Shown here one piece after another: positions 1 through 45,972 of a DNA stretch of 45,972 nucleotides. The stretch's first letter is position 1; each line of letters begins with the position of its first letter. The translations under genes and the position numbers were made by a program. Source of the stretch: Betaproteobacteria bacterium (lineage in GTDB: Bacteria; Pseudomonadota; Gammaproteobacteria; Burkholderiales; Casimicrobiaceae); assembly GCA_005882995.1 (NCBI GenBank), contig VBCY01000420.1, positions 1 to 45,972 on the forward strand, in the 5' to 3' direction. Below the pieces are notes generated by a model. It saw nothing but the letters and a program-made list of their open reading frames with translations. It had not been told where the DNA came from and searched no databases.

Positions 1-658
1 GTCCTGCCACAGCGCCCACCTTGGCGCCGGTCGCGTACGAGCCGGTAAAAAAGACGCCGTCGACATTCTGGCGCAGCAGCGCCGCTCCCGCGGCGCCGCC
101 GCCGATGACCGGGATCAACACGTCCTTCGGGATTCCCGCCTCGGCAAACATTTCGGCAATGTGCATCCCGGTGAGCGTCGCGTGTTCCGATGGTTTGTAA
201 AGCACCGCATTCCCCGAAATGAGCGCCGGCACGAACACATTGCTGCCCACGAAGTAGGGGTAGTTCCACGCCGAGATGTTGGCAATGACGCCCAGCGGCT
301 CGTGCGAGATGCGCTCCTCCAGCTTGTGTCCGGCGTCGGCGTATACCTTTTCCTGGCGCAGCACCTGAGACGCCTCGAGAAGGAAAAAATCAATGCGCCC
401 CAGCAGCCCGTCGAGCTCGTTGCGCGACTGCTTGATCGGCTTCCCGACCTCCCGCGTGAGCGTTCTCGACAGCGTTTCGCGCATCGCCGTGATGCGCTCC
501 CGGAACGCACGAATGACGTTGAGTCGCTTCTTCAGCGGGAGCGCTGCCCATCCAGGCTGTGCGGCACGGGCGCGCAGATATTTGCTGCGTACGGCGACGG
601 GCGTGTCCTCGGCAACTTCGGCGACGACAGTGTTGTCGGCGGGATTGAGAATTTTCAC
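1..658 (-). CDS. Aldehyde dehydrogenase family protein, C-terminus beyond the window
   Basis: About 219 N-terminal residues of an NAD(P)-dependent aldehyde dehydrogenase, which oxidises an aldehyde to the acid in the cytoplasm. Visible family marks are WNYP at residues 131-134 (Asn132 is the usual oxyanion-hole residue), YKPSEH at 154-159 with the cofactor-binding Lys155, and FTGS at 204-207 of the Rossmann fold. The catalytic Cys and Glu lie outside the window. The GTG start at 658 overlaps the upstream stop as GTGA, and the protein then begins VKILNPADNTVVAEV, typical of the family start. As last visible gene of a gamma-glutamyl-amine operon it probably plays the role PuuC has in the Puu route, oxidising a gamma-glutamylated aminoaldehyde. 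The substrate is inferred from context only. Confidence 0.9.
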   Translation of the reverse strand, partial: MKILNPADNTVVAEVAEDTPVAVRSKYLRARAAQPGWAALPLKKRLNVIRAFRERITAMRETLSRTLTREVGKPIKQSRNELDGLLGRIDFFLLEASQVLRQEKVYADAGHKLEERISHEPLGVIANISAWNYPYFVGSNVFVPALISGNAVLYKPSEHATLTGMHIAEMFAEAGIPKDVLIPVIGGGAAGAALLRQNVDGVFFTGSYATGAKVGAVAG

Positions 659-1425
659 GATGGGCGCTTCGCATGAGCGAGAAAATCGTCGAGTAAGGGC
701 GTGTCGTCGATAAACGAGCGATCCCCGCCATCGTGGAATTCGGGATGCCATTGCACCCCGAACACATAGGAAGGACCCGTCCAGCGCACCGCCTCGACGA
801 CGTGATCAGGCTCTGACCACGCTTCCACGACGAGGTTGCGACCGAGATCCTTCACCGCCTGATGATGCACCGAATTAGTCTTGCTAAGCGCTCGATCACG
901 GTAGAGGCCAGCCAGCTTCGATCCGGGAACGATGGATGTTGCATGGCAATTCTCGGCGTAAATGTCCCAGTTGCGATGATTCAGCGCTCCGCGAAACTGC
1001 GTGGCCAAGTCCTGGTAGAGCGTTCCTCCGAAGGCGACGTTGATCACTTGCGCGCCGCGGCAAACCCCCAGCACCGCCTTCCGCGCATCGATGAAAGCAT
1101 TGAGCAGCGCGATTTCGTATTGGTCGCGGATGCGATCACCGTTCCATTCGGGCTTGAGTGCGCGTTCTCCGTAACTCTCCGGGGAGACGTCGGAGCCGCC
1201 CATGAGCACCAGCGCGTCGAGCTCGCGAGCGTAGTCGTCCACGCGCAGCGTGCTTGATGCGCGGCGCGTGTCGCCATCGGGAGAAGGGATCATCAGCGCC
1301 ATGGCGTCTCGCTGCATGACCCAGTGCGCCATGTTCTGCTCGATGTACTGCAGCGTCATCCCCTTGAAAATCGGACGCTGCCGATCGGCGTAAAAAAAAC
1401 ACGCGGAAATGCCGACCTTGACCAT
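655..1425 (-). CDS. Gamma-glutamyl-gamma-aminobutyrate hydrolase-like class I glutamine amidotransferase (PuuD-like)
   Basis: A 256-residue peptidase C26 / class I glutamine amidotransferase-fold hydrolase. The nucleophile elbow GVCRGAQ carries Cys122, and GVQWHPEF supplies His227 and Glu229, so the triad is complete. Family members cleave the gamma-glutamyl bond of gamma-glutamylated amino acids such as gamma-Glu-GABA, releasing glutamate. The start is the ATG at 1425, which overlaps the stop of the upstream dehydrogenase as TGATG; the frame stays open far upstream but that extension is a shadow of the dehydrogenase gene. With the ligase at the head of the operon this closes a gamma-glutamylation cycle. 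The exact amino acid released cannot be read from the sequence. Confidence 0.88.
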   Translation of the reverse strand: MVKVGISACFFYADRQRPIFKGMTLQYIEQNMAHWVMQRDAMALMIPSPDGDTRRASSTLRVDDYARELDALVLMGGSDVSPESYGERALKPEWNGDRIRDQYEIALLNAFIDARKAVLGVCRGAQVINVAFGGTLYQDLATQFRGALNHRNWDIYAENCHATSIVPGSKLAGLYRDRALSKTNSVHHQAVKDLGRNLVVEAWSEPDHVVEAVRWTGPSYVFGVQWHPEFHDGGDRSFIDDTPLLDDFLAHAKRPS

Positions 1426-2591
1426 CACATTGCTGCGGCGAAGATGCGCTCGAAATCCTCGCGCGTGCATTTGCGCGGATTGGTCTGGTGACAGCTGTCG
1501 TTGATCGCGACATCGACCAGTGCCGGAATGTCGGCCGGGGTAACTCGACGCTTTGCTTGATAGGCAGCAAGCGTAGAGGGGATCGACAGGTCCGCCTTGA
1601 GTTGCGAAAGCCAGTCGATGAACGCCTCGGCGCTGGCCTCCGGCAATGCACCCGGCACTGCGGCGCCGACGACGTGCGCCAGCTCGGCCATTTTGTCCGT
1701 CGCGGACGGCAGATTGAAGCGCATGACATGGTCGATCATGATGCCGTTGGCGAGCCCGTGGTGCAGATCGGCCACCGTCGACAGCGCATGCGCGCAGGAA
1801 TGCACCGCGCCCAGGTCCTTCTGGAAAGCAATCGCCCCCATCATCGAGCTCATCAACATGTCCGAGCGGGCCTGGAGATTGTGCGGCTCGCGCACGGCCT
1901 TGCGCAGCGATCGTGCGGCAATGCGCGCGCCTTCGAGCGCGATGCCGTCGCACAAGGGGTGATACGCCGGCGACAGATACGACTCGACGTTGTGAGTGAG
2001 TGCGTCCATGCCGGTTGCTGCAGTGATGCCGGGCGGAAGATCCAGCGTGAGCTCGGGATCGGCGAACACTGCCCTGGCGAGCAGATGAGGGGAGAAAATG
2101 ATCTTCTTGATATGCGTGCGGTCCTCCGAGATTACACTCGAGCGCCCAACTTCCGAACCGGTCCCGGCCGTTGTCGGCAGCGCAACCCAGTGCGGCAGTT
2201 CCCGCTCGATAGTACGCACTTGCGGATGGTCCCACGCATATTCGAGCACATCGCCGGGATGTGTGGCCATCAGCGCGATGGCCTTGGCGACGTCCAGCGC
2301 GGCGCCTCCGCCGAGTCCGACGATTGAATCGGCGCCATGCGCTTTGAATGTCGTGACGCCGTTTTCCACCTGGCTTTTCACCGGGTTTCCCCAGATCTCC
2401 GAGTAGACCGCGACATCGAAGCCGGAAAGACCCGCAACAACCGACTGCAGCATCGGTAATGGAGCAATGCCACGATCCGTTACGATCAAGGGACGACGCA
2501 CGCCGTGCGCTGCAAGATGCTCGGCCAGCAGACCTCGTGCGCCGGGACCGAAGTGAATGGTCGTCGGAAAGGCGAAACGGGAGAGGGTCAT
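1425..2591 (-). CDS. Iron-containing alcohol dehydrogenase
   Basis: A 388-residue group III (iron-activated) alcohol dehydrogenase. It has the nucleotide-binding GLGGGAALDVAK at about 92-103, PTTAGTGSEV at about 139-148, and likely metal ligands Asp196 and His200 (GMDALTH), His264 and His278. It should interconvert an alcohol and an aldehyde with NAD(P). The ATG at 2591 overlaps the preceding stop as ATGA. In the classical Puu pathway a flavin oxidase (PuuB) makes the aldehyde; here an alcohol dehydrogenase occupies that place, which suggests the gamma-glutamylated substrate may carry a hydroxyl group, as an amino alcohol would. That reading is inference; the family assignment is firm. Confidence 0.93.
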   Translation of the reverse strand: MTLSRFAFPTTIHFGPGARGLLAEHLAAHGVRRPLIVTDRGIAPLPMLQSVVAGLSGFDVAVYSEIWGNPVKSQVENGVTTFKAHGADSIVGLGGGAALDVAKAIALMATHPGDVLEYAWDHPQVRTIERELPHWVALPTTAGTGSEVGRSSVISEDRTHIKKIIFSPHLLARAVFADPELTLDLPPGITAATGMDALTHNVESYLSPAYHPLCDGIALEGARIAARSLRKAVREPHNLQARSDMLMSSMMGAIAFQKDLGAVHSCAHALSTVADLHHGLANGIMIDHVMRFNLPSATDKMAELAHVVGAAVPGALPEASAEAFIDWLSQLKADLSIPSTLAAYQAKRRVTPADIPALVDVAINDSCHQTNPRKCTREDFERIFAAAM

Positions 2592-4177
2592 TTGGCTTCG
2601 CGTCCTGCCAGCGGCCCTTCGCCCATCTGGACAAAGCGCAGCTCGAGAATGTCGTTCGGCCATTGCGCCGCGCTGATCTCGGGACGCATCACCCAGGTAA
2701 GCGTTCGTCGATACAGCGGGATGAGCGGCAGATCGGCGTTCATGATGCGCAGCGCGTCGCCCACCAGCTGACGGCGGTGAATGATGTCGGGATCGACGCG
2801 AATGGCATCGATGACTTGATCGAGTTTCGGATTCGAGTAGCGTCCGCCGTTGAAGGTGCCGGCCCCGTCCGGGCCGTTGCTGCGCACGATGGCGTAGAGG
2901 GTCGGCCACGGATCCGTCCCGGGCGACCAGCCGAATTCGAAAAAACTGCTCGTTGCCTGCGTAAGCTTGGGGAAGAACGTCGCCGTGGGCCACGCTTGGA
3001 ACGCCGTGCGGATCCCGACCTGAGCGAGCATTCCCGTGATGGCCTGACACACCGCCGCTCGATAGGAGGCGTTCACGCAGTCGAGCGTTACCGCGAAGCC
3101 GTTGGGATAGCCCGCCTCCTTGAGCAGCGCCCGCGCCGCCGCAGGATCGTAAGGCAGCCGGCGATCGAGCTCGGACACATAGCCGTCAAGAAGACGAGAC
3201 ACGTAGGAACCGGTCGCTGTGGCCTGGCCGCGCAGCACCTTGGCGACGATGACGTCGATGTCGATCGCCTGGTACACTGCGCGGCGCACTCGGATGTCCT
3301 TGAACGGATTTCGCCGCTTGACGTCGCTTGACTCAAGCTCGTCGCGGCTCTGATCGAATCCCAGATATTGGGTGCCGATATCGGTCATCTCTGCGAGCTT
3401 GAACCGGTGCTCCTGCTTCAGTCGCGCGATATCCTGGAACGGTGGATCGATCAGGAAGTCGATCTGGCCGGACACCAGCGCGGCAAGGCGCGTCGCGTCC
3501 GACTGAATCACGACATAGACTGCCTCGTCGACGTTGCCGCGTCTTCCCCACCAGTGCGGGTTGGCGAAGAGCACCGTGCGGGCATCCGACTCGTACGATT
3601 TGAGCTGATAGGGACCGGTGCCGTTGGTGTTACGTACGGCGTAGGTTTCCTGCTTGGCGTTGTAATTCTGTGGCTCGAGCACGCCGTGCGCCGCGCACCA
3701 CGCCTTGCTCATGATGCCAATGTAGATGAGCTTCTCCGGCAGAACGGCGTCGGGTGCAGAGAGCAGGACGTCGATGGTGAGATCGTCAACCTTGCGTGCC
3801 TCAATCACGCCGCGGAGCTGGAAAGCGCGCTGCGAGTTCTTGGCGAGCGCCCGGCCGATCGAGAACACCGCGTCGTCCGCGGTGAACGCTGCCCCATCGT
3901 GGAAGTTCACGCCCGGGCGGAGCTTGAAGCGCCAGCGCGTGGGCTCGATCTGCTGCCACGATAGCGCAAGCGACGACTCCATCGCGAAATTGCGGTCGCG
4001 AAACACCAACGACTCGTATATCTGGCTCCAGATCCGCGTCTGGTACTGAAGTGCCAGCGCGTGGGGATCCAGCGATTGCGGGTCGAAGCCGCTGGCGAAG
4101 CGCAGCGTCGCGGCACTAACCGAAACCGAGAGAGCGAGCCCCGCTATCAGCAGCAGGGCTTCACATCGTTGCCTCAT
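2588..4177 (-). CDS. ABC transporter substrate-binding protein, family 5 (peptide/amine type)
   Basis: A 529-residue periplasmic solute-binding protein of the DppA/OppA (SBP_bac_5) family. A signal peptide is visible (a charged start, then LLLIAGLALSVSVSAA). Family stretches follow: FDPQSLDPHALA near the N-terminus, LRPGVNFHDGAAFTADDAVFS, and RVRRAVYQAIDIDVIV in the second lobe. It should capture a peptide, amine or related solute and hand it to a membrane permease. No permease or ATPase of this class lies in the window, so its partners are elsewhere or beyond the left edge. The ATG at 4177 overlaps the upstream stop as ATGA. Its place between the ligase and the dehydrogenases suggests it feeds the pathway's amine substrate. 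Confidence 0.92.
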   Translation of the reverse strand: MRQRCEALLLIAGLALSVSVSAATLRFASGFDPQSLDPHALALQYQTRIWSQIYESLVFRDRNFAMESSLALSWQQIEPTRWRFKLRPGVNFHDGAAFTADDAVFSIGRALAKNSQRAFQLRGVIEARKVDDLTIDVLLSAPDAVLPEKLIYIGIMSKAWCAAHGVLEPQNYNAKQETYAVRNTNGTGPYQLKSYESDARTVLFANPHWWGRRGNVDEAVYVVIQSDATRLAALVSGQIDFLIDPPFQDIARLKQEHRFKLAEMTDIGTQYLGFDQSRDELESSDVKRRNPFKDIRVRRAVYQAIDIDVIVAKVLRGQATATGSYVSRLLDGYVSELDRRLPYDPAAARALLKEAGYPNGFAVTLDCVNASYRAAVCQAITGMLAQVGIRTAFQAWPTATFFPKLTQATSSFFEFGWSPGTDPWPTLYAIVRSNGPDGAGTFNGGRYSNPKLDQVIDAIRVDPDIIHRRQLVGDALRIMNADLPLIPLYRRTLTWVMRPEISAAQWPNDILELRFVQMGEGPLAGREAK

Positions 4178-5547
4178 ATGATCTCGAAGTAGCGCTTGAG
4201 CTCCCAATCGGTCACCGCGTCGAGCCACTGGCGCCATTCCCATTCCCGCGTTGCCGCGAAGTGATCGACGAAGCCGTCGCCGAACCAGTCCCGTGCAAGC
4301 CGTGATTCGCGGAAGGCGCGCGTGGTCTCGATCAGGGTGCGCGGTGCGCGGGGCACGTCCTCCCCGCCGACGTTGGTGCCCGCTATCGGCTTGGTAGTGA
4401 GCTTCAGATTTTTTTCGATGCCATGAAGCCCCGCGGCGATGCAAGCGGCGGTACCGAGGTAGGGATTCATGTCCGCACCCGGGCAGCGCGTCTCCAGTCG
4501 CGTCGACTTCGGGCTCGAAGCGATCACTCTGAAGCTGGCGGTGCGATTGTCCAGGCCCCACGTTGGTTTGACCGGCGCCCAGAAGCCGTCGACCAGGCGC
4601 TTGTAGCTGTTGACCGTCGGCCAGAACATCGGCGCAAACTCCATGAGACAGGCGAGCTGGCCTGCCAGGTAGCTCTCGAAGAGCTTGCTCATGCCATGCT
4701 TCGACGCCGCGTCGTGAAAAAGATTGTTCTTGCCATCGGAGAGCGACTGGTGAATGTGCCCGGAGCAGCCGGGATACTGCGCGCTCCACTTGGCCATGAA
4801 GCTCGGCATGATGCCGAAGCGAGCCCCGATCTCCTTCGCGCCGGTCTTGAACAGGATTGCGCGATCGGCGGCCTCCAGCGCTTCGGAAAACAGAATCGCT
4901 GCTTCGTACACGCCCGGACCGGTTTCGGTATGCAGGCCTTCGATCGGCACGCCGAACGCCGCCATTTCGACCATCAGCGCCTTGAAGAACTCGCGGTTCT
5001 GGTTGGCGCGAAGCAGCGAATAGCCGAACATCCCGGGCGTGATCGGCTGCGGACGCACGTAGCCCTTTTCCGACCAGGATTGCGGCGTCTCGGCAAAGTT
5101 GAACCATTCGAATTCTTCGCCACACATCAGCTGTACGCCCAACTTCTCTGCACGCCTGAGCACGCGCTTGAGCGTCTGTCGCGGGCAAATGGGATGCGGG
5201 ACTTCGTTGCCATTTTCCTGGGTCACGAACTCTCCCAAGAAGAACGGCACGTTGTCATCCCATGGCACGTTACGGTGGGTGCCGAGATCGATCCTGGCGA
5301 GCGCGTCAGGAAATCCTTTGTGCCAGCCGGTCAATGTCGTGTTGTCGTAGCACTGGTCGTTCATGTCCCAGCCAAAGACAACGTCGCAGAATCCGAAACC
5401 GCCTTCTGCCGCCGAGAAGAACTTGTCCTTGTGCAGGTACTTGCCGCGCAGCACGCCGTCGATGTCAGAAACGGCCACCTTGACGCGCTCTCCGGGTCCC
5501 TCGCGAACCGTGTCGAGCACCTTCTTGGCGGCGATGTTTTGCGGCAT
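4174..5547 (-). CDS. Glutamine-synthetase-family gamma-glutamyl-amine ligase
   Basis: A 457-residue member of the glutamine synthetase superfamily. ETGPGVYEAA (208-217), SGHIHQSL (262-269) and RLETRCPGADMNPYL (350-364) match the glutamate-, ATP- and metal-binding motifs. The C-terminus lacks a recognisable adenylylation-site loop of housekeeping GlnA. Length and style fit PuuA/GlnA4-type enzymes, which join glutamate to a polyamine, ethanolamine or other amine using ATP. It heads a minus-strand operon with a strong ribosome site (GGAGGGGAGC just before the ATG). The downstream gamma-glutamyl hydrolase, alcohol dehydrogenase and aldehyde dehydrogenase argue strongly for gamma-glutamyl-amine formation rather than ammonia assimilation. 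Which amine is used is unknown. Confidence 0.9.
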   Translation of the reverse strand: MPQNIAAKKVLDTVREGPGERVKVAVSDIDGVLRGKYLHKDKFFSAAEGGFGFCDVVFGWDMNDQCYDNTTLTGWHKGFPDALARIDLGTHRNVPWDDNVPFFLGEFVTQENGNEVPHPICPRQTLKRVLRRAEKLGVQLMCGEEFEWFNFAETPQSWSEKGYVRPQPITPGMFGYSLLRANQNREFFKALMVEMAAFGVPIEGLHTETGPGVYEAAILFSEALEAADRAILFKTGAKEIGARFGIMPSFMAKWSAQYPGCSGHIHQSLSDGKNNLFHDAASKHGMSKLFESYLAGQLACLMEFAPMFWPTVNSYKRLVDGFWAPVKPTWGLDNRTASFRVIASSPKSTRLETRCPGADMNPYLGTAACIAAGLHGIEKNLKLTTKPIAGTNVGGEDVPRAPRTLIETTRAFRESRLARDWFGDGFVDHFAATREWEWRQWLDAVTDWELKRYFEII

Positions 5548-5662
5548 GCTCCCCTCCAGTGATTGGGCCGGTGCGCGAATGTGGTTGGCTGCGGTCAGCG
5601 ACGATTGTAACCCGGTTGCGCTACCTTAAGTCCGTCGGGATCGTCGATGGCACAATGCTGCA
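5548..5662. promoter_or_regulatory. Divergent promoter region between the ligase operon and the EamA gene
   Basis: This 115-base gap separates divergent genes and must hold the promoter of the gamma-glutamylation operon. On the minus strand a TACAAT box (plus-strand ATTGTA at 5604-5609) could be a -10 element; no convincing -35 lies at the expected distance. I see no clear operator palindrome. Confidence 0.3.
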
Positions 5663-6538
5663 ATGGACGAATGTCCAACCGTCGCGTCGCAGCGCACATC
5701 GCGAGCGCATGCACTCGCATCGCTGCATTTAGCGGTCCTCCTGTTCGGCTTTGCGGGACTGTTCGGCAAATGGATCACGCTCCCGCCGTCGACGATCGTG
5801 TTTGGCCGCACCTCCATCGCGGCAATCGCGCTCGGAGCGCTTCTCGCGTTGCGTCGAGCGCCGCGCCATGGCTTTGACTGGCGATTCGCGCTCAACGGGG
5901 CCTTGCTTGCGATTCACTGGCTCGCGTTCTTTCAGGCCGTCCAGAGCGCGAGCGTGGCCATCGGGTTGCTGGGCTATGCGAGTTTTCCCTTGTTCGTCGT
6001 TGTCTTGGAAGCGTTGTTCAGGCGACGACGAACCACGCCGGGAGAATGGATTTCTGCCGCGGTGGTAGCGCTCGGGCTCGTCCTGCTCGTCCCCCAGTTC
6101 GACATCGACAATCGTATCGTCCGCGGCGTACTGTGGGGCGTTCTCTCCGGCTTCACCTTCGCGCTGCTCGCGCTGTGCAACAGCACGCTTGCCGGGCAGC
6201 GCGGCGCGACTGAGATTGCCTTCTGGCAAAACGCCTGCGCAGCGGTCTGTCTGCTACCCGCGTTAGCGCTGGGACTTGCGCTTCCGAGCGGAACGGAGCT
6301 GCTCGGTTTGGTCGTTCTGGGCTTGCTTTGCACTGCCGTCGCACACACATGCTTCATCGGCAGTCTGCGCACGGTATCGGCGCACACGGCGAGCATCGTG
6401 GCGGCGCTCGAGCCGGTCTATGGGATCGCTCTCGCGGCGCTCTTGCTCGGCGAGCTTCCCGATGCAAGAACCCTCGGCGGCGCCGCAATGATTGTCAGTG
6501 CAACGCTTTGGACCAGTTCGCGAGTACGCGATAGATAG
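5663..6538 (+). CDS. EamA/DMT-family membrane transporter
   Basis: A 291-residue, very hydrophobic protein with about ten predicted membrane helices arranged as two EamA repeats, characteristic of drug/metabolite transporters (RhaT/YdcZ-like). The first repeat includes LHLAVLLFGFAGLFGKW and the second ends with ALEPVYGIALAALLLGELP followed by GGAAMIVSATLW, the usual EamA signature. Such proteins usually export or exchange small metabolites in the inner membrane. The ATG at 5663 is the first in-frame one; ATGs at 5647 and 5655 are out of frame. No strong ribosome site is visible. It diverges from the ligase operon and could export an amine or amino acid, but the substrate cannot be deduced. 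Confidence 0.88.
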   Translation: MDECPTVASQRTSRAHALASLHLAVLLFGFAGLFGKWITLPPSTIVFGRTSIAAIALGALLALRRAPRHGFDWRFALNGALLAIHWLAFFQAVQSASVAIGLLGYASFPLFVVVLEALFRRRRTTPGEWISAAVVALGLVLLVPQFDIDNRIVRGVLWGVLSGFTFALLALCNSTLAGQRGATEIAFWQNACAAVCLLPALALGLALPSGTELLGLVVLGLLCTAVAHTCFIGSLRTVSAHTASIVAALEPVYGIALAALLLGELPDARTLGGAAMIVSATLWTSSRVRDR

Positions 6539-6655
6539 CGCTCGCGGGCCTGCTTGTGTAGCATCGCGTGCTGCACGCACGCAAACAGGACGCAACGTGG
6601 CGCATCAAGAAGATGAAGGACGCTCCGGCGGTCACAGCGCGCGCAAGGTCGCGCC

Positions 6656-7168
6656 GTGATCGTCTTGCTCATGGGCGTTGCGGCCAGCGGCAAGACGACG
6701 ATCGGCCACGCGCTTGCTCAGGAGCTCGGCTGGGAATTCATCGAGGGCGATCGATTCCATCCGCCAGAGAACATCGCAAAGATGACCCGAGGTATTGCCC
6801 TGACCGACAATGATCGCTGGCCGTGGCTTGACCGGATCGTGGCTCAGCTGCGCGTGCGGGCGCGGCAGGGACGCGACGCGGTGCTGGCGTGTTCGGCATT
6901 GAAGCAGGCCTACCGCGACCGACTGGCGCAGATCAGCCAGGGCGCCCGCGGCGAGACAGCTCAATTGCGCATCGTGTTCCTGAAGGGCGATGCCGCGACC
7001 ATCGAGCACAGGCTCGCTAAGCGCAGCGGCCACTTCATGCCACCTTCGCTGCTGGCGAGTCAGTTCGCGACGCTGGAAGAACCGCGTGACGCGCTGGTCA
7101 TCGACATTCGCCAGTCTGTCGCGGTGCAAGTGGCGCAGATCGCCGCCAGCCTTCGCTCAACGGCATGA
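6656..7168 (+). CDS. gntK: Gluconokinase (GntK type)
   Basis: A 170-residue P-loop kinase. The Walker A motif GVAASGKTT lies at residues 7-15, followed by the GntK hallmarks EGDRFHPPENIAKM and LTDNDRWPWL and by ACSALKQAYRDRL. The enzyme phosphorylates D-gluconate to 6-phosphogluconate with ATP, feeding the Entner-Doudoroff or pentose phosphate route. Translation starts at GTG 6656; no in-frame ATG exists upstream and the next internal ATG would remove the strand before the P-loop. The gene is coupled to metC through ATGA. No gluconate transporter or Entner-Doudoroff gene is nearby, so the pairing with metC looks like shared transcription rather than a shared pathway. Confidence 0.93.
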   Translation: MIVLLMGVAASGKTTIGHALAQELGWEFIEGDRFHPPENIAKMTRGIALTDNDRWPWLDRIVAQLRVRARQGRDAVLACSALKQAYRDRLAQISQGARGETAQLRIVFLKGDAATIEHRLAKRSGHFMPPSLLASQFATLEEPRDALVIDIRQSVAVQVAQIAASLRSTA

Positions 7169-8343
7169 ACGACAAACCTGACATCAAACCGGCGACGGCG
7201 GTCGCGCACCTCGGCCGCGATCCACACAAGCACATCGGTGCCGTCAACACGCCGGTCTATCGTGCGACCACCATTCTTTTCGACACGGTCGCCGATCTCG
7301 AGGCGGCGGAACGCGGCCAATATCCTGGCCTGACCTATGGGCTCCATGGATTGCCGACGGTTGTCGACCTGCAATCGGCGTACGCGAAGCTCGAAGGCGC
7401 GCACGCGGCCCTGGCCGTTCCCTCCGGATTGGCCGCGATCACACTGGCGCTGATCGGCACCGCGCGCGCAGGCGACCACGTGCTGGTGACCGATTCGGCT
7501 TACGGACCGACGCGACGTTTTTGCGAAAACCAACTCAGGCGCCTGGGCGTGGATGTTAGCTACTACGATCCGTGTTCGGTTGCGGGCGTCGAACGGGAGA
7601 TGAAGGCGAACACCCGGGTCGTGTTCGCCGAGTCACCAGGTTCGCTTTCGTTCGAAGTGCAGGACATTCCGGCGATCGCCGAGGTCGCACATCGCCACGG
7701 CGCGCTCTTGCTCATGGACAACACCTGGGCGACGCCTTTGGGCTTCCCGGCTTTCGCCCGCGGCGTCGACGTGTCGATTCACGCGGGGACGAAATATCTT
7801 GGAGGCCATTCAGACGTGCTGGTGGGTCTCATCGGCTGCAGCGAAGCAACTTTTCCGCGGCTCCATCGACTGTGGACCGACATGGGCGTGGCGGCATCCA
7901 GCGACGACTGCTTTCTCGCCCTGCGCGGCTTGCGCACGCTCTCCGTTCGCCTCCAGCGGCACACCGAAAGCGCACTCGCGATCGCAGTTTGGCTTAAGCA
8001 GCAGCCGGAAGTCGATGAGGTGATCTTTCCCGCGCTGCCGGGCGCGCGTGGCCACGCGCTATGGCAACGCGACTTCACCGGTGCTTGCGGCCTCTTTGGC
8101 GTGGTCCTGAAGCCTGCTGCCAAGTTCCGCGTCGATGCGATGCTCGATGGGATGCGACTGTTCAGGATGGGATTCAGCTGGGGAGGCTTCGAGAGCTTGA
8201 TTCTTCCCGTGCATCCTGAAAGAAGCCGGACGGTGACGCGGTGGAACGCGGCGGCACCGTATCTGCGATTGCATGTCGGACTCGAGGATTGTGGCGATCT
8301 GATCGCCGATCTGAGCGAAGGGCTCGTGCGGCTGCGCGGCTAG
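7165..8343 (+). CDS. metC: Cystathionine beta-lyase (MetC-type PLP enzyme)
   Basis: A 392-residue Cys/Met-metabolism PLP-dependent enzyme. The PLP-binding lysine is Lys210 in HAGTKYLGGHSDVLVG, and MDNTWATP and YGPTRRFCENQL are typical of MetC. It cleaves cystathionine to homocysteine, pyruvate and ammonia in methionine synthesis; related members can act as cysteine-S-conjugate lyases. The ATG at 7165 overlaps the gluconokinase stop as ATGA. Downstream lies a hairpin-rich gap shared with the convergent livF gene. MetC is favoured over MetB or MetZ because of length and the HAGTKYLGGHSD context, but the sub-family call is made by eye. Confidence 0.88.
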   Translation: MNDKPDIKPATAVAHLGRDPHKHIGAVNTPVYRATTILFDTVADLEAAERGQYPGLTYGLHGLPTVVDLQSAYAKLEGAHAALAVPSGLAAITLALIGTARAGDHVLVTDSAYGPTRRFCENQLRRLGVDVSYYDPCSVAGVEREMKANTRVVFAESPGSLSFEVQDIPAIAEVAHRHGALLLMDNTWATPLGFPAFARGVDVSIHAGTKYLGGHSDVLVGLIGCSEATFPRLHRLWTDMGVAASSDDCFLALRGLRTLSVRLQRHTESALAIAVWLKQQPEVDEVIFPALPGARGHALWQRDFTGACGLFGVVLKPAAKFRVDAMLDGMRLFRMGFSWGGFESLILPVHPERSRTVTRWNAAAPYLRLHVGLEDCGDLIADLSEGLVRLRG

Positions 8344-8366
8344 CGACGCGAGAGGCCGGCGAGGGC

Positions 8367-8448
8367 CCCCATGCGAAGCATGGGGATCGACGGGGAATTG
8401 CGATGTGGCCGCGCGAGCCCGCGGCGAGGGACCCGCGCGGAGCGCGGG
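8367..8448. repeat. Paired triloop hairpins in the metC/livF convergent gap
   Basis: Two perfect hairpins lie in the 218-base gap between convergent metC and livF. The first, CCCCATGCGAAGCATGGGG at 8367-8385, has an 8-bp stem and a GAA loop. The second, CCCGCGCGGAGCGCGGG at 8432-8448, has a 7-bp stem and a GGA loop. GCGAAGC-type minihairpins are known to be very stable and recur in REP-like extragenic elements. They could also act as a shared terminator, although no U-tract follows either. The rest of the gap is GC-rich and I see no gene in it. Confidence 0.6.
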
Positions 8449-8561
8449 ATCGCGCGTGGCGAGTCGCGAGCAGGAGGCCGACACTTATCGAGATCGGTTC
8501 TCGTACAAGGAGGCCGACGGCGCGGCGGCCGACGCTTAAGCGAGGCGTGGATCGTTGACGG

Positions 8562-9263
8562 TTAGATTCCGAGATAACGCGCCTTCGCATCGGCGTCGCG
8601 CTCGAGCTCGGCAAGCGTGCCTTCGAAGCGCAGATGCCCGCCCTCGAGCACGCAGGCGCGATCGGCGATGCCTTCCGCGAAACGCAAGTTCTGCTCGGAA
8701 AGGAGCATCGACACGCCTTCGCTCTTGAGCTTACGCAACGCGATGGCTAGCTGTTCGACCAGCGCCGGCGCGAGCCCTTCGCTCGGTTCATCGAGCAACA
8801 AGAGGCTGGGATTGCCCATGAGCGTGCGCGCAATACTGAGCATCTGCTGCTCGCCGCCGGAAATGTGCCCACCCGAGCGGTCGCGCAATTCGCGCAGGTT
8901 GGGAAAAAGGCCGTTGACGCGCTCCGCATTCCACACCGGTGAATGATCGCCGCCGGCTCGCCGCCCGACCTCGAGATTCTCCGCGACCGAGAGCTCGGTA
9001 AAAATCCGTCGCGTGTCGGGAACATAGCCGATACCCGCTCGAGCGATGCGATAGGAAGGCAGAAGATCGATGCGCGCGCCGGCGAAGCGGATCTCTCCTC
9101 GCCATGCGCGCACCAGACCCGCGATTGTCTTGAGCGTCGTCGATTTGCCGGCGCCGTTTCGTCCGAAAAGCGCCACCGCTTCCCCGTGGGCCACGCTTAA
9201 GCTGACATCGAACAGTATCTGCGCTCGGCCATAGCCCGCGCAGACGGCCTTGAGCTCAAGCAT
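8562..9263 (-). CDS. livF: Branched-chain amino acid-type ABC transporter ATPase (LivF)
   Basis: A 233-residue ABC ATPase. Walker A is GRNGAGKST, the signature is ISGGEQQMLSIART and Walker B is LLLLDEPSEGLAP; the C-terminus has the short LivF form ending in ARYLGI. It is one of the two ATPases powering import of branched-chain amino acids or chemically similar solutes (amides, ureas, aromatic acids) by HAAT-family transporters. The ATG at 9263 overlaps the end of livG by 8 bases. Together with livG, the fused permease and the binding protein it completes one importer. The solute cannot be assigned from sequence alone. Confidence 0.93.
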   Translation of the reverse strand: MLELKAVCAGYGRAQILFDVSLSVAHGEAVALFGRNGAGKSTTLKTIAGLVRAWRGEIRFAGARIDLLPSYRIARAGIGYVPDTRRIFTELSVAENLEVGRRAGGDHSPVWNAERVNGLFPNLRELRDRSGGHISGGEQQMLSIARTLMGNPSLLLLDEPSEGLAPALVEQLAIALRKLKSEGVSMLLSEQNLRFAEGIADRACVLEGGHLRFEGTLAELERDADAKARYLGI

Positions 9264-10023
9264 TGCCGGGCAGGGTCGGCGGTCCGAGGTAAACCTTGCG
9301 CACCTGCGGATCGCTGCGGACTACTGAGGGCGGTCCCGCCGAAATCAGGCGGCCGCGATTGAGCACGAGCACCCGGTCGGCGTGCGCAAATACGACGTCC
9401 ATGTCATGCTCGGTGAAGAGCAGCGCGACGCCATCGTTCGCAGCGAGCGCAACGACCAGCGACATCAGCGTCGCCCGTTCGGACGGAGCGAGTCCCGCGG
9501 TCGGCTCGTCCATGAGCAGAAGTCGCGGGCGACAGGCGAGTGCAATCGCCAGCTCAACTCGTTTGAGATCGCCGTAGGCCAGTGTCGCGCAGGAGCGATC
9601 GGCCAACGCGACGATGCCGGCACGCTCGAGCAGCGCAAGGGACTCCTTCGCTTCGAAGGCACGGGCATCGGCGAAAGCGGCACGCAGCTGAGTATGGCGT
9701 CCGAACAATGCCAGTTGGACGTTCTCCCGCGCCGTCATTGATCCGAAGGTCGCAGGAACTTGAAAGGTTCGCCCCACGCCGCGACGCGCGATGGTCTGCG
9801 GCGGCAGGCCGCCGATCGATGCGGCGTCGAACACGACCGCCCCGGCATCGGCAGCGAGCTGGCCGTTGAGCACGTTGAACAGCGTCGTCTTGCCTGCGCC
9901 GTTCGGCCCGATGACGGCGACTTTCTCGCCGGAATTGACCGAGAACGAGAGTTCACGCAGGGCATGCACGCCGCCGTAGGATTTGCAAAGACGATCGACG
10001 ATCAGGACCGCCGACTCGCTCAT
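9256..10023 (-). CDS. livG: Branched-chain amino acid-type ABC transporter ATPase (LivG)
   Basis: A 255-residue ABC ATPase with Walker A GPNGAGKTT, the LivG feature GRTFQVPATFGSMTARENV after the Q-loop, the signature-equivalent LAYGDLKRVELAIAL (a common LivG variant of LSGG) and Walker B LLLMDEPTAGLAP. It partners LivF on the cytoplasmic face of the permease. The reading frame is open upstream to about 10347, but that stretch is a shadow of the permease gene; the ATG at 10023 gives an ATGA overlap with the permease stop and is the right family start (MSESAVLIVDRLCKSYGG). Confidence 0.93.
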   Translation of the reverse strand: MSESAVLIVDRLCKSYGGVHALRELSFSVNSGEKVAVIGPNGAGKTTLFNVLNGQLAADAGAVVFDAASIGGLPPQTIARRGVGRTFQVPATFGSMTARENVQLALFGRHTQLRAAFADARAFEAKESLALLERAGIVALADRSCATLAYGDLKRVELAIALACRPRLLLMDEPTAGLAPSERATLMSLVVALAANDGVALLFTEHDMDVVFAHADRVLVLNRGRLISAGPPSVVRSDPQVRKVYLGPPTLPGNA

Positions 10024-11894
10024 GTCGGATGCCGTCCCCTGACGCCCATGCGCTGCACGATGCCTGCAAGACCGTCCGGAAAGAAGAGCACCAGCGCAAT
10101 CACCACTGCGCCCACCGTGGCGCGCCAAAATTCCGTATGACGCACGATCGAGTCCTGCAGTGAGGTGAGGACAGCTGCGCCGAGGACCGGGCCCACTAAC
10201 GTTTGCAACCCGCCGAGGAGAACCATCACCAAAGCGTCGATCGAACGCGGGATCGAGAGCGTCTCGGGAGAAATACTGCCTTTGGAAAACGCGTAGAGCG
10301 CGCCCGCGATACCCGCAAAGAGACCGGCGATGGTGAATCCTGCCCACTGCGTCGCGCGCGGATCGATGCCGATCGCGGCGGCTCGCAAGGGTGAGTCACG
10401 CACCCCTCGTAGCGCATAACCGAAAGGCGAGAAAATGATGCGCCAGAGCGCGAGAATCGCGATCGCGGCCGCGGTCAGCGTGAGCCAGTAGTAGGCGCGG
10501 CGGCTCGATAACCACTGCGCCGGCCAGACTCCCGTCAAGCCGTTGCTGCCGCCGGTCACTGCATCCCATTGAAAGGCAATCGACCAGGTGATTTGCGCAA
10601 ATGCGAGCGTCAGCATGGCGAGATACACTCCAGACAAGCGCACGCAGAACCACCCGTAGACGAGCGCCGCCAGGCCCGCGAAAAGCGGCGCGATCAGCAG
10701 CGCGGACTCCATCGGCAGAGTTCGCGCAAGCAGCGCCGCGGCGTAGGCAGAGAGCCCAAAGTATGCGGCGTGGCCGAAGGAGGGCATGCCACCCGGGCCC
10801 ATCATGAAGTGCAGGCTTGCTGCAAAAAGCGCGAAGATCGAGATGTCGGTGAGCAGCACGAGCGTGTATTCATCTGCAAACAGCGGTAGCAAAGCCATGA
10901 AAATCAGCGCCGCGGCAGCGATGACATGCAGTGGACGCCCCGGCGGCCGCAACAGCTCGCGCTGCTCGGATGGCCGTGGAAGAGCGGGCGGCCTTCCGAA
11001 AAGCCCCCAGGGACGAAGCGCCAGCACGATCGCCATCACGATGAATTCGGCAACCAGCGTGAGCTTGGGAAAGGACAGTACGACGCCGAAAACAGCGAGC
11101 TCGCCAATCGCGATACACAACGCCTTGGCGACTCCGATGATGAGCGCTGCGATGAAGGCGCCGGGAATGCTGCCCAGCCCGCCGACGACCGTAACAACGA
11201 ACACCTCGGCGATGACTGCAAGATCCATGTTCAGATTCGCCGGCTCGCGCGGCAGTTGCAGTGCGCCGGCAAGCCCGGCGAGCAGCGCGCCCAGAAAGAA
11301 CACACCCGAGAAGAGCCATGCCTGGTTCACGCCGAGCGCGGCAGTCATTTCGCGGTCCTCGCTCGCGGCGCGCACCAGAATGCCCCAGCGCGTTGTCCTG
11401 AGCAGCCACGTGAGCAGAAACAGAACCAGCGGGCCGAGCGCGATGAGCAGCAGGTCGTACTGCGGCACCGCGCTGCCGAGGATGTTCACCGATCCGCTGA
11501 AGCCCGGTGCGCGCGGTCCGAGCAGATCCTCAGGACCCCAGAGCGCAAGCACCACATCCTTCACGATCAGCACCACACCAAAGGTTGCGGTGAGCTGCAA
11601 CAGCTCCGGCGCGCCGTAGAGTCGCCGCAGCAGGAAACGCTCGATCAGCACACCGACACCTGCGACGGCCAGCGCGGAGAGCGCCACCGCGGCCCAGTAG
11701 CCCGCAGCACCGCCACCGAGACCGGCGATCAGACTGTACGCAATGTAGGCGCCCAGCATCATGAGCGAGCCGTGCGCAAAATTGACCACTCGCGTAACGC
11801 CGAAGGTCAGCGACAGCCCTACCGAAACCAGGAACAGCGACGAAGCCCCGGCGAGACCGTTCAGCAGCTGGATAAGAAAGGCGGAAAGAGTCAC
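10020..11894 (-). CDS. Fused LivH-LivM ABC permease
   Basis: A 624-residue polytopic membrane protein in which both permease subunits of a Liv-type importer are joined. Residues 1 to about 305 are LivH-like (LTFGVTRVVNFAHGSLMMLGAY; GGLGSIPGAFIAALIIG). About 335-624 are LivM-like (MGPGGMPSFGHAAYFGLSAYAA; LRGVRDSPLRAAAIGID; GGLQTLVGPVLGAAVL). The linker is a short proline- and arginine-rich segment around 305-325 that should be cytoplasmic. Fused LivHM permeases are known but less common than separate genes. Translation starts at GTG 11894, and the stop overlaps the livG start as ATGA. A single polypeptide fixes the 1:1 ratio of the two halves. Confidence 0.9.
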   Translation of the reverse strand: MTLSAFLIQLLNGLAGASSLFLVSVGLSLTFGVTRVVNFAHGSLMMLGAYIAYSLIAGLGGGAAGYWAAVALSALAVAGVGVLIERFLLRRLYGAPELLQLTATFGVVLIVKDVVLALWGPEDLLGPRAPGFSGSVNILGSAVPQYDLLLIALGPLVLFLLTWLLRTTRWGILVRAASEDREMTAALGVNQAWLFSGVFFLGALLAGLAGALQLPREPANLNMDLAVIAEVFVVTVVGGLGSIPGAFIAALIIGVAKALCIAIGELAVFGVVLSFPKLTLVAEFIVMAIVLALRPWGLFGRPPALPRPSEQRELLRPPGRPLHVIAAAALIFMALLPLFADEYTLVLLTDISIFALFAASLHFMMGPGGMPSFGHAAYFGLSAYAAALLARTLPMESALLIAPLFAGLAALVYGWFCVRLSGVYLAMLTLAFAQITWSIAFQWDAVTGGSNGLTGVWPAQWLSSRRAYYWLTLTAAAIAILALWRIIFSPFGYALRGVRDSPLRAAAIGIDPRATQWAGFTIAGLFAGIAGALYAFSKGSISPETLSIPRSIDALVMVLLGGLQTLVGPVLGAAVLTSLQDSIVRHTEFWRATVGAVVIALVLFFPDGLAGIVQRMGVRGRHPT

Positions 11895-12001
11895 GTCACG
11901 ACCAGTGACTGCGCTTCGATTGAGGTCCCCTCGACGGGGCGGAGTCTAGCAGCCTCGGTGGAGGCGCGGCTCAAGTACCGGTGTTGACGGATGTGAAGAA
12001 A

Positions 12002-13198
12002 TCAGTCCGCCGGCCGATGCGCGCGAACCCAATCGTCGGCAGGAAGGTAATCCGCGCCGTTGGCATATCGCCAGTCGATCATCACACCTTTGCCGTCTTT
12101 TACCGCGATGCGACCCACGTACGCGCCCATGGTCGACTGGTGATCGATCGCGCGATAGCTGATGCGACCGAAAGGCGTGTCGACCACGAGACCCTGCATC
12201 GCCGCGACCAGTTTCTCGGTATCGGTCGAACCCGCTTTGCGGATCGCGGCAGCGGCCGTCATGACGATGCTGTATCCGACGACGGATCCTTGCCGCGGAT
12301 AGTCCTGGTACTTCGCACGATAAGCGTCGAGAAAGCGCTTGTGCTCCGACGTGGCGATGGCGCTCCAGGGATAGCCGGTAACATACCATCCGACGGGCGC
12401 TTCATCCTTCAAGGGATCGAGGTATTCCGGCTCGCCGCCGAGCAGATTGAAGACCGCCTGGTCGCGAAACAGTCCGCGCAGTTCGCCCTCACGCACGAAC
12501 TTGGCTAAATCCGCTGCGAAGAGCGAGGAGAAGATCGCGTCTGGCCGAGCGTCAGCCATGGCCTGCACCACCGGACCGGCATCGATTTTGCCGAGCGGCG
12601 CAGGAAATTCCAAGAACTCGATCGTCGCTGACTGTTGCGCCGTCATCAGCTGCCTGAACGCGGCGGTCGCCGACTTTCCGTATTCGTAATCGGGATAGAC
12701 GATCGCCCATCGGCGTTTGCCAAGCTTCGCCGCCTCCGCGACCAGCATCGCCGTCTGCATGTAAGTCGATGGACGAAGGCGAAAGGTGTAGCGATTGCCA
12801 TTTTCCCAGACGATCTTGTCGGTGAGCGGTTCGGAGGCAAGGAAGATGAACCGCCGCTGCTTGGCGAAGTCGGCGACCGCAAGCCCGACAGCCGATGAGA
12901 AGGTGCCCATCAGGACGTCGACTTTTTCGCGAGCGAGCAGCTCCTCGGCGACGCGCACGGCGTCGCCTGGGTTGCCGTTATCGTCGCGCACCACTAACTC
13001 GACGGATCGCTGCAGCAATCCGCCGGAGCGGTTGATCTCCTCCACCGCGAGGTCCATGCCTTTCTTGTAAGGTTCCAGGAACGCCGGGAAAGTCTTGTAG
13101 CTGTTGAGCTCCCCGAGTTTGATCGCCTGCGCTGCGGCCGGCAGCGGCAGCATCGCGGCGCAGACGAGGACCATGGCAAGCTTGAGGGTTCGCAGCAT
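12002..13198 (-). CDS. Liv-type ABC transporter substrate-binding protein
   Basis: A 398-residue periplasmic binding protein of the amino acid/amide (Peripla_BP_6, LivJ/AmiC-like) family. The signal peptide runs through LAMVLVCAAMLPLPAAAQA, and the mature protein starts IKLGELNSYK. Family stretches include GMDLAVEEINRSGG, VVRDDNGNPGDAVRVAEEL, VDVLMGTFSSAVGLAV and WAIVYPDYEYG. It delivers solute to the fused permease encoded 107 bases downstream on the same strand. The ATG at 13198 precedes the signal peptide; a longer open frame upstream is non-coding. A 211-base gap separates it from the divergent oxidoreductase and should hold both promoters. Confidence 0.92.
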   Translation of the reverse strand: MLRTLKLAMVLVCAAMLPLPAAAQAIKLGELNSYKTFPAFLEPYKKGMDLAVEEINRSGGLLQRSVELVVRDDNGNPGDAVRVAEELLAREKVDVLMGTFSSAVGLAVADFAKQRRFIFLASEPLTDKIVWENGNRYTFRLRPSTYMQTAMLVAEAAKLGKRRWAIVYPDYEYGKSATAAFRQLMTAQQSATIEFLEFPAPLGKIDAGPVVQAMADARPDAIFSSLFAADLAKFVREGELRGLFRDQAVFNLLGGEPEYLDPLKDEAPVGWYVTGYPWSAIATSEHKRFLDAYRAKYQDYPRQGSVVGYSIVMTAAAAIRKAGSTDTEKLVAAMQGLVVDTPFGRISYRAIDHQSTMGAYVGRIAVKDGKGVMIDWRYANGADYLPADDWVRAHRPAD

Positions 13199-13409
13199 CG
13201 CCTTTTCCGTTTTTTGTATCGCTGGTGACACCGGCCGGGCAACTAAGTTGCGATGATAAGCTGGGAAGTGTCGACCGGGAACCGTGTGCTGGGCTGATTC
13301 TATGCTTATGCGATGAAGCTCATGACGCGACCAAGCGACGGCAGGTAAAATCATACGTTTGCCCGCGGTCCCAATCACTCGAGCGAAGACCGGGGCCCTG
13401 GATGTCTGG

Positions 13410-14807
13410 ATGTTGAACCCGCGCTTCGGCCTCAGCTTCGAAGATCTGTACTCAATCGCCGGTCTGGCCCGCATCGATGCCGCTTTCGCTTCGCATCTTG
13501 GCGAAGCCGAGTCGGCGCTGCGAGCCCGTCTCGATGCCGCGCGCGCCGATCCGGCGTCGCTCGGCCGGTTGGGTGAATCGGAGCTCCTCATTGCACTGGC
13601 GCCGCACGTCGAGGATTTTCTCGCCGAGCTGTTTGCGATCGAGCCGGAAGTCGCCACTCTGCAGGCGGCCCAACGCGAGCTTGCACCGTTATTCGCGTGC
13701 AAGCGGCAGGTCGTTCAGCGCAAGGCGCTCAATCGCTACAAAGCCGACGTCGCTGGCGGGTTCGACGGAGCCGCGCTGCGCGACGAGCTCGAACACAAGC
13801 TCGGCGTCGCGCTGCAAGGCATTCCCGGCGAGCTTGCGTACGCCCGCCAGGTCGGCGAGTGGGGTCGCGATGAGGCGGCGCATGCCGACGACATCGAGCT
13901 TGCCTTGCGCTATGCGGCGTGGGCAGTGCAGACGCCGGAGGGCAAGTCGCTGCACAAGGCCGGCGTGCTGTTCAAGGCGCCACGCAAGCTCGACTTCTTG
14001 CGATTGATTCCCGTCGAGCATGAACAGCGCCATGGTGTCGACATGTGGCGCATGCCAGCCGATCACCTGCGTCGCCGCGAAGGCTTTGCGCTGACCGACC
14101 CCGGCACCGATCTCGCCGGCGGGCTCGATCAGGCGAACTACTGCATCTGGTGCCACGAGCAGCAAAAGGATTCGTGCTCCTCGGGCATGCCGGAAAAAAA
14201 GCCGGTTGAAGGGTCAACGGCGCCGTTCAAGAAGTCGCCGTTCGGCGTGATTCTCGCCGGCTGCCCGCTGGACGAAAAGATTTCCGAATTCCACAAGCTG
14301 CGCGCCGAAGGCTGGGCGCTTGGCGCCCTGGCGATGATCTGCGTCGACAACCCCTTGGTTGCCGCGACCGGCCACCGCATCTGCAACGATTGCATGAAGG
14401 CCTGCATTTATCAGAAGCAGGATCCCGTCGACATCCCGCAGGCAGAGACACGGGTGCTCAAGGATGTGCTGGCCCTGCCGTGGGGCTTCGAGATTTACTC
14501 GCTGTTGACGCGGTGGAATCCGCTCAATCTTCGTCGCCCGTTGCCGCTTGCTCCGACCGGAAAGCGCGTGCTGGTGGTCGGCACGGGACCTGCGGGATTT
14601 ACGCTGGCGCATCATCTCCTCAATGATGGGCACACCGTCGTCGGCATCGACGGGGTGTCACTGCGCTGGGCGAGCGCGTCGCCTACACTCCGGTCCGCGA
14701 CATCGGCTCACTACGCGAGCCGCTCGACGATCGCGTCATGGCGGGCTTCGGCGGAGTCGCCGAGTATGGGATCACCGTTCGTTGGGACAAGAACTTTCTC
14801 AAGCTGA
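13410..14807 (+). CDS. N-terminal part of a split FAD/NAD(P)-dependent oxidoreductase
   Basis: This frame encodes the first part of a large flavoprotein. About 240 residues have no function I recognise. Next come cysteine clusters resembling the Fe-S domain of GltD and dihydropyrimidine dehydrogenase (NYCIWCHEQQKDSC; HRICNDCMKACIYQ), then the FAD-binding Rossmann strand KRVLVVGTGPAGFTLAHHLL. After GIDG (near 14654) the frame turns into meaningless Ser/Arg-rich sequence and stops, while the rest of the protein continues in another frame. The ATG at 13410 is chosen; a TTG at 13359 would add 17 residues. Either the gene is a frameshifted pseudogene or the assembly lost bases near 14655. Confidence 0.8.
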   Translation: MLNPRFGLSFEDLYSIAGLARIDAAFASHLGEAESALRARLDAARADPASLGRLGESELLIALAPHVEDFLAELFAIEPEVATLQAAQRELAPLFACKRQVVQRKALNRYKADVAGGFDGAALRDELEHKLGVALQGIPGELAYARQVGEWGRDEAAHADDIELALRYAAWAVQTPEGKSLHKAGVLFKAPRKLDFLRLIPVEHEQRHGVDMWRMPADHLRRREGFALTDPGTDLAGGLDQANYCIWCHEQQKDSCSSGMPEKKPVEGSTAPFKKSPFGVILAGCPLDEKISEFHKLRAEGWALGALAMICVDNPLVAATGHRICNDCMKACIYQKQDPVDIPQAETRVLKDVLALPWGFEIYSLLTRWNPLNLRRPLPLAPTGKRVLVVGTGPAGFTLAHHLLNDGHTVVGIDGVSLRWASASPTLRSATSAHYASRSTIASWRASAESPSMGSPFVGTRTFSS

Positions 14808-16891
14808 TTCGCCTGCTGCTCGAGCGGCGCGAGCGCTTCGGACTCTTCGGTGGCGTGCGTTTCGGCGGCACTCTGGATGCTGCGGGTGCCTTCACGCTCG
14901 GCTTCGATCACATCGCCCTGTGCGCTGGCGCAGGCAAGCCGACCGTGCTCGATCTTCCCAACGGTCTCGCGAACGGTGTGCGCACGGCCTCTGATTTCCT
15001 GATGGCGCTGCAGCTCACCGGCGCGGCCAAGCGGGATTCGCTCGCCAACATGCAACTGCGCCTGCCGGTGGTCGTCGTCGGCGGAGGACTCACCGCAATC
15101 GATACCGCGACCGAATCGCTCGCCTACTATCCGGTGCAAGTCGAGAAGTTTCTGGCGCGCCACGAGCAGCTCGCCGTCGAACAAGGAACGGCGGCGCTCG
15201 AAGCCGCCTGGACACCCGCGGAGCGGGAAATTGCGGTCGAATACCTCACTCATGCGCGAGCGATCCGAGCGGAGCGTGCACAGGCGCAACGCGAAGGCAG
15301 GCCGGCGCGCATCCTCGAACTGCTCGAGGGTTGGGGCGGTGTGACCATCGCGTATCGGCGGCGACTGATCGACAGCCCTTCGTACACGCTCAACCACGAG
15401 GAAGTGGAGAAGGCGCTCGAGGAAGGTGTGCGTTTCGCCGAGGGGCTCACTCCGCTCGCGGTCGAGACTGATGACAGCGCCCGCGCGAGCGCACTTGTGG
15501 TCTCGTTGCAACACAATGACGGAGACGGCGTCTGGCACGAAGCGGGGCACGCCCGGTTGCCGGCGCGCACCCTGCTCATAGCCGCGGGCACGCATCCCAA
15601 CACCATCGCCGCGCGCGAAGACCCGATCCACTTCCATCTCGATGGCCGTCACTTCAGAGCGCTCGATGAAGAGGGACAGCTTGTCGGCCTCGAACGAGGG
15701 CTTGCCAAACCGCAAACGGTGCACGTGCTGACCTCGGTCGAAGCCGACGGCCGGGCGGTGAGCTTCTTCGGCGACCTCCATCCGTCGTTCTTCGGCAATG
15801 TGGTCAAGGCGATGGGTAGCGCGACAAAGGGCTATCCGATCATCAGCAGGATGCTGCGCCGCGTCGCTGCTGCGTCCACGCTTTCCGATGCCGCATTTCT
15901 CGCATCGCTCAATGACCAGCTGCGCGCGCGAGTCGAACGCGTCGAGCGATTGACGCCGACCATCGTCGAAGTAGTGGTACGCGCGCCGGCGGCGGCGCGC
16001 CGCTTCGCGCCGGGACAGTTCTACCGCCTGCAGAATTTCGAAACGCTCGCCGCAAAGCGCGACGGTACGCGTCTAACCATGGAAGGCATCGCGCTCACCG
16101 GCGCGTGGGTTGACCGTGAGCAGGGTCTGGTATCGACCATCGTTCTGGAGATGGGCGGCTCTTCGAATTTGTGCGCGCAACTCGCTCAGGGGGAGCCGGT
16201 GGTTCTCATGGGACCGACGGGAACCCCCAGCGAAATTCAGCCGAACGAAACCGTCATCCTGGCCGGCGGTGGTCTCGGCAACGCGGTGCTGTTTTCGATC
16301 GGTCAGGCGTTTCGGAGAGCCGGCTCGCGCGTGCTCTATTTCGCCGGCTACCGCAAGATGATCGACCGCTACAAGGTCGCCGACATCGAGGCCGCTGCGG
16401 ATGTCGTGGTGTGGTGCTGCGACGAGGCGCCCGGCTTCAGTCCCGGGCGGCCACAGGACAAGCAGTTCGTCGGCAACATGGTCGAAGCGATCGTTGCCTA
16501 TGCCGACGGCGCGCTGAACGAACAGCCGATTCGGCTCGCCGATGCCGATCGACTGATCGCCATCGGTTCCGATCGCATGATGGCGGCCGTGGCTGCCGCG
16601 AAAAAAAGCGTGCTGGCGAAGCATCTCAAGCCAGGCTGCAGGGGCATCGCCTCGATCAACTCGCCCATGCAATGCATGATGAAGGAAATCTGCGCACAGT
16701 GCCTGCAGCCGCATCGCGATCCGGCAAGCGGAAAGTTGAGCTATGTGTTCTCGTGCTTCAACCAGGATCAGTCCATGGACGTGGTCGACTTTGCGGCGCT
16801 CTCAGCGCGGCTGGACCAGAACACGGTGCAGGAAAAACTCACTGCACGATGGATTGATCGTTGTTTGCGCGACGATGCAGCCGCTCGCTGA
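14738..16891 (+). CDS. C-terminal part of the split FAD/NAD(P)-dependent oxidoreductase
   Basis: A 717-residue open frame that continues the flavoprotein started at 13410. It holds the second Rossmann motif PVVVVGGGLTAIDTATESLAYY, the closing FAD-binding HVLTSVEADGRAVSFFGD, then a ferredoxin-reductase-like module (RFAPGQFYRLQNFE; VVLMGPTGTPSEI; VILAGGGLGNAVLFSIGQA) and a PyrK-like cysteine cluster (CMMKEICAQC). The whole resembles a GltD-type flavoprotein fused to a ferredoxin-NADP/PyrK-type electron-transfer module, so it probably passes electrons between NAD(P)H and an iron-sulphur partner. The frame is open back to about 14654 without a stop, so ATG 14738 (MAGFGGVAEYGITVRWDKN) is unlikely to be the true start. 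Confidence 0.82.
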   Translation: MAGFGGVAEYGITVRWDKNFLKLIRLLLERRERFGLFGGVRFGGTLDAAGAFTLGFDHIALCAGAGKPTVLDLPNGLANGVRTASDFLMALQLTGAAKRDSLANMQLRLPVVVVGGGLTAIDTATESLAYYPVQVEKFLARHEQLAVEQGTAALEAAWTPAEREIAVEYLTHARAIRAERAQAQREGRPARILELLEGWGGVTIAYRRRLIDSPSYTLNHEEVEKALEEGVRFAEGLTPLAVETDDSARASALVVSLQHNDGDGVWHEAGHARLPARTLLIAAGTHPNTIAAREDPIHFHLDGRHFRALDEEGQLVGLERGLAKPQTVHVLTSVEADGRAVSFFGDLHPSFFGNVVKAMGSATKGYPIISRMLRRVAAASTLSDAAFLASLNDQLRARVERVERLTPTIVEVVVRAPAAARRFAPGQFYRLQNFETLAAKRDGTRLTMEGIALTGAWVDREQGLVSTIVLEMGGSSNLCAQLAQGEPVVLMGPTGTPSEIQPNETVILAGGGLGNAVLFSIGQAFRRAGSRVLYFAGYRKMIDRYKVADIEAAADVVVWCCDEAPGFSPGRPQDKQFVGNMVEAIVAYADGALNEQPIRLADADRLIAIGSDRMMAAVAAAKKSVLAKHLKPGCRGIASINSPMQCMMKEICAQCLQPHRDPASGKLSYVFSCFNQDQSMDVVDFAALSARLDQNTVQEKLTARWIDRCLRDDAAAR

Positions 16892-16942
16892 TGGTGCACG
16901 AAGTTCGCTTGCAAGATCTGCTTACAAAATAGAACCCCGTAA

Positions 16943-17158
16943 ATAGAAACTCCCCGACTTTGGCGCGGTCGCAAACGGGTCATCGTCTGCTGCGCGCTGA
17001 ATGCCGTCGACCTGATCTTGAAGCTTCGCGAAGATCCTTCGCTTCGTTCACGCATCGGTAACGCCGCGAGACTCACCATGGAGAACATGTACCGCGGCCG
17101 TGCCTGGCAGCAGAAGCAGGCGTTTTTTCTCTCCTCTCCGGCGCTCCTGCAAGCCTAA
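16943..17158 (+). pseudogene. Possible glycosyltransferase C-terminal remnant
   Basis: An open stretch of about 71 codons with no upstream start, ending at TAA 17156-17158, reads AVDLILKLREDPSLRSRIG, then a few residues on TMENMYRGRAWQQKQAFFL. This resembles the last helices of GT4-type glycosyltransferases (the LLRDPELRARLGxAAR pattern near the C-terminus). The reading frame is closed just upstream by TAA at 16940-16942, so only a tail survives. It sits alone in a 560-base gap. The assignment rests on a short pattern and is tentative; it could be chance coding-like sequence. Confidence 0.35.
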
Positions 17159-17200
17159 GGTTCCCTAATCCCGGCGGACATTTGAAGGCCGTCAGCGGTG

Positions 17201-17270
17201 GTCGCTTTTCGCCATCGCGGCGCTGGCCAACCGCGGACAAGGCGGGCTTTCGCCGCTCGCGAAAAGCGAC
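17201..17270. repeat. 12-bp perfect inverted repeat upstream of the FecR-domain gene
   Basis: GTCGCTTTTCGC at 17201-17212 is the exact reverse complement of GCGAAAAGCGAC at 17259-17270, with 46 bases between the arms. The element lies in the non-coding gap between the broken oxidoreductase locus and the FecR-domain gene. It could be a terminator-like or leader RNA structure, a protein-binding site, or the ends of a degraded small element; no target duplication is evident. Confidence 0.45.
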
Positions 17271-17406
17271 TCCTTGACTGTCATCGCAACAACCCGCCAG
17301 AGCGTTATTCGCTTGAGCGGCGTCGGCACGAATTCTGCATCGATGAATAACACGGTGCGTACGGAAAGCGTGATTGTGTCGCACAGAATGTCTCGCGTTG
17401 TATTTT

Positions 17407-17436
17407 TTGCGCCGTCGAAAGACGTGGAGCTATTTA
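17407..17436 (+). promoter_or_regulatory. Candidate promoter of the FecR-domain gene
   Basis: The roughly 80 bases before ATG 17452 are unusually AT-rich for this window. TTGCGC at 17407-17412 and TATTTA at 17431-17436 with an 18-base spacer form a possible -35/-10 pair, leaving a very short leader. Another candidate pair (TTGTGT 17374-17379 and TGTATT 17399-17404) is also plausible. These are pattern matches only. Confidence 0.25.
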
Positions 17437-17451
17437 TTTCTGGAAACAATT

Positions 17452-19881
17452 ATGAACGCTGGAAAAGGACGACCCATCACGTGGGCGATGGCTGCCTTCT
17501 TTGCATCGAGCCTGCTCCTCGGGCATGACAGCGCGCTCGCTGATCCGCCCGCGCGCGTAGCCCGCCTGGCACACATCGATGGTGTGGTGAGTTTCTCACC
17601 GGCAGGCGAGGACGAATGGGCTCTCGCTCAAGTGAACCGACCCTTCGTCACCGGCGATCGCATCTGGTCCGACACCGGATCGCGTGCCGAGCTGCAGGTC
17701 GGAGAAGCATGGATGCGCATGGGCGCTTCGACCAGCACCACCATTCTCAACCTGGACGATCGCATCGCCCAAATCCAGCTCGCGCAGGGAGTGCTCAATC
17801 TCCGTGTGCGTCAGGTGTACGGCAATCAGCTCTATGAAGTCGATACACCGAATCTCGCACTGACAATCCGCCAAGCGGGCGAATATCGCATTGAGGTCGA
17901 TCCTGCCGGCAACACGACGACGATCGCTACGTTGAGGGGCAAGGCCGATGTTTACGGCGAGGGCGTCGCCTATGTCATAGGCGAGCGAGAGCGTTACCGC
18001 TTTGCCGGCGCCAGCCTGCGCGACTACGAATTGCTGGAGCTCGCTCCGCCGGACGAATTCGACCGCTGGGCTTTCGATCGGGACCGGCGGATCGACAACG
18101 CGGTGTCCGCGCGCTATGTGGCGCCTCAAGTGATTGGCTACTCTGATCTCGACGATTACGGCACCTGGTCCACTGTCGAGGGCTATGGAGCGGTCTGGGC
18201 GCCGACGCGGGTTGATTCAGGTTGGGCGCCGTACCGCTACGGCCACTGGGCATGGGTCGATCCGTGGGGATGGACGTGGATCGATGACGCACCATGGGGT
18301 TTCGCGCCGTTCCATTACGGGCGATGGGCATTCGTACGTGAGCGCTGGTGTTGGGTTCCCGGACCGCGCAGAGCACAGCCCGTCTATGCGCCGGCGCTGG
18401 TCGCCTTCGTCGGCGGCCGCAGCTTCAGTTTGTCTGCCTCTTCAGGACCTGGCGTTGCGTGGTTTCCTCTGGCGCCCGGCGAGGTCTATAGGCCGGCGTA
18501 CGCTGTGAGCCGCAACTATTTCACCAACGTGAATGTGAGCAATACGACCATCAACGTTAACGCGGTGGCGAACGCCTATAGCCGGCCAACGAGCAACGTC
18601 GTCTATCGTAACCGCGAGCGGCCGGGCTCGATCACTGCAGTGCCGACGACGGCATTCGCCGGCGGACATCCGGTCGCTCGGGCGGCGGTGCCTGTATCGC
18701 GCGAGATGATTGCCCGCGCACCCGTGACGCAAGCGCCTGCCGTCGCGCCCACGCGTGCGAGCGTTACCGGCGTCGCACCGCGAGCAGGGGCTGGACAAGT
18801 CGCTGCAAAGCCCCCTGAAACCGTGCTGTCTCGCCCAGTCATCGCTAGAACGGCTCCGCCCGCGCCCGCGGTGCCATTCGCTGCACGCGAATCCGCGCGG
18901 CCGGGCAGGGCGCTCGAGCCTACGCCTGGTGCCGCATCCAGGCCGGCCGCTCAAGCTTCCCAGCCCAACATCAAATTGGTAACGCCGACCACGCCCGCCG
19001 TGCCTCCCTCTAGAGCCGAAGGCGCAGCCGCACGAAGCCAGCCTCCGGCACGCGTTAGCACTGGCGCGCCTCCCCAAGGCCAGGAGCCCCAAGTCGGGGC
19101 GGCGCCTCCGCGCCAGGCCAATGTCCCGCGACCCCCGGAGGCGGCAAAGGCACTCCCGCAGGAAGCGTTCAGGCCGGCGCCGCAAGCCAATGTCCCGCGA
19201 CCGCCAGAGGCGTCGCGTGCGCTACCGCCGCAAGCCAGTGTCCCCAGGCCACCCGAGCTTCAAAGAGGAGCCCCTCAGGAAGCGCTGCGCGCTCCGCCGC
19301 GGCCGCCGGAAGCGGCGAAGGCGCCATCGCCTCAAGCGAATGTCGCAAGACCTGTCGAGCCGCATGTAGCTCCGCAAGAAATCCCGCGGACCCCATCGCC
19401 GCAGGCGAACGCTCGGAGACCGGAACCTCAGAGAGCAGCTCCGCCGGAGGCGCCGCGTGCTCCACCGCCGCAGGCTAGCGTTGCGCGACCGCCCGAAGCG
19501 CCGCGCGCTCCACCGCCTCAAGCCGTCGCGCCGCGACCCCAGGAAGCTCCCAGGGCATCGCCGCCTCAAGCGGTTGCGCCGCGACCCCAGGAAGCTCCCA
19601 GGGCTCCGCCGCCTCAGGCCGTTGCGCCGCGACCTCAGGAAGCTCCCAGGGCTCCGCCGCCTCAGGCCGTTGCGCCGCGACCTCAGGAAGCTCCCAGGGC
19701 AGCGCCGCCTCAGGCGATGCGCGCTCCACCGCCGCAGCCAACCGTGCAAAGAGCTCCGGAAGCACCTAAAGGACCTCCGCCTCAGGCGGCGCCGCCGCCG
19801 CCGGCTCAGCAAGCCGCCGCCGCGAAGCCCGCCGAAGCCCAGAGAAGCAAGGGCCAAGCAGAAGAGAAGAAGAAGGAATAA
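17452..19881 (+). CDS. Exported FecR-domain/DUF6600 protein with proline-rich repeat tail
   Basis: An 809-residue predicted exported protein. A signal peptide (AMAAFFASSLLLGHDSALA) is followed by a FecR-like beta domain at about 40-180 (FVTGDRIWSDTGSRAELQVG; LAQGVLNLRVRQ). Next is an aromatic-rich DUF6600 segment at about 235-310 (WAPYRYGHWAWVDPWGWTWI; APWGFAPFHYGRWAFV) and an Asn/Thr-rich stretch. The last ~350 residues are dominated by Pro, Ala and Arg and contain 16-residue repeats of the type PPPQAVAPRPQEAPRA. The function of this family is unknown; envelope or surface scaffolding is a reasonable guess. ATG 17452 is chosen because it directly precedes the signal peptide and has a purine-rich GGAAAC upstream. 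Confidence 0.88.
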   Translation: MNAGKGRPITWAMAAFFASSLLLGHDSALADPPARVARLAHIDGVVSFSPAGEDEWALAQVNRPFVTGDRIWSDTGSRAELQVGEAWMRMGASTSTTILNLDDRIAQIQLAQGVLNLRVRQVYGNQLYEVDTPNLALTIRQAGEYRIEVDPAGNTTTIATLRGKADVYGEGVAYVIGERERYRFAGASLRDYELLELAPPDEFDRWAFDRDRRIDNAVSARYVAPQVIGYSDLDDYGTWSTVEGYGAVWAPTRVDSGWAPYRYGHWAWVDPWGWTWIDDAPWGFAPFHYGRWAFVRERWCWVPGPRRAQPVYAPALVAFVGGRSFSLSASSGPGVAWFPLAPGEVYRPAYAVSRNYFTNVNVSNTTINVNAVANAYSRPTSNVVYRNRERPGSITAVPTTAFAGGHPVARAAVPVSREMIARAPVTQAPAVAPTRASVTGVAPRAGAGQVAAKPPETVLSRPVIARTAPPAPAVPFAARESARPGRALEPTPGAASRPAAQASQPNIKLVTPTTPAVPPSRAEGAAARSQPPARVSTGAPPQGQEPQVGAAPPRQANVPRPPEAAKALPQEAFRPAPQANVPRPPEASRALPPQASVPRPPELQRGAPQEALRAPPRPPEAAKAPSPQANVARPVEPHVAPQEIPRTPSPQANARRPEPQRAAPPEAPRAPPPQASVARPPEAPRAPPPQAVAPRPQEAPRASPPQAVAPRPQEAPRAPPPQAVAPRPQEAPRAPPPQAVAPRPQEAPRAAPPQAMRAPPPQPTVQRAPEAPKGPPPQAAPPPPAQQAAAAKPAEAQRSKGQAEEKKKE
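19513..19720 (+). repeat. 48-bp in-frame tandem repeat in the proline-rich tail
   Basis: Units starting CCGCCTCA at 19513, 19561, 19609 and 19657 are 48 bases apart and nearly identical; a fifth, degenerate one begins at 19705. Each codes for a 16-residue unit containing QAVAPRPQEAPRA. The period is a multiple of three, so changes in copy number preserve the frame. The similarity between neighbouring units suggests recent expansion or gene conversion. Confidence 0.9.
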
Positions 19882-20171
19882 CAGAAACGCGGAAGTCGCG
19901 GCCAGACAATGAGAAGTTGCGGCTCGGCCCAGTCGGCGAAACAACCTTTGGGCCGCCACTGGTCGCCTGTCCTCGAAAGCCTCGCCGCGAGGCACGCTTT
20001 CTGCTCTGTTAGCCGCACCGCAGAGAAATCGGGTTACGCGAGAAGCCCGGTGCGGCAAGAGTTACCACGAAGCTGTAATTCTTGCCCGACGGCTTCAGGC
20101 AGGGTCCCGGCTGCGTTTTTCGCCCGTGGCTGACGGCGATGGTCGCTCGTCGGGTGCGGCAAGGAGAGGAT

Positions 20172-20660
20172 ATGTCACCGATAATCGCCGGGCGTTTCGC
20201 TCTGGAACGCGACGCCCAACGCGCGCTGGAAGGCCTCAGGCATCAGGGTTTTGGCCCGGACGATGTGACGGCCTTCTCCGTGGAGCCGCTGGTTCCGCGC
20301 GCCAGGCATTCGTCGCGAAATGAGCGCGAGGCAGTGGATGTCCATGCGGGTGCATTCGGGCAGCCCATTGAATCGGTCAAGACGCGCAACGGCAGCGAGG
20401 AGACGGCGCGCTCGACGCAGCTTCGCCAGCTGCGTCCTCCGCGCCAGGCCGGAATGCTGGTCGCCGTGCGCGCGGCTGAATACGCCAAGCGTCTGGTCGC
20501 GGTCAACGTTCTCCAGGCGTATGGCGCCCGCGACGTTGAGCGCGCCGACGGAACCTGGATCGCGGGGAAATGGATCGACTTCGATCCGTTCACTCCGCCG
20601 CGACTGGTCGATCCGCCAGCGGCGTGCGAACGATGGATATCGCGCCGCGAGTCGCGCTAA
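20172..20660 (+). CDS. Conserved-looking hypothetical protein
   Basis: A 162-residue soluble protein with no signal peptide. It starts MSPIIAGRFALERDAQRALE and has a strong AAGGAGAGGA ribosome site just upstream of ATG 20172. The N-terminal part (ERDAQRALEGLRHQGFGPDDVTAFSV) resembles the alpha/beta unit of small stress-associated proteins of the general-stress 17M type. The end has an ordered ADGTWIAGKWIDFDPFTPP segment after a variable charged middle. I do not recognise a specific function. It lies 93 bases before a DUF3096 gene on the same strand, and the pair may share a transcript. Confidence 0.7.
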   Translation: MSPIIAGRFALERDAQRALEGLRHQGFGPDDVTAFSVEPLVPRARHSSRNEREAVDVHAGAFGQPIESVKTRNGSEETARSTQLRQLRPPRQAGMLVAVRAAEYAKRLVAVNVLQAYGARDVERADGTWIAGKWIDFDPFTPPRLVDPPAACERWISRRESR

Positions 20661-20753
20661 ACGGAAAGGTTGGGTGGCCCATGGGAGGAGGGTCCGATGA
20701 AGCGCTGGTGAGGGTTGAGGCGCAGCTGCAATACGACAACAAAGGAGTCCACG

Positions 20754-20981
20754 ATGAACGTTACGCTGAGCCTCGGACCGTTGATCTCGCTGATCGCCGG
20801 CATTCTTATTCTCATCATGCCGAGGCTTCTCAATTACATCGTTGCGCTCTACTTGATCGTGATTGGTGGACTTGGCTTGCTGGGCCGCGCCGACACCCAC
20901 GTGGCTACGACGCCACCCGCCGCGGCAGCCAAAGCCGCTCCTCCGGTGTGGTTCGGACCGCCGGGCTCAGGACGCGCCTGA
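20754..20981 (+). CDS. DUF3096-type small membrane protein
   Basis: A 75-residue protein with two close hydrophobic helices (LISLIAGILILIMPRLLNYI; ALYLIVIGGLGLLG) joined by a short turn, the pattern of DUF3096 proteins, and an Ala/Pro-rich tail. The function of the family is unknown. ATG 20754 follows AAAGGAG at good spacing, so the further upstream in-frame start at 20715 is not needed. It converges on the FAH-family gene on the other strand. Confidence 0.75.
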   Translation: MNVTLSLGPLISLIAGILILIMPRLLNYIVALYLIVIGGLGLLGRADTHVATTPPAAAAKAAPPVWFGPPGSGRA

Positions 20982-21024
20982 GAGCCTGTCGGGCTCCCGA
21001 AGCCGATCGATGCTCAACCCGCCG

Positions 21025-21795
21025 TCAGATGACGCGAACAATAATCGTCGGCAGGCCGTCGATGTGAGCTTCCATCACATCCCCCGGAACAACAGGGCCC
21101 ACATTCTCCGGGGTGCCGGAATAGATGATATCGCCCGGAGCAAGCTCGAAGGCGTCAGAGAGCTTGCTCACTTGCTCTGCCACCGACCAGATCATCTGCG
21201 AAAGGTCGGCATTCTGTTTGATCTGCCCATTGACCTTGAGCCAGATCGCGCCCTTGGTGAAATGTCCTACCGAGGCCACGGGCTGGAGCGGTCCGAGCGG
21301 CGCCGAATGATCGAAGCTCTTGCCGATTTCCCACGGCTTCTTTTCGTCTCCCATGGCGCGCTGCAGGTCGCGACGCGTCATGTCGAGGCCGACGGTGTAC
21401 CCGAAGACGTATTCGAGCGCTCGCTCGCTGGGGATGTGACGACCGCCCTTGGCAAGCGCCGCCACGAGCTCGACCTCGTAGTGATAATTCTTGGTGAGCG
21501 TCGGGTACGGATGGTCGATCGTTTGTCCGGGAGGAACAATCTGGACCGCGTCGGTCGGCTTCTGAAAGAAGAACGGCGGTTCGCGCGTCGGATCGGAACC
21601 CATCTCGCGCGAGTGCGCCGCGTAGTTGCGGCCGATGCAGTAGATGCGCCGCACTGGAAACACTTCGCTGCTCCCAGCGATAGGAATGAAGGTGGGCGCT
21701 ACCGCGAACGGGCTGCGCGGAGCCTGCGCGGCGGCGCGGCCGGACACGGCGTAGGCCGCGACACTTCCTGCTGCCAGCGCGTTGCGAGATTTCAT
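21025..21795 (-). CDS. Fumarylacetoacetate hydrolase-family protein with signal peptide
   Basis: A 256-residue FAH-superfamily enzyme. IYCIGRNYAAHSREMG, FFFQKPTDAV, YHYEVELVA and FGYTVGLDMTRRDLQ with GKSFDHSAPLGP are family motifs; the acidic residues that bind the divalent metal (E-V-E-L and D in GLD) are present. Members hydrolyse or hydrate C-C bonds in acylpyruvates and in aromatic ring-cleavage products. Unusually, the start MKSRNALAAGSVAAYAVSG with GRAAAQA resembles a Sec signal peptide, whereas FAH enzymes are normally cytoplasmic. ATG 21795 has AGAGGAGG upstream; an alternative seven codons earlier lacks a good site. No aromatic pathway genes are adjacent. Confidence 0.85.
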   Translation of the reverse strand: MKSRNALAAGSVAAYAVSGRAAAQAPRSPFAVAPTFIPIAGSSEVFPVRRIYCIGRNYAAHSREMGSDPTREPPFFFQKPTDAVQIVPPGQTIDHPYPTLTKNYHYEVELVAALAKGGRHIPSERALEYVFGYTVGLDMTRRDLQRAMGDEKKPWEIGKSFDHSAPLGPLQPVASVGHFTKGAIWLKVNGQIKQNADLSQMIWSVAEQVSKLSDAFELAPGDIIYSGTPENVGPVVPGDVMEAHIDGLPTIIVRVI

Positions 21796-21822
21796 CGAAA
21801 TGCCTCCTCTGCCCAAGCCGAT

Positions 21823-21963
21823 CTAACGGCCCTTCGAGCTTGCCTTGGTCCTGGGCATGATGCGCGGCACCGACGGCGGCATCGGCCGCTTGGGCTGCGG
21901 CATCTGTCCGGGCTGCCCGGTCTTTGCATTCTTGCCTTGGAATCCGCCCTTGCCTTTAGCCAT
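21823..21963 (-). CDS. Small basic Gly/Lys/Pro-rich protein (46 residues)
   Basis: A short frame starting MAKGKGGFQGKNAKTGQPGQ and ending KASSKGR, with a GAGGA ribosome site seven bases before ATG 21963. It is strongly basic, rich in Gly, Lys, Pro and Gln, has no membrane segment and is probably disordered; nucleic-acid binding is possible but unproven. Its stop lies 27 bases upstream of the FAH-family start on the same strand, so they may form an operon. I do not recognise the family. Confidence 0.6.
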   Translation of the reverse strand: MAKGKGGFQGKNAKTGQPGQMPQPKRPMPPSVPRIMPRTKASSKGR

Positions 21964-22036
21964 GATTGTCCTCATCCGATGAATTCGTTAACGGAAATCG
22001 TACTCGCCCGGCAGCGCGGCGCAAGCGTCCATCGGC

Positions 22037-23557
22037 TTACGCATCCTGCGTCAACAGCGAAACCCCCAGACGCACCCTGCGCGCGAGCCAGATACTCGGT
22101 CGATAGCGTGGGTCACCGTATGCCCGAAACAGCTCCTGCAGAATCTGCAGCACCCTCGCCGGACCGAGTGAGTCGCCCCAGGCGAGCGGGCCTTGCGGAT
22201 AGGCGAGCCCGAGCCGGACTGCCAGATCGATATCGGAGGGTGTCGCGATGCGCTGCTGGGCGATGTCACAAGCGACGTTGACGATATGCGCGATCACACG
22301 CTGAACGATGAAGCCGGGGCTGTCCTGGATCACGTCGACGCTCGCGTCCCCGGCACTGAGGAGCGTGCGCGCCGCCTCGCGCCACGCCGATTCTGTCACC
22401 GGCGTCGTCATCAGCGTCCATTGACGTCCCGAATCGAGGAATGTGTCCAGCGCCAAGCTGCGTTTGGGATCGAGTCCTTCGTCGAGCGCGGCAGTCGTTG
22501 CATCGCTTCCAAGGGGCAGCACCAGACAAAGCGCATCGGCACGCGGCGTCGCTCCTTCGTCGATGCGAGCGCCGAGATCGCAAAGCCGCTCGACCACGCG
22601 TTGTCTCGCCTCGGATCGCCGGGCGCTGACCCAGACAAGATCTGCGGGATTCGCCTGCGCCGTCGCCTGTGCGGGGGCCGGCTCTGCTGTGCCACGGTAG
22701 TCATAAAAGCCTCGTCCCGACTTGCGTCCAAGGACACCTGCGGCGAGACGCTGAGCAGTCAGCGGCGACGGGCGGAACCGCGGTTCCTCGTAGAACTGGT
22801 GATAGATCGATTCCATCGCGGGATGCGATACGTCGAGTCCGGTCAAGTCGAACAGCTCGAAAGGACCCATTCGAAATCCGGCGGCGAGTTTGAGGGCGCG
22901 ATCGATGGTGGCGTAGTCGGCAATGCCTTCGCTTGCGATGCGCAGCGCCTCGGTTCCATAGCCGCGTCCCGCATGATTGACGATGAATCCTGGGGTGTCC
23001 TTCGCTCGCACCGCCGTGTGACCGAGTGCAGCCACGAACTCGACCAGCCGCGACACGACTTCGGGACTCGTTCTCAATCCAGCAATCGCTTCCGCGACCT
23101 TCATCAGCGGCACCGGGCTGAAGAAATGCAGACCGGCGACGCGCGTCGGATTGGAGCACGCGCTGGCGATCGCAGTCACCGACAGCGAAGAAGTGTTGGT
23201 CGCCAGAATGCAGCTATCGCCGACCAACGGCTCGAGCGATGCGAACAAAGCTTGTTTGGCGTCAAGCCGCTCGACGATAGCTTCGATGACAATACTGCAG
23301 CCTGCGAGATCGGCGATTGCAGCGGGCAGCGCGATGCGAGCGACGGCGTCGTCCGCGCTGGCGTCGGAGATTTTGCCCTTTGCAGCGAGCGTGGAAAGGG
23401 CATCGTCAATGGCGCGCTTCGCATCGGAGGCAGCGCCGGGCCTGGCATCGATCAGACGCACCTGGAATCCGGCCTGCGCCGTGATCTGCGCGATGCCCCG
23501 TCCCATCAATCCGGCGCCGACGATGCCGACGATGTCGTTTCGCGAAGCTGTTTGCAT
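22037..23557 (-). CDS. 3-hydroxyacyl-CoA dehydrogenase (two-domain-repeat form)
   Basis: A 506-residue NAD-dependent 3-hydroxyacyl-CoA dehydrogenase. The N-terminal NAD motif is IVGIVGAGLMGRGIAQI; ATNTSSLSVTAIA and RVAGLHFFSPVPLMKV are catalytic-domain hallmarks. The C-terminal dimerisation domain occurs twice (DTPGFIVNHAGRGYGTEAL and later DSPGFIVQRVIAHIVNV). This long architecture is shared by PaaH/PaaC-type enzymes, which oxidise 3-hydroxyadipyl-CoA in phenylacetate breakdown, and by general beta-oxidation enzymes; context does not decide. ATG 23557 is preferred over the preceding TTG. It is divergent from the acyl-CoA dehydrogenase gene, suggesting a shared regulatory region at 23558-23680. 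Confidence 0.92.
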   Translation of the reverse strand: MQTASRNDIVGIVGAGLMGRGIAQITAQAGFQVRLIDARPGAASDAKRAIDDALSTLAAKGKISDASADDAVARIALPAAIADLAGCSIVIEAIVERLDAKQALFASLEPLVGDSCILATNTSSLSVTAIASACSNPTRVAGLHFFSPVPLMKVAEAIAGLRTSPEVVSRLVEFVAALGHTAVRAKDTPGFIVNHAGRGYGTEALRIASEGIADYATIDRALKLAAGFRMGPFELFDLTGLDVSHPAMESIYHQFYEEPRFRPSPLTAQRLAAGVLGRKSGRGFYDYRGTAEPAPAQATAQANPADLVWVSARRSEARQRVVERLCDLGARIDEGATPRADALCLVLPLGSDATTAALDEGLDPKRSLALDTFLDSGRQWTLMTTPVTESAWREAARTLLSAGDASVDVIQDSPGFIVQRVIAHIVNVACDIAQQRIATPSDIDLAVRLGLAYPQGPLAWGDSLGPARVLQILQELFRAYGDPRYRPSIWLARRVRLGVSLLTQDA

Positions 23558-23680
23558 CAAGCGCCCTTATGCAAGGAGAGCAGTGCGGCGGTATTATGTT
23601 CGAAAGCAACCAGGCGCGCGAGAACGATAGCCGCCCTTGACACAACGGCGTCGAACAAGCCGCGCGTCTTCCCGCAAATC

Positions 23681-24835
23681 ATGATCCGCGATCCCGACAC
23701 GCTTGCCTTGCTGACCGAAGCGATCGGCCGCTTCGTGCGCGAACAGCTGATTCCCAACGAATCTCTGGTTGCCGAAACCGATGCGGTTCCCGAGCCGATC
23801 ATCGCCGAGATGAAAAAGCTCGGATTGTTCGGACTTTCGATCCCCGAGGGTTACGGCGGACTCGGCCTCACCATGGAGGAGGAGGTCGAGGTTGCGTTTG
23901 TTCTGGGAGGAACCTCACCCGCGTTTCGTTCGCTCATCGGTACCAACAACGGCATCGGCTCGCAAGGGATCATTCTCGATGGAACAGCGGAACAGAAAGC
24001 GCGCTACCTTCCGCGGCTTGCGTCCGGCGAGCTGGTGGCCGCATTCGCACTGACCGAACCCGGTTCGGGTTCCGACGCTGCGTCTCTGTCGACCACTGCG
24101 CTTCCCCGCGAGGGTCACTACGTCCTCAACGGCACCAAACGTTACATCACCAACGCTCCTGAAGCGGGAATATTCACCGTGATGGCGCGCACCGACCCGG
24201 CGGACAAAAGTCCCCGTGGCATTTCGGCATTCATCGTGGAGCGCGGAACACCGGGCCTCGCGCTGGGTAGAGTCGACCGCAAAATGGGGCAGCGCGGAGC
24301 GCACACCTGCGACGTGATATTCGAGGATTGTCGCGTGCCTGCAACGCAGCTCCTGGGCGGTCGCGAGGGCGTGGGATTCAGGACCGCGATGAAGGTTCTC
24401 GACAAGGGAAGGCTGCACATCGCTGCGGTCTGCGTCGGCGTGGCTGAACGTATGCTCGCCGACGCGCTTGCCTACGCCATGGCACGCAAACAGTTCGGGC
24501 AGCCAATCGCCGAGTTCCAGTTGATACAGGCGATGCTTGCCGACAGCAGGACGGAAATTTACGCATCACGGTCGATGGTGCTCGACGCGGCACGCCGTCG
24601 TGACGATGGAAAGGACGTCACGACGGAGGCGGCATGCTCGAAGCTGTTCGCTTCGGAAATGTGCGGCCGCGTCGCCGATCGTGCGGTGCAGATCCACGGC
24701 GGCGCCGGCTACGTCAGCGACTACGCCATCGAGCGCTTCTATCGCGACGTTCGGCTGTTCCGGATCTACGAAGGCACCAGCCAGATCCAGCAATTGGTGA
24801 TCGCGCGCAACATGATCCGCGAGGCGAAGGGCTAA
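23681..24835 (+). CDS. Acyl-CoA dehydrogenase
   Basis: A 384-residue flavin-dependent acyl-CoA dehydrogenase. AFALTEPGSGSDAASLSTTA and YVLNGTKRYITNA are the two FAD/substrate signature stretches, RKQFGQPIAEFQLIQ is present, and the catalytic base is probably Glu364 in YEGTSQIQQLVIARNMI. It makes the trans-2,3 double bond in an acyl-CoA and passes electrons to ETF. The ATG at 23681 gives the normal family start; a much longer open frame upstream is antisense to the neighbouring dehydrogenase. With that divergent 3-hydroxyacyl-CoA dehydrogenase it forms part of an acyl-CoA degradation pathway; the chain specificity is not evident. Confidence 0.94.
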   Translation: MIRDPDTLALLTEAIGRFVREQLIPNESLVAETDAVPEPIIAEMKKLGLFGLSIPEGYGGLGLTMEEEVEVAFVLGGTSPAFRSLIGTNNGIGSQGIILDGTAEQKARYLPRLASGELVAAFALTEPGSGSDAASLSTTALPREGHYVLNGTKRYITNAPEAGIFTVMARTDPADKSPRGISAFIVERGTPGLALGRVDRKMGQRGAHTCDVIFEDCRVPATQLLGGREGVGFRTAMKVLDKGRLHIAAVCVGVAERMLADALAYAMARKQFGQPIAEFQLIQAMLADSRTEIYASRSMVLDAARRRDDGKDVTTEAACSKLFASEMCGRVADRAVQIHGGAGYVSDYAIERFYRDVRLFRIYEGTSQIQQLVIARNMIREAKG

Positions 24836-24865
24836 CAGCAACAACCAACACATGCGTGAGCTCCC

Positions 24866-25504
24866 ATGAGAGACTTTCCCGGCGTGATCCTGACGGCGAC
24901 GATATGGGCCTATTGGATCGGCATCGGCACGATGATCGTTCGCGTACGCCGGAAGGCGCGCCGTTCCGCCGGTCTCATTCCGCATCAGCCGCTGGAGCGC
25001 TTGATGTGGATCGTCTGGGTGCCGCTGGTCGGCGCGTGGAACGTGCTGCCGTACCTCTCACTCGTACGCCATCATCCGCTGCTGCGCGCGCCTGCGTTCG
25101 CGTTGGAAGATCCGGCGTACTCATCCCTTCGCTGGATCGCTGCGTTCACCGCTGTCGCGTGTCTCACGCTCACCGCCTGGTGCTGGGCGCGAATGGGCAC
25201 GAGCTGGAGCATGGCGATCCGCGAGCGCGACAGCGGCGAGCTCATCACCGACGGATTGTTTGCTCGGGTTCGACATCCCATTTACGCGCTGTCGATGATG
25301 CTCATGCTGTGCTCGGTTGTGATCGTGCCGACACCTCTCATGATGCTGGTCGGGGTGGCGCATCTGGCGCTCAATCAGCTCAAGGCACGCAACGAGGAAC
25401 GCCACCTTCTGAAGGTTCATGGCAGCGCTTATGCGCACTATGCACAGCGCACAGGTCGTTTTCTTCCGCGGCTCAGTACCGGAGAGGCCGAGCGAATACG
25501 CTAG
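24866..25504 (+). CDS. Isoprenylcysteine carboxyl methyltransferase-like membrane protein
   Basis: A 212-residue integral membrane protein with about five hydrophobic segments. The C-terminal motif pattern LITDGLFARVRHPIYALSM and NEERHLLKVHGSAYAHYAQRTGRFLP matches the ICMT/PEMT family of S-adenosylmethionine-dependent membrane methyltransferases; the RHP and EE pairs belong to the SAM-binding region. Bacterial members have mostly unknown lipid or small-molecule substrates. It starts 30 bases after the acyl-CoA dehydrogenase and ends two bases before the next gene, so it is transcribed with the hydrolase module downstream. Involvement in a lipid modification is suggested by that position only. 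Confidence 0.82.
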   Translation: MRDFPGVILTATIWAYWIGIGTMIVRVRRKARRSAGLIPHQPLERLMWIVWVPLVGAWNVLPYLSLVRHHPLLRAPAFALEDPAYSSLRWIAAFTAVACLTLTAWCWARMGTSWSMAIRERDSGELITDGLFARVRHPIYALSMMLMLCSVVIVPTPLMMLVGVAHLALNQLKARNEERHLLKVHGSAYAHYAQRTGRFLPRLSTGEAERIR

Positions 25505-25506
25505 CC

Positions 25507-26556
25507 ATGGACAAGCTGCACATCGGTTTGCGCGCCGCGATATGGAGCGCGGCCCTCGTCGTGGGAATGGCGATGCACGCCAGCGCGAGATCGGCGCCGG
25601 CCCCTGGATCGCCGCCGTCGTCGCAGCGTGCAATGGACGCGGCGAGCGAAGCACGTATTCTGGCGCTCGCACCCGAGCGCATCAGCGCCGCTGACGTACG
25701 CGATGTTCTCTCGCATGCGCCCGCGCCTCGAGTCATCTGCCTGCAAGGCAGTCTGGCGCCGATCAGCATGCGTCCTTTCGCCGAGTTTCTCATCGCCATG
25801 GGATATCCGGAATCGCAATTGCGCGATCCCGCCGATGGCAGCTTCTCGCACGGCAGTTTTGCGGACGGCGAAAAGCTGGCGGGAACGCTCGCCTGGTACT
25901 ACGAGAGCGAGGGGATGAGGCCGATGCTCATCGGGCACAGTCAGGGCGGGATGCTCGCCATCAGGGCGCTCTATGAACTCGCCGGCGAGTTCAACGACAA
26001 GATCACTGTCTGGAATCCCCTCACCGACCGCTCCGAGCAGCGCTCGACCATTGTCGATCCGATCGACGGCATCGAACGGCCCGTGGTGGGACTCAAGCTC
26101 TCCTATGTCACGGCGCTTGCCACCGGCAAACTGCCGCGCATCCTGCTCGGCCAGTGGACGATGGTGAGCCGTCTGCGAGCCATACCGGACACCGTTGAAG
26201 AATTCACCGGCTTCATCATCGAATGGGACGGCATCGCGGGCACCCCCCCGGGGAGCGAGGCTTATCACGCGATCGGCAGCGCCAAGGTACGAACGGTTTG
26301 GCTGCCCAATGCGACCAGCCACATCGCCATGCCGCAAGCGAAGGAGCTGGCGGTGAATCCGGTCACGCGCGCCTGGATCGATCACTATGTGCCAGGAGAA
26401 AACGCAGTACCTCCGACCGACGCCGGAATCGATGCTTCCAACATCCTGCACGCGGCCGATATCTGGTTCAGCGTGAAAAAGCATTGGTGCCTGGAAGCGC
26501 AAAAGCTCGTCCGCGCGCGTCAAGCGGCAAACCCGAACAAAGGCACCGGCGGATGA
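25507..26556 (+). CDS. Exported alpha/beta hydrolase, paralogue 1
   Basis: A 349-residue protein with an N-terminal hydrophobic export signal (AAIWSAALVVGMAMHASARS). The nucleophile elbow GHSQGG carries Ser145 in the alpha/beta-hydrolase fold, following WYYESEGMRPMLI. A histidine in TSHIAMP is the probable catalytic base. The C-terminal ADIWFSVKKHWCLEAQKLVRAR is nearly identical to the end of the protein encoded at 27851, so the two are paralogues separated by one gene. The substrate is unknown; an esterase or lipase acting in the periplasm is likely. The stop overlaps the next start as ATGA. Confidence 0.82.
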   Translation: MDKLHIGLRAAIWSAALVVGMAMHASARSAPAPGSPPSSQRAMDAASEARILALAPERISAADVRDVLSHAPAPRVICLQGSLAPISMRPFAEFLIAMGYPESQLRDPADGSFSHGSFADGEKLAGTLAWYYESEGMRPMLIGHSQGGMLAIRALYELAGEFNDKITVWNPLTDRSEQRSTIVDPIDGIERPVVGLKLSYVTALATGKLPRILLGQWTMVSRLRAIPDTVEEFTGFIIEWDGIAGTPPGSEAYHAIGSAKVRTVWLPNATSHIAMPQAKELAVNPVTRAWIDHYVPGENAVPPTDAGIDASNILHAADIWFSVKKHWCLEAQKLVRARQAANPNKGTGG

Positions 26557-27854
26557 AGCGACGGCTCAATCTTTTTCAGGCGATGATGCTGCGCTGGCGT
26601 GAGCTCTATCCCTACAGCGCAGTTCACACGCTGCGTGTCAGCACAACGCTGGACGTTGGGCGGCTGGAGCACGCCATCGCCGGCACGCTTGAAGCGCGCG
26701 GGCTGACCGGCCTGGAGATCGACATCCGTCGCCGGTGCTACGTTTGGCAAGGAGGACCGGCGACGCAAAGAGTCCATGTCGTCGCCGCGGCGGGACATCC
26801 GGGCGAAGCGCTGGATCATGAAATGGAACGCCAGCTCAACATGCCGTTTGCCGCGGACGGAAGCGTCGATCCCTTTCGTTTCTTTGCGGTGGGCGGAGCC
26901 TCTTCATTCCATCTCGGTCTCGCTTACGATCACGTTGTCGCTGGCGGGGATTCGATCGCACGTCTCTTGAAGAGCATCGCGGAGCGTTACGACGACGCAT
27001 CGCGGCCGGTTACACAACCGCCGAGCCCGTATGCGCCGACCTACGCAAAGCTGTTCTGGCGCGAAAGACGCGCCTTCCTTGGGGGATTGGGAACGCTGCC
27101 CAAGCTTGCCGCCGACTGCCGTTGCGCGGTGCGACCCCGCTACGCGTCTGCAGAGGACGGTTACAACGGGTTCATCCGCTTTCGAATCGATCCGCTGGGA
27201 CATGCGGCGCTCACCAGAGCCGCCGCGGCGTGGCAGGTGTCGTTGCAGGACCTGTTCCTGGCCATGACGCTGCTTGGCCTTTCACCGCTCTCGCCCGGGC
27301 GCACCAACGCCTCGCGCCGGCGCGAGATCGCGGTGGCTTCGATCGTGAACATCCGCGGCGAGCTGGGCTCTGAAGCCGCGCATGCCTTCGGTCCCTGCCT
27401 CGCTTCGTTTCGCGTTGCACATCCCGTCCCCGCTGAATCGAGCCTGCGGGAGCTCGCGCTCGCCGTGCGCGCTCAGAAGGAACGCATCAAACAGCGCAAG
27501 CTTTACCTGCAAACACTTCTGGCAATGGCGGTGGCTGGGTTGGAATGGCGCTTCCTGTCTCGTGAGCAACGCGCGAGATTCTTCGCCAAGCATTACCCTG
27601 TATGGGCGGGAGTTACTCCACTCAATCTGAATCCCATCTGGTCTGAAGAGGGTGAAAACCGCGGACCGCCCGAATACATACGCGCCGTTTCCACCGGGCC
27701 CCTGGCACCGATGATCGTCGCACTTACCAGCGGCGGCAGTACGATCAACGCGGGTATCTCTTTCCGGACCACGGTATACAGCCGGGAAGCGGTTGAACGG
27801 CTCGCTGCGGATATGCTGGATTCCATTGCACGTCTCGAACAGTGGGCAGCATGA
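26553..27854 (+). CDS. Condensation-domain-like acyltransferase
   Basis: A 433-residue protein resembling the chloramphenicol acetyltransferase/condensation superfamily (PapA- or wax-ester-synthase-like). The candidate active-site motif is YDHVVAGGDS around His127: the second His of HHxxxDG is kept, but the first His is Asp and the Asp is Gly. The C-terminal half has VNIRGELGSEAAHAFGPCLA and YSREAVERLAADMLDSIARL, patterns seen at the end of such enzymes. It is coupled by ATGA overlaps to an exported hydrolase on each side. A role in moving an acyl group between a carrier or CoA and an alcohol is inferred; the altered motif leaves activity open. Confidence 0.6.
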   Translation: MKRRLNLFQAMMLRWRELYPYSAVHTLRVSTTLDVGRLEHAIAGTLEARGLTGLEIDIRRRCYVWQGGPATQRVHVVAAAGHPGEALDHEMERQLNMPFAADGSVDPFRFFAVGGASSFHLGLAYDHVVAGGDSIARLLKSIAERYDDASRPVTQPPSPYAPTYAKLFWRERRAFLGGLGTLPKLAADCRCAVRPRYASAEDGYNGFIRFRIDPLGHAALTRAAAAWQVSLQDLFLAMTLLGLSPLSPGRTNASRRREIAVASIVNIRGELGSEAAHAFGPCLASFRVAHPVPAESSLRELALAVRAQKERIKQRKLYLQTLLAMAVAGLEWRFLSREQRARFFAKHYPVWAGVTPLNLNPIWSEEGENRGPPEYIRAVSTGPLAPMIVALTSGGSTINAGISFRTTVYSREAVERLAADMLDSIARLEQWAA

Positions 27855-28936
27855 AGCTGTACTCGACACTCAAGTGCGCGTTGCCTGCTTTGGCGATAGC
27901 ACTGCTTGCTGCGATATTCACCGCGGGCTGCGCAACGGCACCCGATCGCGGTCAAGCCGCGCCTCCATCCGCGGTACAAGGCGGTTCCGTTCTGCGATCG
28001 CTCGCGTTGGACCGCTCATTGGAAGAGCGGCTGCTTGCGCTCGATCCCGAACACATCACCGAGAGCGACGTCAAGAACACGCTCGCACATGTCCCGGCGC
28101 CGAGGATCATGCTGATTCATGGCGGGGTCTATGGCACACACCTGGTCATGGCAACCTTCGCCAGGTTTCTCATCGACCTGGGATATCCGGAGACGAAGCT
28201 GCGCGATCCCATCGATGGCGAGTACTCCTACAGCCCATACGGAGCGAGCGAACAGAGCGCCGGCGCGATCGCCTGGTATTACGAGCACGAGGGCGTGCGC
28301 CCGATGCTGATCGGTCACAGCCAGGGTGGCATTCAGGCGATCAAGATTCTCTACGAGCTGGTGGGCTCGTACCGCGACAAGATCGCCGTCTGGAACCCGT
28401 TTACGGGCACGGCCGAGAACCGTGCTTCGATCATCGATCCGCTCACCGGCGCTGACCGACCCGTGGTCGGCGGAGTATCGGTCGCGTACGTCTCAGTGGT
28501 CGGCGCGGGCGGCGCGGCGCTCCTTCTGCCGAATCAGTGGAGCATGGTCGAACGCCTGCACACCATTCCGAATTCGGTCGAGGACTTTACCGGGTTTTCC
28601 ATCAACGTCGACTTTGTCGCGTGGGACTTCGGCTCCACCGAAAAAGACCCCTACCAGCATAACGGCACGGCCGTGGTCCGTAACGTGCGCTTGCCCGGCA
28701 CCTACAACCACGTCTTCGTCCCGCTCACCGAGCGTGTCAACAACGATGCGGCTATGCGTGACTGGCTCAACGCTTTCGTGCCGGGTGGGGCGAACCCGGC
28801 GCCGCCAGGCGAGACCGAAGGCCGCGCCTTCAACGCGCTTTGGACCGCGGACGTCTGGTTCAGCGTCAAGAAGCACTGGTGCCTGGAAGCGCAGCGCCTG
28901 GTTCGCGCGAGAAGAGCATTGGTCGCGCAGCACTGA
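27851..28936 (+). CDS. Alpha/beta hydrolase lipoprotein, paralogue 2
   Basis: A 361-residue relative of the hydrolase at 25507, with the same GHSQGG elbow (Ser157) after WYYEHEGVRPMLI and the same C-terminal ADVWFSVKKHWCLEAQRLVRAR. Unlike its paralogue it begins with a lipoprotein signal: LLAAIFTAGC provides a lipobox with the acylated Cys, followed by ATAP, so it should be membrane-anchored. A histidine in TYNHVFVPL may complete the triad. It is coupled to the upstream acyltransferase-like gene by ATGA. The pair of differently localised paralogues suggests processing of one substrate at two envelope positions. Confidence 0.84.
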   Translation: MKLYSTLKCALPALAIALLAAIFTAGCATAPDRGQAAPPSAVQGGSVLRSLALDRSLEERLLALDPEHITESDVKNTLAHVPAPRIMLIHGGVYGTHLVMATFARFLIDLGYPETKLRDPIDGEYSYSPYGASEQSAGAIAWYYEHEGVRPMLIGHSQGGIQAIKILYELVGSYRDKIAVWNPFTGTAENRASIIDPLTGADRPVVGGVSVAYVSVVGAGGAALLLPNQWSMVERLHTIPNSVEDFTGFSINVDFVAWDFGSTEKDPYQHNGTAVVRNVRLPGTYNHVFVPLTERVNNDAAMRDWLNAFVPGGANPAPPGETEGRAFNALWTADVWFSVKKHWCLEAQRLVRARRALVAQH

Positions 28937-29060
28937 TCAAGTCCCGGCGCGACGTTGCTCTGGAGCGCGAAGCGTGCGAAAATTACGGTTTTTCTGAAGC
29001 GCGGCGCGGGCCGCCGGTCGATTTAAGTCCCGTGGCTCGCGATAAATCCTTCGTCGACCG

Positions 29061-29816
29061 ATGTCAGGCGCTCTCGCCGGAAAAGTTGCGCTCGTCACCG
29101 GCGCGTCGCGCGGCATCGGCCGCGCCATCGCGCGCAAGCTTGCGTCGGCAGGCTGCGACGTCGCGCTGAATTACTACAACAGTCACGACGAAGCGCAGGC
29201 CCTGTGCGCAGAGCTGCAGGCGAACGGCCGTCGAGCGCACGCTGTACAGGGCAGTGTCGGGGTTCCCGACAGCGTCGACGAGATGTTCTCGGAAGTGCGC
29301 AAGCATTTCGATCGTCTCGACATCGTCGTCAGCAATGCTGCCTCCGGGGTACTCAAGCCGGCGATGGAGATGTCGCTCAAGCACTGGCGCTGGTGCCTTG
29401 AAACCAATGCCTTCGCGCTCGATCTGCTTGCGCAACGCTCTGTGCCGCTGATGCGCGACGGAGGACGCATCATCGCCATGTCGAGCCTCGGCGCGCAGCG
29501 CGCGATGCCCGATTATGGCTTCATCGGCGCTTCCAAGGCGGCGCTGGAATCCCTGGCGCGCACGCTGGCGCAGGAGCTTGGACCGAAGAACATCCGCGTC
29601 AACGTGGTGAGCGCAGGCGTGGTCGATACCGATGCATTGGCCTATTTTCCCAACCGTGAGCAGCTCCTTGCGAATTTCGCCCAGCGTGCTCCCGCGGGAC
29701 CCGTGCTCACGCCGGACGACGTCGCCGGCGCGGTTTATCTGCTGTGCCTTCCCGAAGCAGCGATGATCAACGGACACACTCTGGTCGTCGACGGCGGCTT
29801 CTGCATCTCCGGATGA
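29061..29816 (+). CDS. fabL: Enoyl-ACP reductase III-like SDR (FabL type)
   Basis: A 251-residue short-chain dehydrogenase. TGASRGIG (13-20) binds NAD(P)H. The active-site spacing is Tyr152-x6-Lys159 (YGFIGASK), the spacing of enoyl-ACP reductases, not the Y-x3-K of ketoreductases. Long stretches match Bacillus subtilis FabL in pattern: VSNAASGVLKPAMEMSLKHW, MSSLGAQR and DTDALAYFPNREQLL. It should perform the last reduction of each elongation cycle, trans-2-enoyl-ACP to acyl-ACP. It leads a seven-gene fatty-acid-synthase-like operon and is coupled to the ketoreductase by ATGA. FabL is best known from Firmicutes, so its presence here is notable. Confidence 0.82.
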   Translation: MSGALAGKVALVTGASRGIGRAIARKLASAGCDVALNYYNSHDEAQALCAELQANGRRAHAVQGSVGVPDSVDEMFSEVRKHFDRLDIVVSNAASGVLKPAMEMSLKHWRWCLETNAFALDLLAQRSVPLMRDGGRIIAMSSLGAQRAMPDYGFIGASKAALESLARTLAQELGPKNIRVNVVSAGVVDTDALAYFPNREQLLANFAQRAPAGPVLTPDDVAGAVYLLCLPEAAMINGHTLVVDGGFCISG

Positions 29817-30583
29817 GCTCACCCATGCTTGTCGATTCCGGGCTCGCCGGAAAGGTCGCGATCGTGACCGGAGGCAGTCGCGGCATCGGCCGCGCCATCG
29901 TCGAGCGGCTCGCCGACGAAGGCGCCGACGTGACGTTCTTTTTTCGCGACAACGCAGCGGCGGCCGAGGAGGTTGTTGTGGCGGGTCGCGTCGCCGGCCG
30001 CACAGTCGCTTCAGAACAGGTCGACGTGCGCGACGTCAAAGCGTGCGCAAGCGGCGTCGAGCGGGTGGCGGAGCGCACCGGACGCGTCGACATCCTGGTC
30101 AACAACGCCGGGCTCATTCGCGATAACCAGCTCGCGGCGATGGACGACGAAGACGTGGAACTGGTGCTCGACACCAACATTGGCGGGGTGTTCAACATGA
30201 CGCGGGCGGTCGTGCCGCACATGATCGTGCAGCGCTCCGGCCGGATCATCAATGTTTCATCGGTCGCGGGAGAGAAGGGCGGTCGAGGACAGACCAACTA
30301 CGCGGCGAGCAAGGGAGCCATCAATGCCTTTACGCGTTCGCTCGCAGTCGAGCTGGCGCCGCGCAAGGTGACCGTGAACTGCGTAGCGCCAGGGGTGATC
30401 GACACCGAGATGTCACAGGCGGTGCGCGACATGGCGGGCGAGCAAGTGACTTCACGCATACTGCTCAAGCGCTACGGCAAGCCGGAGGAAGTCGCCTATG
30501 CGGTCTGCTTTCTCGCCTCGCGCTATGCCGACTACGTGACCGGACAGATTTTTGCCGTCGACGGCGGCTTCAAGATGGAGTGA
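29813..30583 (+). CDS. fabG: 3-oxoacyl-ACP reductase (FabG type)
   Basis: A 256-residue classical short-chain dehydrogenase with TGGSRGIG (19-26), NNAG (97-100) and the triad Ser150, Tyr163, Lys167 in SS...NYAASK (Y-x3-K). It reduces 3-oxoacyl-ACP with NADPH. ATG 29813 is chosen because it overlaps the preceding stop as ATGA; an internal ATG at 29825 is possible. Being clustered with a dedicated carrier protein and ketosynthases, and not with fabD or acpP, it is probably a pathway-specific paralogue of the housekeeping FabG. Confidence 0.9.
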   Translation: MSSPMLVDSGLAGKVAIVTGGSRGIGRAIVERLADEGADVTFFFRDNAAAAEEVVVAGRVAGRTVASEQVDVRDVKACASGVERVAERTGRVDILVNNAGLIRDNQLAAMDDEDVELVLDTNIGGVFNMTRAVVPHMIVQRSGRIINVSSVAGEKGGRGQTNYAASKGAINAFTRSLAVELAPRKVTVNCVAPGVIDTEMSQAVRDMAGEQVTSRILLKRYGKPEEVAYAVCFLASRYADYVTGQIFAVDGGFKME

Positions 30584-30588
30584 ACGAA

Positions 30589-31017
30589 ATGGGGCAGAGC
30601 GAAATCAGCAAGGAAGAAATCATGGCGGTCTATCCCAAGGTTGCCGAAACCATGGCGGACGCGCTCGGATGCGACGTCGAAGATGTGAAGCTCGACGTGT
30701 CGCTGATCGAAGGGCTCGACGCCGAATCGATTGACTTTCTGGACATGGTCTTCCGGCTGGAGCGTGCGTTCAAGATCAAGATTCCGCGCGGCAAGATCGT
30801 CGAGAATGCGCGAGGCGATCTTCCCGAAGCGGAGTTCGAGCAAAAGGGCATCGTCACGGAAAAGGGCCTCGCGCAGCTCAAGACATATTTGTCGGAACTT
30901 CCTGCTGACCGCTTCAAGGTTCCGATGAAGGTTGCCGATATTCCGCGCTTGTTTACTCCCGAAACCTTCTGCAAGCTCGTGGTTCGTGCGCAAAAGGAAG
31001 CGCAGGCGGCGGCGTGA
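30589..31017 (+). CDS. Long acyl carrier protein resembling AcpXL
   Basis: A 142-residue carrier protein. The phosphopantetheine attachment serine is Ser47 in GLDAESIDFLDMVFRLE, followed by FKIKIPRGKI. The SIDFLDMVF...FKIKIP pattern is much closer to rhizobial AcpXL (SLDFLDIVF...FGIKIP), the carrier for very-long-chain acyl groups of lipid A, than to AcpP. A C-terminal extension of about 60 residues (through LPADRFKVPMKVADIPRLF) makes it longer than either. ATG 30589 has GGAG eight bases upstream; a GTG at 30580 overlapping the fabG stop is the alternative. The last codons and stop belong to a 115-bp tandem duplication. It should be primed by the AcpS-type domain encoded at 34730. Confidence 0.85.
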   Translation: MGQSEISKEEIMAVYPKVAETMADALGCDVEDVKLDVSLIEGLDAESIDFLDMVFRLERAFKIKIPRGKIVENARGDLPEAEFEQKGIVTEKGLAQLKTYLSELPADRFKVPMKVADIPRLFTPETFCKLVVRAQKEAQAAA

Positions 31018-31235
31018 GCAGTGAGCAGGGGCCCCGTGCTTTCCGGGGATGCGAACGTCCGCGAATCGCCGCCGGCGGCCGACACGCAACGGGACAGTCG
31101 AAAGCAGGGGGCTGAAGGAGGCGGCGGCGTGAGCAGTGAGCAGGGGCCCCGTGCTTTCCGGGGATGCGAACGTCCGCGAATCGCCGCCGGCGGCCGACAC
31201 GCAACGGGACAGTCGAAACCAGGGGGCTCAAGGAG
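31006..31235. repeat. 115-bp direct tandem duplication after the ACP gene
   Basis: Positions 31006-31120 and 31121-31235 are two copies of a 115-base unit that differ at only a few bases (AAAGC versus AAACC, CTGAA versus CTCAA). The unit begins with the last Ala codons and TGA of the ACP gene. It includes the palindromes GGGGCCCC and GCCGCCGGCGGC and ends with AAGGAGG. The second copy's AAGGAGG is the only evident ribosome site for the following dehydratase-like gene. I see no coding potential within it. Confidence 0.92.
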
Positions 31236-31248
31236 GCCGCAGGCCTGA

Positions 31249-32112
31249 ATGTCGGCAGGTATAGCACGCATGGATCAACATTTCGCCGCGTTTTCCTTTG
31301 TCGATCGCATCACGGAGCTCGAGCCGGCGAAGCGTGCGCGGGGCGAATTCGCCGTGCCCGGGGATATCTCCGAGTTTCCTCGATGCCTCATCGCGGAAGC
31401 GGTGGGGCAACTCGCTGCCTGGGTATCGATGAGCGCGATCGCTTTTCGCGGACGCCCGGTCGCGGCGCTCGCTGCGGAGACGCGGTTTCACGGAGACGTT
31501 CGCCCCGGCGAGAGCCTCACGCTCGGCGTCGAAATCGACAGCTGCGACGACGAAGCGGTGGCGTACGGCGGTTGGGCGAAGGTGGGCGACAGGCTGGTGA
31601 TCGAGCTGGAAAACTGTCTCGGCCCGATGCTCCCCGCAAGCGACTTCGACGATCCGCAGGCGCTGCATCGACGATTCGAGCTGCTGCGTAGCAACGGCGC
31701 TCCGCGAGGACGCTTTCAGGGCGTCAAGCTGGCAGCGCCGGAAGTAACCGCGCACGACCCCGGTCGCTCGATCGCTGCGACACTCAAGGTGCCGACGACA
31801 GCGCCGTTTTTTGCCGACCATTTTCCGCGCCGGCCGGTCTTTCCAGCGACCCTGCTGCTCGATGCGCAGATCCGCCTGGCGACGCAGCTGGCTCGCGAAG
31901 CTGCCCAAGCTGGAAACGGCAAGCTTGCATTGCAACGCATGAACAACGTCAAAGTGCGCTCCTTCACCAACCCGGGGCAGACACTCGAGATCGGTGTCGA
32001 AGCGACGCCACGCGAAGGAGCGCTGCGCGTCGCGTTGTCGGCGCGCGCCGGTGGCAAGTCGGTGGCGACGGCTCGCGTCGAGTTTGGCGAGGCCAAGGCG
32101 ATCGTCGCATGA
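31249..32112 (+). CDS. Double-hotdog dehydratase-like protein
   Basis: A 287-residue protein with two hotdog-fold halves. The C-terminal half has DHFPRRPVFPATLLLDAQ, matching the FabZ/FabA active-site helix with His191 and an acidic Asp205 where FabZ has Glu. The N-terminal half has LIAEAVGQLAAW with Glu50 but no HFP histidine. It probably dehydrates 3-hydroxyacyl-ACP, as FabZXL does in rhizobia, although that protein is a single hotdog. ATG 31249 follows AAGGAGG contributed by the tandem repeat; ATG 31270 (MDQHFAAFSF) is a credible alternative. The stop overlaps the ketosynthase start as ATGA. Confidence 0.75.
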   Translation: MSAGIARMDQHFAAFSFVDRITELEPAKRARGEFAVPGDISEFPRCLIAEAVGQLAAWVSMSAIAFRGRPVAALAAETRFHGDVRPGESLTLGVEIDSCDDEAVAYGGWAKVGDRLVIELENCLGPMLPASDFDDPQALHRRFELLRSNGAPRGRFQGVKLAAPEVTAHDPGRSIAATLKVPTTAPFFADHFPRRPVFPATLLLDAQIRLATQLAREAAQAGNGKLALQRMNNVKVRSFTNPGQTLEIGVEATPREGALRVALSARAGGKSVATARVEFGEAKAIVA

Positions 32113-33425
32113 GCTCTTCCCGCCGCCGCGTCGCCATCACCGGGCTTGGCCTGGTGACACCCGTTGGGAATGACGTCGCAACGAGTTGGACGGCGCTGCT
32201 TCACGGCCGCAGCGGCGTAGCGCCGATCACGCTGTTCGACGCCAGCGGCTTCAGCACTCGCATCGCGGCCGAAGTCAAGAACTTCAGCGACAACGCCATC
32301 ACCGCTGAGCGCAAGCTGCTCAAATTCACCAATCGTCCGCACCGCTTCGCGCTCGCCGCCGCAGAGCAGGCGATCGCTGACGCAGGGATTGCGCCCACGC
32401 CAGAGACGGCCGAACGCTGGGGGTGCTCGGTCGGCACCGGCATGATGGGCGTCGCCTATGAGGATCTTGCCGCGATTCAGCGACACTCCGCGGCCGACGG
32501 CGAGTTGCACCCTGATCGACTTATCGGCGATGACGCCGCCAACGATCCATTGGTGTTTTGCCGCAGCCAGTCCACGGCGGGCGTGTCGCTGCTGACCCGA
32601 CGCTTCGATATTCGCGGCTACGCGACGTCGGTGCACACGGCCTGCGCCTCCGGCGGACAGGCGATTGGTACGGCATTGAAACTCATTCGCCGCGGCAGCG
32701 TCGATTACGCGCTCGCCGGGGGATTTGATTCCATGATCAGCCCAGTGGGGCTCGCCGGATTCTGCCTGCTCTCCGCGGTTTCTGCGGATAACGACACGCC
32801 GGAGCGTGCGAGCCGGCCCTTCGATCTCACGCGCAACGGCTTTGTGCTCGGCGAAGGGTCCGGCTTCGTGGTGCTCGAGGAGTGGGAGTCGGCGCGCCGT
32901 CGCGGCGCACGCATTTATGCCGAGCTCGCCGGTGACGGCAACTCGCTCTCTTCGTACCGGATCACCGATTCGCCGCCGGATGGCGACGGGCCGATCCAGT
33001 CGATGCGCGCGGCGCTCTGCGACGCGGGTGCGTCGCCGGACGAGGTCGACTACATCAACGCCCACGGAACTTCCACCTTCATGAACGACAAGAGCGAATC
33101 GGCGGCGATCCACGCGGTGTTCAGTGACAAGACCGATCGCGTCTCGGTGAGCTCGACCAAGAGCACCATGGGCCATCTCATCGCCGCGGCGGGGGCGGTC
33201 GAAGTCGTTGCCTGTGCGCTCGCCATCCATCACGGTGAGATGCCCGTCAATGCCAACCTGGTGGAACGCGATCCCGACTGTAATCTCAATCTGGTCGCTG
33301 GCGGTCCGCAGCGACGCAGGCTGCGCATGACGCTTTCCAATTCCTTCGGCTTCGGGGGCTCGAATAGCTGCGTCGCGTTGCGCAATCCCGAAGAAGTCGA
33401 CGGCGCCGGCGCGCAGCGCGCCTGA
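32109..33425 (+). CDS. Beta-ketoacyl-ACP synthase (FabF type), copy 1
   Basis: A 438-residue thiolase-fold condensing enzyme with the complete triad Cys179 (HTACASGG), His319 (NAHGTST) and His356 (STMGHLIAAAG) and the conserved Lys351. It starts RRVAITGLGLVTPVGNDV and ends with the FabF signature NSFGFGGSNSCVAL. It should condense malonyl-ACP with a growing acyl chain. Two ketosynthases side by side are also found in the rhizobial very-long-chain locus (FabF2XL and FabF1XL). It is coupled to the dehydratase gene by ATGA. Confidence 0.93.
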   Translation: MSSSRRRVAITGLGLVTPVGNDVATSWTALLHGRSGVAPITLFDASGFSTRIAAEVKNFSDNAITAERKLLKFTNRPHRFALAAAEQAIADAGIAPTPETAERWGCSVGTGMMGVAYEDLAAIQRHSAADGELHPDRLIGDDAANDPLVFCRSQSTAGVSLLTRRFDIRGYATSVHTACASGGQAIGTALKLIRRGSVDYALAGGFDSMISPVGLAGFCLLSAVSADNDTPERASRPFDLTRNGFVLGEGSGFVVLEEWESARRRGARIYAELAGDGNSLSSYRITDSPPDGDGPIQSMRAALCDAGASPDEVDYINAHGTSTFMNDKSESAAIHAVFSDKTDRVSVSSTKSTMGHLIAAAGAVEVVACALAIHHGEMPVNANLVERDPDCNLNLVAGGPQRRRLRMTLSNSFGFGGSNSCVALRNPEEVDGAGAQRA

Positions 33426-33443
33426 AGCCAAAGCGAACCCCGC

Positions 33444-34724
33444 ATGTCCGCAGAGCGAGTTTTCATCACCGGCACCGGCGCCGTGTGCGGGACCGGAATG
33501 TCGCCGGAAGCGATTCTGTCGGCGGTGCTTGAAGGGCGCTCGGCCATCGCTCCCATACAGCAATGGGATACCAGCGGATGGCCGGTGACCATCGCCGCCG
33601 AGATGCCGGACTTCAACCCGCGGTCGCTGGTCGAGGATCGCAAGCTGCACAAGTTGATACGGCGCACCGATATGTTCGGCATCTATGCGGGGAGCAAAGC
33701 CATCGATGCAGCCGGCTTCACCGCCCACCGCGACGCGCTCGACAGTGCTGGCGCAGCCACGTTCTCCGATCGCAGCGGCGTCTATGTCGGCTCAGGCGGT
33801 GGCGCATACAACACTCAATACGAATACTTTCCGCTGATGAGCGAGGCGGCTGGCGACATGGTCGCCTTCGGCCGCGATCTTGCCAGCGTTGTGAATCCGA
33901 TGTGGCTGCTGCGCACGCTGCCCAACAACGTGCTTTGCCACGTCGCCATCAAGTACAACCTCAAGGGTTCCAATGCGTGCATCACCAACCACAGTTGCGG
34001 CGGCACACTGGCGGTGGTCGAAGCCGCCGAAGCATTGCGCCAGGGCGAGGCCGATCGCGCCCTCGCAGTGGGGCACGATGCACTGATCGAGCCGCAGATG
34101 GTGCTCTACTATCATCAATGCGGACTGCTCACGCAGGATACGATCCGTCCTTTCGATGCTCGGCGCAGCGGGAGCGTTTTCGGAGAGGGAGCGGGCGCGC
34201 TTGTACTGGAAACGCAGCGCGCCGCGACGGACCGCAATGCAACCGTCGTGGGCGAAGTGCTCGGCGGTGGCTGCGCGGCGGAGGCGCTGGGCCTTCTCGC
34301 CATTCGCGACGATGGCAACGGACTCGAGCGCGCCATCCGCGAGGCGCTCGTCAATTCCAAGATGGCGCCCGACGATATCGGCATGATCGTCGCGCACGGC
34401 AACGGTACGCCGCAGTCGGATGCCTCAGAGGCGGCAGCGATCCGCAGCGTCTTCGGCGATGGCGACAAGGCGCCGCCGGCAACGGCCTTCAAGTGGTCGA
34501 TCGGGCATCTCATCGCGGGGGCGGGAATCGTCGAGACGGTGCTCGCGCTTGGATGCCTGCGCCAAGGAGTCGTTCCCGGCGTGGCAACGTTGAGCAATCC
34601 GGACCCGCAGTGTGCCGGCGTGCGCGTGATGGCGGGCGAGCAGAACCCGCGCAACAACACCGCGCTCATCCTTTGTCGCGGCTTCGCCGGGACCAACGCG
34701 GCGCTCATCGTACGTTCGCTTTGA
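33444..34724 (+). CDS. Beta-ketoacyl-ACP synthase-like protein, copy 2
   Basis: A 426-residue condensing enzyme more divergent than its neighbour. The triad appears complete: Cys185 in TNHSCGGTLAV, His318 in AHGNGTP and His355 in IGHLIAGAG. Unlike FabF, the end reads RGFAGTNAALIV instead of FGFGGTN, and an insertion GSGGGAYNTQYEYFPLMSEA precedes the nucleophile. It is probably catalytic, perhaps with different chain-length preference, or it may pair with copy 1 as a heterodimer as in KS/CLF systems. It begins 18 bases after copy 1 and ends 5 bases before the next start. Confidence 0.88.
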   Translation: MSAERVFITGTGAVCGTGMSPEAILSAVLEGRSAIAPIQQWDTSGWPVTIAAEMPDFNPRSLVEDRKLHKLIRRTDMFGIYAGSKAIDAAGFTAHRDALDSAGAATFSDRSGVYVGSGGGAYNTQYEYFPLMSEAAGDMVAFGRDLASVVNPMWLLRTLPNNVLCHVAIKYNLKGSNACITNHSCGGTLAVVEAAEALRQGEADRALAVGHDALIEPQMVLYYHQCGLLTQDTIRPFDARRSGSVFGEGAGALVLETQRAATDRNATVVGEVLGGGCAAEALGLLAIRDDGNGLERAIREALVNSKMAPDDIGMIVAHGNGTPQSDASEAAAIRSVFGDGDKAPPATAFKWSIGHLIAGAGIVETVLALGCLRQGVVPGVATLSNPDPQCAGVRVMAGEQNPRNNTALILCRGFAGTNAALIVRSL

Positions 34725-34729
34725 CGTTG

Positions 34730-35989
34730 ATGGCGGATATCGCCGACACAGCGGCCAGTGAGGCGACGCGGTGCGGCATCGACACGGTCGAAGTGCGACG
34801 CATCGAACGGCTGCTCGCAGAGACCGCGTCTGAGGACTTGAACAGGATCTTCTCAGCGCAGGAGCTCTCCGACAGCGGCGAGGGGCCTGGCCGGGCAGCG
34901 AGCCTCGCGGCGCGCTTCGCCGCCAAGGAGGCGTGTGCCAAGCTCTTTCCGCGCGAGCTCGCGCTGGGTTTGATCGAGCCCATCGACTTCTCGGTGGCGC
35001 GCGATGGCTACGGCGCGCCGCAGGTCGTATGCAGTGCCAGGGCGCAGGCGCTCATCGATCAGCAACGCATTCGCGCCATTGTCGTCTCGCTCACCCACGA
35101 TCGCGTCAGCGCCTCGGCCGTGGCGCTGGCGTTGGCGGCCCGCTCTGCTGCTCCAATCGCCGGCAGGATTCTGTATTACGCGCTGCCGGTGCGCCGGGCG
35201 GTCATTCTCGAGAACCTTCGCCGGGTGTTCGGTGCGGGTGTGCCGGAGGGCGAGATCAAGCGCTTGGCGCAAGCGCATTACGCACATCTGTGGCGACTCT
35301 TCGGTGAGTTCCTGCGTTTTCGCTGGCTCTCTGCGGCGCAGCAAGCGGCGATCGTGCGCACCGAAGTCGACGCGCTCAAGCACGCACTCGGAGAGGGCAA
35401 GGGAGTCCTGATTCTGACGGGGCACTTTGGCAATTTCGAAGTCGCGACCATCGCCGGGCTCGCCCGGTTTCCTGAAATGCAGGGCCGCATTCACTTTGTG
35501 CGGCGAGCAATCAAGCCGCGCTGGCTCGATGCTCTGGTCACTCGCCGTTTCAGGCAGGCGGGGTTCGGAGTGATGTCCAAGCGCGGATCACTCGATGCGA
35601 TTCTCGAGCGTCTCGCGGCGGGAGATGTCATCGTGTTCCCCTTCGACCAGCACGCGAGCCCCCCTGACGGCATCGAGGTGGAGTTTTTTGGTCATCCGGC
35701 ATGGACCTTCAAGAGTCTCTCCATCATGGCGCTCGCCACTGGCGCGCCGGTGCTGCCGGCTGCGAGCTGGCGCGAGAGCGACGGGCATCATGTGCTGCGC
35801 TTCGAGGAGCCGTTGCCGCCCATTCACGACGAAAATGTCAACGAGGAAATCCGCCGCAACACGCGCGCCTACAACGCAGCGCTGGAGCGTCTCATCCTGC
35901 GTCATCCTGAGCAATGGTTCTGGGTGCACCGGCGATGGAAGCAAGTGGTGCGACGCAGACCGGCTGCAAAATCTACACGGTACTATTGA
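34730..35989 (+). CDS. AcpS-type phosphopantetheinyl transferase fused to LpxL/HtrB-type acyltransferase
   Basis: One 419-residue frame encodes two recognisable enzymes. Residues 14-137 match holo-ACP synthase: CGIDTVEVRRIERLL with Asp18, FSAQEL, RFAAKEACAKLF with Glu67 (49 residues after the Asp, as in AcpS) and VVSLTHDRVSASAVAL. About 145-410 match lysophospholipid/lipid A acyltransferases: LTGHFGNFE with the H-x4-E pair His232/Glu237, VFPFDQHASPPDGIEVEFFGHPA and HPEQWFWVHRRWK. The join has no stop, gap or start between the halves, and the usual N-terminal membrane helix of LpxL is replaced by the AcpS domain. It could prime the neighbouring ACP and then move its acyl chain to a lipid. ATG 34730 is chosen; TTG 34721 is a weaker option. 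Confidence 0.85.
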   Translation: MADIADTAASEATRCGIDTVEVRRIERLLAETASEDLNRIFSAQELSDSGEGPGRAASLAARFAAKEACAKLFPRELALGLIEPIDFSVARDGYGAPQVVCSARAQALIDQQRIRAIVVSLTHDRVSASAVALALAARSAAPIAGRILYYALPVRRAVILENLRRVFGAGVPEGEIKRLAQAHYAHLWRLFGEFLRFRWLSAAQQAAIVRTEVDALKHALGEGKGVLILTGHFGNFEVATIAGLARFPEMQGRIHFVRRAIKPRWLDALVTRRFRQAGFGVMSKRGSLDAILERLAAGDVIVFPFDQHASPPDGIEVEFFGHPAWTFKSLSIMALATGAPVLPAASWRESDGHHVLRFEEPLPPIHDENVNEEIRRNTRAYNAALERLILRHPEQWFWVHRRWKQVVRRRPAAKSTRYY

Positions 35990-36048
35990 GTGTTTCCTAA
36001 CTACGTGACATGGTTGCAATTCGGATGAGCTGGGCGTCACCCCTAACC

Positions 36049-36067
36049 CCTCTCCCGGCGGGAGAGG
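36049..36067. repeat. CCTCTCCC-type intergenic hairpin
   Basis: CCTCTCCCGGCGGGAGAGG at 36049-36067 is a perfect 8-bp-stem hairpin with a GGC loop, followed by the smaller palindrome GCGCGATAGCGC at 36071-36082 and GGTGAGGG. This CCCTAACCCCTCTCCC-style element recurs between genes in many proteobacterial genomes. It may end the fatty-acid operon transcript. The rest of the 155-base gap holds no visible gene. Confidence 0.6.
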
Positions 36068-36144
36068 AGTGCGCGATAGCGCGGGTGAGGGTCAAACGTC
36101 ACTCATAGGCTGATCACCACGTAACAACGGGAAGGAGCGACGCC

Positions 36145-37053
36145 ATGCGATGGGAAGACATGCGGCGCAGCGAAAATGTCGAAGAACGTTCCGGCGGCAT
36201 GCCGTTCGGAATTGGCGGCGGAATGGGTCTCGGTGGAGGTGCCATCCTCGTCGTCGTGGTGTTGAGCCTGTTGCTCGGCAAGAATCCGCTGGAAATGCTC
36301 GCGCTCTTAAGCGGAGGTGAGGGACCTTCGGTGCAGACGCAGTCGGTCCCTGCGGGGACTCCAGCGCCCGGCGCACGGCCCGCAGATCCGCAGCGCGAAT
36401 TCGTCGCCCGCGTGCTCGGAGACACGGAGGACGTGTGGGGCGATATTTTCACTCGGATGGGGAAACGGTATGAGCCGCCCAAGCTCGCCTTGTTCCACGG
36501 TCAGGTCGCGTCGGCGTGCGGGATGGCAAGCGCCGCGATGGGCCCGTTCTACTGTCCAGGAGATCGTCACGTCTATCTCGACATGAGTTTTTTTCAAGAG
36601 CTCTCGCAGCGCTTCGGAGCGCGGGGCGACTTTGCCCGCGCCTATGTGATCGCGCATGAGGTCGGACACCACGTCCAGAATCAGCTTGGACTCATGGACC
36701 AGGTCCAGGCGAAGATGGCCGGAGCCTCAGAGCGCGCGCGCAACGAACTCTCGGTGCGACAGGAACTGCAGGCGGATTGCCTCGCTGGCGTGTGGGGCAA
36801 CTCCGCGGAGCGGCGAGGCCTGATCGATGGTCACGACGTCGAGTCGGGGATCGCCGCAGCGATGGCCGTCGGCGACGACAGATTGCAACAGCGTGCGCGC
36901 GGCTATATTGTTCCAGAGGAATTCACCCACGGCTCGTCCGAGCAACGCGCCAACTGGTTCAAGATCGGGCTCAATTCCGGCGACGTACGCAAATGCAACA
37001 GCTTTGCGTCGCGGGAGATGCGCGCGCAATCGGGCGGCGGCCGTACACAGTGA
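36145..37053 (+). CDS. ypfJ: YpfJ-family neutral zinc metallopeptidase-like protein
   Basis: A 302-residue membrane-anchored protein. One hydrophobic helix (GAILVVVVLSLLLG) near residue 35 follows a Gly/Met-rich start (MRWEDMRRSENVEERSGG, a hallmark of the family). The catalytic zinc site is HEVGHH, with His171, Glu172 and His175, in YVIAHEVGHHVQNQLG. The domain FYCPGDRHVYLDMSFFQEL and LQADCLAGVW are also typical, with a probable third ligand in the ELQADC segment. Substrates of the family are unknown. ATG 36145 has GGAAGGAG upstream. It sits between the fatty-acid cluster and lpxO without overlap to either, so a functional link is not implied. Confidence 0.93.
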   Translation: MRWEDMRRSENVEERSGGMPFGIGGGMGLGGGAILVVVVLSLLLGKNPLEMLALLSGGEGPSVQTQSVPAGTPAPGARPADPQREFVARVLGDTEDVWGDIFTRMGKRYEPPKLALFHGQVASACGMASAAMGPFYCPGDRHVYLDMSFFQELSQRFGARGDFARAYVIAHEVGHHVQNQLGLMDQVQAKMAGASERARNELSVRQELQADCLAGVWGNSAERRGLIDGHDVESGIAAAMAVGDDRLQQRARGYIVPEEFTHGSSEQRANWFKIGLNSGDVRKCNSFASREMRAQSGGGRTQ

Positions 37054-37064
37054 CTTCGCCGGAG

Positions 37065-37070
37065 TATAAT
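37065..37070 (+). promoter_or_regulatory. Consensus -10 box before lpxO
   Basis: A perfect TATAAT lies 25 bases upstream of ATG 37095 in the short gap after ypfJ. No good -35 hexamer is found 16-18 bases further up, where ypfJ ends. The position would give a leader of under 20 bases. It suggests that the hydroxylase gene has its own promoter. Confidence 0.5.
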
Positions 37071-37094
37071 TTGCGCCCTCACAGGACGCGATAA

Positions 37095-38027
37095 ATGTTA
37101 GAGAGCCTGCCCAACCTTCTGGCGCCGAAGTATTTCGTGGTGTACGCGTTCATTGCGTTGGCTGTTTTCGTCCACTACCGCGGCCGCGTCCGTCATCGCT
37201 TCTACCGTCAGCTTACCGATCACTCGACGTTCATGGCACCGTACAACCTGCTGATGTACATGTTCTCGGCGGTTCCGAACAAGCCCTTCATCGAGATCGA
37301 CAAGTTTCCAGAGCTCAAGAAGTTGAGCGACAATTGGCAGACGTTGCGTCAGGAGGCGCTGCAACTCTTCGACGAGGGTTACATCCGAGGCGCGGCGAAG
37401 TACAACGATCTCGGCTTCAATTCCTTCTATCGTCGCGGCTGGAAGCGCTTTTACGTCAAGTGGTACGACGATCCTTTGCCCTCGGCCAAAGCGCTTTGCC
37501 CGAAGACGGTGGAACTGGTGCAATCGATTCCGTCGGTGAATGCCGCCATGTTTGCGCTGTTGCCGCCCGGGGGCAATCTCGGAAGGCATCGAGATCCCTT
37601 CGCTGGTTCATTGCGTTATCACCTGGGACTGTCGACTCCTAATTCGGAGGAATGTCGCATTTTTGTGGACGGGCAGCCGTATCACTGGCGCGATGGCGAA
37701 GCAGTGATCTTCGACGAGACATTCATCCACTGGGCGGAGAACAAGACCAAGCAGATGCGCGTGATCCTGTTCTGCGACGTGGAGCGGCCGCTGACCAGCC
37801 GGATCATGGCCAAGATCAATCACTGGTACAAGAACACGGTGATCCGCGCGAGCCAGACAGACAACATGGAAGGTGACCGCGTCGGCGTCTTGAATCACAT
37901 CTTCAGCGTCGCCTACTACCTTCGCGTTCCGGGCAGGGCGCTCAAGCAAAAGAGCCGGCGTGCCTACTACGCGACAAAGTGGCTGTTGGTCCTTGCGCTG
38001 GCTTACCTGATTATTGTGTACGCTTGA
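37095..38027 (+). CDS. lpxO: LpxO-like lipid A hydroxylase (Asp/Asn beta-hydroxylase family)
   Basis: A 310-residue Fe(II)/2-oxoglutarate-dependent dioxygenase with a membrane helix at each end (about 12-27 and 293-309). The order HYRGRVRHRFYRQLTDHSTF then YMFSAVPNKPFIEIDKFPEL is characteristic of LpxO. Iron ligands are His165 and Asp167 in GRHRDPF and His212 in FIHWAENKT, and MRVILFCDVERP supplies the region of the 2-oxoglutarate-binding Arg. LpxO adds a 2-hydroxyl group to a secondary acyl chain of lipid A at the inner membrane. Its closeness to an acyltransferase and an AcpXL-like system supports a shared role in acyl-chain tailoring of an envelope lipid. Confidence 0.88.
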   Translation: MLESLPNLLAPKYFVVYAFIALAVFVHYRGRVRHRFYRQLTDHSTFMAPYNLLMYMFSAVPNKPFIEIDKFPELKKLSDNWQTLRQEALQLFDEGYIRGAAKYNDLGFNSFYRRGWKRFYVKWYDDPLPSAKALCPKTVELVQSIPSVNAAMFALLPPGGNLGRHRDPFAGSLRYHLGLSTPNSEECRIFVDGQPYHWRDGEAVIFDETFIHWAENKTKQMRVILFCDVERPLTSRIMAKINHWYKNTVIRASQTDNMEGDRVGVLNHIFSVAYYLRVPGRALKQKSRRAYYATKWLLVLALAYLIIVYA

Positions 38028-38087
38028 TCGAGTCAGGCTACATCACCGATCGTAACGCGGCGCTGCCGTAGCGAAGGAGGAAGCAAC

Positions 38088-39068
38088 GTGCAATTCGCCG
38101 CGATGCTTCGCGTGGTGCTTGCGATACTCACGACGTTGGGTGCGGCAGCGCCGGTCTCAAGCCAGGAGGCGTATCCCTCGAGGCCGATCGCCGTCGTAGT
38201 GCCGTTCCCTCCCGGCGGCGTAGCCGACATCGTAGCGCGCCCCGTGGCCGAAGCGCTAAGCCGCGTCCTGGGTGTACCGGTTATCGTCGAGAACAAGCCA
38301 GGCGCCGGCGGCGGCATCGGCATGAGCTATGTCGCCAAGGCCAAGCCCGATGGATATACGCTGCTGCTTGCGCTTTCTTCGATCTCGATCCTGCCGGAAG
38401 CCGACAAAGTCACCGGACGTTCGCCCATGTACCAGCTTGGCGAATTTGTGCCGATCGCTCGCCTGACCGCGGATCCGACCGTGCTCGCGGTGCGCAGCGA
38501 CAGTCCGTGGAACAGCCTCGCCGATTTTGTCGCCGACGCCAGGAAGCGCCCGGGCGCGATCAGCTACGGTTCCTCGGGCAACTACGGCACCATGCACATG
38601 CCCATGGAAATGTTCGCAGCGAGTGCGGGCATCAAGTTGCTGCATGTCCCGTACACGGGCGGCGGTCCGGCCGTCGTCGGGCTGCTCGGCGGCAACGTCG
38701 ACGCGCTTTCAACCGGGCCTTCGACGGTGATCCAGCACGTCAAGGCCGGCAAGGTGCGACTGCTCGCATCATGGGGCGACAAGCGTCTTGCGTCCATTCC
38801 CGAAGTCCCGACCCTGCTCGAGTCGGGCTACGACGCGGTATTTTTCCAATGGTCCGGGCTTTTCGCGCCGGTCGGTACGCCCGAAGCCGCGCTAGCAAGG
38901 CTGCGCGAGGCAGCGCGTGCCGCCGCAGCCGATCCCAAGTTCGTCGCGGCGATGGCGACCGTCGAGACGCCGGTTCAGTATATGGACGCGCCGGACCTTC
39001 AGCGCTTCTGGGACGTCGATGCGAAAAAGCTGGGTGAAGCTGTGAGAAGAGTCGGCAAGCTGGAGTAG
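38088..39068 (+). CDS. Bug/TctC-family tripartite transporter solute-binding protein
   Basis: A 326-residue periplasmic binding protein of the Bug family, greatly expanded in Burkholderiales. The signal peptide (AMLRVVLAILTTLGAAAPVSSQ) is followed by YPSRPIAVVVPFPPGGVADIVAR, VIVENKPGAGGGIG and HVPYTGGGPAVVGLLGG, the standard signatures. It binds a small carboxylate or related compound. No TctA or TctB membrane subunit is nearby, which is usual for orphan Bug proteins. GTG 38088 is chosen because AAGGAGG lies seven bases upstream; ATG 38103 would also leave a signal peptide. Confidence 0.93.
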   Translation: MQFAAMLRVVLAILTTLGAAAPVSSQEAYPSRPIAVVVPFPPGGVADIVARPVAEALSRVLGVPVIVENKPGAGGGIGMSYVAKAKPDGYTLLLALSSISILPEADKVTGRSPMYQLGEFVPIARLTADPTVLAVRSDSPWNSLADFVADARKRPGAISYGSSGNYGTMHMPMEMFAASAGIKLLHVPYTGGGPAVVGLLGGNVDALSTGPSTVIQHVKAGKVRLLASWGDKRLASIPEVPTLLESGYDAVFFQWSGLFAPVGTPEAALARLREAARAAAADPKFVAAMATVETPVQYMDAPDLQRFWDVDAKKLGEAVRRVGKLE

Positions 39069-39084
39069 CTCAGCCAGCCCGAGC

Positions 39085-39369
39085 TCACCTTCTCGTGTCG
39101 TCGATGATCCAGACGATGAAGCCCACTGCGACCGCGGCCCAGAGGATCGCCATCATTCGCGACTCGGTGTAGTACTCCCACATCAGCGCATTGACTGTAC
39201 AGAGGACGACCACCGCCACCTTGAGCAGGCGGTTCCCCATCGCGTCGTAACTGCCGGACTTTCTCGTCCTGGCTGTTCCTGGAGTGTCGAGCCGGCGCAC
39301 CACCGATACGGGACCGGTAATGGAGTCACCTGGTACGCGGGCGCCGGAGATGCGTTTGCGAAATTTCAT
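39085..39369 (-). CDS. Small membrane protein of unknown function
   Basis: A 94-residue protein with a basic N-terminal half (MKFRKRISGARVPGDSITGP) and two hydrophobic segments at the C-terminal end (VAVVVLCTVNALMW; MAILWAAVAVGFIVWII) separated by EYYTESR. ATG 39369 is the start that gives a compact protein; the longer open frame upstream is unlikely. I do not recognise a family. It lies 43 bases downstream of the lipase gene on the same strand and may be its operon partner. Confidence 0.55.
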   Translation of the reverse strand: MKFRKRISGARVPGDSITGPVSVVRRLDTPGTARTRKSGSYDAMGNRLLKVAVVVLCTVNALMWEYYTESRMMAILWAAVAVGFIVWIIDDTRR

Positions 39370-39412
39370 CGAGGCGTAGTGTAGCGCATCCACGGGCCGG
39401 ATTCCGCCGGCA

Positions 39413-40258
39413 TCAGTTTTCGCGCTCTCCCAGGATCGCCGATACATAGTTGATCGGAGCGTGGTCGGCGCCATCGCGAACCGGGACGTTACCGAGGTGG
39501 AGCGCGAACCTGAGCAGGTAGTCCGAGCGAGCACGGCTTTGATCTTCGCCAATCGCGTCTTGCGTGGGATTCACCAGCTCGACGCCGTTGCGGTCGATAT
39601 AGCGTGGATTGCCAACGTGCGCATAGCCGAGCATCTTCGGCAGGCGTGTGATCAGGTCGCAACAGTTCACAAATCGGTGTACTTCGGTCGTTGTCAGCAG
39701 AGAGACAAATTCCGCGTCGCCCACGCGTGACGATCCCAGCGTCACCAGCGTGCTTGGCTTGAGTACGGTTGCGCAAAGCGTAGCCAAGCCGGCGCCGAGG
39801 CTGTGTCCGGTCACCAGCAATGGACGGCGTCCGATGCGCTGATGCCATTCGGAAAGCGGCCCGCGCAATTCTCCAAATTGTCTTACGAAGCCCTCATGCG
39901 CCTTGCCCCCTTCGGTCCATGGCGTGGGAAACAATTCGAGATCCAGCTCGATGTCCTTGAACTCGATCGGGCGGGTGCCGCGGAAAGCAAGGAGCGCTTC
40001 GTTGCCGTTGGTCTGCACAGCCCCGAAGGCGTGTCCTTTTTCGTTGGCACCTGAGAAGTACTCGACGCGGTCGAAGCCGACAATCTGCAATGCCGATTGG
40101 ATGGTCTGACGATCCGCTTCACCTTCCTCGAAACGAAAGTAGCAGAGCCGAGCCGCTTCCGCGGCAATCATCACGCGGTCGTACGTTTTCGATGCGTTAA
40201 ACAGGGGCGGAAGCAACTCCGGAAACAAAAGATCTTTCAACGAAGCGTCGTATTGCAT
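39413..40258 (-). CDS. Class 3 lipase (Lipase_3 family)
   Basis: A 281-residue alpha/beta hydrolase of the fungal-lipase-like class. The nucleophile elbow is VTGHSLGAGLATLCA, preceded by LLAFRGT (oxyanion region) and followed by VNCCDLITRLP (likely acid Asp) and DHAPINYV (likely base His). No signal peptide is visible, so it may be cytoplasmic or use another route. ATG 40258 (MQYDASLKDLLFPELLPP) has GGGAGAG upstream; the frame is open further but without a site. Such enzymes hydrolyse acylglycerols or other lipids. Confidence 0.87.
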   Translation of the reverse strand: MQYDASLKDLLFPELLPPLFNASKTYDRVMIAAEAARLCYFRFEEGEADRQTIQSALQIVGFDRVEYFSGANEKGHAFGAVQTNGNEALLAFRGTRPIEFKDIELDLELFPTPWTEGGKAHEGFVRQFGELRGPLSEWHQRIGRRPLLVTGHSLGAGLATLCATVLKPSTLVTLGSSRVGDAEFVSLLTTTEVHRFVNCCDLITRLPKMLGYAHVGNPRYIDRNGVELVNPTQDAIGEDQSRARSDYLLRFALHLGNVPVRDGADHAPINYVSAILGEREN

Positions 40259-40580
40259 CGCTGCTCTCCCTGAGTTTGCCCACTTGCGAAAGCCGCGTTT
40301 CCGCTGCCCTCGATCGAAGTGCACGATGATACTACCCCTCCCGGGCGCGGCCCTTACTCACCCAAACGGGTGACCGCAATGGGTGCCTCGCGCTCACCCT
40401 CTGCTCGCTCGCGTACCAATAATGATGAGCGAAACGGGCGACGATTTGCCTCTTCGATTTGTTTAACGTTGCTCCATGGATCGATTGCAGCCTTCGACCC
40501 GAGGACACAGGACCGGCGGCCCACGGCAAAAACAACGCCGGTCTGCGAAAAAGCAACCTGCCGAGAAGAGGGGAGAGCCC
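40259..40580. promoter_or_regulatory. Divergent intergenic region with a short palindrome
   Basis: This 322-base gap separates the lipase from the divergently transcribed small membrane genes. TCACCCAAACGGGTGA at 40358-40373 is a perfect 6-bp inverted repeat with a 4-base centre, the size of an operator half-site pair. The stretch from about 40420 to 40475 is AT-richer than its surroundings and could hold the rightward promoter. I find no gene in the gap. Confidence 0.3.
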
Positions 40581-40838
40581 ATGAACAGACGTGCATACCT
40601 GCTGAGACTCATTGCATTTCTGGTTTCCACCGTCATCAGCGCAAGTGTCTTTGGCGGTTTCGCGGCGTGGGCCGTTTCGTCGCTTGATCCTGCGACCCAG
40701 GAAGTCATCGGACTCTTCAGCTCGCCATGGCCGACTGCATCCCGGCATTGGAAGCTGGCTCCGGCGGAATCCGCGACAGGTCTGAACGGCGGCGGCGATT
40801 CCGGGGCGTCGACGTCGCCGTCTGCAAGCCGGCCGTGA
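40581..40838 (+). CDS. Small single-helix membrane protein
   Basis: An 85-residue protein with a basic start (MNRRAYLLR), one hydrophobic segment (LIAFLVSTVISASVFGGFAAW) and a Ser/Gly/Pro-rich tail without further structure. ATG 40581 is preceded by GGGGAGAG. The helix could be an uncleaved anchor with the tail outside. I do not recognise a family. Its neighbours are another tiny membrane protein and a hydrolase on the same strand. Confidence 0.6.
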   Translation: MNRRAYLLRLIAFLVSTVISASVFGGFAAWAVSSLDPATQEVIGLFSSPWPTASRHWKLAPAESATGLNGGGDSGASTSPSASRP

Positions 40839-40867
40839 TTCGGCGGCTCTAAACAGGAGAGCAGATC

Positions 40868-41002
40868 ATGTGCATCCAACGAGCCACTCTGACAGCAGCG
40901 GTCGCCTTGTCGTCCGCCGCCTCACCCATGGCGACCGTGCTCGCCTCGCTATTGTTCGCGCTCCTCGTTGCATGGGCCAGGGCCGGCGCCATCGCATCAT
41001 GA
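40868..41002 (+). CDS. Tiny membrane protein (44 residues)
   Basis: A short frame, MCIQRATLTAAVALSSAASP then MATVLASLLFALLVAWARAG, with an AGGAGAG ribosome site ahead of ATG 40868. It is mostly hydrophobic, with one clear membrane helix. It starts 29 bases after the preceding small membrane gene and ends 84 bases before the hydrolase gene. The good ribosome site and the run of small membrane proteins favour a real gene, but there is no homology that I can recall. Confidence 0.45.
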   Translation: MCIQRATLTAAVALSSAASPMATVLASLLFALLVAWARAGAIAS

Positions 41003-41086
41003 GGTTGCGCACCCACAGTCGATGCTGCAAAGTATGTTCGGCGCGCCATTATCGAGCGGCCGCCGACGGAAGTGCAGGGGGGCGCA

Positions 41087-42454
41087 ATGACATCAAGGTC
41101 GCCAAGGCTGACCACGCGGGACTATATCGATGTGCGCCATGGGAAGTTTGACTGGACGACTCGCGCGCAATTCGACGACGCCTTCGACGCGTTCGAGAAG
41201 TCCCGAACCAATCACCTGGCCGTGTTCTTCCACGGCGGTCTGGTAGACCGCAGCTCCGGCATGGCGGAGGCGGAGAAGCTTGTCGACGGATACAGGAAGG
41301 CGGGGGCGTATCCGTTTTTCTTCATCTGGAACTCAGATCTGCTGACGGCGGTGCAAGGCTGGCTCTACCCGTTTGCTGAGAATCGGGTGATTCGACGCGT
41401 CGTCGAGCAACACATCCTGTTTTTCAGCCGGCAGCTCTCCGACGTGCTGAAGCTCAAGGATTCGCGGGGCGACCTGCTTCGCGCCATAGGGAATCTCTCG
41501 CGCGACGATCCGCCGCCGCGATTGACGACACTCGGCGCCGTGGGGCGCATCGTGGACTCCATCTGGTCGCGACGGAAGCCAGACGTGATCCTGCCGCCGG
41601 TTAGTCAGACGAGTCAGCGCATTGACGCATTCGAGAAAGACCTGGAGCGCGATGTATCGGATTTGGGCGGAATGCTTGACGAGACAACACGGTTCACGGC
41701 AACCATTGGCTCGAACATCTTGCGGCGCCTTTGGGAACGCTTCCGGTCGGGACACGATCACGGGCTCTATACGACACTGATCGAAGAGGTTGCGATCGCG
41801 ATCCGTTTGGATAAGGTGCTCACTGATCTATGGGGGACGATGAAAAACGATATCGATCAGGCGTTCCAGAGCGATGGCACAGTGTTTGGAGGCACGGCGT
41901 TCCTGGAACGTCTGAAGAGAACGTGTACCACCGACATGCGTTTGACGCTGATCGGGCACAGCGGTGGCACGGCCTATATCGATCGCCTGCTCTACGCGAT
42001 GGACCGAGAGCTGCCCGGGGAGGTCAGGGCGGATATTGTCTTCATCGCCGCGGCGCTTTCCTTCGAGCGCTTCGCGGCGACCATGGACAGTGGCGTGTTT
42101 GGCCGCCGGGTGAGGCACTACCGCCTGTTCGCGCTCAAGGACGAGATCGAGGGCGACTACTGGCAGGTTCCAGGGGTCTACGACAAGTCGCTTCTCTACT
42201 TGCTCTCAGCGCTGTGCGAGTCCGATTCCGATTCAGACAAGGCGCTCATCGGCATGCAGCGCTATTGGAGCGGAGCACGTCCTTACGATGTGCAGGACAT
42301 CCTCACCGTGACCGGAAAGATCAAGCCGGTTGCGCGGGTGTGGTCGACGACCGACGCGACTGCGGCGCCAGGCTATCGTGCCGCCGCCTGCAAGCATCAG
42401 GGCTTCGCGGTTGAGCCCGTGACCCATGAAAGCGTCCAGGAGTTCCTTCGTTAG
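41087..42454 (+). CDS. Unusual alpha/beta-hydrolase-fold protein
   Basis: A 455-residue soluble protein without a signal peptide. HLAVFFHGGLVDRSSGMAEAEKL near residue 45 looks like the oxyanion strand of an alpha/beta hydrolase. LTLIGHSGGTAYIDRLL gives the nucleophile elbow GHSGG with Ser292, unusually far into the chain because about 190 mostly helical, charged residues (roughly 90-280) lie between. A histidine near VTHESVQEF or YRLFALKDEIEGDYW could complete the site. ATG 41087 follows a purine-rich stretch; GTG 41072 is possible. The substrate is unknown; the large insertion is the main oddity. Confidence 0.7.
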   Translation: MTSRSPRLTTRDYIDVRHGKFDWTTRAQFDDAFDAFEKSRTNHLAVFFHGGLVDRSSGMAEAEKLVDGYRKAGAYPFFFIWNSDLLTAVQGWLYPFAENRVIRRVVEQHILFFSRQLSDVLKLKDSRGDLLRAIGNLSRDDPPPRLTTLGAVGRIVDSIWSRRKPDVILPPVSQTSQRIDAFEKDLERDVSDLGGMLDETTRFTATIGSNILRRLWERFRSGHDHGLYTTLIEEVAIAIRLDKVLTDLWGTMKNDIDQAFQSDGTVFGGTAFLERLKRTCTTDMRLTLIGHSGGTAYIDRLLYAMDRELPGEVRADIVFIAAALSFERFAATMDSGVFGRRVRHYRLFALKDEIEGDYWQVPGVYDKSLLYLLSALCESDSDSDKALIGMQRYWSGARPYDVQDILTVTGKIKPVARVWSTTDATAAPGYRAAACKHQGFAVEPVTHESVQEFLR

Positions 42455-42548
42455 CGCTCTAACGCTATGGTGAAGTCATGAACCGCACGGACAATCGAGC
42501 GCGGCGCGTAACCGAAAGTCGCTGCCATGGCGCGCCTGAGGCCACACC

Positions 42549-44111
42549 ATGAGAGTCGGCATCATCTCGGTCTTCACCGATTATCACCGGCGCGGACGCC
42601 ATCACCGGGGGTTTCTGCAGCCGCAAGTCGGCGCATTGATCGCGGCCTTGCTTCCCCCGCAGGTCGATTGCGAGGTCATTAACGACACGTGGACCGACCC
42701 GGACTGGTCGCGCGATTATGACCTGCTATTCCTCTCCTGCCTTCATTCGGACTTCGATCGTGCCCGTCAGGTCTCACACTACTGGCGTCGGCGCGGCGCC
42801 AAGACGGTGCTGGGAGGGCCGATGGCAACGCTCTATCCCGACCTCTGTGCACCTTATTTCGATGCCGTCGTTTCCGGTGATCCCGAAGCGACCATCCCGG
42901 CGGTCTACGAGGATTTCTCGCATAAGCGGCTGAAGCCCCATTACCTGGCACCCAGGCTTCTGCGACATGCACCGCCGACGCCGCGATTCGATTTGCTCGC
43001 GACGCAGCAAGTCTCGACGCAGAGCATGGAGATTACCCGGGGATGTCCCTTCAGCTGCCGTTTTTGCACGCTCACCGCGACGGGTACTCGCTTTCTGACC
43101 CGCGACCTCGCTGACGTGCGTCGCGACTTATACGAGTCGACGCGCATTGCCCGTCGGAGCTGGTCGCCGCTGAAGCGGCGTTTCGCCGCGTTCTACGACA
43201 ATAATCTCGGTGGCAATCTGCCCTATCTCAAAGCGTTCTGCGCAGCGGTCGAGCCGCTTGGGTTGTGGTGGGCGTCCTGCGTGACTTTCAACGTCATCTG
43301 CCAGGAAGAGCTCGTCGCCACCATGGCCCGCAGTGGTTGCCGATATCTCTTTGTCGGGCTCGAAAGCTTCAACGAAGAAACGCTGACCGCAATGGCAAAG
43401 CACCAGAACGTCGTGCGCAAGACACGCCAGGCGATCGACCGCTGTCACCGCCATGGCATACTGGTTGCATCGGGACTGATGCTGAGTCCGGCAAACGACA
43501 CCCGCGAATACCTGGAATCGATTCCCAGGCAACTCGTCGAATGCGGTCTCACGATTCCGACCTATATTGCGTTCGAAACGCCATTTCCGGGAACGCCGCT
43601 GTTTGACGATGTCGTGAGAAACAAGGGTCCGAAGCTGTTGCCGAACGCACTGCTGCAGGATTTCAACGGCTATACGCTCGTTACCGAGCCTCGGCACATG
43701 AGCGTGACCGACTTCATCGCCGCATACAAACGTCTGCATCGCGAAGTATTCTGCTTCAGTCGCGCATGCTTGAAGGCAGCACGCGACATCTCAGCGCTTT
43801 TGCCCAGCGGGTCCATCTTCGCGTCGTTGGCGGCGGTGTACGAGTCGTTCTTCGACTGGCAGCCGCTGCCTGCGCACCGGGCGTTCATCACGGGAGAAGA
43901 AGAGCCCTATCCCGAGTCGGACAGCGTGCCGTTCACCACTTCCGACTTCGACTCGGAGTCGCACCGGGCTCACGTGATGCAACCGTGGCGCTTGAGCGAC
44001 GAACGCGGAGAAATACTGCCCATGTGGAAGCGTGAGGAGACGGTGCGCTCTTCGCCGGTCGAACTGCACCGCTCAAGCAACCGCGGCAGCGCGATAGCCG
44101 TCACTCGATGA
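42549..44111 (+). CDS. B12-binding-domain radical SAM protein
   Basis: A 520-residue class B-type radical SAM enzyme. Residues 1 to about 130 form a cobalamin-binding-like Rossmann domain (DLLFLSCLHSDFDRARQVSHYW; KTVLGGPMATLYPDL). The [4Fe-4S] motif is Cys166-x3-Cys170-x2-Cys173 in EITRGCPFSCRFCTL. SGCRYLFVGLESFNEETLTAM and ETPFPGTPLFDDV are standard later strands. The cobalamin-binding DxHxxG motif is not obvious, so B12 may not be bound. Possible reactions include methylation or ring chemistry; the substrate is unknown. It is translationally coupled by ATGA to a hybrid histidine kinase, an uncommon pairing. Confidence 0.88.
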   Translation: MRVGIISVFTDYHRRGRHHRGFLQPQVGALIAALLPPQVDCEVINDTWTDPDWSRDYDLLFLSCLHSDFDRARQVSHYWRRRGAKTVLGGPMATLYPDLCAPYFDAVVSGDPEATIPAVYEDFSHKRLKPHYLAPRLLRHAPPTPRFDLLATQQVSTQSMEITRGCPFSCRFCTLTATGTRFLTRDLADVRRDLYESTRIARRSWSPLKRRFAAFYDNNLGGNLPYLKAFCAAVEPLGLWWASCVTFNVICQEELVATMARSGCRYLFVGLESFNEETLTAMAKHQNVVRKTRQAIDRCHRHGILVASGLMLSPANDTREYLESIPRQLVECGLTIPTYIAFETPFPGTPLFDDVVRNKGPKLLPNALLQDFNGYTLVTEPRHMSVTDFIAAYKRLHREVFCFSRACLKAARDISALLPSGSIFASLAAVYESFFDWQPLPAHRAFITGEEEPYPESDSVPFTTSDFDSESHRAHVMQPWRLSDERGEILPMWKREETVRSSPVELHRSSNRGSAIAVTR

Positions 44112-45943
44112 AGCCTTCCAGGCAGCAGGCGCTTGCCGACACCGACGCGTCACTGGACGCGCTCATCCAGGCCGAACAAGTCCGTTTGCTCTATCGCGGT
44201 CTGCGCGTCTCGACTTTCGGGGTGCTGCTCGGCGTCGCAGTCGTTGTGCTGGTGTTCTGGCGCGTTGTTCAAACGAACCTGCTGGTGGGATGGGCGGGGT
44301 GCATGGTCGCCAACCAGGTGTGGCGGCTCGTTTTGAGCTATCGCTTCGACCGGCGCCTGCCGGACAAGCAGGCAGTCAGCCGGTGGGGCACGCTCTGGGC
44401 CATCGGCTCGGGAATTTCGGGCGTGCTTTGGGGCGCAGCTTCGTTCCTGCTGTTCGTACCGGGATCTCCGGTTCATCAGGCTTTCCTGATGGCGCTGGTG
44501 ATCAGTGTCACCTCCGCCGGGCTGCTCCTCATCGGCGCGCACCTGCAGTCGTTCTACGCTTTCATCCTGCCTGCCATGGTCCCGTTGGTGGTGCGCAATG
44601 TGATCGAAGGAACCACTGATAACCTGACGCTTGCGCTGATTGCGTTCGTATCGGGTATGGCGCTGTTTTCCTTCGGCCGCAATTACAATCGCATTCTCAC
44701 GGAATCGTTGCGGCTGCGGTTCGAGAACGAGGCGATAACGCGCCGGCTTTCGGTGCAGAACGAAGAGCTCGACCGGGCGCGCAAGGCGGCCGAGGATGCG
44801 AAGGTGCAGGCGGAAGCGGCGAATCGCGCCAGAACCCAGTTCTTCGCCGCCGCGAATCATGATCTGCGGCAGCCTCTGCATGCAATGGGACTGCTTGCAG
44901 GTTCTCTCGCCGAAAAAGTGAAGGATCCCGACGTTGTCGCTCTCACCAACACAATCAGTGCATCGATGGAGGCGTTGGAGGAGCTGTTCAATGAGCTGCT
45001 CGACATGTCGAGGCTCGACTCGGGAAAGATCACGCCGAACACCTCTCACTTTTCGATTCGCCAATTGCTGGACAAGCTTCGGCTGGAGTTTGAAGCTGAA
45101 GCGGCGATGAAAGGGCTGACGCTTCGCGTGCGTTCCACTGGAAGGTTTCTGTTCAGCGACCCCATCCTGGTCGAGCGCATCTTGCGCAATCTTATTTCCA
45201 ACGCCATCCGCTACACACGAAGCGGCGGCGTCCTGGTTGCCTGCCGCAACCGTGGAGGCCGTCTCTGGCTCGAAGTGTGGGATACCGGCGCCGGCATCCC
45301 CGAAGAAGAGCGCGAACGAATTTTCGACGAGTTCGTGCAGCTCGAGAATCCCGAACGGGACAGGCGCAAGGGCCTCGGGCTCGGGTTGTCCATCGTCCGG
45401 CGGTTGTGCAACCTGCTTGGGCACGAGCTCGCTTTGCGGTCCCGCCCTGGAAAGGGAACAGTCTTTCGCTTTCAGGTACCCGCAGGAAGAGAAACAGCGC
45501 AGCCCTCGCGCCGTGCGATTGAAGCACTACCCAGCATAGACCTTCTTGCAGGCAAGACTGTGGTCGTGATTGAAGACGACGCCGAGGTACAGGCCGGCAT
45601 GAAATCTTTGCTGAGCGGTTGGGGCATGGAGGTCAGCGTGCACGCCAATGTCACCGATGCCGAGGCGGGTTGCTTCGCCATGACCCGCGCGCCTGATCTG
45701 ATTATCGCGGATTACCGGCTGCCGGGAAGCGGCAACGGACTCGACGCTATCGATTCGATTCGCGGACGATTCGGATGTGCCGTGCCTGCGATCCTGGTGA
45801 CCGGCAGCGCCGATCCCCAGATCGTATCGATGGCCGAGGAAAAAGGCTTTCACTATCTCTTGAAGCCGGTGATGCCCGCTAAACTTCGCACGCTGGTGAG
45901 CTTCAAGCTGAAGGGCGGCGCTGCGGCACATTCGCGAACCTGA
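44108..45943 (+). CDS. Hybrid sensor histidine kinase with C-terminal receiver
   Basis: A 611-residue inner-membrane signalling protein. Residues about 30-200 hold six or so hydrophobic helices with no extracellular sensor domain, then a coiled-coil linker. The phospho-acceptor is His251 in FAAANHDLRQPLHAMGL, the form seen in kinases with a downstream receiver. The ATP-binding boxes follow: N-box NLISNAIRYT, G1 DTGAGIPEEE and G2 GLGLGLSIV. The receiver starts about residue 480 (VVVIEDDAEVQ), with phosphorylatable Asp535 in ADYRLPG and Lys in LLKPVMP. No separate response regulator is visible. It overlaps the radical SAM gene as ATGA, so the two are probably co-expressed. Confidence 0.93.
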   Translation: MKPSRQQALADTDASLDALIQAEQVRLLYRGLRVSTFGVLLGVAVVVLVFWRVVQTNLLVGWAGCMVANQVWRLVLSYRFDRRLPDKQAVSRWGTLWAIGSGISGVLWGAASFLLFVPGSPVHQAFLMALVISVTSAGLLLIGAHLQSFYAFILPAMVPLVVRNVIEGTTDNLTLALIAFVSGMALFSFGRNYNRILTESLRLRFENEAITRRLSVQNEELDRARKAAEDAKVQAEAANRARTQFFAAANHDLRQPLHAMGLLAGSLAEKVKDPDVVALTNTISASMEALEELFNELLDMSRLDSGKITPNTSHFSIRQLLDKLRLEFEAEAAMKGLTLRVRSTGRFLFSDPILVERILRNLISNAIRYTRSGGVLVACRNRGGRLWLEVWDTGAGIPEEERERIFDEFVQLENPERDRRKGLGLGLSIVRRLCNLLGHELALRSRPGKGTVFRFQVPAGRETAQPSRRAIEALPSIDLLAGKTVVVIEDDAEVQAGMKSLLSGWGMEVSVHANVTDAEAGCFAMTRAPDLIIADYRLPGSGNGLDAIDSIRGRFGCAVPAILVTGSADPQIVSMAEEKGFHYLLKPVMPAKLRTLVSFKLKGGAAAHSRT

Positions 45944-45972
45944 CACATCCCGCCGCCTGCTCCGTTACGGTC

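Follow-up and report, generated by a model that had tools for sequence, protein, structure and literature searches.

A chain-length factor is a ketosynthase (KS) partner that lacks the catalytic Cys, and the condensation-fold enzymes PapA5 and WS/DGAT carry out long-chain acyl transfer to alcohols. Aryl polyene clusters, such as apeA-R of E. coli CFT073, have the gene content listed in the gene table of PMC8253772, and the same source describes a product that goes to the outer membrane. The rhizobial very-long-chain fatty acid cluster has the order acpXL-fabZXL-fabF2XL-fabF1XL-adh-lpxXL in PMC11901934, and PMC8358021 is cited beside these two relatives. The locus described here, in which three ORFs precede a fatty-acid synthase operon, resembles both clusters in its logic. 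No paper on the gene set was recognised from titles and the beginnings of abstracts in the open-access literature. Taken as a whole, the gene set suggests an undescribed pathway that would build and finish an unusual envelope lipid in a few uncultured bacteria.

Layout of the trio and the second fatty-acid synthase

The window (the whole stretch of DNA analysed, 45,972 nucleotides) encodes the trio A, B and C, whose boundaries agree exactly with those of the initial annotation. The conserved unit is wider than the trio and includes an ICMT-like gene upstream and a complete second type II fatty-acid synthase downstream:

24866..25504, + strand: ICMT-like membrane methyltransferase (Pfam ICMT E 3.5e-9, PEMT E 5.3e-7), ending 2 bp before A; conserved partner
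25507..26556, + strand: A, alpha/beta-hydrolase with a signal-like N-terminus and no lipobox; triad assigned as S145, D241, H272
26553..27854, + strand: B, stand-alone condensation-fold protein with DHVVAGGDS at residues 126-134
27851..28936, + strand: C, alpha/beta-hydrolase with lipobox FTAG-C; triad assigned as S157, D254, H287
29061..29816, + strand: SDR of the FabL type (enoyl-ACP reductase); NCBIfam FabL 344.7 bits; Y-x6-K, YGFIGASK
29813..30583, + strand: FabG-type ketoreductase (3-oxoacyl-ACP reductase models; Y-x3-K, NYAASK), its start taken as an ATG within a longer ORF
30580..31017, + strand: acyl carrier protein (ACP), 145 aa, with a C-terminal extension; Pfam PP-binding E 3.7e-8
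31249..32112, + strand: tandem hotdog dehydratase; Pfam FabA E 4.5e-17
32109..33425, + strand: KAS1, FabF-like ketosynthase with Cys-His-His
33444..34724, + strand: KAS2, ketosynthase-like partner with Ser at the Cys position, chain-length-factor-like
34730..35989, + strand: fusion of AcpS (phosphopantetheinyl transferase; Pfam ACPS E 2.5e-10) and an LpxL-type acyltransferase (Pfam Lip_A_acyltrans E 1.2e-35)
37095..38027, + strand: LpxO-like hydroxylase, optional member; NCBIfam LpxO 455.5 bits against a cut-off of 500

The proposed coupling of the trio by 4-base ATGA overlaps was confirmed at both junctions, where the stop of A and the start of B share 26553-26556 and the stop of B and the start of C share 27851-27854. 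Among relatives, the overlap is exactly 4 in 8/14 loci for A/B (start-picking script) and in 9/18 loci with a start found for B/C (two further loci gave no start), and is thus common, not universal; these counts use the start codon nearest the previous stop, which favours overlaps, whereas those of the window were taken directly from its sequence. The FabL gene, which opens the fatty-acid operon, starts 124 bp 3' of C, so that the trio directly precedes the operon on the same strand, as had been claimed. A promoter and terminator scan of 24500-36600 returned nothing above the chance level of shuffled sequence. Genes for an acyl-CoA dehydrogenase and a 3-hydroxyacyl-CoA dehydrogenase lie just upstream of the cluster in the window, and a zinc peptidase gene sits between the LpxL fusion and the LpxO-like gene.

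The FabL gene product scores above the NCBIfam equivalog cut-off of 328 bits, and the presence of FabL in the synthase favours a reduced chain over a polyene. In the tandem hotdog dehydratase, the C-terminal half keeps His and Asp, and the N-terminal half lacks the His. The catalytic Cys of KAS1 is present in 23/25 rows, the other two being partner-type copies from a Nitrospirota genome (G789), and the corresponding column of KAS2 holds Ser in 21 and Thr in 1 of 22 rows; KAS1 and KAS2 thus form a pair of a Cys-bearing KS and a Cys-less partner, as in KS-chain length factor pairs. Elsewhere in the genome, contigs C84 and C207 encode housekeeping FabF and FabI, respectively, each above its model cut-off, which identifies the cluster operon as a second synthase.

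The exported hydrolases A and C and the condensation-fold protein B

The initial annotation had described two paralogous hydrolases flanking a condensation-like protein, and this description held: A and C are 46% identical over 332 columns (E 5e-104) and B has a condensation fold. For neither hydrolase did any match reach the cut-off in Pfam or NCBIfam, and a sequence search of solved structures with A and C returned nothing reliable. The AlphaFold model of C (pLDDT 85.1) has an alpha/beta-hydrolase fold, with a Bacillus subtilis lipase as the best lipase match (Z 14.8, rmsd 2.6), which spans only about 158 of the 361 residues of the model; with this fold and the Ser-Asp-His order found in both proteins, A and C belong to the alpha/beta-hydrolases. 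Across 35 aligned rows of A and C (ORFs >250 aa), both the Ser nucleophile and the Asp taken as the acid are conserved in 35/35 and the His in 34/35 (one gap), where the catalytic acid (D254 in C, D241 in A) was assigned by chain order and the equally conserved D196 of C is an alternative. C also has a long conserved C-terminal helix (329-360) ending in a KKHWCLEAQ-type motif.

The predicted difference in export signals was likewise found, with a signal-like segment lacking a lipobox in A and a lipobox following the signal segment, as in lipoproteins, in C. The lipobox pattern is present in the window's C and in 20/23 of its relatives, the exceptions being two proteins cut by contig ends and one with a full N-terminus and no lipobox (G004), and it also fits 1/11 relatives of A (G008). 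A tree of 36 rows, with the Nitrospirota C as its root, places the A proteins in a single clade (100/99, 12 rows) nested among C-type rows; A therefore appears to be an ancient copy of C, one that lacks the lipobox.

B matches Pfam Condensation with an E-value of 3.6e-5 and 23.1 bits, below the gathering score of 30.6. Its AlphaFold model (pLDDT 86.7, pTM 0.90) shows a complete two-lobed condensation fold, which aligns over residues 1-433 with condensation-fold chains at Z 38.6 to 24.6. The closest solved fold is AzeD (8s6l, Z 38.6), followed by a next match at 30.9, with condensation domains near 30. The motif DHVVAGGD, at residues 126-133, had been noted as replacing HHxxxDG. With the HHxxxDG register fixed by alignment to AmbE, the variant holds across 17 rows (ORFs >400 aa, leaving out G003 with an in-frame stop, G024 at a contig end and G791 with a broken B): H127, G132, D133 and S134 are invariant, the first-His position is Asp in 16/17 and Tyr in 1/17, and Gly, Ala or Ser takes the place of the Asp in 17/17. 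The active-site prediction that the initial annotation had proposed thus finds the second His, H127, retained and both the first His and the Asp of HHxxxDG absent throughout. B therefore keeps its likely general base, H127, and has lost the motif Asp.

Co-occurrence and distribution of the trio and the synthase

The genetic association of the trio with the synthase is well supported. Within a set of 60 genomes (the window's own included), the A/C family occurs in 18, B in 17 and the operon ACP in 19, and all 18 A/C genomes lie within the 19 ACP genomes. In G020, the only A/C genome in which B found no match, the contig ends beside C, and the one ACP genome without A/C is G045. All searches together yielded 24 distinct genomes with the A/C family (the 18 above and G748, G1077, G1078, G788, G789 and G791), and synthase genes are present in 24/24, in line with the earlier claim that the trio and the operon belong together; the trio occurring routinely without the operon, which had been named as the result that would refute this, was not seen.

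Physical linkage was borne out in most genomes: in 21/24 the FabL gene immediately follows C on the same strand, the other three being G024, where the contig ends, G788, in which ICMT-B-C and the synthase occupy separate contigs, and G789, which has another order. Wherever the contig extends far enough, ICMT adjoins the trio (22/22 genomes), and A occurs in 17/23 genomes that can be judged. Beyond the block from ICMT to LpxL, no further neighbour gene recurs among the 22 stretches compared. The linkage fails in the converse direction in G045 and G671, which encode the synthase with no A/C match anywhere in the genome, so the synthase product does not need the trio. With these exceptions, the interpretation in the initial annotation, that trio and operon belong together and that the module may process or transfer the product, is supported in part. 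Furthermore, most carriers belong to one family, and the co-occurrence counts therefore do not represent independent events.

The cluster appears sparsely distributed. A wider ACP search gave matches in 6/399 genomes of the taxonomic order, and a profile search for A/C in family f11 gave matches in 3/98 genomes. The same profile, in a scan that scores limited candidates per genome and could miss divergent copies, picked out the window's own genome alone from 398 of its phylum and G789 alone from 245 of the latter's phylum; a broad distribution was therefore rejected. Plasmid-borne spread was also rejected, as none of 72,556 plasmid records was matched in a tblastn search with C.

The Nitrospirota genome G789 encodes, in one direction on a single contig, FabG, AcpS, a small unassigned ORF, a hotdog protein, a Cys-less KS, LpxL, B, C and ICMT, with B and C joined by an ATGA overlap. 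Another contig carries genes for a FabL-like SDR (its score falls short of the FabL cut-off), a long ACP, a KS followed by a Cys-less KS, and a hotdog protein. This set is about 29-48% identical to that of the window and is diverged, split and rearranged. The persistence of the same functions in a split and reordered form is hard to explain without a shared pathway, and G789 offers the strongest independent support for a pathway joining the trio to the synthase.

A putative envelope-lipid pathway and its closest relatives

We consider it probable, at roughly 0.6, that the trio and ICMT form one half of an envelope-lipid pathway, that of tailoring and placement, with the chain supplied by the second synthase. 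What is observed is the gene content and order, co-occurrence, predicted folds and conserved residues; from these we infer the reactions, their order, the acceptor and the product, and the locations of A and C are predicted from their signals only. KAS1 and the Cys-less KAS2, with FabG, the hotdog dehydratase and FabL, would assemble a reduced acyl chain on a dedicated ACP activated by the AcpS domain, and the LpxL domain would transfer it at the inner membrane to an acceptor lipid. B would then catalyze a second acyl transfer in the cytoplasm, forming an ester or amide with H127 as the base and an ACP-bound chain as the likely donor, and the ICMT-like enzyme could methylate the head group. 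After export, A in the periplasm and the lipoprotein C at the outer membrane might cut or transfer ester-linked acyl groups through their Ser-Asp-His triads, giving the final lipid. Several observations count against this pathway: an exporter gene was found in none of the conserved blocks of the 22 stretches compared, the trio of G788 is unlinked from the synthase, G045 and G671 have the synthase and no A/C match, most carriers come from one family, and the best lipase match covers less than half of the C model.

Lipid A, or a lipid like it, is suggested by the LpxL domain and by the LpxO-like gene, though by neither of them decisively. A narrower form of the envelope-lipid explanation, which we regard as unlikely, is that the operon supplies lipid A with a secondary acyl chain that is very long or hydroxylated, the role of acpXL-lpxXL in rhizobia, and that the trio and ICMT modify lipid A itself. 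The order ACP-hotdog-KS-KS-x-LpxL resembles that of the rhizobial cluster, and an LpxO-like gene, encoding a full-length match under the NCBIfam LpxO equivalog cut-off in the window, is found nearby in 6 genomes; most stretches, however, lack it. The ICMT-like protein resembles the lipid A 1-phosphate methyltransferase LmtA, but weakly (26.3 bits, far under the cut-off of 325), and among solved structures the LpxL domain also resembles a mycobacterial PIM acyltransferase, so the acceptor may be another lipid. A role for B as an AzeD-like enzyme, performing a dehydration or similar reaction on an ACP-bound intermediate that the hydrolases then release, seems improbable. AzeD of Pseudomonas aeruginosa, whose structure is titled a dehydratase, is likewise stand-alone and has the closest fold (rmsd 2.9 over 414 aligned residues), but the two share 15% identity, AzeD has PHIIADG and so keeps the Asp that B lacks, and the export signals of A and C would prevent them from releasing a cytoplasmic ACP product. 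Least probable is that the trio scavenges external esters as a chance neighbour of the synthase and a partner of the upstream beta-oxidation-type dehydrogenases. Export of the hydrolases and the upstream position of both dehydrogenase genes fit such a role, but the 3-hydroxyacyl-CoA dehydrogenase lies beside the trio in only 4/22 stretches compared (some end before that point), neighbour clustering of the 22 stretches places the acyl-CoA dehydrogenase in the window alone, and the constant block runs from ICMT to LpxL; the catabolic reading was rejected because the position of these dehydrogenases is not conserved.

A more specific version of the envelope-lipid pathway, possible and on balance doubtful, would be a new lipid class in which LpxL places a chain made by the KS, Cys-less KS and FabL, B joins a second group, ICMT methylates and A and C finish the product as transacylases, by analogy with PapA5 and Ag85 in mycobacteria; the rewritten active site of B would here read HxxxxGDS. 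If the envelope-lipid reading is right, the cluster would add an uncommon way for Gram-negative bacteria to make a non-standard envelope lipid, together with an exported hydrolase family outside Pfam and NCBIfam cut-offs and, in B, a condensation fold whose active site has changed naturally; since it co-occurs almost perfectly with a single distinctive ACP, the pathway would be easy to find in metagenomes.

Compared with described proteins, B shares its fold with PapA5 (1q9j, Z 25.5) and WS/DGAT (6chj, Z 24.9), which are structurally less similar to it than AzeD or ordinary condensation domains, and differs from them in lacking the HHxxxDG Asp. C has the core fold and, like A, the Ser-Asp-His order of Bacillus subtilis lipase A; in contrast to this and other alpha/beta-hydrolases, A and C fall under Pfam and NCBIfam cut-offs and C has its long conserved C-terminal helix. 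At the level of clusters, aryl polyene loci share a KS with a chain-length-factor partner, ketoreductase, dehydratases, ACP, an LpxL-like acyltransferase (ApeD), a methyltransferase (ApeB) and a lipoprotein (ApeA). Membership of this group was rejected on gene content, since the conserved block lacks genes for an acyl-ACP synthetase, RND transporter, LolA-like protein and DUF3261, as judged from recurrence of neighbours in the 22 stretches compared and from Pfam matches of the neighbouring genes; furthermore, KAS1 and KAS2 are FabF-like, scoring best against FabF-type enzymes among solved structures, and the cluster adds the FabL enoyl reductase, B and the two exported hydrolases. With rhizobial acpXL-lpxXL the cluster shares a private ACP, a dehydratase, two KS genes and an LpxL-type acyltransferase, all in one direction. 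It differs in that it lacks the alcohol dehydrogenase, its ACP reaches 35.5 bits against a cut-off of 83 for PRK06508, which we take to be the AcpXL model, and it has its own FabG, FabL and AcpS together with ICMT-A-B-C.

Tandem duplication at the junction of the ACP and dehydratase genes

The junction between the acyl carrier protein (ACP) and tandem hotdog dehydratase genes of the fatty-acid operon contains a direct duplication:

30580-31017 (+), ACP gene
31004-31233, 115-base tandem repeat, two copies
31249-32112 (+), dehydratase gene

The two copies share 98% identity, the first beginning within the final codons of the ACP gene (position 31004), and the intergenic gap spans 231 bp, whereas most relatives have a gap of about 6-70 bp. 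Among the fetched loci, none outside the window showed the 115-base tandem pattern.

Hydrolase copies and interrupted genes in other carriers

The lipobox alpha/beta-hydrolase of the trio (C) is also encoded outside the trio, as extra copies, in genomes G002, which has three, and G004 (loci L058, L059, L060 18385-19515 and L062). In some carriers, the gene for the condensation-fold protein (B) is disrupted, by a single in-frame TAG in G003 (L034/L061) and by frame breaks in the L033 copy of G791, which could reflect either assembly errors or decay.

Other features of the window

A class 3 lipase is encoded on the opposite strand a few kb downstream, and two further regions were identified:

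39413-40324 (-), class 3 lipase, matching Pfam Lipase_3 at E 1.2e-16
19441-19722, array of tandem repeats (24/48-base periods), abundant in Pro/Ala-type codons, in surroundings with 71% GC and a strong AT skew
9001-12000, 3 kb with strong AT skew (0.11 to 0.33)

Follow-up and report, generated by a model that had tools for sequence, protein, structure and literature searches.

The stretch of DNA analysed here (hereafter, the window) comprises positions 1-45,972 of the forward strand of contig VBCY01000420.1 (assembly GCA_005882995.1) from a betaproteobacterium of the GTDB family Casimicrobiaceae. It carries an operon of fatty acid synthase-like genes that ends with a single gene encoding an AcpS-type phosphopantetheinyl transferase (PPTase) fused to an LpxL/PatA-type acyltransferase (Table 1). 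Wherever the contigs of the compared loci suffice, these genes follow one another on one strand in the same order: enoyl reductase (FabL), ketoreductase (FabG), acyl carrier protein (ACP), dehydratase, ketosynthase (KS), chain-length-factor-like ketosynthase (CLF) and, in the last place, the fusion. Since the CLF gene ends at position 34724, the fusion gene starts 5 nt beyond the CLF stop.

Table 1. Features of the operon, of the fusion gene and of the accessory neighbours in the window.
Feature	Position	Strand	Basis or remark
Condensation-like acyltransferase, accessory	26529-27854	+	family-f1 loci only
Unclassified protein, GHSQGG hydrolase-like motif	27842-28936	+	family-f1 loci only
FabL-type enoyl-ACP reductase (YxxxxxxK)	29061-29816	+	best PDB match B. 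subtilis FabL 3oic
FabG-type ketoreductase (YxxxK)	29822-30583	+	family match and motif
Dedicated ACP, 145 aa	30580-31017	+	PP-binding Pfam, alignment, model pLDDT 85.8
Double-hotdog dehydratase	31249-32112	+	FabA/FabZ families; His in C half, Glu in N half
FabF-type ketosynthase, Cys-His-His intact	32109-33425	+	family matches and residues
Chain-length-factor-like ketosynthase	33444-34724	+	ketoacyl-synt Pfam; active-site Cys replaced by His (TNHS)
AcpS-acyltransferase fusion gene	34730-35989	+	single ATG-started frame, 419 aa, two Pfam domains
AcpS domain, residues 14-136	34769-35137	+	Pfam ACPS; PDB 3qmn by sequence and fold
Interdomain linker, residues 137-142 (~6 residues)	35138-35155	+	gap-free junction; coil in AlphaFold2 model
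LpxL/PatA-type acyltransferase domain, residues 143-405	35156-35944	+	Pfam Lip_A_acyltrans; PatA/LpxM-like fold
LpxO-like lipid A hydroxylase, accessory neighbour	37095-38027	+	NF033391 E 6.4e-137, 455.5 bits vs cut-off 500

The FabL-like protein matches its B. subtilis namesake with an E-value of 1.7e-62, the second PDB match being 67 bits lower, and its YxxxxxxK motif is conserved across loci, as are the His and the Glu of the dehydratase. The initial annotation had placed an ACP gene four genes upstream of the fusion; such a gene is indeed found there, as a dedicated member of the same operon, and its product carries an invariant AESIDFLD motif (Ser50 included) as well as a C-terminal extension of ~70 residues that is helical and conserved. 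A 115-nt tandem duplication with copies 98% identical (31004-31233) extends from the last part of the ACP gene into the gap that precedes the dehydratase gene. A Cys-less second KS is what KS/CLF pairs lead one to expect of a chain length factor, and the CLF-like protein has a His in the Cys position at all 22 of the 22 loci. In aryl polyene systems, the KS-CLF pair is ApeO-ApeC (PMC8358021). Downstream of the operon in the window, past a Zn-peptidase gene, lies the LpxO gene, which adjoins the operon in several relatives, too. The upstream side differs between families: only f1 loci encode a condensation-like protein there, together with two further, uncharacterised ones, and none of the three is found next to f11 operons. 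Within 25504-28936, again in f1 loci only, the condensation-like protein is flanked by two related GHSQGG-motif proteins, which showed no Pfam or NCBIfam family match.

The fusion gene is one uninterrupted frame without a single internal stop, as initially annotated, and its AcpS and LpxL/HtrB-type identities are borne out by family matches, PDB matches and predicted folds. The Pfam match to ACPS covers residues 15-101 (E 2.5e-10, 40.8 bits, cut-off 25) and that to Lip_A_acyltrans residues 144-404 (E 1.2e-35, 123.6 bits, cut-off 22.3), while a PDB sequence search aligned AcpS 3qmn with residues 15-132 and PatA/LpxM with residues 159-404. An AlphaFold2 model of the fusion (30 homologues in the alignment; mean pLDDT 90.2, pTM 0.84) yielded Foldseek TM-scores, normalised by target, of 0.85 for AcpS 3qmn, 0.83 for PatA and 0.67 for LpxM. 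The metal-site and catalytic residues of the AcpS half (D18, E67, K71, H123) and the H232-x4-E237 pair of the acyltransferase half are invariant in 30/30 aligned fusions from families f1 and f11; Asp18, Glu67 and His232/Glu237 had been correctly named as active-site residues in the initial annotation. The AcpS half scores above the cut-off of TIGR00556 (53.0 vs. 45.35 bits) and below the AcpS equivalog cut-off of TIGR00516 (49.0 vs. 59.8 bits), and the acyltransferase half falls under every lipid A transferase equivalog cut-off (best NF006270, 118.8 bits vs. 248). The latter half is also devoid of an N-terminal transmembrane helix, its Lip_A_acyltrans match starting at profile position 41; the unfused orthologue likewise matches this family late, from profile position 36.

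The fusion is real and conserved, and it is no mere peculiarity of a single genome. A scan of contigs from GTDB species revealed 16 loci with 63-76% identity (14 near full length, two clipped by contig ends), and a search of 100 relatives revealed 27 carriers besides the window's own genome; the union of these overlapping sets comprises 34 further distinct homologues, which run unbroken through both domains. Over the junction (residues 132-148), none of the 30 aligned fusions has a gap and two have one inserted residue. Mean identity of these 30 to the window protein is 68% in the AcpS part, 69% in the acyltransferase part and 43% in the linker stretch (133-146), and median dN/dS values for the two parts are 0.30 and 0.31, respectively. 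An assembly or frameshift error that merged two genes would find some support in the fragmented source assembly (639 contigs) and in nothing else, and its probability is negligible, as the identical fusion, with gap-free junctions, recurs in many independent assemblies. Indeed, a stop or frameshift near residues 137-145, suggested at the outset as the place to look for such an error, was sought and is absent. Unbroken homology across both domains, invariant catalytic residues and a dN/dS of ~0.3 in both parts thus argue against an artefact of sequencing or assembly, which is ruled out by the intact fusions of the relatives.

As to distribution, the fusion was found in 6/399 genomes of the order sample (families f1 and f11) and in one additional genome of the class sample (G461, family f66), while the phylum sample held no fusion besides that of the window's own genome and a plasmid search gave no fusion match covering 80%. 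One fusion operon (L011) resides on a contig that binning assigned to Candidatus Methylomirabilota, reflecting either transfer or misbinning. The architecture had been presented as one for which no described protein was known; we found no description of it in the literature searched, but it is not restricted to this genome. A class-wide search also revealed unfused acyltransferases of the same type (~287 aa, E about 1e-80 to 1e-95) in six genomes (G475, G487, G627, G733, G470, G546), the loci of which hold the same operon, whole or partial, with an orthologous unfused operon in G475, G487 and G733 and a partial one in G627 and G546. We term these genomes Legionella-like because DotI/IcmL is present in all six (6/6) and a Legionella_OMP gene (E 1.9e-93) adjoins the operon of G487. 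No AcpS gene was found in the unfused operon loci, with the exception of G546, a MAG, where a separate acpS lies between the CLF and transferase genes (pair at L170:995-2241) and shares a stop/start overlap, TAATG, with the latter gene (L170:1400-1404). This pair is likely the precursor arrangement of the fusion.

In a tree of 50 transferases, the fusions form one clade (support 100/100), which is sister to the Legionella-like transferases (union 100/100), with the rhizobial LpxXL proteins (clade 100/99) and the ordinary LpxL/LpxM rows placed elsewhere; the fusion event, as far as can be read from sequences, happened a single time. The homologue of G461 (L167:8942-10459) has an intact acyltransferase half joined to a pseudo-AcpS, in which E67 is replaced by Arg and H123 is lost, and AcpS catalysis is therefore not kept in every fusion. 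Together, the transferase tree, the G546 pair and the decayed AcpS of G461 suggest a history in which acpS would have been inserted beside the transferase gene, fused with it once and left to decay in one line. The resulting series, from unlinked genes via an overlapping pair and a fusion to a fusion with decayed AcpS, offers a good case of the formation and reshaping of a gene fusion.

The unfused operons are informative about the possible product. The operon transferase is the sole Lip_A_acyltrans match in the genomes of G487, G733, G470 and G546, the last two of which are fragmented assemblies (240 and 320 contigs; completeness 91% and 67%, respectively), and in G627 all three such matches fall in the operon-type clade. 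Two additional tandem operon-type transferases of G627 (L172:6995-8704) lie apart from its operon. Lipid A of Legionella bears a 28-carbon 27-oxo fatty acid (PMC7956469), and the literature searched assigns no synthase operon to the C28 chains of Legionella lipid A. The unfused Legionella-like counterpart probably makes very long fatty acids of lipid A, and the gene set of the operon is directly testable in this respect because the Legionella C28 chains are known and, in that literature, have no assigned synthase operon.

A comparison of PPTase supply across genomes bears on the second part of the initial annotation, a closed circuit between the fusion and its ACP. Among typable f1 carriers, 20 genomes have an Sfp-type enzyme in addition to the fusion and the fusion alone was found in three more, while a canonical AcpS accompanies the fusion in the f11 carriers G069, G406 and G323, so that nearly every typed carrier has another PPTase beside the fusion. 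Eight further PF01648 matches in f1 carriers were checked, and none of them resembled a canonical AcpS (five gave weak matches, Sfp-like or other; three, L215, L217 and L218, gave no match). The PF01648 matches L212, L214 and L216 (in G047, G023 and G055) fall in very long open frames of 1440-1663 aa, possibly as PPTase domains of large synthases. Non-carriers have either a canonical AcpS (G007, G013, G018, G009) or an Sfp-type match only (G011, G019), and PPTase matches of the Legionella-like genomes are of the Sfp type only, except for the operon AcpS of G546. That the fusion is the housekeeping AcpS relocated is rejected for f11, where a canonical AcpS persists, and is doubtful for f1 because of the Sfp-type-only non-carriers G011 and G019. 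Since carriers hold another PPTase, Sfp-type or canonical, the fused AcpS provides an extra and probably dedicated activity; dedicated in-cluster PPTases exist in other systems (PMC9813960). One could guess that the ACP, with Glu for Asp before Ser in its AESID motif, requires a dedicated enzyme. The closed circuit thus stands with respect to the in-operon ACP and the two intact active sites, but not with respect to exclusivity, given another PPTase in carriers, Legionella-like operons mostly free of AcpS and the retention of the fusion in G461 despite a decayed AcpS.

With moderate confidence, we interpret the fusion as a bifunctional enzyme that primes the operon ACP and unloads its probably very long chain onto a precursor of lipid A or a comparable membrane glycolipid. 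The AcpS half would attach 4'-phosphopantetheine to Ser50 of the ACP; KS/CLF, FabG, the double-hotdog dehydratase and the FabL-type reductase would build on it an acyl chain that is fully reduced, controlled in length and probably very long; and the LpxL-like half would then pass this chain from the ACP to that acceptor. The fusion could be of benefit by giving an unusual ACP an activating enzyme of its own or one kept close to it. The catalytic activities, the very long chain, the lipid A acceptor and the benefit of the fusion are what we infer from sequence comparison, a lipid A precursor being a plausible acceptor. This interpretation draws on the conserved operon, the intact active sites, the Legionella-like orthologues that are sole transferases, the C28 chain of Legionella and the LpxO neighbour. 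In the best reading by analogy, the operon would contain all that is needed to synthesise a special acyl chain of lipid A, probably a very long one, and would be comparable to the rhizobial acpXL-lpxXL cluster without belonging to it.

The same two enzyme halves could instead serve another product, the chain ending up in a different lipid or in a secondary metabolite of polyene-like or ester-linked type. Type II polyketide and aryl polyene systems typically contain KS/CLF pairs (PMC8358021), f1 loci add the condensation-like protein, a possible partner, and two uncharacterised genes upstream, carriers also own an ordinary LpxL-type gene, and the nearest PDB fold, PatA, is a mannoside acyltransferase. 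Nevertheless, we regard such a product as rather unlikely: the operon transferase is the sole LpxL-family protein of G487 and G733, the operon has neither a starter-activating ligase nor a second independent KS, LpxO is nearby, the upstream accessory genes are absent from f11 operons, and the FabL-type enoyl reductase of the operon favours a saturated chain. Still less probable, in our estimate, is a role of the AcpS half mainly in docking or trimer formation, by which the ACP would be brought to the acyltransferase, with activation left to an Sfp-type enzyme or a free AcpS. The second PPTase of carriers, the general lack of AcpS in Legionella-like operons and the retention of the fusion in G461 with Arg for E67 and without H123 are in line with such a role, whereas the invariance of D18, E67, K71 and H123 in 30 f1/f11 fusions is unexpected for pure docking.

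Among known systems, the closest in design is that of rhizobia, which make and attach a very-long-chain fatty acid by a cluster of five or six genes with an LpxL-type transferase last (PMC11901934, PMC5613085). The rhizobial cluster acpXL-fabZXL-fabF2XL-fabF1XL-(adh)-lpxXL (loci L207-L211 in our comparison) and the window operon both combine, within a single operon, a dedicated ACP, a dehydratase and a KS pair with an LpxL-type transferase. They differ in that an alcohol dehydrogenase is found there and FabL with FabG here, in the AcpS-transferase fusion, a feature of the window operon, and in the separate clades of their transferases. The ACPs are also distant: with the AcpXL model NF005079, the window ACP reaches 35.5 bits (cut-off 83), and with rhizobial ACPs only 21-30 bits, as compared to 148-163 bits with Legionella-like ACPs. 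A search for AcpXL in the window's own genome gave no match at 1e-15. Orthology to rhizobial LpxXL is ruled out by the tree and by low scores of the ACP, KS pair and transferase against high Legionella-like scores. Aryl polyene clusters share with the window operon the KS + CLF arrangement (a Cys-His-His KS beside a Cys-less one), a ketoreductase and a dehydratase, but its seven conserved genes include an enoyl reductase and lack a starter-activating ligase and an ApeR-type second KS; identity with such a cluster is rejected on gene content.

In the known integrated (group III) PPTases, the fusion partner is a FAS or PKS synthase (PMC3909215, PMC4117218); they resemble the window protein in that the PPTase is fused into the pathway it serves. 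There, however, the PPTase sits on the synthase and modifies the ACP in cis, whereas here its partner is the acyltransferase that ends the pathway, and the ACP is encoded by a gene of its own; by its content (AcpS and acyltransferase, no synthase or ACP), the window chain falls outside group III. In the literature searched, the coverage of which is partial, we found no PPTase fused to an unloading acyltransferase. Stand-alone AcpS enzymes, which are homotrimers with shared active sites, have the same fold and catalytic residues, the window's AcpS differing in being fused and in falling below the AcpS equivalog cut-off. The LpxL/LpxM and PatA proteins (PF03279) share with the acyltransferase half the fold, the H-x4-E motif and a C-terminal HPEQWxWxHRRWK motif, while the position of their N-terminal membrane helix is taken by AcpS in the fusion, which forms a separate clade (100/100).

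If our interpretation is true, the activation and the release of a carrier protein would be physically joined, and one (probably trimeric) protein, with the ACP activator on the same chain as the final acyltransferase, would start and end the carrier's cycle. Known fusions of PPTases into pathways are few and concern synthases; here, the partner is the unloading enzyme. The fusion also directs attention to the unfused Legionella-like counterpart operon. We tentatively suggest, with less confidence than the bifunctional role itself, a new integrated-PPTase class in which the activator of a dedicated ACP is fused to a terminal acyltransferase, and an operon family that would represent a hitherto undescribed gammaproteobacterial very-long-chain lipid A route, Legionella included. 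A second PPTase-acyltransferase neighbourhood was observed elsewhere (L116:28-5331, G000:C75), where ~4 kb separate the gene of an Sfp-type PPTase from that of an LpxL-type acyltransferase; the two are within ~1 kb of each other in relatives.
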